DNA of 64,000 bases from assembly GCF_009192765.1 (NCBI RefSeq), contig NZ_VOHQ01000002.1, positions 1 through 64,000 of the forward strand, given 5' to 3'. The translations under genes were made by a program, and so were the position numbers. Each line of letters begins with the position of its first letter. Position 1 is the first letter of the stretch. Shown piece after piece: positions 1 through 64,000 of this stretch. Below the pieces are notes generated by a model. That model had not been told where the DNA came from and ran no database searches. It worked only from the letters and a program-made list of their open reading frames with translations. Source of the stretch: Agriterribacter humi (GTDB lineage Bacteria; Bacteroidota; Bacteroidia; Chitinophagales; Chitinophagaceae).

Positions 1-84
1 TAATTCCTTAATCGCTTTCTTTTTTAATTCCTCAGAGAAAATCCGATGCTCACGGATTTCTAATTTTGAGTTAACTTGCCGCAT
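1..84 (-). CDS. Partial transposase-like protein (N-terminus only)
   Basis: A minus-strand frame opens with ATG at 84 and runs without a stop off the left edge, giving 28 residues. The piece FSEELKKKAIKEL resembles the first helix of the helix-turn-helix in OrfA-type (IS3-like) transposases. Only this fragment is visible, so neither the family nor its intactness can be settled. It could also be another small helix-turn-helix protein. Confidence 0.4.
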   Translation of the reverse strand, partial: MRQVNSKLEIREHRIFSEELKKKAIKEL

Positions 85-120
85 AAGTGACTGTTTTTTG
101 TCAACCTATTTTAGGCATAC

Positions 121-161
121 ACACCCTGTAACCTGCACCCTGTAACTTGTAACCTGTAACC
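121..161. repeat. Intergenic word repeat (TGTAACCTG type)
   Basis: A degenerate tandem of ctgtaacct, ctgcaccctg and cttgtaacc fills the space right up to the start codon of the kinase at 162. The same words recur at 60,240-60,280. It is one of about ten intergenic gaps in the window filled by short-period word repeats. Confidence 0.7.
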
Positions 162-1508
162 ATGTTTAAAAAATACGAATGGCGGATATTGGTAAGAGTG
201 GCGTTGTTGTTTATAACATTATGCATTACCGCGTATCTTTTGATGAAAGGACCCGGCAGCTATGTATACCTGGCGCTTATTATTCCTGTAGTGATATATG
301 AACTGGTAGATTTTTACCGCTTTCATAAAAAAGCGCATGATGAGGTATCGCAGTTCGTTGAGTCGGTACATTACCGCGATTTTTCCCGGCATTTTGATGT
401 AAAGCATGCCCCGCTTGAATTACAGCCATTGCGCAGGGGGTTTAACGATATCAATACAACTTTTAAAGTAATCAGTAAAGAAAGGGAAACACAATACCAG
501 TACCTGCAAAAAATATTAGAGCTGGTAGATACGGGTATACTTTCCTACGATCACCAGTCGGGCGACACAGGATGGATGAACGAATCGCTGAAAAAAATGT
601 TAGGCATCCCTTATCTCAAAACCATTCATTCGCTTGAGAAAAGAGATCAGTTGCTGTACCATGAAATTATTTCACTGCGCCCGGGCGAAGGCAAAGTGGT
701 GCAGCTCACCAAAGACAAGAATATTATTAAAGTATTGCTTTCTGCTACTGCTTTTCAAACAGATGGTAAAATATATAAGCTCATCGCTTTTCAAAATGTG
801 GATGAGGCATTGGATGAAAATGAGGCAAAGGCCTGGCAAAAGCTCCTGAGTGTAATGACGCACGAGATCATGAATTCCGTGGCGCCTATTTCTTCCTTAG
901 CCGATACGTTGAAAAATCGCTTACAACTTGCTTCCCGGCATATTGAAGATGATGAAGGAACGGTGGAAGACCTGGAGTTAGGTATTATCACCATTAAAAG
1001 AAGGAGTGAAGGCCTGTTAAAATTTGCGGAAACTTACCGCAACCTGAATAAGATCACTACGCTCAATCTTGCCAAGATATATGTGCGCGACCTGTTTGAA
1101 ACCCTGTTCCGGTTAATGCAGCCCAGCCTGCAGCAAAAAAATATTGATATTGATGTAATATTGAAAGACCCGGAGCTGGTAATTGAAGCCGATGTAAACC
1201 TGATGGAGCAGGTAATGATAAACTTGTTGGTAAATGCCATGGAAGCGGTAAAAGACCAGGGGCAGCCACATATTGTTTTGAGTGCTTATAAAGCGGCCAA
1301 TCAAAAAGTAACGATTAAAATAGCCGATAATGGCAGCGGTATTCCGGCTGATGTATTAGACAAGATATTTATTCCTTTCTTCAGCACAAAAAAGAGCGGT
1401 AGCGGTATAGGGCTGAGCTTATGCAAGCAAATTATGATGCTGCACAAAGGCAATGTGCAGGTGCAAAGCACCGAAGGCGAAGGAACCGCTTTTTTATTGA
1501 TTTTTTAG
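162..1508 (+). CDS. Sensor histidine kinase, NtrY-like
   Basis: This is a membrane-bound two-component kinase of 448 residues. Two hydrophobic segments lie at about residues 10-50. A linker/PAS-like region follows at about 110-220, then the phosphoacceptor H-box VMTHEIMNSVAP with His234. The C-terminal ATPase shows the N-box NLLVNAMEAV, the G1 box DNGSGIP and the G2 box GSGIGLSL. The short double transmembrane module and the H-box resemble NtrY-type kinases of Bacteroidota, which often pair with an NtrC-like regulator. No such partner is visible, but it could lie beyond the left edge. The last 15 bp overlap the convergent esterase gene. Signal and target are unknown. Confidence 0.88.
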   Translation: MFKKYEWRILVRVALLFITLCITAYLLMKGPGSYVYLALIIPVVIYELVDFYRFHKKAHDEVSQFVESVHYRDFSRHFDVKHAPLELQPLRRGFNDINTTFKVISKERETQYQYLQKILELVDTGILSYDHQSGDTGWMNESLKKMLGIPYLKTIHSLEKRDQLLYHEIISLRPGEGKVVQLTKDKNIIKVLLSATAFQTDGKIYKLIAFQNVDEALDENEAKAWQKLLSVMTHEIMNSVAPISSLADTLKNRLQLASRHIEDDEGTVEDLELGIITIKRRSEGLLKFAETYRNLNKITTLNLAKIYVRDLFETLFRLMQPSLQQKNIDIDVILKDPELVIEADVNLMEQVMINLLVNAMEAVKDQGQPHIVLSAYKAANQKVTIKIADNGSGIPADVLDKIFIPFFSTKKSGSGIGLSLCKQIMMLHKGNVQVQSTEGEGTAFLLIF

Positions 1509-2426
1509 CCAGCCGTTCTTATCTAACCAGTTTTTGCATCTTTCCATCCATTCATCTTTGGTGGTAGCATTATGCATACCAAAGCCATGCCCGCCATTTT
1601 GGTAAATATGCAGTTCAGCAGGAATTTTGTTTTTGAGTAGCGCCTGGTAAAAAACAATGCTGTTGTTGGGGCTTACGCCACCATCATCGGAAGCATGCAC
1701 TAAAAACGCAGGCGGTGTTTTAGCCGTAACCTGCTTTTCATTGGAATAAAGGTTGAGTTGTTCTGCAGAAGCGTTTGGCCCCAGCAGATTTTTAAATGAT
1801 CCACTATGTGTGATGGCGATCTCCGCGCTGATAACCGGGTAAATAAGGATCATAAAATCCGGCCGTACACTGATGTTTCCGGGGTTGTCAATCAGCGAAT
1901 GTTCAAAATGCGTTCCTACGGTAGACGCCAGGTGCCCTCCGGCCGAAAAACCCATGATGCCGATTCTTGCCGGATCAATATTCCATTTTTTAGCATTGGC
2001 CCTTACCGTTAGTATAGCCTGTTGTGCATCCTGCAGGGGAGCAACGGGAGGATCGGTTTGATTTTTTTTATCGGGGATGCGGTATTTTAATACAAAGGCC
2101 GCTACGCCCATTTCGTTGAATTTTTCGGCTACTTTAAAACCCTCATGATCAATGGCCACTATGCTATAGCCTCCACCGGGACAAATAACCACGGCGGTGC
2201 CGTTGGCTTTATCTGCCGGCGGCAAATAAGCGGTAAGGGTGGGGATTTTTATTTTGCTAATGCGAAGAATACCACCATCGGATTCCGATTTTTCTTCATC
2301 GGGTCCGGATATATTACCGGGAATTTTATTTTCGGAATATAAGGCCATTTCCATGGGTTTGTTTTGAGTATAACCGGTTGGGGTAAGCGCAAATATCAAT
2401 AAAGCCAAGGCAAGAAACCGTTTCAT
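1494..2426 (-). CDS. Secreted alpha/beta-hydrolase (acetylesterase/carboxylesterase type)
   Basis: The 310-residue protein starts with a cleavable signal peptide (MKRFLALALLIFALTPTGYT) and has a complete alpha/beta-hydrolase core. Visible elements are the oxyanion motif CPGGGYSIVA, the nucleophile elbow GFSAGGH, the acid region HASDDGG and the catalytic-His region GGHGFG. This arrangement matches the esterase/lipase and acetyl-xylan-esterase-like enzymes that Bacteroidota export to deacetylate glycans, but the substrate cannot be read from the sequence. It is convergent with the histidine kinase and overlaps its end by 15 bp. A repeat-filled gap separates it from radC upstream. Confidence 0.85.
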   Translation of the reverse strand: MKRFLALALLIFALTPTGYTQNKPMEMALYSENKIPGNISGPDEEKSESDGGILRISKIKIPTLTAYLPPADKANGTAVVICPGGGYSIVAIDHEGFKVAEKFNEMGVAAFVLKYRIPDKKNQTDPPVAPLQDAQQAILTVRANAKKWNIDPARIGIMGFSAGGHLASTVGTHFEHSLIDNPGNISVRPDFMILIYPVISAEIAITHSGSFKNLLGPNASAEQLNLYSNEKQVTAKTPPAFLVHASDDGGVSPNNSIVFYQALLKNKIPAELHIYQNGGHGFGMHNATTKDEWMERCKNWLDKNGWLKNQ

Positions 2427-2454
2427 ACTAATTATTTTTTGAAAGGTAGTGTAA

Positions 2455-2581
2455 TTTGGGTTTCAGGGCGCAAGTTTCAGGGAGGTTACAAGGCATACTA
2501 TTCAACTTCTGCTTTCTCCCTTTTCACGACTGCCTGCGGGCAGACAGGTTTCTCTTCTCACTATTCACCACTGACTACTCA
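2455..2581. repeat. Intergenic word repeats with a palindromic element
   Basis: The gap between radC and the esterase carries gtttcaggg/gtttcaggg words (2,459-2,486), a GC-rich palindrome (2,530-2,547) and ctcactattcaccactgact words (2,557-2,581). The same word types recur in other gaps of the window. No gene is seen. Confidence 0.6.
2530..2547. repeat. GC-rich palindromic repeat, copy 1 (intergenic)
   Basis: Arms CTGCCTG and CAGACAG surround a CGGG centre. It is a slightly degraded copy of the palindrome found at 19,848, 39,635 and 55,295. Confidence 0.7.
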
Positions 2582-3295
2582 CTACAGCAACCCCTGATCT
2601 GCAAAGCTAAAAAAGCCCGCTTCACTCACAATAACGTGATCGGCCACCCTGATATCGAAATACCGGGCGGCTTCCTTTATTTTCCTGGTCAGCGCTTCAT
2701 CGGCCCTGCTGGGTTTAAGACTGCCGGAAGGATGGTTGTGGCAAAGCACTATGCTTACCGCGTCTTCTTCCAGCGCTCTTTTTAAAATTACTCTCGGGTC
2801 GGCCACGGTGCCTGTTATTCCCCCCCGGCTTATAATTTCTGTATGATTGATTTTATTGGCGCGGTTCAGGAACATTACCATAAAAACTTCCCGGTCCTGA
2901 TCTTTAAGCAGCGCCTGAAGGTACCGGGCAATGCTGCCACTATCGGTAATGATGGGTTTGTCTAAAATTTCATTGGCCTGCCTGCGCCTGCCCAATTCAA
3001 GTGCCGCTGCTATGGTAATGGCTTTTGCCTCGCCAATTCCATTGATCTTCATCAATTCTTTTATGGAAAGCCTGCCCAGTTCGCTCAGGTTATTGCTGCC
3101 CAATTGCAGAATTTCTTTCGCAAGTTCAACGGCGGATTTGTGGCGGGTTCCTTTTTGTAACAATATGGCTATCAGCTCCGAGTGGCTTAAGCTTTCGGGT
3201 CCCTTATTGCGGAGTTTTTCCCGCGGCCGGTCGTCTGTTGACCAGAATTTGATGGATGTTTTTTGTACAGGCAACATAATTTTTGTGTTTTTCAA
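2582..3295 (-). CDS. radC: RadC family JAB/MPN-domain protein
   Basis: The 237-residue protein has the standard RadC layout. The N-terminal DDRPREKL motif and helix-hairpin-helix region (KINGIGEAKAITIAAALELG) are followed by a JAMM metalloprotease-like domain with HNHPSGSLKPSRADE, which keeps both His, the Ser and the Asp of the motif. Although named for a supposed repair role, the biochemical function of RadC proteins is unsettled; many are linked to mobile DNA. Translation may begin at the first ATG (3,295) or at Met7 (3,277), which would bring the length closer to other members. It is divergent from a small open reading frame at 3,357. Confidence 0.93.
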   Translation of the reverse strand: MKNTKIMLPVQKTSIKFWSTDDRPREKLRNKGPESLSHSELIAILLQKGTRHKSAVELAKEILQLGSNNLSELGRLSIKELMKINGIGEAKAITIAAALELGRRRQANEILDKPIITDSGSIARYLQALLKDQDREVFMVMFLNRANKINHTEIISRGGITGTVADPRVILKRALEEDAVSIVLCHNHPSGSLKPSRADEALTRKIKEAARYFDIRVADHVIVSEAGFFSFADQGLL

Positions 3296-3356
3296 TCGTT
3301 ATTCCATCCTGTAATATATCCAAATTCCTTTTAAAAATCTTTAAAATCTGCCTCTT

Positions 3357-3569
3357 ATGAAACTGTCAAACCGCCAGCTTGTTATTGGCTCCCTGCAACC
3401 GCTTTTATTTTGTATTGGCATGTACTGCGTTATTCTTATTTTCTCGGTATTTGCATGCTCTTCATTATATCATGCTTTTAAAAGCAATAAAAAAACGGTT
3501 AATACGGAAGCCAGGGCTGCTCATGTTGTTTCTGCCAGTCAGCAGGTTGCAGCATCATTAAACAGATAG
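3357..3569 (+). CDS. Small predicted membrane protein, unknown
   Basis: A 70-residue frame lies between the divergent radC and prs. Residues 10-38 form one strong hydrophobic helix (LLFCIGMYCVILIFSVFACS), followed by a polar tail rich in Lys, Ala and Ser. No family is recognised. The single transmembrane pattern and the ATG about 60 bp from the radC start argue for a real gene. The short length and lack of known relatives keep this tentative. Confidence 0.4.
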   Translation: MKLSNRQLVIGSLQPLLFCIGMYCVILIFSVFACSSLYHAFKSNKKTVNTEARAAHVVSASQQVAASLNR

Positions 3570-3702
3570 TATACCGCCGCAAGGTTTTAAGATATAATGC
3601 ATTTTCCTGATTTTTGATAAAATAAACAGGGAAGTGCTTTTTTTTAAAGTACTGTTCAATAGTTAGCACCTTCTTTTTATCTTCGCCGCATATCTACTTA
3701 TT

Positions 3703-4653
3703 ATGCAACCGAAGGCGAAATTATTTTCAGGCACAGGTTCCCGCTATCTTGCAGAAAAAATTGCACAACAGTATGGACAGCCCTTAGGAAAAATAAGTAT
3801 CCAGCGTTTTAGCGATGGAGAAATTCAACCTACTTTTTTGGAAAGCATAAGAGGTGATTATGTGTTTCTTATCCAGAGCACTTTTTCTCCTTCGGATAAT
3901 ATAATGGAGCTGTTGCTGATGATTGATGCGGCCCGAAGGGCTTCTGCCTATAAGATCATCGCTGTTTTACCCTATTATGGTTATGCCCGGCAAGACAGGA
4001 AGGACAAGCCCCGCGTAGCCATTGGCAGTAAGCTGGTGGCCAACCTGTTAACCGCTGCCGGAGCCGACAGGGTGATTACTATGGATTTGCATGCGCCCCA
4101 GATTCAGGGCTATTTTGATATACCTGTAGATCATTTGGATAGCTCCGCTATTTTCATTCCTTATATTGAAAAACTTAATCTCGAAAACCTTACCTTTGCC
4201 GCCCCCGATGTGGGAAGCGCCAACAGGATAAGGGAAATAGCCAGTTATTTCAGCGCCGAAATGGTAATTTGCGACAAGCACCGTAAGCGGGCCAACGAAA
4301 TATCGAGCATGGTGGTAATAGGGGATGTAACAAACAGGAATGTAGTTCTTATTGATGATATATGCGATACGGGCGGTACTCTTGCCAAAGCTGCGGGCCT
4401 GCTTATTGACAAAGGAGCCACCAGTGTCCGGGCTTTATGTACACACCCGGTATTGAGTGGTAATGCTTATGTTAATATTGATAATAGTGTGTTGAAGGAA
4501 CTGGTGGTTTGCGATACCCTGCCTTTACGTGAACATGCAGAGAAAATAAAGATATTAAGCGTTGCAGACCTGTTTGCGAAAGCTATTCGTAATGCATATG
4601 AAAACCAAAGTATTACCAGTCTTTTTATCCATAGTCAGTTAAGAAATAAATAG
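3703..4653 (+). CDS. prs: Ribose-phosphate pyrophosphokinase
   Basis: The enzyme makes 5-phosphoribosyl-1-pyrophosphate from ribose 5-phosphate and ATP, feeding purine, pyrimidine, His, Trp and NAD synthesis in the cytoplasm. At 316 residues it has normal length. Visible motifs are SRYLAEKIA at the N-terminus, the ATP-binding YYGYARQDRK, the metal-binding MDLHAPQIQGYF and the PRPP loop VVLIDDICDTGGTL around residues 214-227. It lies 23 bp upstream of rplY in the same direction, a prs-rplY-pth order that is common in bacteria, so co-transcription with rplY is likely. Confidence 0.97.
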   Translation: MQPKAKLFSGTGSRYLAEKIAQQYGQPLGKISIQRFSDGEIQPTFLESIRGDYVFLIQSTFSPSDNIMELLLMIDAARRASAYKIIAVLPYYGYARQDRKDKPRVAIGSKLVANLLTAAGADRVITMDLHAPQIQGYFDIPVDHLDSSAIFIPYIEKLNLENLTFAAPDVGSANRIREIASYFSAEMVICDKHRKRANEISSMVVIGDVTNRNVVLIDDICDTGGTLAKAAGLLIDKGATSVRALCTHPVLSGNAYVNIDNSVLKELVVCDTLPLREHAEKIKILSVADLFAKAIRNAYENQSITSLFIHSQLRNK

Positions 4654-4676
4654 CAAATTTTAAACACAAATAAAAA

Positions 4677-5324
4677 ATGAAAACAGTTACAATCGAAGGC
4701 CAACTGAGGACCGGAACCGGAAAAAAAGCCACCCGGCAACTCCGCTCTCAGGGTTTGGTACCTGGTGTAATTTACGGTGGCGACAAGGAGGTTAATTTTC
4801 AGGCTCCTGTATTGGCTTTTAAGTCGTTAGTGTACACATCAGAATTCCAGTTGGCAAACATCAATGTTGATGGTCAGTCGTACAGGTGTATTTTAAAGGA
4901 TATACAATTAGATACAGTGAGCGACAAACTGAATCATGCTGATTTTTTGCAATTAGGCGAAGCCAAAAAGGTTATTGCTAACATTCCCCTAAAGTTCACA
5001 GGCGTAGCCGCAGGTGTAAAAGCCGGGGGAAAGCTGGTAACCAAAATGAAAACATTAAAGATTAAAACTCTGCCTCAGTATCTGAAAGAGAATATTGAAG
5101 TGGATTTAACCAATCTGGAGATTAACGAAAACGTACGGGTAGAAGATGTGAAAGAAGAACATTACGAGATTTTGAATTCTCCCCGCATTCCCATTGCCTC
5201 TGTGGTAATGACGCGCCAGTTAAAGCAGGAAGAATCTGCAGCACCTGCAGCCGGAACCGCTGCCAAAGCACCTGCTGCAAAAGCGCCTGCTGCCAAGGCA
5301 CCTGCAGCGGCTGCAAAAAAATAA
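4677..5324 (+). CDS. rplY: 50S ribosomal protein L25 (long Ctc/TL5 type)
   Basis: The 215-residue protein is the long, two-domain form of L25, which binds 5S rRNA in the large subunit. The N-terminal L25 domain includes GTGKKATRQLRSQGLVPGVIYGG-like sequence, and a C-terminal TL5 beta domain follows to about residue 180. The last 30 residues are a low-complexity Ala/Pro/Lys tail with repeated AKAPA units, a tail type that is common in Bacteroidota L25 and probably touches RNA. It is followed directly by a strong terminator. Confidence 0.95.
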   Translation: MKTVTIEGQLRTGTGKKATRQLRSQGLVPGVIYGGDKEVNFQAPVLAFKSLVYTSEFQLANINVDGQSYRCILKDIQLDTVSDKLNHADFLQLGEAKKVIANIPLKFTGVAAGVKAGGKLVTKMKTLKIKTLPQYLKENIEVDLTNLEINENVRVEDVKEEHYEILNSPRIPIASVVMTRQLKQEESAAPAAGTAAKAPAAKAPAAKAPAAAAKK

Positions 5325-5346
5325 AAAGGATCATTTTCTTTTATAT

Positions 5347-5376
5347 ACCCAATCCTTTTATGGATTGGGTTTTTTT
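5347..5376 (+). terminator. Rho-independent terminator after rplY
   Basis: A perfect 9 bp stem, ACCCAATCC (5,347-5,355) with GGATTGGGT (5,362-5,370), encloses the loop TTTTAT and is followed by a T run. It should end the prs-rplY transcript just before pth. Confidence 0.9.
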
Positions 5377-5393
5377 ACACCTGTTAGTTTCTT

Positions 5394-5972
5394 ATGTCTA
5401 AATTTTTAATAATAGGCTTAGGTAACCCCGGACCGGAGTACAGGCATACCCGCCACAATATTGGTTTCGATGTAGTAGATGCATTTGTACAAAAACATGC
5501 TGGTATGTTCAGACCGGACCGCCTAGCAGAAGTGGCAGAAATAAAGTGGAAGGGAAAAATATTTATTTGTATAAAGCCCACTACATATATGAATTTGAGT
5601 GGCAAAGCCGTTAGGTACTGGGTGGATAAAGAAAAGATTGCTTTGGACCAAACCCTTACTGTTGTAGATGAGCTAGCGCTTCCCTTAAATAAGTTGCGGC
5701 TAAGAACGGGGGGCAGTCATGCCGGGCATAACGGACTTTTTGATATCCAAACCATCCTGGGCACGGATAAATATCCCAAATTAAGATTCGGAATCGGTAA
5801 TAACTTCCCGAAAGGAATGCAGGTTGAATATGTACTGGGCAAATGGTTCCCTGAAGAACAGGCTATAGTAAAAGAAAAAATAGAAAAATGTATAGAAGTA
5901 ATTGAGAATGTTTCAGTTATAGGATTTGAACGCACAATGAACCTGGTGAATAGTATAGAGTTTGGAAAATAA
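5394..5972 (+). CDS. pth: Peptidyl-tRNA hydrolase
   Basis: The enzyme releases peptides from peptidyl-tRNA that has dropped off the ribosome. The 192 residues carry the family signature GLGNPGPEYRHTRHNIGFD, with Asn11 and the catalytic His21, then KPTTYMNLSGKAV and the GGSHAGHNGL segment. Length and motifs are normal. It follows rplY after a terminator, so it needs its own promoter or read-through. Confidence 0.96.
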   Translation: MSKFLIIGLGNPGPEYRHTRHNIGFDVVDAFVQKHAGMFRPDRLAEVAEIKWKGKIFICIKPTTYMNLSGKAVRYWVDKEKIALDQTLTVVDELALPLNKLRLRTGGSHAGHNGLFDIQTILGTDKYPKLRFGIGNNFPKGMQVEYVLGKWFPEEQAIVKEKIEKCIEVIENVSVIGFERTMNLVNSIEFGK

Positions 5973-6171
5973 AGGCGGATTGCTGTAGTAACATTAGCTA
6001 AAAAAAGATGCCAAGTGTATAAGTTTCAATTTGTTTGCCTTAAATTAGCATCTTGCTATTTTCAATTTGTGCAGGATCCATCTTCCTTGAACTACCCTCT
6101 TAATCTACTTAAAAACATATGTTCATATCGTTTAATTTGTATTTGTAAACCTTATTGAACTCTATTGAATT

Positions 6172-6783
6172 ATGAAGATATTCTGTATCGGCCGTAACTA
6201 TGTTGAACATGCCAATGAAATGGGCAATGAAATACCATCAGAGCCTGTTATATTTATGAAACCCAAAAGCGCCTTGTTGCAGGCAAATACTCCATTTTAT
6301 TATCCTGAGTTTACCAACGAATTACATGCGGAGGCTGAATTGGTCTTACGGATATGTAAGAATGGAAAGTATATCCAGGAAAAGCATGCCGGTAAATATT
6401 ACAATGCCGTATCTGTTGGAATTGATTTTACTGCCAGGGATGTACAGGATGAACTGAAAGCCAAAGGATTACCCTGGGAAAAGGCCAAAGCCTGGGATAA
6501 TTCTACCGTTATCGGCAAATGGATTGATATAACTCCGGCAATAAAGAAAGATGATATCAATTTTTGCCTTTACAAGAATAAGGAATTGGTGCAACAGGGT
6601 AATTCCGGACAAATGATCTTCGGCTTCGACACCATTGTAGCCAATATTTCCAATTATTTTTCACTTAATATTGGTGATGTTATTTTTACAGGCACCCCTG
6701 CCGGTGTTGGAGAATGTGTGGTAGGTGATGAACTGGAAGGGTTTGTAGAAGACGAAAGCTTGTTTGAGCTTTCTATTAAATAG
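6172..6783 (+). CDS. Fumarylacetoacetate hydrolase (FAH) family protein
   Basis: The 203-residue protein is a compact single-domain FAH-fold enzyme. It has FCIGRNYVEHANEMGNE at the N-terminus, the metal-binding acidic residues in ELHAEAELVLRI, VGIDFTARDVQ with its Asp, and the GDVIFTGTPAGVG motif near the C-terminus. Relatives act as acylpyruvate hydrolases, oxaloacetate decarboxylases or 2-keto-acid isomerases with Mg2+ in the cytoplasm, and the exact substrate cannot be told. The gene stands alone, with a 200 bp upstream gap and two hairpins downstream. Confidence 0.9.
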   Translation: MKIFCIGRNYVEHANEMGNEIPSEPVIFMKPKSALLQANTPFYYPEFTNELHAEAELVLRICKNGKYIQEKHAGKYYNAVSVGIDFTARDVQDELKAKGLPWEKAKAWDNSTVIGKWIDITPAIKKDDINFCLYKNKELVQQGNSGQMIFGFDTIVANISNYFSLNIGDVIFTGTPAGVGECVVGDELEGFVEDESLFELSIK

Positions 6784-6819
6784 CCTGGTAAAACTATAAA
6801 ACTATATTTTATAAAATTT

Positions 6820-6846
6820 GCCCCCCAGCGGGGCTTTTCTTTTTTA
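6820..6846 (+). terminator. Rho-independent terminator after the FAH gene
   Basis: Stem GCCCC (6,820-6,824) pairs with GGGGC (6,830-6,834), followed by a T-rich tract to 6,846. Confidence 0.8.
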
Positions 6847-6850
6847 TCAT

Positions 6851-6887
6851 TAAAAGCCGCTAAAACTTTTGTTTTAAGCGGCTTTTA
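6851..6887. terminator. Strong hairpin, probable second terminator
   Basis: AAAAGCCGCT...AAAAC pairs with GTTTTAAGCGGCTTTT around a TTTT loop. The A-run before and T-run after make it usable in both directions. No gene is seen in the rest of the gap up to the sigma factor at 7,198, which is AT-rich and presumably holds its promoter. Confidence 0.75.
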
Positions 6888-7197
6888 ATCATCTCCGAAG
6901 CTAATGATTAGTGCACCCGATTCACTAAATTAGTACGGAATGTGTACATGAGAACCCCTGTTGAAAACCCCTGATTAATTTTATATCTTATCATTAAAAA
7001 TTACTGTAAGGCATACCTGCTTTAAAAGAACAAGGTAAACGGGCAGGCTAAATCATTAAGTATTAAAGAAAAAAAACAACCCGTTTAACCATTTTGGTAT
7101 TTTGTTTCATAATTTCATCCGCATATATATCCGCCCTTTAAAAATTTGTTACCCCCGCTGAGAAGGTTTTTTTTATGTTTTAATCATTACAACTCAG

Positions 7198-7773
7198 ATG
7201 CAACATCCTGACCAGAAGTATATCAATGCTTTATTAGAAAATGATGCGATAGTACTGGAAGAACTTTACCAGAGATTTTCTGAAAAGATTAAATGGATGA
7301 TCATTCGCAACAATGGCACGGAAACCGATGCTGCTGATATTTTTCAGGATGCCCTGCTTTCTATATATAATAAAGCAAAAACCGGAGATTTTACACTTAC
7401 ATGTCCCCTGGAGGCTTTTTTATACCTTATTTGTAAAAACAAATGGCTCAATACATTAAATAAAAAGAAAACGCAAAAGGTAACAATTACCGATACGGAA
7501 GGATTTAATTATATAGGTGAAGATAACTTTAAGCTTGCGGAAGATTGCGTATTGCAGCAGGAGCGTAACAATTTACTTACAGAAAAGCTTGCCGAAATGG
7601 GCGATAGTTGTAAGAAAATACTCCGGTTGAGCTGGAGCGGCATAGCAATGGATGAAGTGGCGAAGCAACTGAATGTTACCTACGCCTATGCACGAAAAAA
7701 AAAATCGGAATGTATGGCAAGGCTGATTACCCTGGTAAAACAGTCTCCCAAATTTAATTCATTGAAATGGTAA
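7198..7773 (+). CDS. ECF-type RNA polymerase sigma factor
   Basis: The 191-residue protein has only the sigma-2 and sigma-4 regions of an extracytoplasmic-function sigma factor. Region 2 includes ETDAADIFQDALLSIYNKA and ICKNKWLNTLNKKK. Region 4 includes the helix-turn-helix MDEVAKQLNVTYAYARKKK. It is separated by 3 bp from a membrane protein that looks like its anti-sigma factor. It heads a same-strand run with a subtilase and two TPR-CHAT proteins, so it is the obvious candidate regulator of that cassette. A shared promoter motif was not found by eye. Confidence 0.92.
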   Translation: MQHPDQKYINALLENDAIVLEELYQRFSEKIKWMIIRNNGTETDAADIFQDALLSIYNKAKTGDFTLTCPLEAFLYLICKNKWLNTLNKKKTQKVTITDTEGFNYIGEDNFKLAEDCVLQQERNNLLTEKLAEMGDSCKKILRLSWSGIAMDEVAKQLNVTYAYARKKKSECMARLITLVKQSPKFNSLKW

Positions 7774-7776
7774 CGT

Positions 7777-8541
7777 ATGAAGGATAATAATGTTGAACAA
7801 TTTGAAAGCTACATTTCCGGGGACATGCCTCCCGAAGAAAAGTTGCTTTTTGAAGCCAGCCTGGAAGAGGATAAAGAATTGTATGACTTATTCCATGTGT
7901 ACAAAACAATTGATGCCGAAATGTATAACACCGGAAAATACAGCACTGAGGAAGCGGCTCTAAGAACCACCCTGCAAAAGCTTAATGCGGCTTATTTCAA
8001 AGCCGAAGCGCCTGTAATACAGATGAAGAGTACTAAAAAAATCTTCAGAATGGCTGTGGCTGCTGCCGCAGGAGTGATTTTAATTTTGGTAGCTTATTTT
8101 TCTTTTTTTCAAAATAATACTGATCCCCGGCAATTGGCCAACCGTTACGTGAAGGAAGATCTGTTGCATTTGAGCATCACTATGGATGGCGCAAAAGACA
8201 GCCTGCAGCAGGGTATTGCAGCGTATAACGATAAAGCATACGCCACATCCATACAATTATTCGAAGCCGTATATAAAGCGCATCCTGATAATAGCGATGC
8301 ATTAAAATATGCAGGGATAGCCTACCTTGTTACAAAGGAATACAACAAAGCATTGCGATGCTTTAACGAACTGGCAGCCAAAAAGGAATTATTCAGCAAC
8401 CCGGGCATGTTTCTGAAAGCAGTAACTTTATTGCAAAGAAATCAACCGGGCGACAGAGAGCAGGCTGAGCAATTGTTGCAGCAGGTAATTAATAAAAATG
8501 CCGATGGCAGCAGGGAAGCGGAGCGCTGGTTAAAGAAATAA
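7777..8541 (+). CDS. Membrane anti-sigma-like protein with periplasmic TPRs
   Basis: The 254-residue protein has a cytoplasmic N-terminal part (EQFESYISGDMPPEEKLLFEA) like the short anti-sigma/zinc-finger-less domains of Bacteroidota. One transmembrane helix follows at about residues 90-112 (MAVAAAAGVILILVAYFSFF). The C-terminal part, predicted periplasmic, holds at least two TPR-like repeats (YNDKAYATSIQLFEAVY and AYLVTKEYNKALRCFNELA). Gene order and topology suggest it holds the sigma factor inactive until a periplasmic event is sensed. That role is inferred; the sequence shows only topology and repeats. Confidence 0.8.
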   Translation: MKDNNVEQFESYISGDMPPEEKLLFEASLEEDKELYDLFHVYKTIDAEMYNTGKYSTEEAALRTTLQKLNAAYFKAEAPVIQMKSTKKIFRMAVAAAAGVILILVAYFSFFQNNTDPRQLANRYVKEDLLHLSITMDGAKDSLQQGIAAYNDKAYATSIQLFEAVYKAHPDNSDALKYAGIAYLVTKEYNKALRCFNELAAKKELFSNPGMFLKAVTLLQRNQPGDREQAEQLLQQVINKNADGSREAERWLKK

Positions 8542-8673
8542 TATTGATCTTTCATTATAATCCTTCCCTATAATACACATCCGCAAGCATTTTTGCCTGA
8601 ATAGCAGCATTTGCCGTTTAAGCATAAACCAATAATATTAGTTTATACTTTTTCATCCTAAATTTCATATTGT

Positions 8674-10167
8674 ATGGAGATAACAGTTCCCAAAACACTG
8701 TCGGCAATATCCTGTATCCGTATAGCTGCTGCATTATGCATTATTGTTATTGCCGGTTGCGATTGTGGAGGCGCCCGCACTGCCCCCGACTGGACAACCT
8801 ACCAGGTAAAATCTCCTTATGAAGGCGAAAAGCCTGATCCTTATAAGCAATTGATCGTGTGGTTAAAACCCGGTACTTCAAGGCAGGAATTCAATAAATG
8901 GCTGCAGGATAGTATTGTGAAGAATGAAAAGAATGAATTAAAAATACGGTTTGTATGCGGCAGTTGCGATTCATCTCTTTTTTTGTTGGAAGGAAGGGGT
9001 GTTGAGATATATATGCAGGGTGAAGTAGCACAGGGGGGCAGCGGTAGCAAAAGTAAGCCAAAGGTAACCGGCGAGAGCGGACCCCTTTATTTCAGCACCA
9101 ATATCCCAGTTCAATTTCCTGATGAAGTTAACGGGCCTAAGGAAACAAGACTTCCCGCCCCTTCGTCGTTTAGTGATTCGGCTGTAAACGTTGCCGTTTT
9201 TGATACAGGGCTGGATACTGCTTTGGTTGGTTCAGCTTTCCTGTATAAGGCTGGAGACAGCGCCTGCATACCTGGCGGAAGTGCAGGATGGAACTTTACC
9301 GCAGGCAACAACAACTGGCTCGATGACAATCCCGGAAGGCATGGCAGCACGGTAACAAAATTTATAATTGATGAAGCAGAACGGTACAAAAAGAACAGCG
9401 TTGTTATTTTACCTGTAAAAATTTTTGGGGCCGATGGAACAAGCGATTTGTACAGCATACTTTGCGGGTTCGCTTATGCAAAAAACCGAAAGGCAGATAT
9501 CATTAATGCAAGCTTTGGCTATTATGAATCAAGGAATAAATACGACAGCTCGGGTAATGCATTATCGGAATTAACTGCTCCGGTGTTATTGAAAGCATTC
9601 ATTGAAGAGCACCTTACTAAAAATAATATCTTACTGGTAACGGCAGCAGGCAACAAAGACGATGCTATAGAAGATCCGGAATATAATCCATCAGACTCAC
9701 TTCAAAAGCGTAACCTCGACAGTGTACATTTTTATCCTGCATCTCTGTCGCCTGTTTTGCCCAATGTAATAGCCATAACAACAGTATATAAAGACCAGGT
9801 AAGTCCCACCCAAAATTTTTCAAATAAGGTAGTGGACGCAGGAGTACAGGCAGATGGAATAGACAATGCGGGACATTTCTTTTTTGCAAATCCTGTAAAT
9901 ATAAATTTGCCGCCTGTATCGGGCTCCTCATTTGCTGCGCCGGTAGCCACAGGAAAATTTGCTGCATGGTACCATACCTATAAAAATATTTTAAGCACAC
10001 CTTTAACTATGGCAAAAAAAGACAGCATTTTTGCTATACTTAAAAATCAGCCTGATCCGGTTTTTTTATACAATGAAACCGGGTTGGCTGATAAAACAAA
10101 AGAAGGTAAAGTGATTAATAAAACGGGCATTGCAGCACAGGGAACAGCATCTTCATTAAGAAGATAG
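8674..10167 (+). CDS. Subtilisin-like (S8) protease, predicted lipoprotein
   Basis: This 497-residue protein has an N-terminal signal ending in the lipobox VIAGC (Cys about residue 29), so it is probably lipid-anchored outside the cytoplasm. A propeptide-like region follows at about residues 50-110. The S8 triad is complete: Asp177 in VAVFDTGLD, His223 in GRHGSTV and Ser419 in SGSSFAAPVATG. The oxyanion-hole region is VTAAGNKDD. It lies 24 bp before the first TPR-CHAT gene and 132 bp after the anti-sigma gene, which suggests a joint proteolytic module. Substrate is unknown; maturation of the CHAT proteins or cleavage of the anti-sigma factor are possible but unproven. Confidence 0.88.
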   Translation: MEITVPKTLSAISCIRIAAALCIIVIAGCDCGGARTAPDWTTYQVKSPYEGEKPDPYKQLIVWLKPGTSRQEFNKWLQDSIVKNEKNELKIRFVCGSCDSSLFLLEGRGVEIYMQGEVAQGGSGSKSKPKVTGESGPLYFSTNIPVQFPDEVNGPKETRLPAPSSFSDSAVNVAVFDTGLDTALVGSAFLYKAGDSACIPGGSAGWNFTAGNNNWLDDNPGRHGSTVTKFIIDEAERYKKNSVVILPVKIFGADGTSDLYSILCGFAYAKNRKADIINASFGYYESRNKYDSSGNALSELTAPVLLKAFIEEHLTKNNILLVTAAGNKDDAIEDPEYNPSDSLQKRNLDSVHFYPASLSPVLPNVIAITTVYKDQVSPTQNFSNKVVDAGVQADGIDNAGHFFFANPVNINLPPVSGSSFAAPVATGKFAAWYHTYKNILSTPLTMAKKDSIFAILKNQPDPVFLYNETGLADKTKEGKVINKTGIAAQGTASSLRR

Positions 10168-10191
10168 AACCCTGAGAAACAGATAGCATGT

Positions 10192-12990
10192 ATGATTAGT
10201 GCAGGCAATATATTTTTAAGGGCGGCGATATTTCAACTCATCACTGCCTTTTTTTTTAATACGCATTGCTTTTCCCAATGCCCCTCTGGTAAAGAAGTGT
10301 GGAACAGAATTCTGGCTGTAGAAAATGCTTCACTAACCAACTCCGTAAAATTACAACAGGCATACGGGCTGAAAAATGAATTTGATCATTGCAAATTGAA
10401 CAGGGATTCTGTATATGCAAAGTTGCTGCATCGTATTGCCACGCTTGAATTTCTTGAAAATGGTAACAAGGCAACCAGGGAATCTGTTGAATATATGTTG
10501 CGCGCCATAGCCATCAACAATTCAGGCGCCCCTGGCAGTTCTCCGGGATATGCTGTAAACAGTTATTACAATCTGGCCATTTTTTACAACTCACTCGATG
10601 TAAACAATAAGGCTTTAGATTATTACGACAGTGTTATTATTTCAGATAAGAAACTAAATCTTCACTATAGTATTGCTATTGAATGCAGGGTGGGGAGAGC
10701 GGATATTTTATTTAAAAACGGTGATTTTCAAAAGTGTGTTGATGAATGTATTGCCGGATTTACTGTTGCGAAACCTGCCGGAGATACAGTTACCATGATG
10801 CAATTGTTTAACCGGCGCGCCCAGTCTTATTTCTACCTGGATAAACCGGAAAACGCCGGCGCCGATGCCGATTCCGCCCTGCACTATGCCGGTATGTTGC
10901 TTGATGATTTTGAATGGGCCACCGCTGCTAAAATAAAAGCGCTCATTTGTGCCCGTGATAAACAGTTTGATAAAGCTGTTTTGTTATTTAACAAGGCAAT
11001 ACACTCCAGGCGAAAAACAAATGAATATGCCCAGGTAGCAGATGATTATACCGATTTGGGTAACTTTTATTTTCAGCATTTAAAACAGTATAAGCAGGCA
11101 CAGGATTGTTATTTTAAAACGGTTGATTTCGCTAAAAAGGCGGGTGATGCGCAAAGAATGTGTAAGGGCTATATCAATCTTGGAGAAGTAGCTTTCAGGC
11201 TGCAGCAGAATGATCACTATACCCGTACTGAAAACTATTACCGTAAAGCGTTAAAGGTATATGGGTTAAACCAGGGCTCTCTTTTACAAAACCCGGCGTT
11301 AAACCAGCTATCTGCTATCGGCAATACTGATCTTTTGCTGGTTATCCTTAACAACAAAACAGAATTGCTGCTCAACCTTTACAAATCAAATGGCGATAAG
11401 CAATACATCAACGCCTGTCTTTCCACCGCCGTTTTAATGGACTCTGCTATTGCACAGGCACGGCACGAACAGTTAGGCGAGCAAAGCAAGTTATACTGGC
11501 GCAATAAAACCCGGTCTTTTTTTGCTATAGCACTCGAAGCCTGCTATGTAGCGAAAGATATGCCCAAGGCATTTTATTTTATGGAAAAAAGCCGGGCGGT
11601 ATTGTTAAGCGATAAGCTGAATGAGCTGGGTGCTTCTACTCATTTGCCCGCGTTAGAAAGTGCCCTGGAACAGAATTATAAAGCAGCTATTGTTTATGAA
11701 CAGCAAAAGCTGGGTCGTTTGGATAAACAGTCGCAGGCTTATCAAAACCAGCAACTGAAAGTAATACATGCAAAAGAAGCGCTTGAGGACTATGTTAAAA
11801 CACTCGAACAAAAATACCCTGCCTATTACCAGTATAAATATGCGGATGATATACCTGCTTTGGAAGAATTGCAAGCCTGGTTGTTGAAGAACAGGGAAAG
11901 CTTTGTTCATTATTTTATACAGGATACGATGGCTTATATACTGGTTAGTACGCCGGATGCCAGCAGGATGATAAAGCTCCGCGCAGAAGAACTTAATGTT
12001 GATGACATGAACCTTTTTTTACAATGGTGCTCCGGCAAACAACAGTTAAACAATCATTTTCCTTCATTTGCTGCGCTGGCCCATAAATTATATACCAGCC
12101 TTTTTAAACCGCTTCAATTGCCTGGCGGGCGTGTAATACTATGCCAGGATAATTTTTTATTGCCATTTGAAGCGCTGTGTAAAGATGATGAGGGGAAACA
12201 ATTTTTGGTATATGATTATACATTCAGCTATGTATATTCGGCACGTTATCTTATGAAACCATTTCATATTCGAAAGGCCAAAGGTGATTTCATTGGGTTT
12301 GCACCGGTATCTTTTGATTATAATTTGGGCGTACCCGAACTCAGGCATTCCGCACTATCGCTTGCTAAAGCCGGCGCTTACTATAATAATACGAAATTGT
12401 TTACCAAAACAGCAGCTACCAGGAAGAACTTCATTGAGCAGGTGGCCGGTTACAGTATAGTGAATGTGTTTTCTCATGCGCTGGCGGATACCGGCAACTC
12501 AGAGCCTATACTGTATATGCAGGACGCTGTCATCAATCTTTCGGAATTGCAATTGCTCAACCACCCGGCTACACAGCTAATTATGCTCAGCGCCTGCCAG
12601 ACCAATGTGGGCAAAAACGCAACAGGAGAGGGGATATACAGTTTGGCAAGAGGTTTTTCTTCGGCAGGCATACCATCGGTTTCGGCCACCCTATGGAAGG
12701 CGGATGAAGAAACGATATATACTATTTCCAATACCTTTCATGCATTGCTTTCAAAAGGCATGCGCAAAGATGAAGCGCTTCAAAAGTCGAAATTGCTTTT
12801 TATGGAAAGCGGCGGAAAGGAAAAGTTGTTGCCTTATTACTGGGCCAATATGATCATTATTGGTAATGCAGACGCTGTCGTACTTTCATCTCCGCCGGCC
12901 TACAGGTGGTGGCTCAATGCAGGCATCATTTTTGCTATTATTTTTATTGTTATTATCCTGCTCGTCCGGGTACGGCGAAATATCAATTGA
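10192..12990 (+). CDS. Secreted TPR-CHAT protease, paralogue 1, with C-terminal membrane anchor
   Basis: The 932-residue protein begins with a signal-peptide-like segment (to about residue 33). About 450 residues of TPR-type helical repeats follow (for example NLAIFYNSLDVNNKALDYYD). The C-terminal CHAT domain, a caspase-like cysteine protease of clan CD, has His762 in FSHALAD and Cys802 in LSACQTN. Near the end a hydrophobic helix (IIFAIIFIVIILLVRVRR) carries basic residues that should stay inside. The topology places the TPRs and protease in the periplasm. Such TPR-CHAT proteins are known as activated proteases in some conflict systems, but no CRISPR or gRAMP partner is present here. Paralogue 2 follows at 13,362. 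Confidence 0.88.
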   Translation: MISAGNIFLRAAIFQLITAFFFNTHCFSQCPSGKEVWNRILAVENASLTNSVKLQQAYGLKNEFDHCKLNRDSVYAKLLHRIATLEFLENGNKATRESVEYMLRAIAINNSGAPGSSPGYAVNSYYNLAIFYNSLDVNNKALDYYDSVIISDKKLNLHYSIAIECRVGRADILFKNGDFQKCVDECIAGFTVAKPAGDTVTMMQLFNRRAQSYFYLDKPENAGADADSALHYAGMLLDDFEWATAAKIKALICARDKQFDKAVLLFNKAIHSRRKTNEYAQVADDYTDLGNFYFQHLKQYKQAQDCYFKTVDFAKKAGDAQRMCKGYINLGEVAFRLQQNDHYTRTENYYRKALKVYGLNQGSLLQNPALNQLSAIGNTDLLLVILNNKTELLLNLYKSNGDKQYINACLSTAVLMDSAIAQARHEQLGEQSKLYWRNKTRSFFAIALEACYVAKDMPKAFYFMEKSRAVLLSDKLNELGASTHLPALESALEQNYKAAIVYEQQKLGRLDKQSQAYQNQQLKVIHAKEALEDYVKTLEQKYPAYYQYKYADDIPALEELQAWLLKNRESFVHYFIQDTMAYILVSTPDASRMIKLRAEELNVDDMNLFLQWCSGKQQLNNHFPSFAALAHKLYTSLFKPLQLPGGRVILCQDNFLLPFEALCKDDEGKQFLVYDYTFSYVYSARYLMKPFHIRKAKGDFIGFAPVSFDYNLGVPELRHSALSLAKAGAYYNNTKLFTKTAATRKNFIEQVAGYSIVNVFSHALADTGNSEPILYMQDAVINLSELQLLNHPATQLIMLSACQTNVGKNATGEGIYSLARGFSSAGIPSVSATLWKADEETIYTISNTFHALLSKGMRKDEALQKSKLLFMESGGKEKLLPYYWANMIIIGNADAVVLSSPPAYRWWLNAGIIFAIIFIVIILLVRVRRNIN

Positions 12991-13115
12991 AAATCCCTGA
13001 TAATTTCTGATAACATCTCATTCATTTTCCTGTGTAAAATGTTTCCGTACAGTGTTAATATAATTCACGTGTTTCTTTCTTATTTATAAAACCACTTAAC
13101 CTAAACATTTCATTT

Positions 13116-13259
13116 ATGAAAAATGGATTTTTAAAGATTGGGTTCTTCGCAGTATTGCTATGGGCGGTTCTTATTATTGCAGGTTGTCCCAGGGGAGCCC
13201 AAAGATCACCCGGTGGTTCCAGCGATACCAGCGGAGCGCCAATTAAGCCTGGTAGTTAG
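13116..13259 (+). CDS. Small lipoprotein between the two CHAT genes
   Basis: This 47-residue frame begins with ATG at 13,116 and ends with TAG at 13,257. It has a short basic start (MKNGFLK), a hydrophobic stretch and the lipobox LIIAGC with Cys24. The remaining 23 residues are Gly/Ser/Pro-rich with Arg and Lys (PRGAQRSPGGSSD). It is a plausible lipid-anchored mini-protein embedded in the sigma-subtilase-CHAT cassette, with about 125 bp upstream for a promoter. Family unknown; it could be a partner, substrate or decoy for the adjacent proteases, which is speculation. Confidence 0.7.
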   Translation: MKNGFLKIGFFAVLLWAVLIIAGCPRGAQRSPGGSSDTSGAPIKPGS

Positions 13260-13361
13260 AAAAATATTTAAAGATAGCAGGTGCATTTAAATGAGTAAGG
13301 CAATTAAAATGCACCATTTCAGTTCCCCAAACCATAGGTATATCTTTGAACAACAGAAGGT

Positions 13362-16154
13362 ATGCCAACACATGTTACATTGCGCACCTGTACATTAATG
13401 ATCGTAAAGCAATGCTTTTGCTGTGCAGCAGGCCTGTGGCTATGCCTTAGCTGCTACAGCCAGCAGCGTCTTGTTGCAGAACGCATTTCCTCCATTGAGC
13501 ATGATCCCGCACTTTCTGCTCAGCAAAAACTTTCCGGCTTATACCGGGTTAAAGCGCAATATGATAGTTCAGGATTTGTAAAGGATACGGTGTATGCAAA
13601 GATGCTGGGCAGCATAGGTTTGTACGAATTTATAGCAAACAACAATTATGATGCTGCTATACAGCATACTTTATCGGCGGTAGTCATTAATATGGCAGTG
13701 CAGCCAACGCCTGCCTTTTTTCTGGCAACAGGCAACTATTTTAACCTGGGCTTTTATTATGATAAGACACAGCGGTTTTCAAAAGCGTTGGCCTATTACG
13801 ATACGGCCGTTATGGTTTCGCGCAAAGTTGCGGGCCGCGAAAGCCGCATGCTGGATGCCCGCCTTGGAAAAATATATATTTATTTCAGAACGGGCGATTA
13901 TCAAAAGAGTGTGGAAGAAAGTACAGGAGGAATAATTACTGCTTTGCAGTTGGGCGATTCGTTGCGCTACCTTGATTTTCTGAACCAGCGGGGACAATCC
14001 CTTTTTTTTCAAAACCAATTTGAACAGTCTTTGTCTGACATTGAAACCGTAATACCTGTGGCAGAGCGGCTTCGTCAATCTCACCGGCTTGCCAGTGCAT
14101 ATAAAATGAAAGGATTCATTTATGCTAAGCGCAGGGATTTCCAGGTAGCCACAACTGCTTTTAAGGATGCAATTGAAGCAAGGAAACAAACAACAGATAT
14201 TGGACAGATTGCGGGAGATTATAACGATCTCGGGAATTTTTATTTCGACAGCCTGAAAAATCTTCAAAGTGCAAGAATGTACTACGGGCAGGGGATGAAA
14301 TATGCGGGGCAGGCAAAAGATTCCGTTCGGCTTGCCAGGCTTAGTCTTAATACAGGAAGAACATTCATTGACGAAGAGGATTTTAGCAGGGCCGAAAAGT
14401 ATTTGTTGCGGGCCTTTCTGTTTCTTGGCGTAAATATCAGCAATGGTTTGCACGATACTGCTACGGTTACAGCACTTGGCCAGAACCAAAATAAAGAACT
14501 GCTCCTGTATATCCTCGAAAATAAAACCTGGCTCCTGCTAAGGCTGTATGAAGAAAAGAAGGATAAACGTTTTTTACATGACTGTCTTGCTGCAGCATTG
14601 CTTACCGATTCGGTAATTACACAATTGCGGCACGAACAAACGGGTGAACAAAGTAAATTATACTGGAGAGACAGAACCCGGTCCTTTTTTGCAACTGCGC
14701 TTAAAGCCTGCTATGCTGCCAACAACCCGGCGCTTGCATTTTATTACATGGAAAAAAGCCGCGCGGTATTGCTGAACGATAAGTTAAATGAATTAGGGGC
14801 AATGGCTCATTTGCCCGAAGAAGAGCACAATACAGAGCAGGAATACAAACGGCGTATTGCCAGTGAAGAACAACGGCTCAATGGCTTGTTTGTGCATTCG
14901 GTGCAATACAGGCAGCAGCAATTGATGGTATTGCAGGTTAAAGATGAGTTTGAGCATTATATTAAAACGCTCGAACAAAAATATCCTGCTTATTATCAGT
15001 ATAAGTATGCCAGTAAAGTTCCGGCGCTTGCAGAACTGCAGGCTTATCTTTTAAAAAGAGACGCGCACTTTGTTCATTATTTTGTAGAGGATACAGTAGC
15101 ATATATACTGAACATTATGCCTGATGCGGCTAAAATGATACAGTTGCATTCCAAAGATTTCGACAGGGACCAGGTAACGGCCTTTCTCCAATACTGTTCA
15201 AACAAACAGCGGTTGAATAATGATTTCAGCGGTTTTACATCCATATCTCTTGCGTTGTATAAAAGTTTTTTTGAACCATTACAAATACCCGTTGGAAGAG
15301 TAATACTGTGCCAGGATGATTTTTTATTGCCTTTTGAGGCATTGTGTAAAGATGATAAGGGCAAGCGGTTTTTGGTATACGATTATGTTTTTAGCTACGT
15401 GTATTCGGCAGGGTACCTGCTTAAAGAAATGAATTCGCCTGTTGCGAAGGGAAGCTACATCGGGTTTGCACCGGTATCCTTTGCACCATATCTTACATTA
15501 CCCGATTTAACAAATTCAGCCACGTTGCTGAAACATACCGCTTCGTACTATAATACTACAACGTTGTTTACCGGCGGAAATGCTACCAGGGATAATTTTA
15601 TGAAAGCTGTACCGGGGTATAGCATCGCCAATATATTTTCACATGCGCTTGCAGATTCAGGCAATACCGAACCGCTGTTGTATATGCAGGATTCGGTAAT
15701 ACATCTTTCCGAACTACAATTGCTGAACCGTCCGGCCACACAGCTAATTGTGCTGAGCGCCTGCCAAACCAATGCTGGACGGAATGCCACAGGCGAAGGG
15801 ATATACAGTCTGGCCAGGGGATTTTCTTCGGCAGGCATACCCTCGGTTGCGGCTACTTTATGGAAGGCGGATGAGGAAGCTGTATATGCGTTGTCGGACA
15901 AGTTTCATGCATATCTTTCGGAAGGTATGCGTAAAGATGATGCCCTGCAAAAAGCAAAATTGTATTTTGTTAGACAGGGTGGCAAGGAAAAGTTGCTTCC
16001 ATATTTTTGGGCCAATATGGTGCTCATGGGCAATGCGGAACCGGTTATGTTTTCGCATTCTGCCGGTGTTTCGTGGTGGCTGATGTCTGCTATACCGTTA
16101 TTGCTTGCGTCCGTTCTTTATATAGTTATGAGGCGAAAAAAAGGGCGGAATTAA
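13362..16154 (+). CDS. Secreted TPR-CHAT protease, paralogue 2, with C-terminal membrane anchor
   Basis: At 930 residues this is a tandem paralogue of the protein at 10,192. It shares the TPR-like N-terminal half, the junction block HEQTGEQSKLYWRDRTRSFF, the CHAT dyad His761 (FSHALAD) and Cys801 (LSACQTN), the block ARGFSSAGIPSVAATLWKA and a C-terminal transmembrane helix followed by RRKKGRN. The signal peptide is clearer if translation starts at Met13 (13,398: MIVKQCFCCAAGLWLCLSC). Similarity between the two is high from about residue 430 onward and much lower in the TPR half. The gene converges on the M56 peptidase gene, 35 bp away. Confidence 0.87.
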   Translation: MPTHVTLRTCTLMIVKQCFCCAAGLWLCLSCYSQQRLVAERISSIEHDPALSAQQKLSGLYRVKAQYDSSGFVKDTVYAKMLGSIGLYEFIANNNYDAAIQHTLSAVVINMAVQPTPAFFLATGNYFNLGFYYDKTQRFSKALAYYDTAVMVSRKVAGRESRMLDARLGKIYIYFRTGDYQKSVEESTGGIITALQLGDSLRYLDFLNQRGQSLFFQNQFEQSLSDIETVIPVAERLRQSHRLASAYKMKGFIYAKRRDFQVATTAFKDAIEARKQTTDIGQIAGDYNDLGNFYFDSLKNLQSARMYYGQGMKYAGQAKDSVRLARLSLNTGRTFIDEEDFSRAEKYLLRAFLFLGVNISNGLHDTATVTALGQNQNKELLLYILENKTWLLLRLYEEKKDKRFLHDCLAAALLTDSVITQLRHEQTGEQSKLYWRDRTRSFFATALKACYAANNPALAFYYMEKSRAVLLNDKLNELGAMAHLPEEEHNTEQEYKRRIASEEQRLNGLFVHSVQYRQQQLMVLQVKDEFEHYIKTLEQKYPAYYQYKYASKVPALAELQAYLLKRDAHFVHYFVEDTVAYILNIMPDAAKMIQLHSKDFDRDQVTAFLQYCSNKQRLNNDFSGFTSISLALYKSFFEPLQIPVGRVILCQDDFLLPFEALCKDDKGKRFLVYDYVFSYVYSAGYLLKEMNSPVAKGSYIGFAPVSFAPYLTLPDLTNSATLLKHTASYYNTTTLFTGGNATRDNFMKAVPGYSIANIFSHALADSGNTEPLLYMQDSVIHLSELQLLNRPATQLIVLSACQTNAGRNATGEGIYSLARGFSSAGIPSVAATLWKADEEAVYALSDKFHAYLSEGMRKDDALQKAKLYFVRQGGKEKLLPYFWANMVLMGNAEPVMFSHSAGVSWWLMSAIPLLLASVLYIVMRRKKGRN

Positions 16155-16189
16155 AAACTGATTTTCGAAAATTAATATTGGTAAACTCA

Positions 16190-17704
16190 TTATGGGATAT
16201 TGTATAGTCTTGCAAAGCGATATGAAGTATCTGGATCGCGAGCCAGCATCATGGGTTGGTTATGGGAAACGGCTTTTTTATAATAGTTATCGTAATACGC
16301 ATTTGTCATTAAATCTACCTGGTAGTTATAACTGACATTCTTTTTTGCTGCGCCGTAAAGTTTGCTAGTGAACGAATGTGAAAAATCAGAGGACTTGTAT
16401 TGATTTAACTTTTCGTTTTTTATTTTTTTGCCATCTATCCAAACGCCATATATAGCAGCATTTTTCCATGCATTGAATGTTTTTTCTGTAGGAATACCCT
16501 TTGCAAACGGGGCCGGTTTTTTATAAAAGATAATTTCCGCCTTTGCCTGTTGCGCTTTGCTCATCATTTTGTAAATGTGCTCCAGCCTGCTTCTCTTTTC
16601 ATTTGAGAATTTGCTTGTAATAATCTTCTTTTTGTTATTGACCGTTTCAATTTTGAATAAAGGTTTATGTTGCTCTGTAATGGCATTGTATTCATTTATC
16701 AACTCCTCTGAAACACCCGCTTCAGTAAATCCCGGAGAGAGTCTTACCCAGGACGGTTCCTGAAATTTTGGATCTGGCTTATGCTTTGTAGTATTATCTT
16801 TTGATTTTGGGGAAGATGGAGTTTCATTTTGTGCGATAACGTTTGTGCTGAAGAAAAACAGCATAAGCGCATATAAGGGTAGCACCGCAATCTTTTTTAT
16901 AACGGAAATTGCTTTTGAGTGCGTTCTTGCTATCATGGTTAATCTTTTTTTAGTGATCAGGTAATAATTGAACCGGCTCGCAAATAACGAATTATTATTA
17001 TTGGCAGCTTTGTCTATTAAAAGGCGCTGATAGGAATATCTGTTGTTGTATATTTTTATTACGGCTTCGTCCGCTAAAAATTCATGGTTGAGACGGATAG
17101 CCTTCCTGTATAAAATAAAGAAAGGATTAAACCATAAAAGACTTTGAAGGATCTCCGCATATAAAAGATCAAGCGTATGGTTTTGTCTTACATGGGTAAG
17201 TTCGTGCAGTAAAATTTCTTTTTCGATTGCCCCGGTTTCAAAATCTTTTTTATTGACAAAAACATAATGCAGAAAACTGTGTGGTGTTATATGTTCTGGT
17301 AATAGCACGAGGGTAGCGTTATCAATCCTGGTGGTGCTGTTATTGAAGATTTTTCTTAAGAGAAAATATATGTTAGCTGCAAAACGCACAAAGAAAAGGA
17401 TAGCAATAATAAAATATACAGCCGCCAGAATAGAGTACGAAGTATTGTTTTCTGGCGGATGAACGGACACCCGTTCAACAATTTCTGTGCTCCAGTTATT
17501 GTCAATAATATAATCGGGTTGCAACACCGGTAAAGAAGGCGCTGGAAGTTGTATAGTAACGAAAGGAATCACAACACAAAAAGTTATGCTGGTCAGAAGA
17601 TATATCCTGTTAAAGCGGTGTATTTTTTCTTCTTGCAGGAACAACAGATAAAAAGTAATAAATACACCAGAGCACAGTATTGCTTTAATAAGATATGCTA
17701 TCAT
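16190..17704 (-). CDS. M56 family (BlaR1-like) membrane metallopeptidase
   Basis: The 504-residue protein has four N-terminal hydrophobic segments and the zinc motif HELTH (residues 167-171), followed by an Asn/Asp/Glu-containing helix, typical of BlaR1/MecR1-type sensor proteases. Another hydrophobic helix lies at about residues 285-305. The C-terminal region, likely outside the membrane, does not show the penicillin-binding motifs of true BlaR1, so the signal need not be a beta-lactam. Its start codon overlaps the stop of the blaI-like gene by 4 bp. In known systems the activated protease leads to loss of the BlaI repressor. Confidence 0.88.
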   Translation of the reverse strand: MIAYLIKAILCSGVFITFYLLFLQEEKIHRFNRIYLLTSITFCVVIPFVTIQLPAPSLPVLQPDYIIDNNWSTEIVERVSVHPPENNTSYSILAAVYFIIAILFFVRFAANIYFLLRKIFNNSTTRIDNATLVLLPEHITPHSFLHYVFVNKKDFETGAIEKEILLHELTHVRQNHTLDLLYAEILQSLLWFNPFFILYRKAIRLNHEFLADEAVIKIYNNRYSYQRLLIDKAANNNNSLFASRFNYYLITKKRLTMIARTHSKAISVIKKIAVLPLYALMLFFFSTNVIAQNETPSSPKSKDNTTKHKPDPKFQEPSWVRLSPGFTEAGVSEELINEYNAITEQHKPLFKIETVNNKKKIITSKFSNEKRSRLEHIYKMMSKAQQAKAEIIFYKKPAPFAKGIPTEKTFNAWKNAAIYGVWIDGKKIKNEKLNQYKSSDFSHSFTSKLYGAAKKNVSYNYQVDLMTNAYYDNYYKKAVSHNQPMMLARDPDTSYRFARLYNIP

Positions 17705-18072
17705 TTTTTCTTATTTTTAATTTCCTGGTTAACTATTTTTTTCAGGCTCTCTAACTGAGCTGTAGTGAGATTGGTGGCTTTTGTAAAAAAGGAAGCAAAT
17801 TGCAGTGCTGAGTTATTAAAATAAGTTTTAATTATCCCGTTAACGTGTTTTGAGAAATAATCAGTTTTTTTTACAAGAGGATAGTATTGCCGTGAGTTGC
17901 CCATAAGCGTATAACCTACAAACCCTTTTTTCTGCATTCTTTTTAATAAAGTAGCAATTGTAGTTGCTGCGGGCTTGGGCTCCGGGTAATGGTCTATGAT
18001 GTTTTTCAGAAATGTTTTTTCCTCTTTCCAGATAAATTCCATCAACTGTTCCTCGGCTTTTGATAATTGCAT
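17701..18072 (-). CDS. BlaI/MecI/CopY family transcriptional repressor
   Basis: The 123-residue protein is a normal-length BlaI-type winged-helix repressor: LSKAEEQLMEFIWKEEKTFL, then KPAATTIATLLKRMQKKGFV with the recognition helix, and a helical dimerisation tail. It overlaps the M56 peptidase gene by 4 bp, the standard repressor-sensor pairing. A BlaI-type operator sits 24-45 bp upstream of the start codon, so autoregulation is expected. No beta-lactamase gene is nearby, so the regulon is unknown. Confidence 0.93.
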   Translation of the reverse strand: MQLSKAEEQLMEFIWKEEKTFLKNIIDHYPEPKPAATTIATLLKRMQKKGFVGYTLMGNSRQYYPLVKKTDYFSKHVNGIIKTYFNNSALQFASFFTKATNLTTAQLESLKKIVNQEIKNKKK

Positions 18073-18095
18073 GTTCTATATATTAAGAATGTATT

Positions 18096-18117
18096 CTACA
18101 AATGTAGATATACTACA
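18096..18117. promoter_or_regulatory. BlaI-type operator
   Basis: CTACA-AA-TGTAG (18,096-18,107) is a dyad matching the classic bla/mec operator core, and a further CTACA half-site follows at 18,113-18,117, making a second TGTAG-ATATA-CTACA dyad. It lies just upstream of the blaI-like start at 18,072, in the position expected for autorepression. Confidence 0.8.
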
Positions 18118-18279
18118 GGAATAAAAAAAATTTTTTTCAAGAAATATTCTGGCTGAATCTTTTTGTGAAGTGTTAAGGAGGGTGGGATAGGTGGATTTTT
18201 GATTAAAATTTATCCATTCAGGATGCGTTGACCGTTATAAGCAAGAAGACTATTGAACAAATATCATAAAGCATTTGCA

Positions 18280-18460
18280 TGTCACCGGCAGGAAAGAGAC
18301 AAGCATCTCTTTCCTGTTCGGATCTTTGGCGAAAAATCAACAACCTGTGTCTGTAACAATATGATTGCGGGATGTTACCGGGTTTATCCTCTTTTTCGAT
18401 CGTATAAAAAAGGCACAAGTAGTAGCTGCACATGAGGATATGTTACTGATACTTGTGCCC
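18280..18460. other. Structured intergenic region, possible small RNA
   Basis: The 560 bp gap between blaI and the restriction gene contains no convincing gene. It has a perfect 11 bp hairpin, CAGGAAAGAGA (18,289-18,299) with TCTCTTTCCTG (18,306-18,316). A second perfect 10 bp pairing joins GGCACAAGTA (18,412-18,421) to TACTTGTGCC (18,450-18,459). Neither is followed by a clear T run on the plus strand. The rest of the gap is unremarkable. Confidence 0.35.
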
Positions 18461-18634
18461 CTGAAGATGATAAGTAAGAAGAACGCCTGGGCATGAATAT
18501 GTTGAGAGGCTGTGCTTATTAAGAACAGGGTTATGCTTGTTGTGTTACCCCGGTGCTGTGGTTTATTTTGCTGGCAGGCATCGTTTCGTTATCCGGGGGC
18601 GTGTTCAGCATAATATTGTGTGCTGAGATTATCC

Positions 18635-21247
18635 TTAAATATTTTTGATGATATTTAAGAAGTCGTCCAGTTTATAGGCTCCGTCAACTGTCCGTTTATC
18701 GTAAACCATGAAGTACCGGTAATTATTTCCGGCTTTACCTGCCCAAAGATTTCCAAGTCTTATTTTTTGTTCTGCATCTAAATGATCGCCCTTTGTTTCT
18801 AATATAATAACCTTACCACTTTTTGTCCGGATGATGAAGTCGGGGTAATGATTCAGGAAGCCGTTTATTCTAAAACCCTTCCTTTCTATATTCCTGGTCC
18901 AGAAAGCAATATTACCAAGGTTTGCAATTTCATTAATAATTCTTTCTTCAAAACCATTCATGCTTCCTTCTTTCTCGTAAAGCGATTTTGTAATGTCTTT
19001 TGCTGTGTTGCCGGGAGCTATAACAGTCGGCAATGTAAAGGCGGGTTTTATAAATACTTTGTCAGTATCCAGGAAATCCCTGAATTTTTTCTCAGCAAAA
19101 GATTCCGAAAGAGCTATTATTTTAAATTTAATTTTATCCTTGTACGTGTATTCATTATTGGCTAAATCATTGAATTGTTCGTCAGTAAAATCCTCTAAAA
19201 TCCTATTAATATATTTTTCAATCTCTCTGTCGGGTATTGGAAACATATTCCCGGTTAAATCCATTATACGTTTTGTAAAATTCTTAATTCTGTTGCCTTT
19301 TTTAGAGGGGTCCAGGATATACGCCATAACACTTTCTCTTACGTCGCCGTCGAGTCTTACAAAGCTTGGGGTATGCGATGTTTTTGTTTCGTCAAGGTCA
19401 ACTTTATACAGTTCCGATGTTATGCTGTCAAATACAATATCAGTTGGCTGCTGGCTTAGTTTAAAACCTTCCAGTAAATTTTCTTTTTCCAAAAGCTGTT
19501 CTTCTTTTGTTCCAAATAAATCAGATCCCGGAACTTTCAGATAAAATTGCGGCAGGCTTATTTCTATTGCCTGTTCTTTAAAAACGTCTTTTATACTGTA
19601 TGTTTTCACTAGTTTTTGTAATTCGGTTGGTAATGAACTTAAAATGTTATTGCTATTTCCGGCAATGCGCGATTCAAATGCTTTATTTTGCTCAATGGCT
19701 GTTTGTTCAATTTTTGAAACGGTTACAGTTGGTATTTTAGTTTCTTCCGGAGCAGTAATCCTGGAAACATCAATACCTGCTGTTATATCTTCTTCTTCGG
19801 ATTCTGTTTTTGGAAAAACACTAAGCTGTGCTGTTGATTCATGTTTCCCTGTCTGTCCGGCAGGCAGGCTCGCTTCTTCTATCATGGCGGGGTCGGCCAG
19901 TTTATAATCTTTGTCGCTAAAACCCGCTTTGTTCAATCCCTTTACTATATTATCCAATGTGTCCAGAAATTTTGATGAAGCTGTTAAAACATAACTCAAA
20001 TTGAGCAATGGAAAATTATGTTTTATTACATAAGGCTGTCTCAGCACTCTTCCCAGTATTTGTTCTACATCTACTGCCGAACTTTTGTCGGCTAAAGAAG
20101 CCAGTATATAAGCAAAAGGGCAGTCCCATCCTTCCTTTAGTGCGTTAACGGTAATGATATACCGTACAGGGCAGCTCCTGCTCATTAAATCTTCATTCTT
20201 TATTTCATTAATATTCGCCGTCTTTATTTTTACCTGATCTGCCGGTATTTTGAGTTCGATGAGTTTTTCTTTCAGTTTTTCAAAAGTAGTGTTATCTTCT
20301 GCATTCTTTGGTTGTGCCTGAAATAATACGATGGGGCGAATATATTTACCGCCTTTTTTTTCTTCTTCAAGGGACTGTAATTCCAGACGCCGCTGCAATT
20401 GTAAAGCAGAATTAATTACTTCGGTTTTGTCCTGGTGATTGTAAACGATAACAGGAAGTTTCACCATGTTTTCCTTTTTCAATTCCATGGCGTCAATAAA
20501 GCTAATGATGTTGCTGTTGTTTCTTGGCGTTGCAGTAAGGTCGAGTATAAAACAGGGATTTATTTCCTTAAGCATGTCCACACTCAAATCGCTTTCGGCA
20601 TTGTGGCTTTCATCTACAATCACTACCGGGTTCAGGTATTTGATTACTGCGCCGAGTGTTATATCGTTATCCTTCCCTAAAAGGCTTTCAAATGATTGCA
20701 GGTTTCCGTTTTCCTGGAATACTTTTCTGTCTTCTTTGTTTTTAGCCCTTAAACTGTCGAAGCTAAAAACCATGATATTCAATTGTTCATTTATTGTTGT
20801 TGCGTTAAAACCGCTTCCCTGCAATAATGCAGCTTTATCGAACACTTCAGCCTTATTGCCGAAATGCGAATTTATTTTTTGACGGTAAGGGTGCGATGGA
20901 TCTTTAAGATTCTTTATGGTTTGGTCTAAAATAGTAATGGAAGGAACCAGCCATACCACTGCTTTTGGGCGGTCGTAATCAAATGCATCAAATATCGTTT
21001 TAAGGGCATTGCAGGCAATAAAGGTTTTGCCTCCGGCCGTGGGAACTTTTACGCAAACATTGGGTACACGTGGCACATTGTTCTTGTATGGCGCTATAGC
21101 TGTTCCCGGAAAAGGTTGCAAGGGTGTTCTGGGGTGGTTCACCCAAAAGCTGTGAAATGCATCTTTTGTGTTTTTGGTTTCCTGCACCTGTTCCAAAAAC
21201 AATGAAAGGTCATTTATTACCTGTTGTTGATAGGGTTTAAGCTCCAT
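18635..21247 (-). CDS. Type III restriction enzyme, Res subunit (helicase-nuclease)
   Basis: The 870-residue protein is a superfamily 2 helicase with a C-terminal nuclease. It shows ELKPYQQQVI at the start, Walker A VPTAGGKT (Lys74), the DESH box in VIVDESHNAESD, LDLTATPR, and motif VI QILGRVLRQP. The nuclease core is PDFIIRTKSGKVIILETKG with Glu817 and Lys819. It should work with the methyltransferase gene at 22,409 to cut DNA between inverted unmodified sites in an ATP-dependent way. At 19,848-19,868 a GC-rich palindrome is present in frame, coding SLPAGQTG between helicase parts; the frame stays open. Confidence 0.92.
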   Translation of the reverse strand: MELKPYQQQVINDLSLFLEQVQETKNTKDAFHSFWVNHPRTPLQPFPGTAIAPYKNNVPRVPNVCVKVPTAGGKTFIACNALKTIFDAFDYDRPKAVVWLVPSITILDQTIKNLKDPSHPYRQKINSHFGNKAEVFDKAALLQGSGFNATTINEQLNIMVFSFDSLRAKNKEDRKVFQENGNLQSFESLLGKDNDITLGAVIKYLNPVVIVDESHNAESDLSVDMLKEINPCFILDLTATPRNNSNIISFIDAMELKKENMVKLPVIVYNHQDKTEVINSALQLQRRLELQSLEEEKKGGKYIRPIVLFQAQPKNAEDNTTFEKLKEKLIELKIPADQVKIKTANINEIKNEDLMSRSCPVRYIITVNALKEGWDCPFAYILASLADKSSAVDVEQILGRVLRQPYVIKHNFPLLNLSYVLTASSKFLDTLDNIVKGLNKAGFSDKDYKLADPAMIEEASLPAGQTGKHESTAQLSVFPKTESEEEDITAGIDVSRITAPEETKIPTVTVSKIEQTAIEQNKAFESRIAGNSNNILSSLPTELQKLVKTYSIKDVFKEQAIEISLPQFYLKVPGSDLFGTKEEQLLEKENLLEGFKLSQQPTDIVFDSITSELYKVDLDETKTSHTPSFVRLDGDVRESVMAYILDPSKKGNRIKNFTKRIMDLTGNMFPIPDREIEKYINRILEDFTDEQFNDLANNEYTYKDKIKFKIIALSESFAEKKFRDFLDTDKVFIKPAFTLPTVIAPGNTAKDITKSLYEKEGSMNGFEERIINEIANLGNIAFWTRNIERKGFRINGFLNHYPDFIIRTKSGKVIILETKGDHLDAEQKIRLGNLWAGKAGNNYRYFMVYDKRTVDGAYKLDDFLNIIKNI
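19848..19868. repeat. GC-rich palindromic repeat, copy 2 (in frame inside res)
   Basis: Arms CCTGTCTG and CAGGCAGG around TCCGG. On the coding (minus) strand it reads as Leu-Pro-Ala-Gly-Gln-Thr-Gly, apparently an insert in a poorly conserved linker of the Res protein. Confidence 0.75.
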
Positions 21248-21267
21248 ATAATAATCATTTAATCATT

Positions 21268-22404
21268 TTATCCAAAAAACCCCAATTCAGACAATTGATG
21301 CAGTTTTTGCTGCAATAATTTTTTATCGGGCAATTGCATCCTGTATTCAGCAATCATTGTTGGCGAAAGGCTGCGGCTTAATGCATATTCTACTACCTCA
21401 TGATCTTTATCCTTGCAAAGCAATATACCAATGCTCGGGTTTTCGTTTTCTTTTTTCACATCCCTGTCCAATGCCTCTAAGTAAAAATTTATTTTACCCA
21501 AATGCTCCGGTTCAAATTTTTCTTTTTTCAATTCAAAGGCAACAAGGCACTGTAATCCACGGTGATAAAAGAGCAGGTCAATATTAAAATCCCTGTTGCC
21601 CACCTGCACCTTATATTCCTCTCCGATAAATAAGAAATCCTTGCCCAGTTCAAGGATGAAGTTTTTCATTTGTTTTATCAGCCCTTTTTGAAGATCACTT
21701 TCGTTGTGCGGTTCGGGCAGGTTCAGAAATTCAAATACATAGCTGTCTTTGAAATTGTTGAGAATGTTGGGATGCATTTCTTTCAGCGATGATGGGAGTT
21801 TTGAATTTCCTATCATTGTTCTTTCAAACAACCCGGCTGATATTTGACGGTCAAGTTCTTTTACTGAATAGTTTTCTTTTATGCATAACCGGATATAAAA
21901 CTCTCTTTCTTCTTCTATTTTACAACGGGAAAAAATAGTTTTGTTATGTGTCCAGCCAATTTTAGCCAGTATGGTTTGGCGTATATCTTCCCCTAAAATT
22001 TGTTGCCTTAATGAGGCGACAAGTTCACTTTCAGCCTGTTTTTCTAATTGTGGCTTCGCTGAGGACACAATTTCATCTAATTGATTTTCAGTACTTTGTA
22101 TTTGTGGTATCACCGAAACCACAAATGCTGAAGAATGGTACTTTTCGTAGAATTCCACCATTCTGTAAATATTTCTTTTATCAAACCCTTTTAAACCCGG
22201 CTCCTGTTTTTGCAGAAAATCGGCAAGTTGCTGCACCGTTTTTTCGCCCCATTGGCTTTGAGCTAATTGCCTGCTTACAAAAGCGCCTGCCTGCCAGTAT
22301 AAATTTACCAACTCAGCGTTCGCCGTTTTCAGCGCATTATACCTTGCCTGCCTGATGGCTTCCTGCAAAACCAAAAAACTGATATGCTGGTTTGCTTCCT
22401 GCAT
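21268..22404 (-). CDS. PD-(D/E)XK nuclease-domain protein, DUF1016/YhcG type
   Basis: The 378-residue protein has the two-part layout of DUF1016 proteins. The N-terminal helical domain includes YWQAGAFVSRQLAQSQWGEKTV and FDKRNIYRMVEFYE. The C-terminal PD-(D/E)XK nuclease-like domain shows FNIDLLFYHRGLQCLVAFELK, in which the Asp and the Glu-x-Lys form the metal site. It is the middle gene of the mod-DUF1016-res run, 4 bp after mod and 20 bp before res. Proteins of this type are often found in or next to type I and III restriction loci. Its contribution to restriction is not established. Confidence 0.88.
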   Translation of the reverse strand: MQEANQHISFLVLQEAIRQARYNALKTANAELVNLYWQAGAFVSRQLAQSQWGEKTVQQLADFLQKQEPGLKGFDKRNIYRMVEFYEKYHSSAFVVSVIPQIQSTENQLDEIVSSAKPQLEKQAESELVASLRQQILGEDIRQTILAKIGWTHNKTIFSRCKIEEEREFYIRLCIKENYSVKELDRQISAGLFERTMIGNSKLPSSLKEMHPNILNNFKDSYVFEFLNLPEPHNESDLQKGLIKQMKNFILELGKDFLFIGEEYKVQVGNRDFNIDLLFYHRGLQCLVAFELKKEKFEPEHLGKINFYLEALDRDVKKENENPSIGILLCKDKDHEVVEYALSRSLSPTMIAEYRMQLPDKKLLQQKLHQLSELGFFG

Positions 22405-22408
22405 TGGT

Positions 22409-24112
22409 TTAAAATTTAGTTATATCCCGTGGTATTTTTTTAAAAATGATATTGTGTTTAATCATAAAACCTTTGGTGAGCAAACAGTTGTCGGCATAAA
22501 TAACATATTGCTCTGCTTTGGTTTTCATTGTTGATAAAAAAGCATGGTCTAAAGTGGTTATTTCGTTTCGCTCGTAATTAAAGTAATATGCAGTGTCGTT
22601 ATGCTTACCCAGGAAATGTTTGTTGTCTCTTTTGCTTGAACCCTGATTTTTAAGGTTGCTTTTATTATGGTCATCATGTAAATCCAATAAATTATGGTTC
22701 AAACTGCTTTTGGTTTCAGCATAAAAAACATACTGCCTTATTTTTTCTTCGCCAGCCAGTTCATTCAGGTTGCCATCTTCCAAAAACAGGGGTTGCCCTA
22801 ATTCGTAAAAATCAAAGCTACCGCCGGTGCCTTCGGTATCGCCATAGGATGAAATTACTTTTTTGATTCTTTCGGAAGAAATTGTTTCAACATAGTCCAT
22901 CATTTCAATGATAATAAACTTTCGATTTCTGTTATCTTTTCGATTGAGATTTAAAACTGCATGTGCAGTTGTCCCAGAACCCGCAAATGAATCTAATACT
23001 ATAAAGTTTTCACCATTGATTAAGCTGATTAGGTATTGTATTAATGTGAGTGACTTAGGGTAATCAAATTCAAATCCCATTTTCTTTAATTCGCTACTCA
23101 TGTTTTGGGTGCTTCCCATATTTTGAAGAGAACTAACAACATGACTTGCTTCTACTCTTGATTTTATATTTTCAATAGCTCCTGTTTTCGAAATTACGAA
23201 AGTTGTATCTTGACCTTTGCTATCTTTTACAGGATTAAATTGATTTTTTATAAACTCAATAAATATTTCTTTTGAACTCCATCCACTTTTTATTGTAACC
23301 TCATTAATTAATTTGTAATTTTCAATTATTGCATCAGATTCATAATGCGGCCATGAGTTAGCCCTTGCTTTTATTAGTCCATTTTTAATATCAGAAGGAA
23401 AGCCAATGGGAAGCTGAACTTCGCTAATCGGATTTTTTGGACCATTTTTTACAATCGTATTTCTAATTTCACTTTTGAACAGTTTACTTCCTTGGGAGAT
23501 GTTAGGGTCAACGACTTTAGGATATTCAAAAAAAATTATATTTTTTGAATAACATAAGATGTATTCATGATTAATTTTAATCTTTGCTTGATTATCGAAA
23601 TTGCCATCAGTTCTCCAAGTGAAATTTGTGATAAAATTGCTGCGACCAAATATTTCATCGCAGATGTACTTCAAATTTTGATATTCATTATCATCAATCG
23701 AAATAAAAATTGCACCATCATCTGCCAATAATTTATGCAATAATTTTAGCCTTGGATACATCATGCACAGCCATTTATCATGGCGGCTTAAGTCTTCACT
23801 TTCTTTGCCAACAACTTGTCCAAGCCATTTTTTTATTTTCGGGTCGTTTACATTGTCATTATATACCCATGCTTCGTTGCCTGTGTTATAAGGCGGGTCA
23901 ATGTAAATACATTTTACTTTTCCTTCGTATTCCGGCAACAATGCTTTCAGCGCTTCTAAGTTGTCGCCATGTATAATTTTATTGCCGCTATTGGTTTCAA
24001 TCCCGGTTTGTTTGCCATTGTTAAATCCGTAACTGTGTTCCAGCACCCTGTAGGGCACGTTCAAATGATGATTAATAACCTTTTCTTTTCCTATCCAGTG
24101 TAGTGTTGGCAT
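22409..24112 (-). CDS. Type III DNA methyltransferase, Mod subunit
   Basis: The 567-residue protein is a beta-class N6-adenine methyltransferase. The catalytic motif DPPY (residues 72-75, YIDPPYNTGNEAW) precedes the S-adenosylmethionine motif SFAGSGTT (about 375-382). The target-recognition region lies between them. It modifies adenine in the site recognised by the Mod-Res complex and guides Res. The stretch coding the presumed recognition region (about 23,000-23,650) is visibly more AT-rich than the flanks, as expected for a domain exchanged by recombination. It is the first gene of the mod-DUF1016-res operon. Confidence 0.92.
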   Translation of the reverse strand: MPTLHWIGKEKVINHHLNVPYRVLEHSYGFNNGKQTGIETNSGNKIIHGDNLEALKALLPEYEGKVKCIYIDPPYNTGNEAWVYNDNVNDPKIKKWLGQVVGKESEDLSRHDKWLCMMYPRLKLLHKLLADDGAIFISIDDNEYQNLKYICDEIFGRSNFITNFTWRTDGNFDNQAKIKINHEYILCYSKNIIFFEYPKVVDPNISQGSKLFKSEIRNTIVKNGPKNPISEVQLPIGFPSDIKNGLIKARANSWPHYESDAIIENYKLINEVTIKSGWSSKEIFIEFIKNQFNPVKDSKGQDTTFVISKTGAIENIKSRVEASHVVSSLQNMGSTQNMSSELKKMGFEFDYPKSLTLIQYLISLINGENFIVLDSFAGSGTTAHAVLNLNRKDNRNRKFIIIEMMDYVETISSERIKKVISSYGDTEGTGGSFDFYELGQPLFLEDGNLNELAGEEKIRQYVFYAETKSSLNHNLLDLHDDHNKSNLKNQGSSKRDNKHFLGKHNDTAYYFNYERNEITTLDHAFLSTMKTKAEQYVIYADNCLLTKGFMIKHNIIFKKIPRDITKF

Positions 24113-24150
24113 GTATAATAAATGTCCGTTGTTGATTTATGGGTGTAAAA

Positions 24151-24182
24151 TAATCAAAAACAACGGCCCGGCAATCGCCGGG
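24151..24182 (-). terminator. Probable terminator downstream of the GH2 gene
   Basis: On the minus strand CCCGGC (24,182-24,177) pairs with GCCGGG (24,172-24,167) and is followed by a T-rich tract. It lies between the GH2 stop at 24,285 and mod at 24,112, so it would insulate the restriction operon. Confidence 0.55.
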
Positions 24183-24284
24183 GCTTCATGGTGTGAGGTC
24201 GCCTTTAATTTATCCAAAGATTTTTAACGCAAAATTTTTGCGTAATATATAATGGCTTCCTTCCGAAAGTAGAAACTAACAATA

Positions 24285-27146
24285 TCAATTCAACAAATCC
24301 CTTATGTTTTCCATATCCGCTTCTACAACCGGATCGAATTTTTCACTTGTCATATATTTTTTCAAACTGTATAACAATTGTCTTGCCTCAGGTCTTTTAT
24401 CCGCGCCGGTTAGCAAATCAATGCCCGAAACGATCAGCTTGCCTTTACCAGCTTTGCATTCAAATATCAATCCTAAAGGCTGCGCCGTTACCCAATCATC
24501 AATTACACGAACGATGGGTTTAATACCGGGAGCAACAGCATCAAGGCTTATTGGATTGGAATGGCTCATCGCATCCCACCATTGCCAGTTACTGTGATAT
24601 TCCGTAGGGAAAGCCTGTAGTGCCGGATGTTGCGGATTACATAAAATTCCCAGGGTAGTGGGCGCCTGCCCGCCTGTCCACGCGGTATTCCAGAATATGC
24701 TGGAAAAACCAATTTTTACATTGCCTCCTTTACCTGGCTTTACCGATCCTTTTTTAGTGGTAAGCAATACTTTTCCGCCGGCATTAAGGGTTTCTATTGC
24801 TTTGTCATCCAATTGCTGCGTTATCAAAATTTCATCTTTTGTTGCGGGAAGCGATGACGGATAAACAAATATATGCCATGCGTTGTGGTTGTTATTTACA
24901 GACACAGTGAGGGTAAGCATTTCTGCCTGCTTTACGGCATGGAGAGACTGTTTAATTTCACCCAGCTTAAAACCGTTCCCCAGAGGAATATTTACTTTTG
25001 GCAATTTGCCGCTGAACAGTGTTGCACCCGAAGCATTGGTAATATTCCATACCGGCGTAACATCGTGTAACGCAGATGCTCCAAAATGAGCGACCTCTGC
25101 AGGCACAGAGAGTATTTCATTATTCAGGTAGATCATTTTCGGTAACCTTACCAAAGGAACGGTTGCATTGCAAAACCGGCTGTATTGCGCTCCGGTAACA
25201 TAACCTTTATCATCCCAAAAGGGATCCAATACCCCAACCAGCGCTGTTCCCTGCCCCGGAAAATCGTGCAGGTCAAGAAGCTGAAAGCCCCCAAAACCGG
25301 GTGTGCGCAACGCGGCTTCTATATCGGCTTTATAGCATAATACCTGTAGTTTTCCGGATGCCAAAAGAAAACTGTCGGCCAAAGCCCCCATTCCATTTTT
25401 GTTTAGTTTTTCCTGGAATATTTCAAAATTTTTAGCTTTTAAAACGCCGTCATATTTGGATATTTCTTTAAAATTGGGATAAACGCACCACTGCCCGATT
25501 TCATGACTAACAGTGGGATGCTGCCACTTTGAAATAATTTCTTTCCAGTCGTAATCGCATCCTGGCGTCTGTGCATTAATTATGCTTTTCAATCCTTCGC
25601 CCCAACGCTGGATTCTTGGGTCGGGCGTGCTGTTATAATCGTTTTCCGGAATTACAGGCCACCCTGCACCTGAAGTATACAATATCCTGGGGTCTTTCTT
25701 TTTCCAGTAGGTAACAAAATCCGTTAAATATTTTACCTGCTGCTTTCCTGCAGGTTCATTGCCGTAAGTCATCATGCAAAATGAGGGATGATTACCGTAG
25801 GCCTTAACCACTCTTTTGCTTTCATCATAAATATATTTATCAAGCGGTTTGCCATCGCCGATAGTTGCTCCCTGGTTTGCCCATGAGCTGATTTCTACCT
25901 GCAGGTAAAAGCCCGAACGGTCTGCCGCTTCAAAGGCAGCTTCAGGAGGAGTCCAGGAATGAAAACGTATATGATTGAGTCCATATGATCTGCAAACTTT
26001 AAAAATATGTAACCAGGCTTCCACATCTGTTGGCGGGTAACCCGTTTTAGGAAAAATGGCACATTCAAGGGTGCCTCTCAAAAAAGTTAAATTACCATTA
26101 ATGGTAAATTGCGTGCCTTTCGTTAAAAATTCCCGCATGCCAAATGTTACTGTTCTTTCATCACGTTCTTTTGGTGTAGTTAAATTGATCTGCATGGCAT
26201 ACAGGTTCGGATGAAATTCATCCCACAGCAGCGGAGCATTTCCCATCGGGTAAATGATTTCAAGTGCCGTATCGCCACCTTTTAGGATAACCTTCTTTTG
26301 AATGAGTTTCAATTTTTCGGATTTGGTATTTTCGGATGTTACCCTGAGTTGAATGCCGGCCTCAACCTGTTTGTTTGCCGGGTTGTTGATTTTTATTTTG
26401 GCCTTCACCAGCTTGTTTTTGATATCCGGATACAATTGTACATTCTCCAAATGAAGCAGCGGGTCTGATACAAGAAGCAATTTGCCAATCATACCATTCC
26501 AGTTGCTTTGCGTATGATCGGTAATGCTGTGTGAATTTGGACCTACATTAATGTCTTTAACGCGGTTGTCAACACGGATTGTTAACAGGTGCGTGCCCGG
26601 ACGTAATGATTCGGATAAATCAAAGCGATGCGGCGTTCCCAAACTGTTGTTCATTCCTGTTTGCACACCGTCAATCCATAGGGTAGTTTCCCAATGGCTG
26701 CGTTCTATAAACAGTTCAATGTATTTGTTTTTCCACGACTCCGGAATGGTAACTGTTTTTTGATACCACGCAGCGCCTTTATAGTATTTAACGGGCTGCA
26801 GCCAGAAGGGAATTTTAATATTGCCGGGCTTGCGATATACAGCGTACTCCGGTTTTAAGAACCACGAGGAGTCCATAATGCTTCCGGTCCAGGGAGTATT
26901 CACATCAATGTCGTTGCCCTTCTTATTGGTGGTCATAGATCCGGGAAGCAGTACACTATCCGTGAGTTTTTTGTTAAACCAGCGTTCATGTGTACCCTCA
27001 TCAAGCGAATCAATACGGAAAAGCCATTGCCCCGAAAGATCAATGGTATTTTTTGCTGAATAGTTTACTTCCTGGGCGCGTAATGTTGTAAAGGCTGTAA
27101 ATAACAGATAAAATATTGACATTACCAATAGCACATATTTTTTCAT
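24285..27146 (-). CDS. Glycoside hydrolase family 2 protein, secreted
   Basis: The 953-residue protein has a signal peptide (to about residue 24). A sugar-binding jelly-roll domain (IDLSGQWLFRID and HWETTLWIDG) is followed by an Ig-like domain and a TIM barrel. The acid/base is Glu464 in MTYGNEPAG and the probable nucleophile is Glu549 in VSHEIGQW. GH2 enzymes remove beta-linked galactose, mannose or glucuronic acid in the retaining mode; which one is not clear here. Its promoter carries a variant of the AraC-regulon box in reverse orientation, which links it to the SusC/D cluster next door. Confidence 0.9.
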   Translation of the reverse strand: MKKYVLLVMSIFYLLFTAFTTLRAQEVNYSAKNTIDLSGQWLFRIDSLDEGTHERWFNKKLTDSVLLPGSMTTNKKGNDIDVNTPWTGSIMDSSWFLKPEYAVYRKPGNIKIPFWLQPVKYYKGAAWYQKTVTIPESWKNKYIELFIERSHWETTLWIDGVQTGMNNSLGTPHRFDLSESLRPGTHLLTIRVDNRVKDINVGPNSHSITDHTQSNWNGMIGKLLLVSDPLLHLENVQLYPDIKNKLVKAKIKINNPANKQVEAGIQLRVTSENTKSEKLKLIQKKVILKGGDTALEIIYPMGNAPLLWDEFHPNLYAMQINLTTPKERDERTVTFGMREFLTKGTQFTINGNLTFLRGTLECAIFPKTGYPPTDVEAWLHIFKVCRSYGLNHIRFHSWTPPEAAFEAADRSGFYLQVEISSWANQGATIGDGKPLDKYIYDESKRVVKAYGNHPSFCMMTYGNEPAGKQQVKYLTDFVTYWKKKDPRILYTSGAGWPVIPENDYNSTPDPRIQRWGEGLKSIINAQTPGCDYDWKEIISKWQHPTVSHEIGQWCVYPNFKEISKYDGVLKAKNFEIFQEKLNKNGMGALADSFLLASGKLQVLCYKADIEAALRTPGFGGFQLLDLHDFPGQGTALVGVLDPFWDDKGYVTGAQYSRFCNATVPLVRLPKMIYLNNEILSVPAEVAHFGASALHDVTPVWNITNASGATLFSGKLPKVNIPLGNGFKLGEIKQSLHAVKQAEMLTLTVSVNNNHNAWHIFVYPSSLPATKDEILITQQLDDKAIETLNAGGKVLLTTKKGSVKPGKGGNVKIGFSSIFWNTAWTGGQAPTTLGILCNPQHPALQAFPTEYHSNWQWWDAMSHSNPISLDAVAPGIKPIVRVIDDWVTAQPLGLIFECKAGKGKLIVSGIDLLTGADKRPEARQLLYSLKKYMTSEKFDPVVEADMENIRDLLN

Positions 27147-27191
27147 TACCGGGGAATTTTTTGGATAAAAAATTATTGCCTGCTAATTATT

Positions 27192-27250
27192 CGAATTTCA
27201 GGCTTAATGATCATTATTCAAATGAACATTCTTACGAAAATGATGTACTA
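27192..27250 (-). promoter_or_regulatory. Predicted AraC-regulon promoter of the GH2 gene
   Basis: Read on the minus strand, a box resembling the regulon motif (TACATCATTTTCG, from 27,247) is followed exactly 48 bp later by a -7-like element GAAATTCG (27,199-27,192). The spacing equals that of the three better copies at 28,226, 33,116 and 41,599. This is the weakest of the four. Confidence 0.55.
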
Positions 27251-27281
27251 TTTGTTGATTGATTAAAAGTATTGCGGAAAA

Positions 27282-28196
27282 TCAATCTTTTGGATTGTAG
27301 TAAACATGCTCACTATTTCTCTTTTCCCTGTACGCATTAGGCGACATACCCATCAGCTTTGTAAAAAAGCGTGAAAAATAATACGGATCTTCTATCCCCA
27401 CGCGGGTGGCTATTTCCTTTATTCTTAAATTGGTAAACATCAGGAACTGGCAGGCTTGCTGTACTTTAAGGTGATTAAAATATTCCATTGGCGGGTAGCC
27501 TGTCTTTTTTTTGAAAAGAAAGGAAAAATGCGAGGGAGACATGCTTACTTCATCCGCCATCTGTTGGAGGGTGCACATGGAATCAATATTTTTTTTCATG
27601 AAGTCAATCACAATGTCCATTTCAGTGAGAGTGCTGACAGAATTAAATTTTTCGGCGTGCATAAAGGAGCCCAGAAAATGATAAAAACACAAATTGGCAT
27701 ACAGCATATTTTCGATGCTGTAGCCTCTTTCCAGTTGATGGTAAATGGTATTAAACAATTCTGTGCGCTGTTCATTGTAATGCAAAAAACTTTTGTGCCC
27801 GTCAAACTGCTCCAGCATATGGGTTATAATGGCATCTGAAATGGCTCCGGTAAAATGAATCCAGTAAATAGTCCATGGATCTTTTTCATTTGCGGCATAG
27901 TAATGCTCCGTTTGTTTTGGAACAACAAAGAAATCTCCGGGTTCAATATCATACTGCTCCTTTTTTATGGTTACGCTTCCTTTGCCTTCTATGCAATAAA
28001 TAAGAATATGCTGTTCGGCGCCACGTAACCGCTCACGGTAGTGAAACCGGGCTTTTGGGTAATAGCCGATATCGGTTATATATAGCCCTGATATAATGGT
28101 ATTATTTGTGCAATTTGATGCCAGCACTTTCCGGGGAATTACAACTGCTTTTTGTCCCTGGAATCCTTCCTTTTTTTTAATAATTGTTGCCGGCAT
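27282..28196 (-). CDS. AraC family transcriptional regulator
   Basis: The 304-residue protein has an N-terminal cupin-type sensor region (HILIYCIEGKGSVTIKKE, IEPGDFFVVPKQTEHYYA). The C-terminal double helix-turn-helix includes CTLQQMADEVSMSPSHFSF and IKEIATRVGIEDPYYFSRFF, ending in MSPNAYR. It most likely binds a sugar and activates transcription. The gene is divergent from the MFS sugar porter. The shared upstream box at 28,217-28,256 lies in the gap between them, and more copies precede GH2, SusC and the PSCyt gene, which makes this protein the obvious candidate to bind them. Confidence 0.92.
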   Translation of the reverse strand: MPATIIKKKEGFQGQKAVVIPRKVLASNCTNNTIISGLYITDIGYYPKARFHYRERLRGAEQHILIYCIEGKGSVTIKKEQYDIEPGDFFVVPKQTEHYYAANEKDPWTIYWIHFTGAISDAIITHMLEQFDGHKSFLHYNEQRTELFNTIYHQLERGYSIENMLYANLCFYHFLGSFMHAEKFNSVSTLTEMDIVIDFMKKNIDSMCTLQQMADEVSMSPSHFSFLFKKKTGYPPMEYFNHLKVQQACQFLMFTNLRIKEIATRVGIEDPYYFSRFFTKLMGMSPNAYREKRNSEHVYYNPKD

Positions 28197-28216
28197 GCAG
28201 GTAAATTTTGCTAAAA

Positions 28217-28281
28217 GTAAAAAAATCCATCATTATCCAAGTTTTTTACATTGAACTTATGTAAACACAATGGGATATTTG
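28217..28281 (+). promoter_or_regulatory. Predicted AraC-regulon promoter of the MFS porter
   Basis: The box TCCATCATTATCCA begins at 28,226, preceded by GTAAAAAAA. TTG (28,251-28,253) is a -33 element and GATATTTG (28,274-28,281) a -7 element, with 20 bp between. The layout is the same as at 41,590. A start at TTG 28,251 for the porter would fall inside this promoter. Confidence 0.75.
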
Positions 28282-28316
28282 TTGTACATATATTTGGAGA
28301 AACACTTTTGTATAAA

Positions 28317-29660
28317 ATGCTTAAACTTTTACCACCTCATCAATTTAATACAGGATATATTGTTGGCATTTCATTTATCTCTGCTTTGGGTGGTTATCTC
28401 TTTGGGTTTGATTTTGCTGTTATTGCCGGCGCTTTGCCCTTTTTGCAAAAGCAATTTGGTTTGGATGCCTATTGGGAAGGTTTTGTAACGGGTAGTCTTG
28501 CATTAGGGGCCATTGCAGGCTGTTTGTTTGCCGGAAAAATATCCGATAAGTATGGAAGAAAAGCAGGGCTGCTCTTAGCTGCCTTTGTTTTTGCTGTATC
28601 ATCGCTGGCCATGGCATTTGCCCCTGGCCGCAACTTTTTTATAATAGCCCGTTTTTCCGCTGGTATTGGAGTAGGCATGACTTCTATGCTTTCACCCATG
28701 TACATTGCCGAAATTGCGCCGGCGCAATGGCGGGGCAGGCTGGTTGCAATTAATCAGCTTACTATAGTGCTGGGAATACTGGTTACCAACCTGGTTAATT
28801 ATTTATTGAGTAATAGTGGTGATGATGCCTGGAGGTGGATGTTTGGTTTAGGAGCTGTTCCTTCTGTTTTGTTTTTAACCGGCATTTTTATTTTACCCGA
28901 GAGCCCGCGGTGGCTGGTGCAAAACAATAAAGCCACCAGGGCACTTGATGTTTTACATAAAATAGGCGATAGCCGCTTTGCTGAAAGCGCTGTTATCAGT
29001 ATTCAGCAATCATTAAAGGGTGTAACTAAAATAAACTACAGCGCAGCTTTGAATAAAGCTTTTCTTCCCGCCGTTTTAATTGGCATAGGGCTGGCAGTAT
29101 TTCAGCAGTTGTGTGGAATCAATACGGTATTTAATTATGCTCCAAAGCTGTTTGAAAGCATTGGTGCTTCGCAGGATGATCAATTAAAGCAAACCGTTTT
29201 TATTGGTGGTGTAAATCTTGTATTTACATTGCTGTCTATGCTCCTGGTAGATAAGCTGGGCCGAAAGCCTTTAATGCTGTTTGGCGCGGGAGGGCTTGCC
29301 ATATTATATATTATAGTTGCCCAAATGCTTGCTTCAGGTTCATCGTATGTTGCGTGGTTTTTGCTGGCGGCTATTGGCACTTATGCCATGTCGTTAGCCC
29401 CCGTTACCTGGGTACTGATCTCTGAAATATTTCCCAATAAAGTAAGAGTTGCAGCCACGTCCATTGCCGTAATTTGCCTGTGGGCAGCTTATTTTATACT
29501 GGTATTTACCTTTCCTGTACTGTATGAAAAATTCAGGGATTCTACTTTTTATTTTTATTCTGCTGTTTGTATCCTGGGTTTCCTGTTTATATGGAAAAAG
29601 GTAAACGAAACAAAGGGCAAAACGCTGGAAGAAATGGATGCTGTTGCGGGAGGACATTGA
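28317..29660 (+). CDS. MFS sugar porter
   Basis: The protein is a 12-helix major facilitator of the sugar porter family, about 447 residues from the ATG at 28,317. This start is preferred over a TTG 66 bp upstream, since the upstream stretch overlaps the predicted promoter. Family signatures seen are GGYLFGFDFAVIAGALPFL, DKYGRKAGLL, PESPRWL, and QQLCGINTVFNYAP in helix 7, with DKLGRKPLML between the halves. It should import a mono- or small oligosaccharide by proton symport through the inner membrane. The next gene starts 39 bp downstream and is probably co-transcribed. Confidence 0.93.
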   Translation: MLKLLPPHQFNTGYIVGISFISALGGYLFGFDFAVIAGALPFLQKQFGLDAYWEGFVTGSLALGAIAGCLFAGKISDKYGRKAGLLLAAFVFAVSSLAMAFAPGRNFFIIARFSAGIGVGMTSMLSPMYIAEIAPAQWRGRLVAINQLTIVLGILVTNLVNYLLSNSGDDAWRWMFGLGAVPSVLFLTGIFILPESPRWLVQNNKATRALDVLHKIGDSRFAESAVISIQQSLKGVTKINYSAALNKAFLPAVLIGIGLAVFQQLCGINTVFNYAPKLFESIGASQDDQLKQTVFIGGVNLVFTLLSMLLVDKLGRKPLMLFGAGGLAILYIIVAQMLASGSSYVAWFLLAAIGTYAMSLAPVTWVLISEIFPNKVRVAATSIAVICLWAAYFILVFTFPVLYEKFRDSTFYFYSAVCILGFLFIWKKVNETKGKTLEEMDAVAGGH

Positions 29661-29683
29661 TCCTGTTTCTTGCAGTAAGACAA

Positions 29684-29702
29684 TTAAAAATCCATCATTA
29701 TG
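29684..29702 (+). repeat. Partial copy of the regulon box before the DUF5107 gene
   Basis: AAAAATCCATCATTA sits directly at the start codon of the gene at 29,700. It repeats 15 bases of the AraC-regulon box, but the second TCCA and the -7 element at +48 are missing, so it is unlikely to be a working promoter. Confidence 0.5.
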
Positions 29703-32700
29703 AGTAATGAGGTAAAAGCATGGGAGGAAATGGTGATCATTCCTACTTATACAACCGGGGAGCCTGATAAAAATCCCATGTTCCTGGAAAAGCGTGTATA
29801 CCAGGGCAGCAGTGGTGCAGTATACCCGCATCCGGTTATTGACCGTGTAGCCGATGAAAAAACAGATGTAGCATATAAGGCCTTATTCATTGAAAATGAG
29901 TTTCTGAAAATTATGATCTTGCCGGCGATGGGCGGGCGGCTCCAGATGGCTTATGATAAGACCAATGATTATCATTTTGTATATTATAACAGGGTTATAA
30001 AGCCTGCACTGGTGGGACTTACAGGTCCGTGGATATCCGGAGGCATAGAGCTTAATTGGCCGCAGCATCATCGCCCCAGCACTTTTGATCCTGTAGATTA
30101 TGCTATAGAAACGCATACGGACGGGAGTAAAACAGTGTGGGTAAGCGAGATAGAAAAAATGTTTCACACCAAAGGAATGGCGGGCTTCCGGTTATATCCT
30201 GGCAAAGCATACATTGAAATTACCGGCAGGTTGTACAACCGCACAGTATTGCCTCAAACATTTTTGTGGTGGGCTAACCCGGCGGTGGCGGCAGATGAGC
30301 ATTATCAGTCCATATTTCCTCCCGATGTGCATGCTGTATACGATCATGGCAAAAGAGATGTGTCTTCTTTCCCCATTGCCACGGGTACTTATTATAAAGT
30401 AGATTATTCGCCCGGTACGGATATTTCCATGTATAAAAATATTCCGGTGCCAACTTCTTACATGGCGGTTAATTCGGAATTTGATTTTGTGGGTGGTTAT
30501 CATCATGGTAAAAAGGCCGGTTTATTGCATGTGGCCAATCATCATATTTCGCCCGGGAAAAAACAATGGACCTGGGGTTGTGGTGATTTTGGTAAGGCCT
30601 GGAACAGGCACCTGACAGATGAAGACGGGCCTTACCTCGAAATAATGACGGGCATGTTTACCGATAACCAACCGGATTTTGGCTGGATAATGCCCAATGA
30701 AGAAAGAACATTCACGCAATATTTTCTTCCTTATAAAGCAGTGGGCAATGTAAAAAATGCAACTAAAGATGCCCTGATAAATCTTGAAGTGAAAGATCAT
30801 AAGGCGGTATTGAAAGTATATCTTTCTTCTTCCCGGAACAATGTAAGGATACTGCTCTCATTGGGTGATGTGATTCTTTTTGAAACAACGGACAGCTTAT
30901 CACCTGTAAGAACTTTTGAAAAAAGTATTGATTTGCCCGGCGCCTATTTACTTCAGCAATTGAAAGCCATTGTAAAAAGCGAAACCGGCCAAATGCTGGT
31001 AAGTTATGTGCCTGTTGTGGGCAATGATGGTGTTGCTGTTCCCGATGCTGCTAAACCTTTACAGGATCCGGCCGATATAGAAACAAATGAGGCATTGTAT
31101 ATGGCGGGGTTGCACCTGGAACAGTACCGCCATGCAACCTGCTCACCTGTTCGTTATTACGAAGAAGCATTGCGGAGAGATGGATCAGATATCAGAAATA
31201 ACAATGCGCTTGGTCTTTGGTATTTCCGCAGGGGACAGTTTGCGAAAGCAGAACCTTATTTCCGGAGTGCGGTAACATCTCTGCTTGTGCACAATCCCAA
31301 TCCTTATGATGGGGAACCATTGTATAATCTCGGATTAAGTTTTTTGTACCAGGACAAAAAGAAAGAAGCATACGAAAGTTTTTTTAAAAGTTGCTGGAAT
31401 GCCGCCTGGCAGGACAATGGCTACCTGCAACTGGCAAGGATGGAAATGGCTCAAAATAATACAGAGCAGAGCTTTTTGTTTGTTGAAAAGTCATTGGCGC
31501 GCAACCATCACGGATTTAAATCGCGGCACCTCAAAGCCATGTTGTTCCGGTATATGAACAGGCTGGAAGAGGCAAAATTATTTGCGATGGAAACTTTGCA
31601 GATGGATGCTTTTGATTTTGGTTCATCTTATGAATATTTTCTTATACTGCGTTTGCAACAATGTACACAGGAGGCCAATCTGCAACTTGCGCAATTAAAG
31701 CAGAGGCTTCGCAATGAGGCGCATACTTTTATTGAAATAGCCATTGATTATGCATGGTGTGGCAGGTACAGGGAGGCTATCGCTTTTTTATTATTGGATG
31801 ATCGCACAACACAGCATCCGTTGAACGCGTATTATATCTCTTATTACTATTTTTTATCGGCTGATCATAATGAGGCGAAACGATGGGCCGATAAAGGATT
31901 TGCTCAAAGTTCCAATCGTGTATTTCCTAACCGGCTGGAAGATATCGCTGTGCTGAAGTATATTTCGCAGCTCAATCCCGCAGACTATAAGGCTTTGTAC
32001 TATCTCGGAAATTTATGGTACGATAAAAGACAATACAGCGAAGCGATAGATTGCTGGGAAAGATCATATCACGTATATGATGGTTTTGCTTCCGTTATGC
32101 GCAACCTCGGCATTGCCTGCTACAACCGGCTTCACCAGGGAGAAAAAGCATTGCAATATTTTGAAAAAGCGTTTTTCGCAGATACTTCAGACGCGAGGGT
32201 GTTATTTGAACTGGATCAATTATATAAGGCCCTAAACTATAACGTGAAGAGGCGTCTTGATTTTTTAAAGCAATATGCTCCGTTGGTATTGCAAAGAGAT
32301 GATCTTTACCTTGAACTGGTAACCCTTTATAATGTATGTGGGGAATATGAAGAAGCCATGCATTTCCTGGCAAACAGGAAGTTCCATCCGTGGGAAGGCG
32401 GAGAAGGTAAAGTAACCGGGCAGTATGTGCAGGCAAAAATGGGACTGGCCAAAAAATCCATAGCCAACCGGCAGTACAATGATGCAATAAGACTTTTGGA
32501 AGAAGCCTGTGCATATCCTGTAAATTTAGGCGAAGGTAAATTGCCCGGCACACAGGAAAATGACATTCTTTACTGGTTAGGAACAGCATATGAATATTTG
32601 AATGATAAAAAAACTGCTGAGGATTATTGGTTGCAGGCATCTGTTGGAATAGCCGAACCTGCCGCTGCAATATATTATAACGACCCACAGCCGGATACAA

Positions 32701-33035
32701 TATTTTACCAGGGATTGTCCTTATTAAAATTGAAGCGGGCAAAGGAAGCGCATGCAAGATTCGGCAATTTAATAGCGTATGGCCAACAGCATATGGATGA
32801 CAATGTGAAAATGGATTACTTCGCTGTTTCATTTCCCGGTTTGATGATACTGGATGATGATTTAAATAAACGCAACCGCGTTCATTGCCATTATGTAATG
32901 GCATTGGGTTATACCGGACTGGGAGAAGTAGAAAAAGCTGCCTGGCATTTTAATGCAATCAGTGATATGGATATCAGTCATCAGGGAACTCATGTACACG
33001 CTGATATAAAAGGAAAGCGTATCCTCCACCCGTAA
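29700..33035 (+). CDS. DUF5107 domain protein with TPR region
   Basis: At 1,111 residues this large protein has no signal peptide. Its first 350-380 residues match the DUF5107 type, probably a galactose-mutarotase-like beta-sandwich (ENEFLKIMILPAMGGRLQ, GGIELNWPQHHRPS, WGCGDFGKAWNRHL). The remainder is a long array of TPR-like repeats (for example YEEALRRDGSDIRNNNALGL and YYLGNLWYDKRQYSEAIDCW). It follows the MFS sugar porter and shares its transcript. Context and fold suggest a cytoplasmic enzyme or binding protein acting on the imported glycoside. The activity is not known to me. Confidence 0.82.
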   Translation: MSNEVKAWEEMVIIPTYTTGEPDKNPMFLEKRVYQGSSGAVYPHPVIDRVADEKTDVAYKALFIENEFLKIMILPAMGGRLQMAYDKTNDYHFVYYNRVIKPALVGLTGPWISGGIELNWPQHHRPSTFDPVDYAIETHTDGSKTVWVSEIEKMFHTKGMAGFRLYPGKAYIEITGRLYNRTVLPQTFLWWANPAVAADEHYQSIFPPDVHAVYDHGKRDVSSFPIATGTYYKVDYSPGTDISMYKNIPVPTSYMAVNSEFDFVGGYHHGKKAGLLHVANHHISPGKKQWTWGCGDFGKAWNRHLTDEDGPYLEIMTGMFTDNQPDFGWIMPNEERTFTQYFLPYKAVGNVKNATKDALINLEVKDHKAVLKVYLSSSRNNVRILLSLGDVILFETTDSLSPVRTFEKSIDLPGAYLLQQLKAIVKSETGQMLVSYVPVVGNDGVAVPDAAKPLQDPADIETNEALYMAGLHLEQYRHATCSPVRYYEEALRRDGSDIRNNNALGLWYFRRGQFAKAEPYFRSAVTSLLVHNPNPYDGEPLYNLGLSFLYQDKKKEAYESFFKSCWNAAWQDNGYLQLARMEMAQNNTEQSFLFVEKSLARNHHGFKSRHLKAMLFRYMNRLEEAKLFAMETLQMDAFDFGSSYEYFLILRLQQCTQEANLQLAQLKQRLRNEAHTFIEIAIDYAWCGRYREAIAFLLLDDRTTQHPLNAYYISYYYFLSADHNEAKRWADKGFAQSSNRVFPNRLEDIAVLKYISQLNPADYKALYYLGNLWYDKRQYSEAIDCWERSYHVYDGFASVMRNLGIACYNRLHQGEKALQYFEKAFFADTSDARVLFELDQLYKALNYNVKRRLDFLKQYAPLVLQRDDLYLELVTLYNVCGEYEEAMHFLANRKFHPWEGGEGKVTGQYVQAKMGLAKKSIANRQYNDAIRLLEEACAYPVNLGEGKLPGTQENDILYWLGTAYEYLNDKKTAEDYWLQASVGIAEPAAAIYYNDPQPDTIFYQGLSLLKLKRAKEAHARFGNLIAYGQQHMDDNVKMDYFAVSFPGLMILDDDLNKRNRVHCHYVMALGYTGLGEVEKAAWHFNAISDMDISHQGTHVHADIKGKRILHP

Positions 33036-33106
33036 AGGATACCTGTTTGACGCAAAGAGAATGGTACTGGTTTATCAGGTATTATCAATCATTTCACACA
33101 AAATCC

Positions 33107-33171
33107 GTAAAAAAATCCATCATATTCCATGCTAAGTCCATGTCCTTCCTTTACTGTGTGTTATAATTTTG
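33107..33171 (+). promoter_or_regulatory. Predicted AraC-regulon promoter of susC
   Basis: GTAAAAAAA then TCCATCATATTCCA from 33,116, with a further TCCA at 33,137, shows TCCA units about 10-11 bp apart on one face of the helix. The -7 element TAATTTTG (33,164-33,171) is a perfect TAnnTTTG and lies 48 bp after the box start. The -33 TTG is replaced by TGT, which fits an activator-dependent promoter. Confidence 0.8.
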
Positions 33172-33223
33172 ATGGAGCATTATAATTTATTTATATACTT
33201 TTTCAAAACGTAAAACTGCCAGT

Positions 33224-36200
33224 ATGAATGATTGCTTTGCCAGCTTGCCGCACAATGTTTATTGTGTTTGCAAAAATGTATTTCATTCCCTCTCTCATAA
33301 ATTGTTTGCAGTATTTATTTTTTCATTTATTACCACACAAACTTTTTCGCAATCAGCTATTCCTGTAAAAGGTGTAGTTTCCGACGAAAAAGGTGTTCCA
33401 TTATCGGGTGTTACTATTACTGTTAAAGGAAGCGAAGCAAACGCGGTAAGTGGTGCTGATGGAAGGTTCAGCCTCAATGCTCCGAATAAAAGGGCAGTGC
33501 TGATTTTTAGCTATGTGGGGCACCAGGTGCAGGAAATTACGGTTGGAGACAAAACGGATTTTAATATTACGCTTATTGCCGGCGAAAACCAGTTAGAGCA
33601 GGTAGTGGTAGTGGGATACGGTACGCAAAAACGCGCATCTGTTACGGCTGCTGTGGCTACTATCCAGGGGAGCGATATAGCTGCCAAGCCTGTGGCTAAC
33701 CTGAGTAATAGTATCGGCGGCAGGGTAGCGGGTGTAATATTTACACAAAACGCGGGCGAGCCAGGCTATGATGGCGCCAACCTGTTAATAAGAGGAAGAA
33801 GCACAACAGGCAACACCCAGCCATTGGTGATAGTGGATGGTGTACCCCGTAGTTTTAATCAATTGGATCCGAACAGTATTGCCTCTTTAACTATTCTGAA
33901 GGATGCAGCAGCGGTAGCGCCATACGGTATGGCAGGCGCCAATGGCGTAATATTGATTACTACTAAAAGAGGTAAAAGCGGCGCGCCAACGCTTGAATAC
34001 AGTGGTTATGTAGGATGGCAGAATCCTACCCGCCTCACAAAATTTGTAAATGCCTCAGAATACGCAACCATGCGTAATATTGCCAACGCCAATGTAGGTA
34101 GTCCTGCCGTATATACCGAAGAGGAATTGCAGAAATTCAAAGATGGCTCGGATCCTGATCTTTACCCCAATCACAATGTATTAAAAGAATTAATTACTCC
34201 CAATGCCATTATAACAGGACACAATCTTTCTTTGTCGGGCGGAACCGACAAACTCCGTTATTACGGAGGATTAGGTTACCTGAACCAGAAAGGGATGTGG
34301 GGACCTACGAATTATAAAAGATACAACTTAGTGTCCAATATTGAAGCGCAGGCAACAGCCACCACAAAAGTTTCACTATCGCTGAACGGGCGTGTGGAAG
34401 ACCGCAATTTTCCGGGGGTGAGTGCGGGCAGTATTTTTTACCAGGCCTTTCGCACACCGCCTACCGCGCCTTTAACTTTCAGTAATGGTTTGCCGGGTTC
34501 CTATATCGGCAGGTCGGCTTACGGCAATATTTTTAACAGCGGTTATACCAATACGGTAGGTTATGTGCTGCTCAGCCAGTTCTCTATAGAACAGCAGCTT
34601 CCTTTTATTAAAGGGCTTAGTGTAAAGGCCGCTGTTAGTTACGATATGAATGAGCCGGGTGGCAGCGATCCTGCCATAACATTAAGCAAAACCTGGCGTA
34701 CTCCAATACCATATTATACGGTAAATGCAACAACACAGCCTTATACCTATACCCTGGCAGGGAATGACGGTCCTGCCAAACCGGTTTACTCTGTATCATA
34801 CTTCCAGAACCAGGCATTTACTTACCAGGGTTACCTGAATTATAATAATGATTTTGGTAAACATGGCGTAACCGCTATGGTAGTGCTTGAGGCAAGGAAC
34901 AGTAAGTTTACTTCATTAGGTGCATCGAGAAGTAATTTTAATGTAAATGTTCCTGAATTGAATAATGGCAGTTTTAATGCTACAGATATCAGTAACAACG
35001 GCTTTTCCGGACAAACCAAACAGCAATCCGCTATATTCAGGGTTACTTATGCTTACAATAGCAAATATCTTTTTGAAGCATCGGGCAGGTACGACGGGCA
35101 TTACGCTTTTGGACCCGGTCACCGGTATGGTTTCTTCCCTGCAGTGTCGGCAGGATGGCGTTTATCTGAAGAAGATTTTATACGCCAGAACCTGGAGTGG
35201 GTTGATAATTTAAAATTGCGTGCATCATATGGCGAATCCGGTGCACTGCCCTATATTGGCGGTAATCTTGCCGCTTTTCAGTACTTAAGCGCATATAGTT
35301 TGTATGGCAACTCCGCAGTAATTAATGGCTCGGGAACACAGGGACTTAATGAAACATTGGAAGCCAATCCCAATATTACCTGGGAAAGAGCCCGCAAAAC
35401 AAACATAGGTTTAGACCTCTCCATATTGAATGGTTTATTTACACTGGAGGCAGATTACTTTTTTGAAAAGAGAAATAATATGCTGGTGGCGCCAAATGCT
35501 ATTCTTCCGGGTGAATATGGCATAGGGCTGGCGCAGGAAAATGCAGCTATAATGAGCAACCGCGGATTTGAATTTACAGCCGGTACGCGTTATAGCCCCG
35601 CAAAAGATTTAACATTAGGGCTAACAGCTAATTTTACGCTGGCAAAAAACAAGTTGCTTCAAATCTTTGAAGATGATGCTACTTTCAATAACCCGAACCG
35701 GAAACTAACAGGCAGGGCATTGGGAACGCAATTTGGTTACCAGGCAACCGGGTATTTCCAGGTGAGTGATGATAAAGACGGCGATGGAATCATTCAGTCT
35801 TCGGAATACCCCGTAACACAGTTTGGTACTTTACACCCGGGGGATTTGAAGTATTTAGATGTAAATGGCGACAACCAGATTTCTCCTGATGATTATATGC
35901 CTATTGGCAAACCTTCCACCCCGCAAATTATTTATGGTTTTGCACCCACAATTAATTATAAAAGTTTCGATCTGAGCCTGCTCTTCCAGGGAGCGGCTGC
36001 AAGAGATTTTTATATAGCTGCAGAAGCAGCTTTCCCCTTTGTAAATTCTGCATCCGCTGTTAGGGAAACGCTGGATTACTGGACACCTGAAAATCCAAAT
36101 GCGCGTAATCCGCGTGTAACCCCGCAACCTACTGATAATAATCAACGGGGATCATCCTGGTGGATCAATAAGGGATCTTACCTCAGATTAAAAACAGGAG

Positions 36201-36391
36201 AACTGGGCTATACACTGCCTGCTGCCATATTAAAAGGCATCAAAATACAGGCTGCACGTTTTTATTTGTCGGGGCAAAATATTCTTACCTGGAGCAAGAT
36301 TAAAAATTTTGATCCCGAGATCAGCTCAACCAGCGGGCAGTATTATCCACAGCAAAGAGTAGTATCTGTAGGTTTAAATGTAACATTCTAA
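33224..36391 (+). CDS. SusC/RagA family TonB-linked outer membrane transporter
   Basis: The 1,055-residue protein starts with a long signal region (to about residue 43). A carboxypeptidase-D-like repeat domain follows (VKGVVSDEKGVPLSGVTITV), then the plug (VVVVGYGTQKRASVTAAV, LIVDGVPRSF-like and LKDAAAVAPYGMAGANGVIL) and a 22-strand-type beta barrel that ends in an aromatic residue (VGLNVTF). With SusD it forms the outer membrane glycan importer powered by TonB. It starts 20 bp before susD and is driven by the predicted regulon promoter. The ligand is unknown, probably the substrate of the nearby GH2 enzyme. Confidence 0.96.
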   Translation: MNDCFASLPHNVYCVCKNVFHSLSHKLFAVFIFSFITTQTFSQSAIPVKGVVSDEKGVPLSGVTITVKGSEANAVSGADGRFSLNAPNKRAVLIFSYVGHQVQEITVGDKTDFNITLIAGENQLEQVVVVGYGTQKRASVTAAVATIQGSDIAAKPVANLSNSIGGRVAGVIFTQNAGEPGYDGANLLIRGRSTTGNTQPLVIVDGVPRSFNQLDPNSIASLTILKDAAAVAPYGMAGANGVILITTKRGKSGAPTLEYSGYVGWQNPTRLTKFVNASEYATMRNIANANVGSPAVYTEEELQKFKDGSDPDLYPNHNVLKELITPNAIITGHNLSLSGGTDKLRYYGGLGYLNQKGMWGPTNYKRYNLVSNIEAQATATTKVSLSLNGRVEDRNFPGVSAGSIFYQAFRTPPTAPLTFSNGLPGSYIGRSAYGNIFNSGYTNTVGYVLLSQFSIEQQLPFIKGLSVKAAVSYDMNEPGGSDPAITLSKTWRTPIPYYTVNATTQPYTYTLAGNDGPAKPVYSVSYFQNQAFTYQGYLNYNNDFGKHGVTAMVVLEARNSKFTSLGASRSNFNVNVPELNNGSFNATDISNNGFSGQTKQQSAIFRVTYAYNSKYLFEASGRYDGHYAFGPGHRYGFFPAVSAGWRLSEEDFIRQNLEWVDNLKLRASYGESGALPYIGGNLAAFQYLSAYSLYGNSAVINGSGTQGLNETLEANPNITWERARKTNIGLDLSILNGLFTLEADYFFEKRNNMLVAPNAILPGEYGIGLAQENAAIMSNRGFEFTAGTRYSPAKDLTLGLTANFTLAKNKLLQIFEDDATFNNPNRKLTGRALGTQFGYQATGYFQVSDDKDGDGIIQSSEYPVTQFGTLHPGDLKYLDVNGDNQISPDDYMPIGKPSTPQIIYGFAPTINYKSFDLSLLFQGAAARDFYIAAEAAFPFVNSASAVRETLDYWTPENPNARNPRVTPQPTDNNQRGSSWWINKGSYLRLKTGELGYTLPAAILKGIKIQAARFYLSGQNILTWSKIKNFDPEISSTSGQYYPQQRVVSVGLNVTF

Positions 36392-36410
36392 AAATATCAA
36401 CATTCGCTAT

Positions 36411-38063
36411 ATGATAAAGCAATTTTCTATAAAACAGGTATGCTGCTTCATGTTGTTATTGGGTGCATTATACTCGTGTAATAAAGATAAGGCGATTGAC
36501 GTAGTACCGAGAGACAGGTTTTCCGATGCCACTGTGTGGACTGATAAGGGTGCCAGTGACCTTTTTCTGAATGATATTTATCTTCAGCTTCCCGATGGTA
36601 ATAACTGGTACGACCCGTTTGACAACTGGTCTGATAATGCTATGTGTGGCTTTAGCTGGCCCAGTTCAAGAAACTCTGCCCAGCAGGCTGTATACACGCC
36701 ATCTACCTTAACTTTTGGCGATATAGGCAATTGTTTTGAATGGGGTTCGCGGTATGCCAATATCAGGAAATGTAATGTGTTTATTGAAAAAGTAACCGCA
36801 TCGGAGCTTGATGAGGAGTATAAAAAGCTGAGACTGGCGGAGGCGAGGTTTTTGCGGGCATATTATTATCATCAGTTATGGATGAGCTATGGGGGTGTGC
36901 CGCTCATTACAGAAGTATTGAACAGGGCTGAACAGGGAGATGATATTTTTAAAGCAAGAAATACATTTGACGAAACGCTGAATTTTATTACCAGCGAATG
37001 TGCTGCTGCTTATACCGATCTGCCGGTTTCTCCGGAATCTGGAAGGGCATCAAAAGGAGCTGCCCTGGCCTTAAAGGGCTGGTGCGAATTATTTGCACAT
37101 AAGTACACAGAATCCGCTGCCACAAATAAGCAGATCATGGATGAACTGGGCTATGAATTACACCCGGACTATGCCGAATTTTTTCTTACCAAAGGCAATG
37201 AAAGTAAAGAAAGTATATTTTACAGGGAATACATTCCACGTGTTCGCGGTGGTAAACTGGAAGGATACCTGGGACCTACCTTTACCAAGGATGGAGCTGA
37301 AACAAGCTGGGGAGGCGTTAGTCCTACGCAGGAACTGGTGGACGATTATGCAATGGATAATGGAAAAATAATTTCCGATCCCACTTCTGGGTATAATCCG
37401 CAAGACCCTTATAAGAACAGGGAAAAAAGATTTTATCAATCCATTGTTTATGATAATACATTTTGGTATAACGATATTATTTTAACCCGGCAGGGTGTGG
37501 GAAGTAAAAATGAAATTGATCTGGCAGATAAGGACGATGCGAGCCAGACAGGATATTACATGCGTAAAAGGCTAAGCGATAAAATTACTTTAGGAGCAGA
37601 TAACTGGGATGGTGCAAGCAGCCCGCAGAATTATTCTTATTTCAGGTATGGAGAAATACTGCTGAACTATGCTGAAGCGCAAAATGAAGCAGCAGGGCCG
37701 GATGAATCGGTATACGAAGCAGTAAGAAAAATACGGGACAGAAGTGAGTTGCCTCCCTTGCCCGCAGGGTTGAGCCAGGAAGATATGAGACAGGCCATAC
37801 GAAGGGAAAGAAGAGTGGAGCTTGCCTTTGAAGATAAACGCTGGTGGGACCTGATACGATGGAATATCGCCCATATTAACCTGAATAAACCATTGCATGG
37901 CATATCCATAAAAGAAAGTGGAGGGGTACTTACCTACACGCCAGTGCCTGTTGTTGGGGGCGACAGGAAATTTGATGCTTCTAAAAATTATCTTTTCCCG
38001 GTACCACAAACCATGATAGATAAGAATAAACTGCTTGAACAGAATCCCGGCTATCCGCAATAG
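36411..38063 (+). CDS. SusD/RagB family outer membrane glycan-binding lipoprotein
   Basis: The 550-residue protein has a lipoprotein signal ending at LYSC (Cys about residue 23) and the SusD fold. Helical repeats include RLAEARFLRAYYYHQLWMSY and GAALALKGWCELFAHKYTES. The C-terminal signature includes FRYGEILLNYAEAQNEA and RRERRVELAFEDKRWWDLIR. It caps the SusC barrel at the cell surface and captures the ligand. A terminator follows 90 bp after the stop codon. Confidence 0.96.
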   Translation: MIKQFSIKQVCCFMLLLGALYSCNKDKAIDVVPRDRFSDATVWTDKGASDLFLNDIYLQLPDGNNWYDPFDNWSDNAMCGFSWPSSRNSAQQAVYTPSTLTFGDIGNCFEWGSRYANIRKCNVFIEKVTASELDEEYKKLRLAEARFLRAYYYHQLWMSYGGVPLITEVLNRAEQGDDIFKARNTFDETLNFITSECAAAYTDLPVSPESGRASKGAALALKGWCELFAHKYTESAATNKQIMDELGYELHPDYAEFFLTKGNESKESIFYREYIPRVRGGKLEGYLGPTFTKDGAETSWGGVSPTQELVDDYAMDNGKIISDPTSGYNPQDPYKNREKRFYQSIVYDNTFWYNDIILTRQGVGSKNEIDLADKDDASQTGYYMRKRLSDKITLGADNWDGASSPQNYSYFRYGEILLNYAEAQNEAAGPDESVYEAVRKIRDRSELPPLPAGLSQEDMRQAIRRERRVELAFEDKRWWDLIRWNIAHINLNKPLHGISIKESGGVLTYTPVPVVGGDRKFDASKNYLFPVPQTMIDKNKLLEQNPGYPQ

Positions 38064-38154
38064 TATGTATGAAACTATAATAACCGGTTTGGTGGGGTAA
38101 CAGACAACCGGGCGAAAAGAATATAAAAGCTTTTACCGTTAGTTTTGGAATATA

Positions 38155-38190
38155 AAAATCCTCTGGTTTTCATCAGGGGATTTTATTTTG
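38155..38190 (+). terminator. Rho-independent terminator after susD
   Basis: AAAATCCTCTG (38,155-38,165) pairs with CAGGGGATTTT (38,174-38,184), one G-T pair included, and a T-rich tract follows. It divides susCD from the FG-GAP lipoprotein gene or lowers its expression. Confidence 0.8.
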
Positions 38191-38217
38191 TAAGTTTAAG
38201 CTTAACCAATAATTGAT

Positions 38218-41200
38218 ATGCCCTGTTTATTTTTTTGCAGAGAATTGAAATACACGCTTCTTTTTACAATACTTGGTATAGTATACGGAGGGTGCACAAA
38301 TATGAGCGATAATGCCTCAAAAGAAAAAGCAGGCGCAACCCTTTTTACACTTCTTGATGCAGCTCATACAGGAATTTCCTTTAATGATTCACTCACCGAA
38401 ACGCTTAATACCAATGTATTGATGTACGAATACTTTTATAATGGTGGCGGTGTTGCGGCAGGTGATCTGAATAATGACGGGCTGGATGATATTTATTTTA
38501 CTGCAAATATGATGGACAATCAATTGTACCTGAATAAAGGGAATATGCAGTTTGAGAATATTACAGGACCGGCAGGAGTAGCCGGAAGACCGGGACCATG
38601 GAAAACCGGAACTACTTTCGTGGATATCAATGGCGATAATAAGCTGGACATTTATTTGTGTTATTCAGGTAAGATATCCGCCGAAAAAAGAGTGCCCCAG
38701 CTTTTTATTAACCAGGGAAATGATGAAAATAATATTCCTTATTTTAAGGATGAGGCGGCGCAATACGGGCTCACTGATCCTGCATACAGCAGCCACGTAG
38801 TTTTTTTTGATTACGATAAAGACGGCGACCTGGACCTGCTGCAGTTGAATCATACTCCCAAACCTTTGACTAATCTCGATAATGCCCGTATAGCATCATT
38901 ACTTGAAGAGCAAAGCAATGAAGCCGGTACAAGGCTGTTAAGAAATGACGATGATCATTTTGTAGATGTAACAAAAACATCGGGCATACAAAATACAGTG
39001 TTTAGCTACAACCTTGGAGCAGGTGTGGCCGACATTAATCATGATGGATGGACTGATATTTATATTTCCAATGATTACCTGGTTGCTGACTACCTGTACA
39101 TCAATAATGGGGATGGAACCTTTTCTGATCATTTGGGTAAAAGTATAAGGCATACCTCGCAATTTTCTATGGGTAATGATGTTGCGGATGTTAACAATGA
39201 CGGGCTTGCGGATATATTTACTTTAGATATGCTGCCTGAAGATAACCTTCGTCAAAAATTATTATTTGCACCTGATAATTATGAAGAATTTGATATGATC
39301 GTTCGCTCGGGCCTGCATCACCAGTATATGCGCAATATGCTGCAGTTGAATAATGGAGATGGAACCTTTAGCGAGATCGGCCAGTTGTCGGGGATATCCA
39401 ATACAGACTGGAGCTGGGCGCCACTCTTTGCCGATTATGACAATGACGGATGGAAGGATTTATTCGTTACCAATGGTTATGTACGCGATTACACCAATAT
39501 GGATTTCCTGAAATACATGAGTGGGGTTCTTAAAGACAGACGAGGGGATGTATACAGGCAAAACCTTTTTGACCTGGTAAAACAAATACCTTCATCAAAT
39601 GTGGTGAACTGTATCTTCAGGAATAATGGCGACCGGCCTGCCGGACAGGCAGGCCTTTCATTCAGCAATATGGGTAAACAATGGGGCTTTACTGTTCCCT
39701 CTAATAGTAACGGGGCTGCATATGCAGATCTCGATAGTGATGGCGACCTGGATATTATAGTCAATAATATCAATAAACCCGCTTTTGTATACAGGAATGA
39801 TATTAATGAGCAACAGGAAAATCATTACCTGCAGGTAAAGCTGGAAGGCGACGGCAAAAATACCCTGGGGTTGGGCGCCAAAATAACACTTTACGGCAAT
39901 GGTAGAAAGCAATACCTGGAGCAAATGCCGGCAAGAGGTTTTCAATCATCGGTTTCACCCGTTTTACATTTCGGGTTAGGTAAAGAAGTTACTATTGATT
40001 CACTGCAGGTAAGCTGGTTAAGCGGCAGACAACAATTATTCAGGAATGTTAAGCCAGACCAAATAGTAACGGTTAAAGAAAAAGATGCGGTTGCTGCTGA
40101 TCATCATAGAACAATTCCTGTTCCGCTTTTTGGGGAAGTTAAATCCCCGGTTGCTTACCGGCACATGGAAAATAATATCAACGATTTTAAAAGACAACCA
40201 TTATTAATAAACCCACTTTCTTTTTCGGGACCCTGCCTGGTAAAAGCAGATGTTAATAAGGATGGACTGGAGGATGTATTTGCCGGAGGTGGAAATGGCG
40301 GAACGGCAGCCTTATATATTCAACAAAAAAGTGGTGCGTTTATACTAAAATCCCGGCAGGCTTTTTTAGATGATAAATTATGCGAAGATGCGGATGCCCT
40401 TTTTTTTGATGCCAATGCAGATGGTGCGCCTGATTTGTATGTAGTGAGCGGCGGGTATCATAATTATCTTCCGGAAGATCCTTTACTACAGGACAGGTTA
40501 TATTTAAATGATGGTAATGGCAATTTTACCAAGACACGAAATGCTTTACCTCAAATGTATGTGAGTAAGAGTTGCGCCCGTTCGGCAGATATTAATGGTG
40601 ACGGGTTTGAGGATTTGTTTATTGGGGGTAGGGTAATACCAGGCAGGTATCCTGAAACGCCTGCAAGCTCTATTCTTATTAATGACGGGAAAGGCTACTT
40701 TAGCGACAAAACAAATGAAATAGCGCCTGCTTTACAAAAGGCGGGTATGATAACAGATGCCGCATGGATAGATTTGAATGGCGATAAAAGAATGGACCTG
40801 GTTGTTGTGGGAGAATGGATGCCGGTAAGTATTTATATCAATAACAATGGCAGGCTCGAAAATCAGACAAAAAATTATATAGACAAAGAATACAGCGGAT
40901 GGTGGAATAAAATACTTACAGGCGATTTTAATAAAGATGGTAAACCCGACCTGGTTATAGGTAATATGGGATTAAATACGCAATGCAGGGCAAGTGATGA
41001 TGAACCTGCGGAACTCCTGTATAAGGATTTTGATAATAATGGCTCTGTTGATCCTATACTGTGCTTTTATATACAAAATAAAACATACCCTTATGTTACA
41101 AGAGATGAATTGCTTGGCCAGATAAGTACGATGAGAACCCGGTTTAACGATTATAAAAGTTATGCAGGAGCAACATTGAACGAGATATTTACCGGTGACG

Positions 41201-41589
41201 AAATGAAAGATATGGGTCATCTGCAGGCAAATCATCTGCAAACAAGTTATTTTGAAAGCGCTGCGGATGGAAAGTTTCATATAAAGCCATTACCCTTACA
41301 GGTGCAGTTTTCTCCTGTATATACTATTACTCCTCTCGATTTTAATAAAGATGGAAATGAAGACCTGTTGTTTTGTGGAAATATCAATTTCGCCCGTTTA
41401 CGGTTTGGAAAATACGATGCCAGTTACGGGTTGCTTCTGCAAGGCGATGGTAAAGGTAATTTTACATATATCAATCAGCAGCAATCGGGTTTTCACCTGC
41501 AGGGAGATGTGAGAAGCGTGCTTGGTTTAAATGACATATTATTATTTGGTATCAATCAACAGCAACTAAAAGCGTATAAAAGAAAATAA
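38218..41589 (+). CDS. FG-GAP/VCBS repeat lipoprotein with UnbV/ASPIC domain
   Basis: The 1,123-residue protein has a lipoprotein signal ending at YGGC (Cys about residue 26) and many FG-GAP/VCBS beta-propeller repeats with calcium-loop-like motifs such as DLNNDGLDDIYF, DYDKDGDLDLLQ and DINHDGWTDIYI. An ASPIC/UnbV domain follows at about residues 540-620 (LGLGAKITLYGNGRKQYLEQ), then a second propeller. Such proteins often sit next to SusC/D pairs in Bacteroidota; their role is probably surface glycan or protein binding. At 39,634 a 21 bp palindrome adds RPAGQAG in frame between NNGD and LSFSN, where relatives continue directly. Confidence 0.9.
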   Translation: MPCLFFCRELKYTLLFTILGIVYGGCTNMSDNASKEKAGATLFTLLDAAHTGISFNDSLTETLNTNVLMYEYFYNGGGVAAGDLNNDGLDDIYFTANMMDNQLYLNKGNMQFENITGPAGVAGRPGPWKTGTTFVDINGDNKLDIYLCYSGKISAEKRVPQLFINQGNDENNIPYFKDEAAQYGLTDPAYSSHVVFFDYDKDGDLDLLQLNHTPKPLTNLDNARIASLLEEQSNEAGTRLLRNDDDHFVDVTKTSGIQNTVFSYNLGAGVADINHDGWTDIYISNDYLVADYLYINNGDGTFSDHLGKSIRHTSQFSMGNDVADVNNDGLADIFTLDMLPEDNLRQKLLFAPDNYEEFDMIVRSGLHHQYMRNMLQLNNGDGTFSEIGQLSGISNTDWSWAPLFADYDNDGWKDLFVTNGYVRDYTNMDFLKYMSGVLKDRRGDVYRQNLFDLVKQIPSSNVVNCIFRNNGDRPAGQAGLSFSNMGKQWGFTVPSNSNGAAYADLDSDGDLDIIVNNINKPAFVYRNDINEQQENHYLQVKLEGDGKNTLGLGAKITLYGNGRKQYLEQMPARGFQSSVSPVLHFGLGKEVTIDSLQVSWLSGRQQLFRNVKPDQIVTVKEKDAVAADHHRTIPVPLFGEVKSPVAYRHMENNINDFKRQPLLINPLSFSGPCLVKADVNKDGLEDVFAGGGNGGTAALYIQQKSGAFILKSRQAFLDDKLCEDADALFFDANADGAPDLYVVSGGYHNYLPEDPLLQDRLYLNDGNGNFTKTRNALPQMYVSKSCARSADINGDGFEDLFIGGRVIPGRYPETPASSILINDGKGYFSDKTNEIAPALQKAGMITDAAWIDLNGDKRMDLVVVGEWMPVSIYINNNGRLENQTKNYIDKEYSGWWNKILTGDFNKDGKPDLVIGNMGLNTQCRASDDEPAELLYKDFDNNGSVDPILCFYIQNKTYPYVTRDELLGQISTMRTRFNDYKSYAGATLNEIFTGDEMKDMGHLQANHLQTSYFESAADGKFHIKPLPLQVQFSPVYTITPLDFNKDGNEDLLFCGNINFARLRFGKYDASYGLLLQGDGKGNFTYINQQQSGFHLQGDVRSVLGLNDILLFGINQQQLKAYKRK
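39635..39655. repeat. GC-rich palindromic repeat, copy 3 (in frame inside the FG-GAP gene)
   Basis: Perfect 8 bp arms GGCCTGCC (39,635-39,642) and GGCAGGCC (39,648-39,655) around GGACA. The insert is 21 bp, keeps the frame and codes Arg-Pro-Ala-Gly-Gln-Ala-Gly. Confidence 0.85.
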
Positions 41590-41654
41590 GTAAAAAAATC
41601 CATCATTTTCCAATTATTGTACATTGGACAGCAATCTTTAAAAGAGGAAATTTG
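41590..41654 (+). promoter_or_regulatory. Predicted AraC-regulon promoter of the PSCyt operon
   Basis: GTAAAAAAA precedes TCCATCATTTTCCA (from 41,599). TTG at 41,624-41,626 is the -33 element and GAAATTTG (41,647-41,654) the -7 element, again 48 bp after the box start and 20 bp after TTG. About 40 bp here are nearly identical to the copy at 28,217. Confidence 0.75.
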
Positions 41655-41769
41655 GAATAGTAAATAATGTGGCATTTATTATCAGTCCCTTGTGGAATGG
41701 ATTGATTATTATATATTTCATTTTTTAAATTTCGTACCTTACATTTTATACTGAACGTGTTTTTCCATC

Positions 41770-44532
41770 ATGAAAATAAAAATCAACAAAAAACTATTCC
41801 TAATTACCGGCACACTCGTTGCGGCCCTTATTGTTACCACCAGTCTTATTGGTCACAAAACGGTTGACTATAACACGGAAGTAAAGCCCCTGTTCAATAA
41901 AAAGTGCATCACCTGTCATGGCGGGGTAAAAAAGGAATCCGGGTTCAGCGTATTATTCCGCTCCGAAGCATTGGCTAAAGCAGAAAGTGGTAAACTGGCG
42001 ATTATTCCGGGCGATCCCGATAACAGCGAGATGATCCGCAGGATTACCAGTAAAGATCCGGAAGAAAGAATGCCTTACGAGCATGCTCCTTTAAGCTCCG
42101 AAGAAATTGATATGCTCCGGCAATGGATTAAAGAAGGAGCGCATTGGGGCGACCACTGGGCGTATGTGGCAGTAAAACCTGTAGAGGTACCAGATGCGGC
42201 TTCTGGATTTTGGGGTTTTCTGTCGGGGAAAAATGAATGGGTTAAAAATGATATTGATCATTTTATTTACAATCAACTAAAACTACAGCAACTGGAACCA
42301 TCTGCCGTGGCGGATAAACCTGCACTTTTACGAAGGGTGAGTCTTGACATTACCGGCGTTCCTCCATCGGATGATCTTGCACAAAAATTCTTGAATGATA
42401 ACAGTGATGATGCTTATGAAAAGTTGGTAGATGAACTTTTGGCTTCACCTCAATATGGTGAAAAATGGACGTCTATGTGGCTGGATTTGGCCCGCTATGC
42501 CGACAGCAAAGGATATGAAAAAGATGGTTACCGTTCTATATGGCGTTACCGCGACTGGCTGATCAAAGCATTTAACAGCGATATGCCTTACGACCAGTTT
42601 TTAACCCAACAGCTTGCAGGTGATCTGATGCCGGGTGCTACCGATGAACAATTTATTGCCACCGCGTTTAACCGCAATTCCATGACAAATGATGAAGGTG
42701 GTACAGACGATGAAGAATTTAGGACTGCAGCCGTAATTGACCGGGTAAATACCACATGGGAAACCCTGCTCAGTACAACCTTTGCCTGTGTGCAATGCCA
42801 TAGCCATCCTTATGATCCCTTTAAGCATGATGACTATTATAAATTCATGGCTTTTTTTAACAATACAAGGGATGAAGATGTGACAGGTGATTACCCGCAG
42901 TTGAGGGAATTTGATATTGAAGACAGTGTTAAACTTGAAAGATTAAAGCAATGGCTGGCACAGCATGCAGCTAAGGAAGAATCAGATAAAGTTATTCGCT
43001 TTCTTAAAACATGGCAGCCTGCTGTTAATGCACACCTTGCCGATCAATTGGTGAACAGTGCGGTTTCGGATACCAGGCTGGCACTCAGAAATAATGCGGT
43101 TAGCCGTTTACCCGGGATTGACCTTACCAGTAAAAATGTATTGCGTTATCGCTATACTTCCGGAATTGATAAGGGCAAATGGACAATTCATTTAGATAGT
43201 CCCGGCGGACCTGTGCTGGCATCCACTGTTATTCCCGCATCGCAGGGATGGAATGTAGGCCGGGTTGATCTTAATACAGTTAGTGGCGTACACGACCTGT
43301 ATTTTACATACAACAATCCCACTGTTGAAAAAACGAATGAAAATACCCTGGCTTATTTTGACTGGTTTTATTTTGCCTCATCTTTCCCGGGCAGGGAAGC
43401 ACCCGGATACGATAGTGCCTATGCCTGGTTTAACGATCTGATCACCACTTCCGCTTCTACCATTACACCTGTATTGATGGAGAACCCACCTGATATGTTT
43501 CGCTCCACCCATGTATTTGAAAGGGGCAACTGGATGGTGAAAGGCGATGAAGTGCAGGCGGATGTACCTCATTCACTCAACCCACTGCCCAAAGGAGCAC
43601 CGCGCAACCGCCTCGGCCTGGCGATGTGGATGACAGATAAAAAAAATCCGCTTACATCAAGAACCATTGTAAACCGGATATGGGAGCAGCTCATGGGGCA
43701 GGGGATTGCCGAAACGCTGGAAGATCTGGGCTCCCAGGGTATTGAGCCCACGCATCGGTTATTGTTGGACTGGCTTTCGGGACAACTGATGAATGAATAC
43801 AACTGGAGCCTGAAAAAACTGGTCAAAACCATTGTAATGTCGGCTACCTACCGGCAGGATTCTAAAGTAACACCTGAAATACTGGAAAAAGATCCTTTTA
43901 ATAAATATTATGCACGTGGGCCACGGATAAGGCTATCCGCAGAACAAATAAGAGATCAGGCCCTGGCACTGTCTGGATTATTAAGTCCGAAAATGTATGG
44001 TGAAAGTGTAATGCCTTACCAGCCGCCGGGTATATGGCTGTCTCCTTATGATGGTAATGTATGGGAAAAAAGCACCGGGGAAGATCAATACCGGCGTGCA
44101 GTATATACGTACTGGAAGCGTACTGCCCCTTATCCTACGATGCTTAGTTTTGATGGCGTGGCGCGTGAAGTATGTGTTGCCAGGCGAATACGAACCAACA
44201 CACCCTTACAGGCTTTGGCCACTTTAAATGACGAGGGCTTTATTGAAATGGCGCGGCATTTTGCGGCAAGAATGGAAAAAGAAGGCGGCGGTAATGTGCA
44301 GCAACAGATCAGCAAAGGATATGAACTGGCGATGTTTCGGCCCATCAGCAAAGAAAAGCTGGAACCTTTAATGAATTTATATCAGCAGGCATTACAGCAA
44401 TTTAAGAAAGATGCAACGAAGACATGCGAAATGATTGGTGCAAACAGGGAGCACAACACCCCTGAAAAAGCAGCGCTGATTGTAGTGGCAAATGCTATGC
44501 TTAACTTAGATGAATTTGTTACGAAGAATTGA
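41770..44532 (+). CDS. PSCyt1/DUF1549/DUF1553 protein (Planctomycete-type cytochrome)
   Basis: The 920-residue protein begins with a membrane anchor or signal (to about residue 30). A PSCyt1 haem-binding segment with CITCH follows (KPLFNKKCITCHGG), then a DUF1549-type domain (LLRRVSLDITGVPPSDD, WTSMWLDLARYADSKGYEKD) containing a second CxxCH in CVQCHSHPYDPFKHDDYY, and a DUF1553 domain (NPLTSRTIVNRIWEQLMGQG, MSATYRQDS, LALSGLLSPKMYG). Such proteins are frequent in Planctomycetota, Verrucomicrobiota and Bacteroidota polysaccharide loci but lack a proven function. Its DUF1501 partner starts 6 bp later. Periplasmic electron transfer during sugar oxidation is my inference. Confidence 0.92.
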   Translation: MKIKINKKLFLITGTLVAALIVTTSLIGHKTVDYNTEVKPLFNKKCITCHGGVKKESGFSVLFRSEALAKAESGKLAIIPGDPDNSEMIRRITSKDPEERMPYEHAPLSSEEIDMLRQWIKEGAHWGDHWAYVAVKPVEVPDAASGFWGFLSGKNEWVKNDIDHFIYNQLKLQQLEPSAVADKPALLRRVSLDITGVPPSDDLAQKFLNDNSDDAYEKLVDELLASPQYGEKWTSMWLDLARYADSKGYEKDGYRSIWRYRDWLIKAFNSDMPYDQFLTQQLAGDLMPGATDEQFIATAFNRNSMTNDEGGTDDEEFRTAAVIDRVNTTWETLLSTTFACVQCHSHPYDPFKHDDYYKFMAFFNNTRDEDVTGDYPQLREFDIEDSVKLERLKQWLAQHAAKEESDKVIRFLKTWQPAVNAHLADQLVNSAVSDTRLALRNNAVSRLPGIDLTSKNVLRYRYTSGIDKGKWTIHLDSPGGPVLASTVIPASQGWNVGRVDLNTVSGVHDLYFTYNNPTVEKTNENTLAYFDWFYFASSFPGREAPGYDSAYAWFNDLITTSASTITPVLMENPPDMFRSTHVFERGNWMVKGDEVQADVPHSLNPLPKGAPRNRLGLAMWMTDKKNPLTSRTIVNRIWEQLMGQGIAETLEDLGSQGIEPTHRLLLDWLSGQLMNEYNWSLKKLVKTIVMSATYRQDSKVTPEILEKDPFNKYYARGPRIRLSAEQIRDQALALSGLLSPKMYGESVMPYQPPGIWLSPYDGNVWEKSTGEDQYRRAVYTYWKRTAPYPTMLSFDGVAREVCVARRIRTNTPLQALATLNDEGFIEMARHFAARMEKEGGGNVQQQISKGYELAMFRPISKEKLEPLMNLYQQALQQFKKDATKTCEMIGANREHNTPEKAALIVVANAMLNLDEFVTKN

Positions 44533-44538
44533 TAAAAT

Positions 44539-46050
44539 ATGACTCAAAAAGAATTGCATAACCAGCGGCTGATTAATGAGGCCAATCATGAAACCCTGCG
44601 TTTTGTAACACGCAGGCATTTTTTAAAAGACAGCATTACCGGTTTGGGCGCCATGGCGTTTGGATCATTATTAAGCGGTTGCGATTTCTGGGGTTCAAAA
44701 GGAGCGGGATTGAATGCTTTTGACAGTAATAATCCATTAGCGGCACATCCTCCTATGTTTCCCGGAAAAGCAAAATCCGTGATCTATCTGCATATGGCAG
44801 GCGCCCCATCGCAATTGGAAATGTTTGATTACAAACCTGATCTTATGAAATTAGACGGGTTGGAATGTCCGCAATCTTTGCTGGAAGGAAAACGCTTTGC
44901 ATTTATAAGAGGTGTACCTAAAATGCTGGGGCCGCAGGCGCATTTTGAGCAACGCGGACAAAGCGGGGCATGGGTATCGGATCATTTACCGCATTTTGCA
45001 ACAGTGGCCGATGAAGTGAGTTTTTTAAAAGCTGTTAAAACAGACCAGTTTAATCATGCACCTGCGCAACTGCTCATGCATACAGGTGGCGCACGTTTAG
45101 GACGGCCGAGCATGGGTTCATGGGTAAGTTATGGTTTGGGAACAGAGAACAGTAACCTGCCTGGCTTTGTTGTGCTTACTTCGGGTGGTAAAAATCCTGA
45201 TGCCGGAAAAAGTGTATGGGGCAGCGGTTTCCTGCCTTCCGTTTACCAGGGTGTGCAATGCCGCTCCGAAGGGGATCCTGTACTTTTTATTAATAACCCT
45301 GAAGGAATAGATAAAGACATTCGCAAAGCATCTATTGACGCGATCAACAAAGTAAACCAGCAATCGTACGAAGAGTTTAAAGATCCTGAAATATTATCGC
45401 GGATATCTCAATATGAGATGGCTTATAAAATGCAGATGTCGGTACCGGAAGCAATGGATATCAGTGACGAACCGGAGTATATACATGAGATGTACGGTAC
45501 CAAACCGGGCCGCACAAGTTTTGCCAACAATGTGTTACTGGCAAGGAAATTAGTGGAGAAAGGCGTACGGTATGTGCAACTGTTCGATTGGGGATGGGAT
45601 TCGCATGGAACAAGCCCCGCCGATTGCTTAGAAATAGGATTGATCAACAAATGCCGCTCCATAGACCGGCCCATAACCGCCTTATTGCTCGATCTTAAAC
45701 AAAGAGGCCTGCTGGATGAAACATTGGTGGTATGGGGCGGAGAGTTTGGCCGCACACCTATGCAGGAAAACAGGGATGGTAAGGAAATGCCTTTCAAGGG
45801 AAGGGATCACCACGCCGAAGCATTTACGATGTGGATGGCAGGGGGCGGTATAAAAAAAGGTGTCAGCTATGGAGAAACAGATGAGATCGGTTATAGTGCC
45901 AGGAGCGGAAAGGTAGAGCCCAATGATATACAGGCTACCGTATTGAACCAGTTGGGGTTTGATCATGAAAAATTTGTTTACCAGTTCCAGGGACGGCCAT
46001 TCCGTTTAACCGATGTAAGCGGGAGGGTGATAAGCGAAATTGTAGCATAG
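44539..46050 (+). CDS. DUF1501 domain protein
   Basis: The 503-residue protein begins with a Tat-like signal (TRRHFLKDSITGLGAMAFGS) and shows the DUF1501 sulfatase/phosphatase-like fold: KSVIYLHMAGAPSQLEMFDYKP near the start, LFDWGWDSHG and VVWGGEFGRTPMQ, and GRDHHAEAFTMWMAGGGIKKG near the end. DUF1501 genes nearly always lie next to DUF1549/DUF1553 genes, as here. The biochemical role is unknown. Confidence 0.92.
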   Translation: MTQKELHNQRLINEANHETLRFVTRRHFLKDSITGLGAMAFGSLLSGCDFWGSKGAGLNAFDSNNPLAAHPPMFPGKAKSVIYLHMAGAPSQLEMFDYKPDLMKLDGLECPQSLLEGKRFAFIRGVPKMLGPQAHFEQRGQSGAWVSDHLPHFATVADEVSFLKAVKTDQFNHAPAQLLMHTGGARLGRPSMGSWVSYGLGTENSNLPGFVVLTSGGKNPDAGKSVWGSGFLPSVYQGVQCRSEGDPVLFINNPEGIDKDIRKASIDAINKVNQQSYEEFKDPEILSRISQYEMAYKMQMSVPEAMDISDEPEYIHEMYGTKPGRTSFANNVLLARKLVEKGVRYVQLFDWGWDSHGTSPADCLEIGLINKCRSIDRPITALLLDLKQRGLLDETLVVWGGEFGRTPMQENRDGKEMPFKGRDHHAEAFTMWMAGGGIKKGVSYGETDEIGYSARSGKVEPNDIQATVLNQLGFDHEKFVYQFQGRPFRLTDVSGRVISEIVA

Positions 46051-46067
46051 AACTATTGAACTGTATT

Positions 46068-46108
46068 GCTTGTCACTCATCACTTACTACTTATCACTTA
46101 CCACTATT
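46068..46108. repeat. Intergenic word repeat (CACTTACTAC type)
   Basis: The words tcactcatcac, ttactacttatcac and ttaccac fill the gap before the start codon at 46,111. They show that a TTG start at 46,066 for the next gene would encode repeat, not protein. Confidence 0.65.
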
Positions 46109-46110
46109 GT

Positions 46111-47046
46111 ATGCCTTTAAACCGGAGAAAATTTATTTCAACTACTGCTGCCCTTGGCGGAGCAATGATCGCACCTTTTCAACAACCAATAATGGATAAA
46201 CCCGCTTTCCCGCTTCCTGCTGATTTTATGCCGTTGGTAATGGCAACCAATTGGGGATTTGAAGGAACAACCGATGATTTTTGTGCTAAGGCCAAACAGG
46301 AAGGCTACGATGGCATAGAAATGTGGTGGCCAACCGAAAAAATGCAACAGGATACTTTATTTGCCGCATTGCAAAAGCACAGGTTAGCTGTTGGGTTTTT
46401 ATGCGGATCGGGCGATAGCCACTTCGAAAAACACCTGGAGCAATTTCAGAGAATGACAGATGCGGCTGCCACACAGCAAATACAAAAGCCATTGTACATC
46501 AATTGTCATTCGGGAAAGGATTATTTTTCTTTTGAACAGAACAAACAGTTTATTGAATATACTATTGCACTGTCAAAAAGAACGGGCATTCCCATCAGCC
46601 ATGAAACGCATCGTTCACGCATATTGTATGCTGCTCCTGTAGCGCGTCAGTTTGTGGAAGCCATTCCCGGATTGCGTGTTACGCTGGATATTTCTCATTG
46701 GTGTAATGTACATGAATCATTACTGAATGACCAGGAGGAAACCGTACAATTGGTTTTATCAAGGGTTGATCATATTCATGCAAGGATAGGTCATCCGGAG
46801 GGGCCTCAGGTAAATGATCCGCGGGCGCCTGAATGGGAGGCTGCGGTAAAACGCCATTGGCAATGGTGGGATAAAGTAGTGGAACTAAAAATTAAACAGG
46901 GAATAAAAAAACTAACTTTTCTTACCGAATTTGGCCCACCCGATTATCTTCCTGCACTTCCCTATACACGGCAGCCGCTGGCAGATCAATGGGCTATCAA
47001 TGTATATATGAAAGATCAACTGAAGAAAAGATATTCTGATCAATAA
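46111..47046 (+). CDS. Sugar phosphate isomerase/epimerase-like TIM barrel protein
   Basis: From the ATG at 46,111 the protein has 311 residues. It starts with a signal of Tat-like form (MPLNRRKFISTTAALGGAMI), followed by a xylose-isomerase-like TIM barrel (AKQEGYDGIEMWWP, ISHETHRSRILYAAP, VTLDISHWCNVHESLL, HIHARIGHPEGP, KLTFLTEFGPPDY). His, Glu and Asp residues at strand ends suit a divalent metal site. Exported members of this family occur with glycoside oxidation loci in Bacteroidota, so action on a keto-sugar in the periplasm is possible. It lies 60 bp after the DUF1501 gene. Confidence 0.87.
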   Translation: MPLNRRKFISTTAALGGAMIAPFQQPIMDKPAFPLPADFMPLVMATNWGFEGTTDDFCAKAKQEGYDGIEMWWPTEKMQQDTLFAALQKHRLAVGFLCGSGDSHFEKHLEQFQRMTDAAATQQIQKPLYINCHSGKDYFSFEQNKQFIEYTIALSKRTGIPISHETHRSRILYAAPVARQFVEAIPGLRVTLDISHWCNVHESLLNDQEETVQLVLSRVDHIHARIGHPEGPQVNDPRAPEWEAAVKRHWQWWDKVVELKIKQGIKKLTFLTEFGPPDYLPALPYTRQPLADQWAINVYMKDQLKKRYSDQ

Positions 47047-47067
47047 AAATATTACTCCGCAGCTTTT

Positions 47068-48483
47068 ATGATACTACTCAGCATTTCAGGTTTCTTCGGT
47101 CGTTTTCATCCCTTACTCGTGCATTTGCCTATAGGCATTTTATTATTGGGTGTTATATTGCACTGGCTCAGCCGGAAACCACAGTTTAGCGCTATCCGTC
47201 CTGCTGTAAGTGTTACTTTATTACTGGGCGCCGTCAGCGCCGTATTATCCTGTATCAGCGGCTGGTTATTGGCCGCCGGAGGCGAATACGATGCAACTAT
47301 TTTAGACCGGCACAGGTGGATGGGTATAGGCGTTGCCGTAATTGCCATTTTGTATTATATAATATATGCTGAAAAATTTTCTTTCCGGTTCCATCCGGCA
47401 CTGCCTTATATACTTTCTGTGGCCTTGTTTATACTGATCACTTTTACAGGCCACCTGGGCGGAACACTTACTCACGGTGAGGGGTACCTTACACAGGATA
47501 TAGTAGAACCGGATGACACAAAGGAAGTAAAGAAAATTATTCCCAATGTGCAGGAAGCCATGGCATATAATGATATTATACAACCTGTATTACAGAACAA
47601 GTGCTATAGCTGCCATGGCCCGTCGAAACAAAAAGGAAAATTACGTTTGGACAGCAAAGAAACGATTGCAAAAGGCGGAGAAGATGGTAAAGTGCTGATG
47701 GCGGGTAAAAGTGCGGAAAGTGAATTGTATAAAAGAATAACGCTCGATTTGCTTGAAAAGAAACATATGCCCCCTAAGGGTAAGCCGCAGCCTTCGGAAG
47801 CGGAGATCGCTTTGATCCATTGGTGGATCAGTACCGGCGCCAGTTTCGACAAGCCGGTAAAGACCCTGCCGCAGGATGAAAAGATAAAACCATTGCTCAT
47901 CGCTTTGCAGAGTGATCATCAGCAGGCGCCGGCAAAGCCCGAAATACCTGAGACGCCTGTAGCAAAAGCTCCTGAGCAGGCGGTGAACAAATTAAAAGAA
48001 ATGGGTGTTACTGTTGTTCCGGTATCAACGGGCAGCAACTATCTTTCTGTTAATTTTTTGGATTCAAAAAAGATTGGTGATGATGAAGTGAAGCTGCTGG
48101 AGCCACTTGCACCGCAGTTGGTTTGGTTAAAATTGGGCAGCACTGCTGTTAGCGACAGCGCTATGACTACTATTGGTAAACTGCCTGTTTTAATTAAGTT
48201 GAGTTTGGATAATACCAAAATATCAGATACGGGCCTGGCTATGCTGCAATCTTTATCAAAACTTCAATATCTTAATGTTGTAGGAACAAAGATTACTGCC
48301 GGCGGCTTACAGTCTTTAAAAAACTTACCGGAATTGCGCGCCCTTTATTTATATAAAACGGCTGTAGCTGGTGCAGACTGGACATCACTAAAACAAGCCT
48401 TTCCTAAAGCTGTATTGGATACAGGCGGATATACATTGCCTTTGTTGGAAGGAGATACCACACTGGTTACGCAGAAAAAGTAG
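47068..48483 (+). CDS. DUF2231 membrane domain / PSCyt1 cytochrome / LRR fusion
   Basis: The 471-residue protein has four transmembrane helices in its first 150 residues with conserved His in FHPLLVHLPIGILLLG and LDRHRWMG, typical of the DUF2231 haem-binding-like membrane domain. A PSCyt1 segment with CYSCH follows at about residues 170-240 (VLQNKCYSCHGPSKQKG). A Lys/Pro/Glu-rich linker leads to leucine-rich-type repeats (LIKLSLDNTKISDTGLAML, LQYLNVVGTKITAGGLQSL). The parts suggest a quinone- or membrane-linked electron carrier on the outer face of the inner membrane. It ends the operon and converges with the Crp-like gene. Confidence 0.87.
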   Translation: MILLSISGFFGRFHPLLVHLPIGILLLGVILHWLSRKPQFSAIRPAVSVTLLLGAVSAVLSCISGWLLAAGGEYDATILDRHRWMGIGVAVIAILYYIIYAEKFSFRFHPALPYILSVALFILITFTGHLGGTLTHGEGYLTQDIVEPDDTKEVKKIIPNVQEAMAYNDIIQPVLQNKCYSCHGPSKQKGKLRLDSKETIAKGGEDGKVLMAGKSAESELYKRITLDLLEKKHMPPKGKPQPSEAEIALIHWWISTGASFDKPVKTLPQDEKIKPLLIALQSDHQQAPAKPEIPETPVAKAPEQAVNKLKEMGVTVVPVSTGSNYLSVNFLDSKKIGDDEVKLLEPLAPQLVWLKLGSTAVSDSAMTTIGKLPVLIKLSLDNTKISDTGLAMLQSLSKLQYLNVVGTKITAGGLQSLKNLPELRALYLYKTAVAGADWTSLKQAFPKAVLDTGGYTLPLLEGDTTLVTQKK

Positions 48484-48542
48484 CAAAGCCCCATTCTAAA
48501 TTTGATAAGAGGACAGCATAACCCTAAGTGGCGGTGCCGGGG

Positions 48543-49250
48543 TCACCTGGCATTTGCCAGATCAATCAGTTTTTTGATATCGGTAATAAATATTTTTCTG
48601 CCTTTTGTTTCAACCATTCCGGCCTCTTTAAATTCACTCAGCACTCTTACTACATTTTCCCGGGCAGTACCTGCAAGGCTGGCCAAATCATCTCTCGACA
48701 TATTGATTTCTACAGCCATGCCGGGCTCAAAATTCACTTTGTATTTTTCTCTTAATACAATTAATTGCAAAGCCAGTCTTTCCCGAACCGAATTTTGTGC
48801 AAATAAAGTAACACTATTGGCTAATACCGCAAACTCATGGCTGAGCGTTTTCAACAGCCGGTTATTAAGAATGGCGGACTGCTGTAAACAGGCTAAAAAA
48901 TCTTCTTTCGGTATAAAAGCAATCGTACTTTCTTCCAGCGTAGCGGCAGAATCGGGGTAGCGGTATTCCGATAAAATGGCGTGGTAACCGAGTAGTTCGC
49001 CGGTGTTAGCCACATAAATGATTTGCTCCCTGCTGTTTTTATCTGTTTTATATTTTTTAACCTTGCCTTCAACAATATAATATATGCCTGCAGGGTAACC
49101 GCCTTCCCGAAAAAGAATCTCTCCTTTTTTATATACATGTTCACTTTTACGCGCCATGAGGCGGTCAAAGTCGGCAACTGGCAGATCGGCCAAAATAGAT
49201 TCACTTTTAAAATCCCATTTGTCTATTGGAAAAATACCCTGGATGCTCAT
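48543..49250 (-). CDS. Crp/Fnr family transcriptional regulator
   Basis: Using the ATG at 49,250 the protein has 235 residues, the usual length; a start 42 bp upstream is possible. The cyclic-nucleotide-binding-type beta roll is visible (YKKGEILFREGGYPAGIYYIVEGKVKKY-like), with a long dimer helix and a Crp winged helix (MSRDDLASLAGTARENVVRVLSEFKEAGMVE). It has no Cys cluster for an iron-sulphur centre, so it is not an Fnr-type oxygen sensor; effector unknown. It is divergent from the methyltransferase gene. Confidence 0.93.
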   Translation of the reverse strand: MSIQGIFPIDKWDFKSESILADLPVADFDRLMARKSEHVYKKGEILFREGGYPAGIYYIVEGKVKKYKTDKNSREQIIYVANTGELLGYHAILSEYRYPDSAATLEESTIAFIPKEDFLACLQQSAILNNRLLKTLSHEFAVLANSVTLFAQNSVRERLALQLIVLREKYKVNFEPGMAVEINMSRDDLASLAGTARENVVRVLSEFKEAGMVETKGRKIFITDIKKLIDLANAR

Positions 49251-49336
49251 AGTATGTACAAAACTACCTTTAAAAATATTGATATAAATCACTTTTCGCA
49301 GTGATAAGTTTTACCGCATAACGAATAATTGATATG

Positions 49337-49344
49337 TAATTTTG
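49337..49344 (+). promoter_or_regulatory. TAnnTTTG element upstream of the methyltransferase
   Basis: TAATTTTG matches the Bacteroidota -7 consensus. It lies 115 bp before the methyltransferase start. No clear -33 TTG precedes it. Confidence 0.4.
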
Positions 49345-49458
49345 CAATCGGCTAACAAAAGTGAAAATGTGCCTGCACCATATATTGAGAATTCTGATCC
49401 CGGCAATGCAGTATCGTGAATTAAGACTTATAATACATTTTAAAGTTCTATAACAATC

Positions 49459-50064
49459 ATGCATGTAAATGAAAAGAAATTGCCCATAAACAGGTTCTTC
49501 AGTTCCGATAACAGGTTTAATACACTTTATCCGGAGCCGGTCCGCTTATTAGCTGCCAGGCATTGGACTCCTTTAAATGTTGCGCGAAGGGCTTCCTTTT
49601 TTCTGGCGGCCGAAAATGGTATGCGTATACTGGATATCGGCAGCGGGGTAGGTAAATTTTGTTTAAGTGCTGCGTATTATTCTCCCAATGCGCATTTTTA
49701 TGGTGTGGAACAGCGCAAAGACCTTGTTACGTATGCACAGGCTGCAGGAAATACACTGGGTTTACAGAATGTTTCTTTCATACACGGAAATTTTACTCAA
49801 CTCGATTTGCGCAATTACGATCATTTCTATTTCTATAATTCATTTTATGAAAACCTGGCGGGTACCGATAAAATAGATGAGCGTATTGTGTACTCCGGCG
49901 AGTTGTATAATTATTATAACCGTTATTTATATAAACAGTTAGAGCAAATGCCTGCCGGAACACGATTGGCTACATTTTACAGCCTCGAAGATGAAGTGCC
50001 CAGGGATTATCATATTGTGGGTTCGGAAATGGATAACCTTCTGAAATTCTGGGTTAAGATATGA
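49459..50064 (+). CDS. Class I SAM-dependent methyltransferase
   Basis: The 201-residue protein shows motif I ILDIGSGVGKFCLSAA, an acidic residue after strand 2 in FYGVEQRKDLV and the segment NVSFIHGNFTQLDL, which together form the S-adenosylmethionine pocket. No substrate domain is present, so the target (protein, small molecule or RNA) cannot be named. It lies alone between divergent crp and downstream sulP. The following 225 bp gap shows no gene. Confidence 0.82.
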   Translation: MHVNEKKLPINRFFSSDNRFNTLYPEPVRLLAARHWTPLNVARRASFFLAAENGMRILDIGSGVGKFCLSAAYYSPNAHFYGVEQRKDLVTYAQAAGNTLGLQNVSFIHGNFTQLDLRNYDHFYFYNSFYENLAGTDKIDERIVYSGELYNYYNRYLYKQLEQMPAGTRLATFYSLEDEVPRDYHIVGSEMDNLLKFWVKI

Positions 50065-50289
50065 TCATTTTAAACAAATTACCTGTGCTAACAAATGAAT
50101 ACGGATGATTCTATGAGTGCAGTAAAAAAAGAAAATATTGTATGCTGATAAGTTAATATGTGATTTAAGCCTGTACGATCGGATGGACCAAACTGCACAG
50201 GAATAATTTGATATTAAAATGCACACGTTTCTCCTCCAGATCAAATTAAACAAAACGTTGAAGCTGGAGCATTATAACAACATCAATAT

Positions 50290-51951
50290 ATGTTTAAGCC
50301 TAAGTTGTTTGATACCCTAAAGCACTATAGCAGGCAGCAATTTGCTAAAGATGTGATGGCGGGTTTAATTGTAGGGGTTGTAGCCCTGCCGCTTGCCATT
50401 GCATTTGCTATAGCTTCAGGCGTATCGCCGGAAAAGGGATTGTATACCGCAGTTATTGCGGGTTTTATTATTTCCGCGCTGGGTGGTAGCAAGGTTCAAA
50501 TTGGAGGGCCTACGGGCGCATTCATTGTAATTGTATATGGCATTGTTCAGCAATTTGGCATTAATGGTTTAATTATAGCCACTTTTATCGCCGGGGTAAT
50601 CCTCATCATCATGGGTATAGCCCGTTTGGGCACCATCATTAAATTTATACCTTATCCCTTAATTGTGGGATTTACCAGCGGTATCGCCCTGATCATTTTT
50701 TCTTCGCAAATGAAAGATTTTTTTGGATTGAAGATGGGGGAAATTCCTGCTGATTTTACAGATAAATGGCAAAGTTATATTGGAAATTTTCAATCGGTTA
50801 ATATATATGCGCTTTTAATTGCTGCGGGTACAGTTGCTATTATTGCTTTGTGGCCTAAAGTTACACGTAAAATACCCGGATCATTAATTGCACTTTTAGT
50901 TACAACTGCTGTGGTGCAATTGCTGCACCTGCCTGTAGAAACCATTGGCAGCCGTTTTGGCAGCATTCCTTCTTCCTTTCCTTCACCTGTAATTCCCGAT
51001 CTTGATTTCGCTACTATTCAAAAACTGATTGCACCTGCATTTACCATTGCTTTGTTGGGAGGTATTGAATCTTTATTGTCTGCTATTGTAGCCGATGGAA
51101 TGATTGGGGGAAATCACAGATCCAATACGGAACTGATAGCCCAGGGCACAGCCAATATCTTCTCCTCTATTTTTGGCGGTATTCCCGCTACAGGCGCCAT
51201 AGCCCGTACCGCAACCAATATTAAAAACGGAGGGCGCACGCCGGTGGCAGGCATCGTGCATGCATTTACGTTATTACTAATCATATTGTTTATAGGCAAA
51301 TGGGCCGCCCTTGTACCAATGGCTGCATTGGCCGGCATACTGGTGATTGTGGCTTATAATATGAGTGAATGGGAGAATTTTATTTCAGTAGTAAAAGGTC
51401 CGCGTGGCGATACCGCAGTATTACTTACCACTTTTTTTCTTACCGTATTAATTGATCTTACCGTAGCTATTGAAATAGGTATGGTGCTGGCTGTATTTCT
51501 GTTTATGCGGAATATGATAAAGTTTACAGATGTAAATATTCTTACCGGTGAAAATACCGATAAAGAGGAAGGGCGGGATAAAGATGCGGTAAGTAATTAT
51601 GCTATTCCGAAAGATGTTGAAGTATTTGAAATAAACGGACCCTTATTTTTTGGGGCCGCCTATAAATTTAAAGATGCTATAAAGTTTATTAAAAAGCCAC
51701 CCAAAGTATTCATCATCCGCATGCGGCAGGTACCTATTATTGATGCCACAGGAATCAGAACGCTGAGGGAAATTCACAAGGAATCAAAAAACCGGGGTAC
51801 AAAATTAATCCTTTCGGAAGTGCATAGCAAGCAGGTAATGGACGAACTGAAAGCTGCCCGTTTATTATTTGCTGTGGGTAAGGCTAATGTAACGGACACT
51901 TTTGAGCAGGCGCTGAAAAGGAGCAATGCGGTGATAAATGAGGGGAGGTGA
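50290..51951 (+). CDS. SulP family anion transporter
   Basis: The 553-residue protein has the SulP layout: about 12 membrane helices starting with [20 protein letters not shown], the [16 protein letters not shown] motif, [18 protein letters not shown], and a C-terminal STAS domain from about residue 440 ([32 protein letters not shown]). Such carriers move sulfate, bicarbonate or dicarboxylates across the inner membrane; which one is unclear. Confidence 0.93.
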
Positions 51952-51987
51952 AAGGTGTGAAGTGAGAGGTGAAAGGTGAGAAGTTGT
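51945..51987. repeat. Intergenic word repeat (GAGGTGAAAGGTG type)
   Basis: Repeated units ggtgaaaggtgtgaagtgag and aggtgaaaggtgagaag begin at the last codons of sulP and extend into the gap before the GH97 gene. Confidence 0.65.
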
Positions 51988-52090
51988 TTCCGTTATTCAA
52001 TTAAAGGAATAAACCACTAAGCAAGACAAATAGATATAGTTGATTAACTTGTAGTACAATTTCTTTTATAACGATTGCATAACTGCTGGT

Positions 52091-54064
52091 ATGAAAACAA
52101 TTCCCGTATTTCTTTTCCTGCTGCTGCTTTATGTACCATGCAGGGCCGATGCGATCAAAGAAATACAATCTCCGTCGGGAGATATTAAGGTTTCTGTAAG
52201 CATTGACCATACCATTACCTATACGGTATCTTATAAAAACCAGCCCTTGCTTTTGCCGTCTGTTATTGATATGATGCTGGAAGATGGCAAAAAGCTTTCC
52301 GGTAAACCCGGCCGCTCTAAAATAAATACCCGTTCAGTAAATGCCGTGATCGTATCGCCGGTTCCCGAAAAAAGAAAGCATATTCCTGATACATACAATG
52401 AAATGCAGATCCGGTTTACGAATGGGTTTGGCATTATTTTCAGGGTTTACGATGATGGAATTGCTTACAGGATTACAACAGCATTTAAGGATTCAATTAT
52501 CATAAAGAATGAGATCGCTGAATTTAATTTTCCTCAAAATGCTTTGCTTTACTTTCCGGAAGTGGTAAAAAGAGATAACCAGGATAAATACCACACCAGC
52601 TTTGAAGAGCCTTACCAGGTAAAACCATTGGATAGTGTAACCAAAAATAATCTGTGCTTTACACCTGTGCTTATTGCATCTGCCGGCAACCCGAAAATAG
52701 TAGTTACCGATGCTGATATTGAAGATTATCCCGGTATGTTTGTTACAGGTAAAAGTAGTAATGTATTAAGGGCGGAGTTTGCGCCTTATCCCCTGGAGGA
52801 AATGCTTGCGCCGGGCGATTTTCCACAGTTATATGTTTCGAAACGGGCAGATTATATTGCCAGAACAAAGGGTACAAAATATTTTCCCTGGCGTGTACTG
52901 CTGATCGCTCCGGAAGATAAGGATTTGCCTGCCAATGATCTTGTATACCGTCTCGCTTCGCCTTCAAGAGTGAAGGATGTTTCCTGGGTTCATCCCGGTA
53001 AGGCTACAGATGAATGGATCATTTCATCTAATATTTTTAATGTAGATTTTAAGAGTGGCATCAATACCGCTACGTACAAATATTATATTGATTTTGCCAA
53101 ACGTTTCGGTTTTGAACGCATTATGATGGATGCGGGATGGAGCGACAATAACGATTTGTTTAAGATCAATCCTGGTATTGACATGGAAGAAATAGCAGCA
53201 TACGCAAGAAAACAAAACGTGAAGCTGAGCATGTGGACGCTGGCCATGACCTTAGATAAACAATTGGAGCCGGCGCTTGAACAATTCAATAAATGGGGCG
53301 TGGATTTTATAATGACGGATTTTATTGACCGCGATGATCAGAAGGCCGTAAACTTCTTCTATAAAATCGCCGAAGCCTGTGCAAAGCATAAGATCATGAT
53401 CATGTTTCACGGCGCCTTTAAACCGGCAGGCTTTAACCGCACTTATCCCCATGCCATTACCCGTGAAGCCGTGCTGGGCTCCGAATACAATATATGGAGC
53501 AGCAAGGCAACCCCCAAGCATAATTTGTTGCTTCCTTTTATACGCATGACGGCAGGTCCAATGGATTATGAACCGGGGATATTGGATAATGCCACGGAAA
53601 AAACTTTCCGGCCAATAGGAGAAAAGATAATGTCTTTTGGAACCCGCTGCCAGCAATTGGCCATGTATGTGGTATATGAAAGCCCTGTACAGTTTTTCTC
53701 TGGAAATCCTTCACAGGGTTTGCTGGAGCCTGCTTTTATGGAATTGCTCGGTAGTATTCCCACCACGTGGGATACTACTGTTGTGGTGGATGGCAAACTG
53801 GGTGAGTATATAATCACTGCACGCAAAAAAAATAATGAATGGTTTATTGGGGCCATGAACGATCTTACAGAAAGAACATTTACTATTCCGCTTGATTTTC
53901 TGGAAAATGAAAATTATACTGCCACTGTTTGCGAGGATGGCATGAATGCCAGCAGGTATGCTTCGGATTATAAACTATATTCTAAAACCCTTAACCGCAA
54001 AGATTCCATCATTATTAAAATGGCTCCGGGCGGAGGGTATCTCATCAGGCTTCAGCAACAATAG
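52091..54064 (+). CDS. Glycoside hydrolase family 97 protein, secreted
   Basis: The 657-residue protein has a signal peptide (to about residue 20). The N-terminal GH97 beta-sandwich includes QSPSGDIKVSVSID and FRVYDDGIAYRITTAF. The catalytic TIM barrel includes FGFERIMMDAGWSD and WGVDFIMTDFIDRDDQ, and a C-terminal beta domain follows. GH97 contains inverting alpha-glucosidases and retaining alpha-galactosidases. The Asp in the second barrel motif and REAVLGSEYN suggest the retaining type, with moderate confidence. No regulon box is seen upstream. Confidence 0.9.
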   Translation: MKTIPVFLFLLLLYVPCRADAIKEIQSPSGDIKVSVSIDHTITYTVSYKNQPLLLPSVIDMMLEDGKKLSGKPGRSKINTRSVNAVIVSPVPEKRKHIPDTYNEMQIRFTNGFGIIFRVYDDGIAYRITTAFKDSIIIKNEIAEFNFPQNALLYFPEVVKRDNQDKYHTSFEEPYQVKPLDSVTKNNLCFTPVLIASAGNPKIVVTDADIEDYPGMFVTGKSSNVLRAEFAPYPLEEMLAPGDFPQLYVSKRADYIARTKGTKYFPWRVLLIAPEDKDLPANDLVYRLASPSRVKDVSWVHPGKATDEWIISSNIFNVDFKSGINTATYKYYIDFAKRFGFERIMMDAGWSDNNDLFKINPGIDMEEIAAYARKQNVKLSMWTLAMTLDKQLEPALEQFNKWGVDFIMTDFIDRDDQKAVNFFYKIAEACAKHKIMIMFHGAFKPAGFNRTYPHAITREAVLGSEYNIWSSKATPKHNLLLPFIRMTAGPMDYEPGILDNATEKTFRPIGEKIMSFGTRCQQLAMYVVYESPVQFFSGNPSQGLLEPAFMELLGSIPTTWDTTVVVDGKLGEYIITARKKNNEWFIGAMNDLTERTFTIPLDFLENENYTATVCEDGMNASRYASDYKLYSKTLNRKDSIIIKMAPGGGYLIRLQQQ

Positions 54065-54067
54065 CTT

Positions 54068-54742
54068 TTACTGTTTTTTTAATTTATCCTTAAATATTTT
54101 TTCAAACTTTTCCAGCTTGGGCCTGATCACATACTGGCAGTATGGCGCTTTTCCGTTGAGCATAAAGTAATTCTGATGGTAATTTTCCGCTACATAAAAG
54201 TTTTTAAACGGCTCAATGGCTGTTACAACAGGATTGGGCCATGCCCCACTTTTATCCAATTCGATTTTATAAGCCTCGGCTTTTTCTTTCTGGGTATTAT
54301 CGTGATAGAAAATTACGCTGCGGTACTGCGGTCCCACATCATTACCCTGCCTGTTTAATGTGGTAGGATCGTGTGTTTTCCAGAAAACTTCTAATAATTC
54401 ATCGAAACTAATAACGGCAGGATCATACACAATTTGCAGCGCTTCTGCGTGCCCGGTATTTTTTTCACAAACCTGTTCGTATGTAGGGTTCGCCACATGA
54501 CCGCCACTGTAACCACTGGATACTTTTTTAACGCCTTCCAATTGCTGAAAAATAGCTTCCGTGCACCAGAAGCAGCCGTTTGCAAAAGTGGCTACTGCGG
54601 TATGGGCATCGGGAGTAATAGCAGCAGGATTAATAGTAGTATCGTTGCTCATATTATTTGTTTTTTGAGAATTGCTTTTTGCACCACAGGAAAACAACGC
54701 GGTTGCAGGAATCATTCCAAGGATCAGAAAAAGGTATTTCAT
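54068..54742 (-). CDS. msrA: Peptide methionine sulfoxide reductase MsrA, lipoprotein form
   Basis: The enzyme reduces methionine-S-sulfoxide in proteins. The 224 residues begin with a lipoprotein signal ending at LFSC (Cys19), a polar linker to about residue 48, then the MsrA core with the catalytic Cys57 in GCFWCTE and YSGGHVANPTYEQVC, and GPQYRSVIFYHDN. The lipobox suggests it works outside the cytoplasm on oxidised envelope proteins. It converges on the GH97 gene with a 3 bp gap. Confidence 0.95.
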   Translation of the reverse strand: MKYLFLILGMIPATALFSCGAKSNSQKTNNMSNDTTINPAAITPDAHTAVATFANGCFWCTEAIFQQLEGVKKVSSGYSGGHVANPTYEQVCEKNTGHAEALQIVYDPAVISFDELLEVFWKTHDPTTLNRQGNDVGPQYRSVIFYHDNTQKEKAEAYKIELDKSGAWPNPVVTAIEPFKNFYVAENYHQNYFMLNGKAPYCQYVIRPKLEKFEKIFKDKLKKQ

Positions 54743-55440
54743 TGCTTAACATTTACGAATGATAAATATTATGCCAATCAGAGCGCAAGTTACTGAATAC
54801 AGCAAATAATGTACGCAGTAAGCGTATGGCGGAGACGTTAAATTTTGTTAAAGAGCGATTGCGGGTGCTTTGTTGGGATGCACACTGCTAAAGCTCAACC
54901 CTATTACTACTGTTTATCATTCCGACAAAGCTAAAGGGCAGGCAGGGAAGCATCCATCTGCGCTATGATCAAACGATAAACCATAAACGACAACCGACGA
55001 ATAGTCAATACAGATGCTTCGCTTCCCGCCGCGGCGGTGGCAAACTCAGCATGACAAGCAGTGGAACAGGAGTTCAGCTTTTGTACTACAGTTTAGCCAC
55101 TCACTGTAGCTTGTCATGCTGACGCAGGAAGCATCCATCCTCGCTCCAATCATTCACTACCACTTGTCATTCACGATTCAGATGTTTCATTCCTTAGCAT
55201 GACAATAGAGGCAGTATGCGGATCCGAAACTGAAATCCAAAAAAGAAGCACCGGGAGCCAAATAAAACCCATCCTCCGTGACAGTTTCAAATCCGCCTAT
55301 CGGCAGGCAGGTTTCAAATCCAGGAATTCACCACTGATCACTGACCACTCACCGTTTAAGTATTCATACCATCATTAGTAGTTGCTCACCTGATAGCTGA
55401 CGGCTGATAGCTCATACCCGCAATAAAATACATTTCCACT
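54743..55440. repeat. Repeat-filled intergenic region, no gene
   Basis: This 0.7 kb gap has no convincing reading frame. It holds four related copies, in alternating orientation, of a dispersed repeat with the ends GTCATGCTGA and GAAGCATCCATC (54,915-54,962; 55,011-55,060 inverted; 55,109-55,141; 55,179-55,206 inverted). It also holds a degraded GC-rich palindrome (55,295-55,310) and word repeats such as actgatcactgaccactcac (55,328-55,350) and ctgatagctgacggctgata (55,390-55,409). Confidence 0.7.
55284..55321. repeat. GC-rich palindrome, copy 4, flanked by an 11 bp direct repeat
   Basis: The 16 bp core with CGGCAGGCAG (55,295-55,310) is flanked by GTTTCAAATCC at 55,284-55,294 and 55,311-55,321. 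The flanking direct repeat could be a target-site duplication or the product of a template switch. Confidence 0.65.
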
Positions 55441-55448
55441 TACCTTTG
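55441..55448 (+). promoter_or_regulatory. TAnnTTTG element of mutS2
   Basis: TACCTTTG matches the Bacteroidota -7 consensus and lies 27 bp before the chosen start codon at 55,476. It rules out a start at 55,446. Confidence 0.55.
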
Positions 55449-55475
55449 CAAATCTTAAAAAGAAGCAATACAAAA

Positions 55476-57590
55476 ATGAAACTCTTTCCGGAATCGGCTT
55501 TGATGCAGTTGGAATTTGATAAAGTGAAAGCCTTGCTTACAGCGCATTGCCAAACCGCTTATGCTAAAAACAAAGCTGAGCAATTGCGTATTCATACCCG
55601 GCTGTCTTATATAGAACCAGAACTGCAGCAAACCAACGAATATAAATTGCTGCTGCAGAACGGGATTTATTTTCCCAATGATATTGTTTTGAATTTAACC
55701 AATGAGTTAAAACTGTTGGGTATTTCCGGTGCAGTGTTAAATGAAGAGCAGTTGATGAGCATACGAAAGCTGGCAGATGCCATGAAGCAGGTTTTTCACT
55801 GGTTTGATGCGGAAAGAAAGGTCGTTTATCCGACCCTGTTACAGGTGATTGCCGACAGTTATTACGAAAAAGAGATCATCCGGCTTATTGATGATGTGCT
55901 GGATGAATATGGGAATGTGAAGGATAACGCATCAAAAGAACTGGCGCAGATAAGAATGGGTTTGGCGCGTAAGCGGAGCGAACTGCGCAGGGCATTCGAC
56001 AGGGTGGTGGCCAAATGGAATAAAAGCGGGTATGTATCGGATATAGAAGAGGCATTTTTAAATGGCAGAAGAGTCGTAGCTGTTCATGCGGAATATAAAC
56101 GGCAGGTGAAAGGCATTTTGCTCGGAGAAAGCGATACGCGTAAAACATCGTTTATTGAACCGGAAGAAACGATTGAACTGAACAATGATGTATTTACCCT
56201 GGAGCATGCCGAAAGCCGTGAAGTGTACCGGGTACTCAGGGATTTAACGAAGCAACTTTCTGTATATGCTCCTTTACTGAAGAATTATCATGGCATTATT
56301 GGCGAATATGATTTTATCCGGGCTAAGGCAAAATTAGCGGCGGATATGGGTGCCAGTTACCCTGTTGTGCAGGATAAAGCGCATGTGCATCTTATCCAGG
56401 CCTTTCATCCTTTATTGTATCTCTATAATCAAAGATCGGGAAAGCCGGTTATGCCGGTAACGCTTACTCTTGATGAAAAAAATCGCATACTCGTTATATC
56501 GGGACCCAATGCGGGTGGTAAAACGGTTACTTTAAAAACCGTGGGACTTTTGCAAATGATGCTGCAAAGCGGCCTGCTGGTTCCTGTGCACCCGCATTCG
56601 CAAATGGGAATCTTTAAGCAACTGATGATCCATATTGGAGATACGCAGAGCCTGGAATTTGAGCTGAGTACTTACAGTTCGCATTTGAAGAACATGAAGT
56701 ACCTGATTGAAAATGCCAATGGACGAACCCTGTTTTTTATTGATGAATTGGGCAGTGGCAGCGACCCGCATCTTGGTGGTGCTTTTGCTGAGGTAATACT
56801 GGAAGAACTGGCGAAGAAGCATGCTTTTGGAATTGTAACCACCCATTATCTTAACCTGAAAGTAATGGCCAACAAAACGCCTGGCATTACTAATGCGGCG
56901 ATGGCCTTTGATGAAAAAAATCTTTTGCCCTTATATAAACTCATCATTGGCAAACCCGGAAGCTCCTATACTTTTTCGATTGCTGAAAGAATTGGTATGG
57001 ATCCTCAACTTATTGCAAGGGCCAAAACCATGGTGGCGGAAGACCATTTCAGCTTGGATAAACTATTGAACAGGGCAGAGCAGGATATTCGCAGGCTGGA
57101 ACAAAAAGAAAAGGAATTAAATAAACTGCTGAAAGAAAATGAAAGGCTCAAAAAAGATATGGAGCACACCATGCAGCGCGAAAAACACCAGCAGCAGGTG
57201 GAGTTGCTGAAACAGCAGAATAAAATAAATGAGGAAAGGATTGCATACCTGAAGGACATGGAGCGTAAACTGAAGCAAATTGTATTTGACTGGCGCAGGA
57301 TGGAGAACCAGGAAGATAAAACAGCTTTGATGAAGCAACTGCATGCCATGCTGTTTAAACAAAAGGAAAAGCAGGTAAAAGAGAAGGCGAAGAAAAAATT
57401 CGATTCAAGATACATTGAAACGGGAGGGGAAGTAAAACCGGGTGTAAAAGTGCGGATGATGCAGAATAACCAGATTGGCACTGTAAAAGAAATACGGGAT
57501 AAAAAAGCGATTGTGCAGTTGGGCGTTATTCCTATTACCGTGGAATTAAAGAATTTGGTGGTGGTGCAGGAGAAGGAGGGAGAGGGGTGA
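55476..57590 (+). CDS. mutS2: MutS2 family DNA-binding ATPase without Smr domain
   Basis: From ATG 55,476 the protein has 704 residues. The MutS2 core and ATPase are intact: the N-terminal helical region begins FPESALMQLEFDKVKALL, Walker A is SGPNAGGKTVTLKTVGLL and Walker B FIDELGSGSDPHLGGAF. A coiled-coil region follows at about residues 525-620 (LEQKEKELNKLLKENERLKK). Typical MutS2 is near 780-800 residues and ends in an Smr nuclease domain; here the protein stops at VVVQEKEGEG with none. MutS2 acts on recombination intermediates or collided ribosomes, depending on species. Confidence 0.9.
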   Translation: MKLFPESALMQLEFDKVKALLTAHCQTAYAKNKAEQLRIHTRLSYIEPELQQTNEYKLLLQNGIYFPNDIVLNLTNELKLLGISGAVLNEEQLMSIRKLADAMKQVFHWFDAERKVVYPTLLQVIADSYYEKEIIRLIDDVLDEYGNVKDNASKELAQIRMGLARKRSELRRAFDRVVAKWNKSGYVSDIEEAFLNGRRVVAVHAEYKRQVKGILLGESDTRKTSFIEPEETIELNNDVFTLEHAESREVYRVLRDLTKQLSVYAPLLKNYHGIIGEYDFIRAKAKLAADMGASYPVVQDKAHVHLIQAFHPLLYLYNQRSGKPVMPVTLTLDEKNRILVISGPNAGGKTVTLKTVGLLQMMLQSGLLVPVHPHSQMGIFKQLMIHIGDTQSLEFELSTYSSHLKNMKYLIENANGRTLFFIDELGSGSDPHLGGAFAEVILEELAKKHAFGIVTTHYLNLKVMANKTPGITNAAMAFDEKNLLPLYKLIIGKPGSSYTFSIAERIGMDPQLIARAKTMVAEDHFSLDKLLNRAEQDIRRLEQKEKELNKLLKENERLKKDMEHTMQREKHQQQVELLKQQNKINEERIAYLKDMERKLKQIVFDWRRMENQEDKTALMKQLHAMLFKQKEKQVKEKAKKKFDSRYIETGGEVKPGVKVRMMQNNQIGTVKEIRDKKAIVQLGVIPITVELKNLVVVQEKEGEG

Positions 57591-57591
57591 A

Positions 57592-57696
57592 TCGTCAGTA
57601 GTCAGTAATCAGTGGTGAGCAGTGAATGGTGAACGGTGAGGGAAAAGGTTTAAGATTTCAGGCTTGAGACAATAAACCACAAACAATAAACCACAA
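57592..57696. repeat. Intergenic word repeats (CAGTAGTCAGTAATCAG and ATAAACCACAAAC types)
   Basis: After mutS2, tcagtagtcagtaatcagtg and gagcagtgaatggtgaacgg words are followed by a 14 bp direct duplication, caataaaccacaaa, at 57,670 and 57,684. No gene is seen in this gap. Confidence 0.65.
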
Positions 57697-57774
57697 ATAT
57701 TATATTTATCTTTAAGCTTCAGCATTAACAGGCGCTGAATATTTTTCCAAAATCCTGTAACCTGTCCAATTTTT

Positions 57775-60138
57775 ATGAAGAAAGCCTGGTTGATTGTTTT
57801 AACCGCTATAGTAACATCATGGGTGGTATTGTTTGCCCTGTCTACGTCTCCGTTAAAAAACACCAAAACCGCCCAACAGGGTTTGCTTGACCTGCGTAGT
57901 CAGGACTTCTCTTCTGCAAATATCAATCTATCGGGGCAATGGGAGTTTTACTGGTCTCAATTATTGCTTCCGGGAGAGGACGTGAGCCATCGCAGTTACG
58001 CATCCTTCCCTTCCTTATGGAATAAAATAGAGGTTGGCGGGAAACCACTTCCATCTGTGGGTTATGCTACGTATAAGCTGAAAATAATACTTCCCTCTTC
58101 CGATCCCTTGCTGGCATTGCGTATTCCGGATATATACAGCAGCTACCGGTTATATATAAACGATAGTTTGGCTGTGGAAAACGGGAAACCTGCTTCCAAA
58201 AAAGAAGAGGCTAAACCTTTCTGGTCGGAACGGATTGTATTGCTTCCCCAACATACAGATACCGTGAACCTGCTGCTGCATGTAGCTAATTTCTGGCACT
58301 CAAAAGGAGGCCCGCATAAACCTGTTGTGCTCGGTAATTTTGAGCAAATATCCCGGCAGAACAAAATAGACTGGGGACTGGATACTATTACAACCGGGTT
58401 TATACTGATGAGCAGTTTTCTTTTTTTTGGACTATACCTCTTTGCCAAAAATGATAAACCTATTCTTTATTTCGCATTATTCTGCTTTACCTATAGCTAC
58501 CGTATTATCGGCACAGGCCCTTATTTATTCTATTCCCTGTTTCCCGGGATAAACTGGTTTGTAACGCTTAGAATAGAATATTTATCGCTGGTGCTGAGTT
58601 GCGCCTGCCTGTTTCAGTATATCCGCTATCTTTATCCGCAGGAAGCAGGCAAAGCAGTGGTAAGGATCTTACTCTGGGTAAGCGCACTGTATAGTATAAT
58701 AATTCTAACAGCACCTGTACACTTTTTCAGTGGCATTATGCCCCTGTATCTTATTATTTTGTTTTTTTATTTGGGCTATGCTTTTTACATTTTTATAACA
58801 GCGTATATACATAAACGCAATGACTCTGATTTTGCGCTTTTGAGCGCCTGTATTGCTTTCATTCTGTTTTTATTCCTGAACCTGCATTATTTTAAGCTGG
58901 CGCCTGATATGAAGGCAATGATCTGCTCCGGCTATATTCTTTTCCTTTTTTTGCAGGCTATTATTCTTTCTTCGCGGTTTGCATATACGCTTAGCCACGC
59001 TGCCCTGCAGGCGCAACTGGGCGTAAAGGCTAAATCTGAATTTCTTTCTACCATGTCTCACGAAATACGAACACCGTTGAATGCCATTATTGGACTGGTT
59101 CATATTTTGCTTAAAGGAAAGCCTTCCTCATCTCAAAAAGATACACTTGAAGTGGTTTTGTTTTCGGCCAACAACCTGTTGGTGCTGGTTAATGATATTC
59201 TTGATTACAGTAAGCTGGAAGAGAATAAAATGAAGCTGGAGAAAATTGATATGGACCTGCGGGAAATTGGAAAAAATATTATCAAAGGTGCGCAGAGTTT
59301 TGCCGATTCCAAAAAAATAAAGCTGGAATATGAATTTGATAAGGACATACCCGAACAGGTGCTGGGCGATCCAACACGCATTACACAGGTTATCACTAAC
59401 CTTGTGCACAATGCCATAAAGTTTACGGATGAAGGATGGGTAAGATTATCGCTTCAGGCAGAAAAGGTGGATACACAACATATAACAATTACCATAGCCG
59501 TTAAAGATTCTGGTATCGGGATATTACCCGATGAACAGCAAATAATTTTTAAAAGATTCACACAGGCTGATTCTTCCACCTCACGGAAATATGGCGGAAC
59601 GGGACTCGGACTTGCCATCAGCAGAAAAATATTGGCGTTGTATAACGTGGAACTGCAGCTTAATAGCGAAGGGGGCAGGGGTTCCACTTTCTGGTTTACA
59701 TTATCTTTTCCTATAGTGTACCGAAAAAAAATATTATCTACTGGTTCTTTAACAGGAATGGATAAGCCATTGCAGGATTATACTATTCTCCTTGCAGAAG
59801 ATAATCCGCTGAATGCGATGATAGCAAAAACTATTCTTGAAGATTTTGGCGCAGGAGTTGAACTGGCAGGCAATGGCAGGGAAGCGGTTGAAAAGTTTAA
59901 CGCTGCCGTTCATCATGTTATTATTATGGATTTAAATATGCCGGAAATGGATGGATTTGAAGCAACAAAGCAGTTAAGAAGTAAGGGAGTTACCGTTCCT
60001 GTTATTGCTTTAACCGCCACTTTACCTGCGGAAATTGCTGGAAAGATAAAGGCCGCGGGGTTTACAGATATTATAGTAAAGCCTTTTGATCCTGATGGAT
60101 TGTGCAGAACCATCCTCAAATACAGGAAGGGGGTGTGA
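57775..60138 (+). CDS. Hybrid sensor histidine kinase/response regulator with 7TM-DISM sensor
   Basis: The 787-residue protein has a signal/first helix. A periplasmic 7TMR-DISM extracellular beta domain (LSGQWEFYWSQLL, YATYKLKIIL, YSSYRLYINDSLAVENG) suited to binding carbohydrate-like ligands spans about residues 45-195. Seven transmembrane helices follow at about residues 205-405. Then come HisKA with His429 in MSHEIRTPLNAIIG, a HATPase with DSGIGI and GGTGLGLAIS, and a receiver domain with phospho-acceptor Asp719 in IIMDLNMPEMDG and the conserved Lys in IVKPFD. Downstream partner is not visible. The signal is unknown. Confidence 0.93.
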   Translation: MKKAWLIVLTAIVTSWVVLFALSTSPLKNTKTAQQGLLDLRSQDFSSANINLSGQWEFYWSQLLLPGEDVSHRSYASFPSLWNKIEVGGKPLPSVGYATYKLKIILPSSDPLLALRIPDIYSSYRLYINDSLAVENGKPASKKEEAKPFWSERIVLLPQHTDTVNLLLHVANFWHSKGGPHKPVVLGNFEQISRQNKIDWGLDTITTGFILMSSFLFFGLYLFAKNDKPILYFALFCFTYSYRIIGTGPYLFYSLFPGINWFVTLRIEYLSLVLSCACLFQYIRYLYPQEAGKAVVRILLWVSALYSIIILTAPVHFFSGIMPLYLIILFFYLGYAFYIFITAYIHKRNDSDFALLSACIAFILFLFLNLHYFKLAPDMKAMICSGYILFLFLQAIILSSRFAYTLSHAALQAQLGVKAKSEFLSTMSHEIRTPLNAIIGLVHILLKGKPSSSQKDTLEVVLFSANNLLVLVNDILDYSKLEENKMKLEKIDMDLREIGKNIIKGAQSFADSKKIKLEYEFDKDIPEQVLGDPTRITQVITNLVHNAIKFTDEGWVRLSLQAEKVDTQHITITIAVKDSGIGILPDEQQIIFKRFTQADSSTSRKYGGTGLGLAISRKILALYNVELQLNSEGGRGSTFWFTLSFPIVYRKKILSTGSLTGMDKPLQDYTILLAEDNPLNAMIAKTILEDFGAGVELAGNGREAVEKFNAAVHHVIIMDLNMPEMDGFEATKQLRSKGVTVPVIALTATLPAEIAGKIKAAGFTDIIVKPFDPDGLCRTILKYRKGV

Positions 60139-60285
60139 GGGGTGAGGTTTCAGGGTACAGGTTTCAGGTTCCAGGTTTCAGGGTACAGGGTGCAGGGCGT
60201 GCTCAACTGTATTCAGCAATTTGTCTGTAACCTATAGTTGAGGCTGCCTTGTAACATGTAACCTGCAACTTGTAACCATCCCATA
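60138..60285. repeat. Intergenic word repeats (GTTTCAGGGTACAGG and TGTAACCTG types)
   Basis: gtttcagggtacagg, gtttcaggttccagg and gtttcagggtacagggtgca occur in tandem at 60,146-60,197. cttgtaacatgtaacc, tgcaacttgtaacc follow at 60,250-60,279, the same words as at 121-161 and 2,459. Confidence 0.7.
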
Positions 60286-60297
60286 TTTTTCACATTT

Positions 60298-61314
60298 TCA
60301 CGCTTCCGCATTTTCCACATTCATCAACGTCTCCAGCAATTGTTCATCTCTGATAAGATAAGCGCATTTGAAATGTCCTTCGGGGCATTGCCTGAACCCA
60401 TGGAGTCCGCAGGGCCGGCAATACAGCGGATCCTGTATTTCAACGATGTATTTTTTATCAGATAATGGTCCATAACCAAATACGGGTATAGTAGAGCAAT
60501 ATACTGCTGTAACAGGCGCGTTCATGGCAGATGCAAAATGCATAGGCGCGGAATCATTTACATAATTCATGGTAGCATCCTTCATAAGCGCTGCAGACTG
60601 TAAAAAGTTCAACTGGCCTGCAAGCGATATAATGTTTTCCCTCTTCACTTTTTGCTGAATCTCTTCACAAAGTTTCGCTTCTCCCGGCGCTCCCAAAAGA
60701 TAAACTATATAATGAGCAGGTAATTTATCAATAAAGCTTATCCATTTATCTGCAGGGTATTGTTTGGTAAACCAAACAGATGCAGGCGCAATGCAGATAT
60801 ACGGTAAAGATTTTAAAGGCTGTACAGCATCCCAGTCCTGCTGCGAAGGATACAGGCGGGGTTTATAAATAGTGTTATCCGTAAAAGATTGTATGAGACT
60901 AAGATTGCGTTCAATTTCATGGGGTGTTGCGGCTCCATTGCCCATACTGTGTTTTACGCTGATATCAAATGCAGGACTGAACGGATTTTTATCAAAACCA
61001 ATCTTTTGCTTTGCGTTTGAAAAAGCGGTAAGCAATCCTGTTGCACCAAACCGTTGTACATTGATGACCTTATCGTATCTTTTTTTTCTGATCACCCGGA
61101 GCAGCCGCCATAAGGTTTTGTATTTTCCGTTTTTCTTATCCCATATCAATACTTCATTCAGGTAGGGATGCGCTTTCAATAAACCTTCATTGCCCTTTCT
61201 CAATAAAAAATCAATTTGTGCAGCCGGGAAAAAGGCATGCAGCTTTTCTATAAGGCAGGCAGACAGTACTACATCTCCAATAAAGGCGGTTTGTATGATG
61301 AGGATTTTTTTCAT
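60298..61314 (-). CDS. Glycosyltransferase family 9 (heptosyltransferase-like)
   Basis: The 338-residue protein has the GT9 (GT-B fold) pattern: the N-terminal ILIIQTAFIGDVVLSACLIE, RRYDKVINVQ-like core, the nucleotide-binding APASVWFTKQYPADKW, and NDSAPMHFASAMNAPVTAVY near the end. The C-terminal Cys cluster (CRPCGLHGFRQCPEGHFKC) is usual in this Bacteroidota group. It probably adds ADP-heptose or another sugar to lipopolysaccharide at the inner membrane. Its start overlaps the end of the Sua5/YrdC gene by 4 bp. Confidence 0.92.
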   Translation of the reverse strand: MKKILIIQTAFIGDVVLSACLIEKLHAFFPAAQIDFLLRKGNEGLLKAHPYLNEVLIWDKKNGKYKTLWRLLRVIRKKRYDKVINVQRFGATGLLTAFSNAKQKIGFDKNPFSPAFDISVKHSMGNGAATPHEIERNLSLIQSFTDNTIYKPRLYPSQQDWDAVQPLKSLPYICIAPASVWFTKQYPADKWISFIDKLPAHYIVYLLGAPGEAKLCEEIQQKVKRENIISLAGQLNFLQSAALMKDATMNYVNDSAPMHFASAMNAPVTAVYCSTIPVFGYGPLSDKKYIVEIQDPLYCRPCGLHGFRQCPEGHFKCAYLIRDEQLLETLMNVENAEA

Positions 61315-61880
61315 TTCCTAAGCACTGTTACTGTTCCATCGTCATTCCAGCGTATTACCGCCGAAGGTTGTGCGATACGGGTGTCGGTTTGCCGGTATTG
61401 TACTACATAATCTGCTGCCGTGGTTATTGCAGGATCAATGGTACTAAATAAGGCCGGCGCAGGTTGTCCTGAAATATTGGCTGAAGTAGATACCAGTGGT
61501 TTTCTCAATCGCTTAATGAGGTGCCTGCAAAATTCATCCCTCACAATTCTTATAGCGATGCTTCCATCGGGCGCTATTAAATTCGGCGCCATGCCTACAG
61601 CGTCCTTATAAATTACAGTAGTGGGTTTACTGGTTTCGTCAAGATAATCAAATATCCTTAAATCGGGTTGCGCCACATACTTTATCACATCCCTTTCTTC
61701 TGTTAATAAAACGATCATGGATTTGGTTTCTTCCCTTTGCTTGATCCGGTAAATTTTTTGCACCGCCAGGTGGTTTGTAGCATCGCAACCCAGCCCCCAA
61801 ACAGTATCTGTTGGATACAGTATAACGCCTCCCGCCTGCAAAACCTGTAAACAATGCTCTACATCCGCTGTAAAATTCAT
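61311..61880 (-). CDS. L-threonylcarbamoyladenylate synthase (Sua5/YciO/YrdC)
   Basis: The 189-residue enzyme activates threonine with bicarbonate and ATP, the first step in the t6A37 modification of tRNAs reading ANN codons. It has the YrdC core: GGVILYPTDTVWGLGCDA, KIYRIKQREETKSMIVLL and the KPLVSTSANISGQPAP motif. It is the short YrdC form without the extra Sua5 domain. It lies upstream of GT9 with a 4 bp overlap, probably co-transcribed. Confidence 0.93.
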   Translation of the reverse strand: MNFTADVEHCLQVLQAGGVILYPTDTVWGLGCDATNHLAVQKIYRIKQREETKSMIVLLTEERDVIKYVAQPDLRIFDYLDETSKPTTVIYKDAVGMAPNLIAPDGSIAIRIVRDEFCRHLIKRLRKPLVSTSANISGQPAPALFSTIDPAITTAADYVVQYRQTDTRIAQPSAVIRWNDDGTVTVLRK

Positions 61881-61942
61881 GCTGCAAAAATAGTGAGGCT
61901 TTGCAAAAGCAAACTGATTAAGTTTGCAAAAAAAAGAACAGC

Positions 61943-62758
61943 ATGACAGACTTACAAAATCTTATTGCACAAGCCTGGCAAAACAGGGAGTTATTAAAAG
62001 ATGAAGTATACATTGAAGCAGTAAAATCGGTCATTGAAGATGTTGATAAGGGCAGGCTGCGCACTGCATCTCCTTCCGAAAACGGGTGGATAGTGAACGA
62101 ATGGGTAAAGCAGGCCATCCTTATGTATTTTGCTATTCAATCCATGCAAACATGGTCTGTTGGCCCTTTAGAATTTCACGATAAAATGTTGCTGAAAAGT
62201 GGTTACAGGGAACTGGGCGTACGCGCTGTGCCGCATGCTGTAGCAAGGTATGGCGCATTCATTGCCCGTAATGTAGTGCTTATGCCTTCTTATGTAAATA
62301 TCGGCGCTTATGTGGATGAAGGCACAATGGTGGATACCTGGGCTACGGTAGGCAGTTGCGCACAAATTGGCAAGGGCGTGCACCTGAGCGGGGGCGTGGG
62401 TATTGGTGGTGTGCTGGAACCTTTACAGGCCAGCCCGGTAATTGTGGAAGACGGTTCTTTTATTGGCAGCCGCTGTATTGTGGTAGAAGGGGTAATTGTT
62501 GAAAAGGAAGCGGTGCTGGGTGCTAACGTGGTATTAACCAAAAGCACTAAAATTATTGATGTAAGTGGCAGCGAGCCGGTTGAATACAAAGGAAGGATAC
62601 CGGCACGGAGTGTGGTGATACCCGGAACTTATAATAAAAAATTTCCTGCAGGTGAATATGGAGTGAGCTGCGCCTTAATTATCGGCCAGCGCAAGGCCAG
62701 CACCGATCTTAAAACCAGTTTGAACGATGCATTGAGAGATTTTAATGTAAGCGTGTAA
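61943..62758 (+). CDS. dapD: 2,3,4,5-tetrahydropyridine-2,6-dicarboxylate N-succinyltransferase
   Basis: The enzyme uses succinyl-CoA to make N-succinyl-2-amino-6-ketopimelate in the lysine/diaminopimelate pathway in the cytoplasm. The 271 residues match the usual length. The left-handed beta-helix is clear (MPSYVNIGAYVDEGTMVDTW, ATVGSCAQIGKGVHLSGGVG, IGGVLEPLQASPVIVEDGSF). The start at 61,943 is supported by the MTDLQNLIAQAW N-terminus. It is divergent from sua5. Confidence 0.97.
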   Translation: MTDLQNLIAQAWQNRELLKDEVYIEAVKSVIEDVDKGRLRTASPSENGWIVNEWVKQAILMYFAIQSMQTWSVGPLEFHDKMLLKSGYRELGVRAVPHAVARYGAFIARNVVLMPSYVNIGAYVDEGTMVDTWATVGSCAQIGKGVHLSGGVGIGGVLEPLQASPVIVEDGSFIGSRCIVVEGVIVEKEAVLGANVVLTKSTKIIDVSGSEPVEYKGRIPARSVVIPGTYNKKFPAGEYGVSCALIIGQRKASTDLKTSLNDALRDFNVSV

Positions 62759-62770
62759 ACAGTGACAGGA

Positions 62771-62876
62771 AAGAGGGGAGAGGTGAAAGAAAACTTGCAA
62801 ACAAGCAGGGTTCCTCGTTTTCGCCTCTCATCTCTCTCTTCTTACCTTCATTTTTCACCTCTCACCTTTTTTCCAT
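62771..62876. repeat. Intergenic word repeat with inverted ends
   Basis: GAGAGGTGAAAGA (62,778-62,790) has an inverted partner, TTTTTCACCTCTC (62,851-62,863), 12 of 13 bases complementary. Between and beyond them are ctctcatctctctctt and ttcacctctcacc words. No gene is seen. Confidence 0.65.
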
Positions 62877-62888
62877 CTGTCTGGGCCA

Positions 62889-63821
62889 ATGAGCAATGAA
62901 CAGAAATACCGGGTAACGCTGGCAGGATTTATTATTACCTTTTCGGGAGCGATATTGTTTTCCACCAAAGCGATTATTGTAAAGCTGGCATTTAAGCATA
63001 CCGATATGAATGCGTTATCGCTGCTGGCGCTGCGTATGCTTTTTTCACTTCCTTTTTATTTAGGCGCTGCATGGATGGCTGCCAGATCAAAGAATGCTGT
63101 ATCACTTACAGGCAGGCAATGGACCGCTGTTATTTTCCTGGGTTTGTTTGGATATTATCTCAGCAGTTTATTTGATTTTGTGGGATTGCAATATGTAACT
63201 GCAGGACTGGAAAGGCTTATCCTTTTTTTATATCCCACTTTTGCTGTACTGATCAACGCGCTTATTTTTAAACAACCGGTTAGCCGGCTGCAGAAAATAG
63301 CTTTGCTGCTTACCTATGCCGGCGTTGCCTTTGCTTACTGGGGAGAGCTGCGTATAGATATGAATAATCCCTATTTTTTATGGGGCAGCTTTCTCATTTT
63401 TTTATGTTCCCTCACTTTTGCCGTGTATATAGCAGGCAGCGGGAAGGTTATTCCAAAAGTAGGTGCAGCAAGATTTACCGCCTATGCCATGCTGGCTTCC
63501 ACCGGTGGTGTTTTTATTCATTTTGCACTGGCGGGCAATATATCCGCGGGAGGATTTTCGGGTATCCATTGGGGATATGGTTTATTGCTGGCCATTGTGG
63601 CAACGGTTTTACCCAGTTTTATGATATCCGGCGGCTTGAAAAGGATTGGTTCCAGTAATGTGGCCATCATATCAGCTATAGGGCCGGTTTCCACCATTGT
63701 GCAGGCCTATTTTATTTTAGATGAACCCCTGTTTGCTGAACAAATTGCAGGAACAGCACTGGTGATTGCGGGTGTACTGCTGATTGGCTGGCGGCAACCA
63801 AAAAATGCAGGTACAAAATAA
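62889..63821 (+). CDS. DMT family (EamA) transporter
   Basis: The 310-residue protein shows ten membrane helices arranged as two EamA repeats: FIITFSGAILFSTKAIIVKL at the start and the second half ending in the pair of helices GPVSTIVQAYFILDEPLFAEQ and GTALVIAGVLLIGWRQPK. EamA proteins export amino acids or other metabolites. No substrate can be assigned. Start at 62,889 is the first ATG after the repeat gap. Confidence 0.9.
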   Translation: MSNEQKYRVTLAGFIITFSGAILFSTKAIIVKLAFKHTDMNALSLLALRMLFSLPFYLGAAWMAARSKNAVSLTGRQWTAVIFLGLFGYYLSSLFDFVGLQYVTAGLERLILFLYPTFAVLINALIFKQPVSRLQKIALLLTYAGVAFAYWGELRIDMNNPYFLWGSFLIFLCSLTFAVYIAGSGKVIPKVGAARFTAYAMLASTGGVFIHFALAGNISAGGFSGIHWGYGLLLAIVATVLPSFMISGGLKRIGSSNVAIISAIGPVSTIVQAYFILDEPLFAEQIAGTALVIAGVLLIGWRQPKNAGTK

Positions 63822-63831
63822 TTATTCCCCT

Positions 63832-63839
63832 TATATTTG
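63832..63839 (+). promoter_or_regulatory. TAnnTTTG element upstream of tRNA-Leu
   Basis: TATATTTG matches the -7 consensus, about 100 bp before the tRNA. A 7 bp hairpin, AAACCAA-TT-TTGGTTT, follows at 63,847-63,862. Confidence 0.45.
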
Positions 63840-63865
63840 CAGCCCAAAACCAATTTTGGTTTGAG

Positions 63866-63940
63866 GCTCGATGTTTGAAGCTATTTTCATTTTACAGGTA
63901 TCAACTTCAAACATCAAACTTTTGAACTTCAAACTTTTCA
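63866..63940. repeat. Intergenic word repeat (CTTCAAACTTC type)
   Basis: tgtttgaagc is followed by repeated acttcaaacatcaaac, ttttgaacttcaaac words that run directly up to the tRNA. Confidence 0.6.
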
Positions 63941-64000
63941 GCCCGGGTGGCGAAACTGGTAGACGCACTGTCTTCAGGTGGCAGCGTTCGAAAGGATGTG
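63941..64000 (+). tRNA. tRNA-Leu (anticodon CAG), 3' part outside the window
   Basis: The acceptor strand GCCCGGG, the D-arm with GCGAAACTGGTAGACGC, the anticodon stem CTGTC/GGCAG with loop TTCAGGT (anticodon CAG) and the beginning of a long class II variable arm are visible. The sequence stops at the window edge before the T-arm and acceptor 3' strand. Confidence 0.9.

Follow-up and report, generated by a model that had tools for sequence, protein, structure and literature searches.

One promoter module of fixed geometry and a putative AraC-type regulon of four sugar-cluster units in Agriterribacter humi

Are the four transcription units of a sugar cluster in Agriterribacter humi controlled by one switch, and what would that switch look like? 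The cluster lies in a stretch of 64,000 nucleotides (NZ_VOHQ01000002.1, positions 1 to 64,000; assembly GCF_009192765.1), which we call the window. An earlier note on this DNA had proposed that three near-identical boxes and a weaker one in reverse orientation place the four units under an AraC-type protein encoded within the cluster. All four boxes lie where the note had put them (Table 1). Our comparisons, which are of sequences, support a real AraC-type regulon of these units. What can be seen directly in the letters is a repeat, a fixed spacing, conservation beside the AraC gene and a shared set of target genes. The best explanation for this, and one in which we have considerable confidence, is an AraC-family activator, P0001, that switches the four units through a fixed arrangement of box and −7 promoter element.

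Table 1. Genes and predicted promoter modules of the sugar cluster (window coordinates)
Feature	Position	Strand	Remarks
GH2, like exo-beta-1,4-galactosidase BT4151 (below family cut-off)	24285..27146	-	
araC-type regulator P0001, 304 aa	27282..28196	-	Pfam AraC_binding, HTH_18; model and fold matches
MFS sugar porter	28317..29660	+	
DUF5107-TPR protein	29700..33035	+	
SusC	33224..36391	+	
SusD	36411..38063	+	
FG-GAP / UnbV_ASPIC protein	38218..41589	+	no own box found
PSCyt1-PSCyt2-PSD1 protein, CBM6-like stretch	41770..44532	+	
DUF1501 protein	44539..46050	+	
xylose-isomerase-like TIM barrel protein	46066..47046	+	
PSCyt1 / DUF2231 / LRR protein	47068..48483	+	
Module A	28214..28287	+	box start 28226; profile E 3.2e-5
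Module A half-sites	1 about 28216-28231; 2 about 28237-28252	+	
Module A −7 GATATTTG	28274-28281	+	transcript start expected near 28286; MFS-DUF5107 unit (predicted)
Module B	33104..33177	+	box start 33116; profile E 4.6e-8
Module B half-sites	1 about 33106-33121; 2 about 33127-33142	+	
Module B −7 TAATTTTG	33164-33171	+	transcript start expected near 33176; SusC/SusD unit (predicted)
Module C	41587..41660	+	box start 41599; profile E 2.8e-6
Module C half-sites	1 about 41589-41604; 2 about 41610-41625	+	
Module C −7 GAAATTTG	41647-41654	+	transcript start expected near 41659; PSCyt operon (predicted)
Module D, weaker	27186..27259	-	box start 27247; profile E 0.17, rank 12
Module D half-sites	1 about 27242-27257; 2 about 27221-27236	-	
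Module D −7 GAAATTCG	27199-27192	-	transcript start expected near 27187; upstream of GH2

A 23-bp box, GTAAAAAAATCCATCATNNTCCA, occurs without mismatch at 28217-28239, 33107-33129 and 41590-41612, and these are also its only matches in the window if up to three mismatches are allowed (mean of 0.00 in 100 shuffles). In the whole genome of 5.69 Mb the same threshold yields three forward matches and none in reverse, all three being the window copies, and the box read backwards as a control has 0 and 0 matches on the two strands. Had the box been common genome-wide without the fixed spacing, the proposal of the earlier note would have failed, but the full box exists at three places only. The short core TCCATCATNNTCCA is not rare by itself. 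It has six exact copies in the genome, and the three outside the window lack the A-rich stretch and carry only 4, 1 and 2 of the six fixed letters of the −7 consensus TAnnTTTG at +48 from their start.

Of 195 genomes searched, 45 contain a match to P0001 at E<=1e-40; the own genome is among them. We took 30 regions around such genes; 29 belong to relatives, and the remaining one is the region of an AraC paralogue in the own genome. Beside many of the relatives' AraC genes there is an A-rich stretch, the sequence TCCATC-N15-TCCATT and a TAnnTTTG-like element at +48 from its start. A matrix built from 18 AraC-adjacent sites, all in other genomes, ranks the four modules at the top of the window, with scores of 27.3 (33116), 26.2 (41599), 18.2 (27247, reverse) and 18.1 (28226); the score falls to −9.3 at the fifth position, and 20 random 64-kb sequences reach 4.8 at most. 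We also built a profile from sequence only, with 31 sites of 21 other genomes and again none from the own genome. It gives modules B (4.6e-8), C (2.8e-6) and A (3.2e-5) as the top three of the candidates scored in the own genome. These E-values are rough, and the scan scored 150 of 3,980 first-look candidates in the own genome and at most 25 in each other genome. At E<=1e-4 the module is found in 32 of the 45 genomes with an AraC match, compared to 2 of the 150 without. When the 21 training genomes are excluded, the figures are 11 of 24 and 2 of 150 (Fisher p 2e-9); the other 13 of the 24 have no module at this threshold, and some of their AraC matches are distant.

A further set of 80 loci came from named records, mostly of Chitinophagaceae (Chitinophaga, Niastella, Terrimonas, Ferruginibacter and others) with a few of Pedobacter and Mucilaginibacter. 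Leaving out 14 whose contigs, as recognised by length and position, were already in the earlier set, 66 were used, some of which are still close relatives of training genomes; the relatives as a whole are not phylogenetically independent. With a matrix of the box only (−12 to +27), we found 72 distinct sites in 58 of these 66 AraC loci, 49 of them directly beside araC. This count enters sites that agree in their first 70 bases only once and disregards those close to the end of a locus. Otherwise there would be 74 sites in 60 loci; the two additional loci are L173, whose box equals the one in L170, and L226. Controls with 20 shuffled-column matrices or the reversed sequence gave 0 sites in 1.27 Mb. 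No site above the threshold was found in six of the 66 loci (L157, L197, L203, L218, L227 and L228), one of which is only 3.8 kb long. L157, L197 and L218 hold close AraC relatives and have GH2 genes nearby, and their box motif may have drifted. The module is distributed over Chitinophagaceae and some Sphingobacteriaceae. Module D, which has three mismatches to the core, scores 20.7 with the box-only matrix; no other window position exceeds 7.8, and all control scores stay below 14.

One could argue that the boxes are alike by chance, because promoters of this genome share a generic style or because a DNA segment was copied recently, given AT-rich intergenic DNA and a short core with six genomic copies. 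We regard this as extremely improbable: the full box occurs three times genome-wide, the module recurs in 58 of 66 other AraC loci where the controls find none, and the flanks of the modules are unrelated, with pairwise identities of 16-30% at −150 to −13 and +56 to +170. The unrelated flanks rule out a segment duplication as the origin of the modules. A generic genome-wide element is ruled out by the genome counts, the profile ranks and the poor match at +48 of the cores outside the window.

What kind of protein would such a box suit? The repeated unit is about AAAATnnTCCATY, present twice as a direct repeat 21 bp apart, which makes GTAAAAAAA, placed ahead of the box by the earlier note, a part of half-site 1. 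Self-comparison of the aligned sites gives a correlation of 0.69 (31 sites) or 0.64 (72 sites) at a lag of 21 bp, and the second-highest lag correlations are 0.14 and 0.16. Half-sites about 21 bp apart near a promoter are what is expected of AraC/XylS-type direct-repeat sites. The TCCA repeat every 10-11 bp that the note had described must be given up. There is no lag peak at 10 or 11 bp; the sole strong one lies at 21 bp.

The spacing between box and promoter is the most telling property of the module. The −7-like octamers of all four modules (Table 1) begin exactly 48 bp past the box start, just as the earlier note had it, and in modules A, B, C and D they match 5, 6, 5 and 4 of the six fixed letters of TAnnTTTG. 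Among 2,796 intergenic positions at least five letters are matched at 1.4% and at least four at 7.7%. The training sites of the profile were picked partly for a −7 element at +48; hence, we take the evidence on spacing from the box-only scan, in which sites were chosen by the box (−12 to +27) and the −7 element was not used. In these independent loci, at least five of the six letters are found at +48 in 59 of the 72 sites and at +47 in 6, so that the check on relatives with this AraC gene places the element at +47 or +48 in 65 of 72. Every other offset from +28 to +71 reaches this level in at most 5 sites, and no good element stands at +47 to +49 in the remaining 7. Positions +28 to +47 of the aligned sites hold little information. 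Although the genomes share ancestry, the data from relatives lend strong support to a fixed geometry. In Flavobacterium psychrophilum, the −7 element occupies −12 to −5 (excerpts of PMC9723704). If the same is true here, the transcript start would be expected about 60 bp downstream of the box start.

A separate −33 element, on the other hand, does not seem to be part of this promoter. The earlier note had pointed to a −33 TTG at +25 in two modules. The letters are indeed present, at 28251 and 41624, but not as a conserved element: they lie inside half-site 2 and recur in 11 of the 72 relatives' sites, and we therefore reject the TTG as a promoter element of its own. Neither the 31 nor the 72 aligned sites show a separate conserved TTTG or TTG at −33. 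Thus, of the two elements of a Bacteroidetes primary-sigma promoter, the −7 TAnnTTTG is found and the −33 TTTG/TTG is not; in F. johnsoniae a −33 motif was likewise not identified (excerpts of PMC7366714).

This layout leads to the core of our explanation. We infer that P0001, having sensed a sugar, would bind as a dimer to the direct half-sites 21 bp apart, with half-site 2 covering the region where a −33 element would be. From the first TCCATC it is 48 bp to the start of the −7 element for the Bacteroidetes primary sigma factor, and bound P0001 would replace the −33 element by touching sigma or RNA polymerase (class-II activation). In this way it would switch on GH2, MFS-DUF5107, SusC/D (with ASPIC) and PSCyt-DUF1501-TIM-cytochrome. 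Alternatively, P0001 could bind the boxes and repress, or both repress and activate, with the spacing serving to occlude the promoter. E. coli AraC both represses and activates. Half-site 2 sits where the −33 element would be, and a protein bound there could also block the polymerase; the araC start codon is just 30 bp away from box A, and binding there could also limit araC itself. We nevertheless consider either mode unlikely, as occlusion tolerates variation in distance whereas here the distance is fixed down to the single base pair, and the lack of a separate conserved −33 element is what one expects of an activator-dependent promoter.

A different protein could also act on the boxes. The own genome encodes an AraC paralogue with 40% identity to P0001, near 363 kb of contig C12, and the boxes might mainly be bound by this or another regulator while the neighbouring AraC does not act on them. 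Four boxes accompany the paralogue in its own cluster, and they repeat the 21-bp and +48 layout. They take ranks 4-7 of the profile in the own genome, all four in this second cluster, which is on the same contig as modules A-C. Given similar boxes and the same geometry, cross-binding is possible. As the main account of the boxes, however, we think this quite improbable. Those four boxes differ: most of them have TCTATT together with TCCAGC or TCCAGT. Their A-rich flank is another one, and their profile E-values are 0.0025 to 0.034 versus 4.6e-8 to 3.2e-5 for modules A-C. In relatives the box adjoins the closer orthologue of P0001, with those 49 of 72 sites directly beside it.

The C12 paralogue and its boxes form a second regulon, at about 360-383 kb (L073, L233 of genome G000). 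Its boxes adjoin genes for SDR, LUD-domain, SusC/D, GH43-, GH95- and GH29-type proteins and an SSF transporter, and five sister genomes retain the paralogue (87-97% identity) together with similar boxes.

P0001 itself has the features of an AraC/XylS protein: a C-terminal domain with two HTH motifs (HTH_18, 1.8e-21 in Pfam) and an N-terminal cupin-like ligand-binding domain (AraC_binding, 2.5e-15). Its AlphaFold2 model has a mean pLDDT of 89, with helices at 192-296 in the DNA-binding region. The fold matches are the sensor domains of BgaR and E. coli AraC, the DNA-binding domain of AraC (2K9S) and MarA. The BgaR lactose sensor (6NWH, 6NWJ, 6NWO, 6NX3) shares the sensor fold with a TM-score by target length of up to 0.78, a likeness at the level of fold given 15-17% sequence identity. 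The GH2 enzyme of the window scores 1241.7 bits against the family of the exo-beta-1,4-galactosidase BT4151 (cut-off 1500), and GH36, GH59 and a GH97 like retaining alpha-galactosidase (below cut-off) stand behind boxes in relatives. These GH2, GH36, GH59 and GH97 likenesses, together with the BgaR-like sensor, make galactose or a galactoside the most likely inducer.

The regulon that the earlier note had predicted, joining GH2, MFS/DUF5107, SusC/D and PSCyt, agrees well with the gene classes behind the box in relatives. The first gene behind the 72 sites belongs to DUF5107, PSCyt and SusC in 17 cases each, to MFS in 9, to GH2 in 6, to GH97 in 1 and to others in 2, with no ORF found in 3; the SusC and GH2 matches are mostly at the protein-family level (<40% identity) and not close homologues. 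A box goes with close SusC homologues (59-63%) in L065 and L066, both from training genomes, and in L165. Seen from the side of the homologues in the 66 loci, the box is upstream of 17 of 18 for PSCyt, 17 of 34 for DUF5107 and 9 of 32 for MFS; it is upstream of none of 8 for GH2, 19 for DUF1501, 18 for TIM, 9 for cytochrome, 1 for ASPIC and 65 for araC. Among all ORFs of at least 200 aa in the same loci, 64 of 629 have a box upstream. The box of the 18th PSCyt homologue, in L173, is the one dropped as a duplicate.

Gene order tells the same story of shared targets. Four Chitinophaga loci (L156, L166, L194 and L212) have the order araC, box, PSCyt, DUF1501, TIM, cytochrome gene, which is that of the fourth unit of the window. 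The order in L153 and L165 is araC, box, MFS, DUF5107, GH2; in L165 a box also accompanies SusC/D. Hence, the window combines units that are separate in other lineages. Within the window, the unit of module B probably includes the ASPIC/UnbV gene after SusC/SusD.

GH2 appears to be the weakest and least supported unit of the regulon. In favour of module D are its score, its position and the box of one GH2 gene of 63% identity (L086, a training genome). The GH2 homologues of L153 and L165 (32-39% identity) stand behind DUF5107 in the MFS unit. The PSCyt unit has a peculiarity too: its start codon is 171 bp from the box start, compared to 65-79 bp in Chitinophaga relatives. Between module C and this start codon lies a promoter-like TTG-N21-TAAATTTC (41702-41733), and the leader of the unit is about 110 nt long; hence, the unit may have a second promoter.

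How does this regulon compare to known ones? The domain order of P0001 is that of E. coli AraC, and the direct repeat is shared. At araI1-I2, E. coli AraC binds a direct repeat whose second half-site lies at the upstream element of the promoter. The two proteins differ in that they have about 20% identity over the sensor domain, and P0001 goes with a Bacteroidetes −7 promoter and another motif; no sign of looping is seen for P0001. Closer to home, the AraC groups are said to have unique DNA motifs (excerpts of PMC3870299 and PMC3878776). Rhamnose regulators, including those of Bacteroides, have AraC-type direct-repeat motifs with 21-bp periodicity (excerpts of PMC3870299). RhaR of B. thetaiotaomicron (BT3768) is also an AraC-family regulator of sugar genes with a predicted 21-bp direct-repeat motif but has other target genes, and the fixed distance to the −7 element is a feature of the present box, none being given for the RhaR motif in the excerpts of PMC3870299 and PMC3878776. 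The hybrid-type HTCS proteins of B. thetaiotaomicron likewise control SusC/D loci with an AraC-type DNA-binding domain, and their tandem sites are direct repeats with an average of 21 bp (excerpts of PMC3878776). Unlike these, P0001 has no kinase, receiver or periplasmic sensor; its 304 aa form a one-component regulator whose sensor is cupin-like. Thus AraC-type control through 21-bp direct repeats is already known as a kind, while this regulator, motif and target set appear to be new. We found no description of them in the open-access literature searched, where DUF5107 is named only in a paper on marine stramenopiles.

The most useful new point is probably that a conserved sugar-type regulon ties PSCyt proteins to sugar use. 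The domain set of the PSCyt2-PSD1/DUF1501 type is known from Planctomycetes and Verrucomicrobia, and in 2017 the functions of PSCyt/PSD were called unknown, with carbohydrate-binding modules hinting at carbohydrate metabolism (excerpts of PMC5615132). It is tempting, if rather speculative, to read the PSCyt2-PSD1/DUF1501/TIM/cytochrome operon as a cytochrome-linked oxidation pathway for galactose or galactosides in the envelope. If true, this would be the first function for the PSCyt/PSD domain set. With PSCyt and DUF1501 under one switch with galactosidase-like enzymes and a sugar porter, a growth condition can be chosen, and the predicted regulon is precise enough for experiment, comprising a regulator, a 21-bp repeat, a geometry exact to the base pair and predicted transcript starts.

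Some genes near the modules deserve mention. A GH97 gene without a box lies near the cluster at 52091-54064 and resembles retaining alpha-galactosidase (below cut-off); behind a box in L189 and L083, by contrast, the first gene found is a GH97 relative. Restriction-modification-like genes adjoin the sugar cluster at 18635-24112 (N6_N4 methylase, DUF1016/YhcG nuclease and ResIII helicase). At 8674-16154 a subtilase (S8) gene is followed by two CHAT-TPR genes, a set that possibly serves protease-linked signalling or defence.
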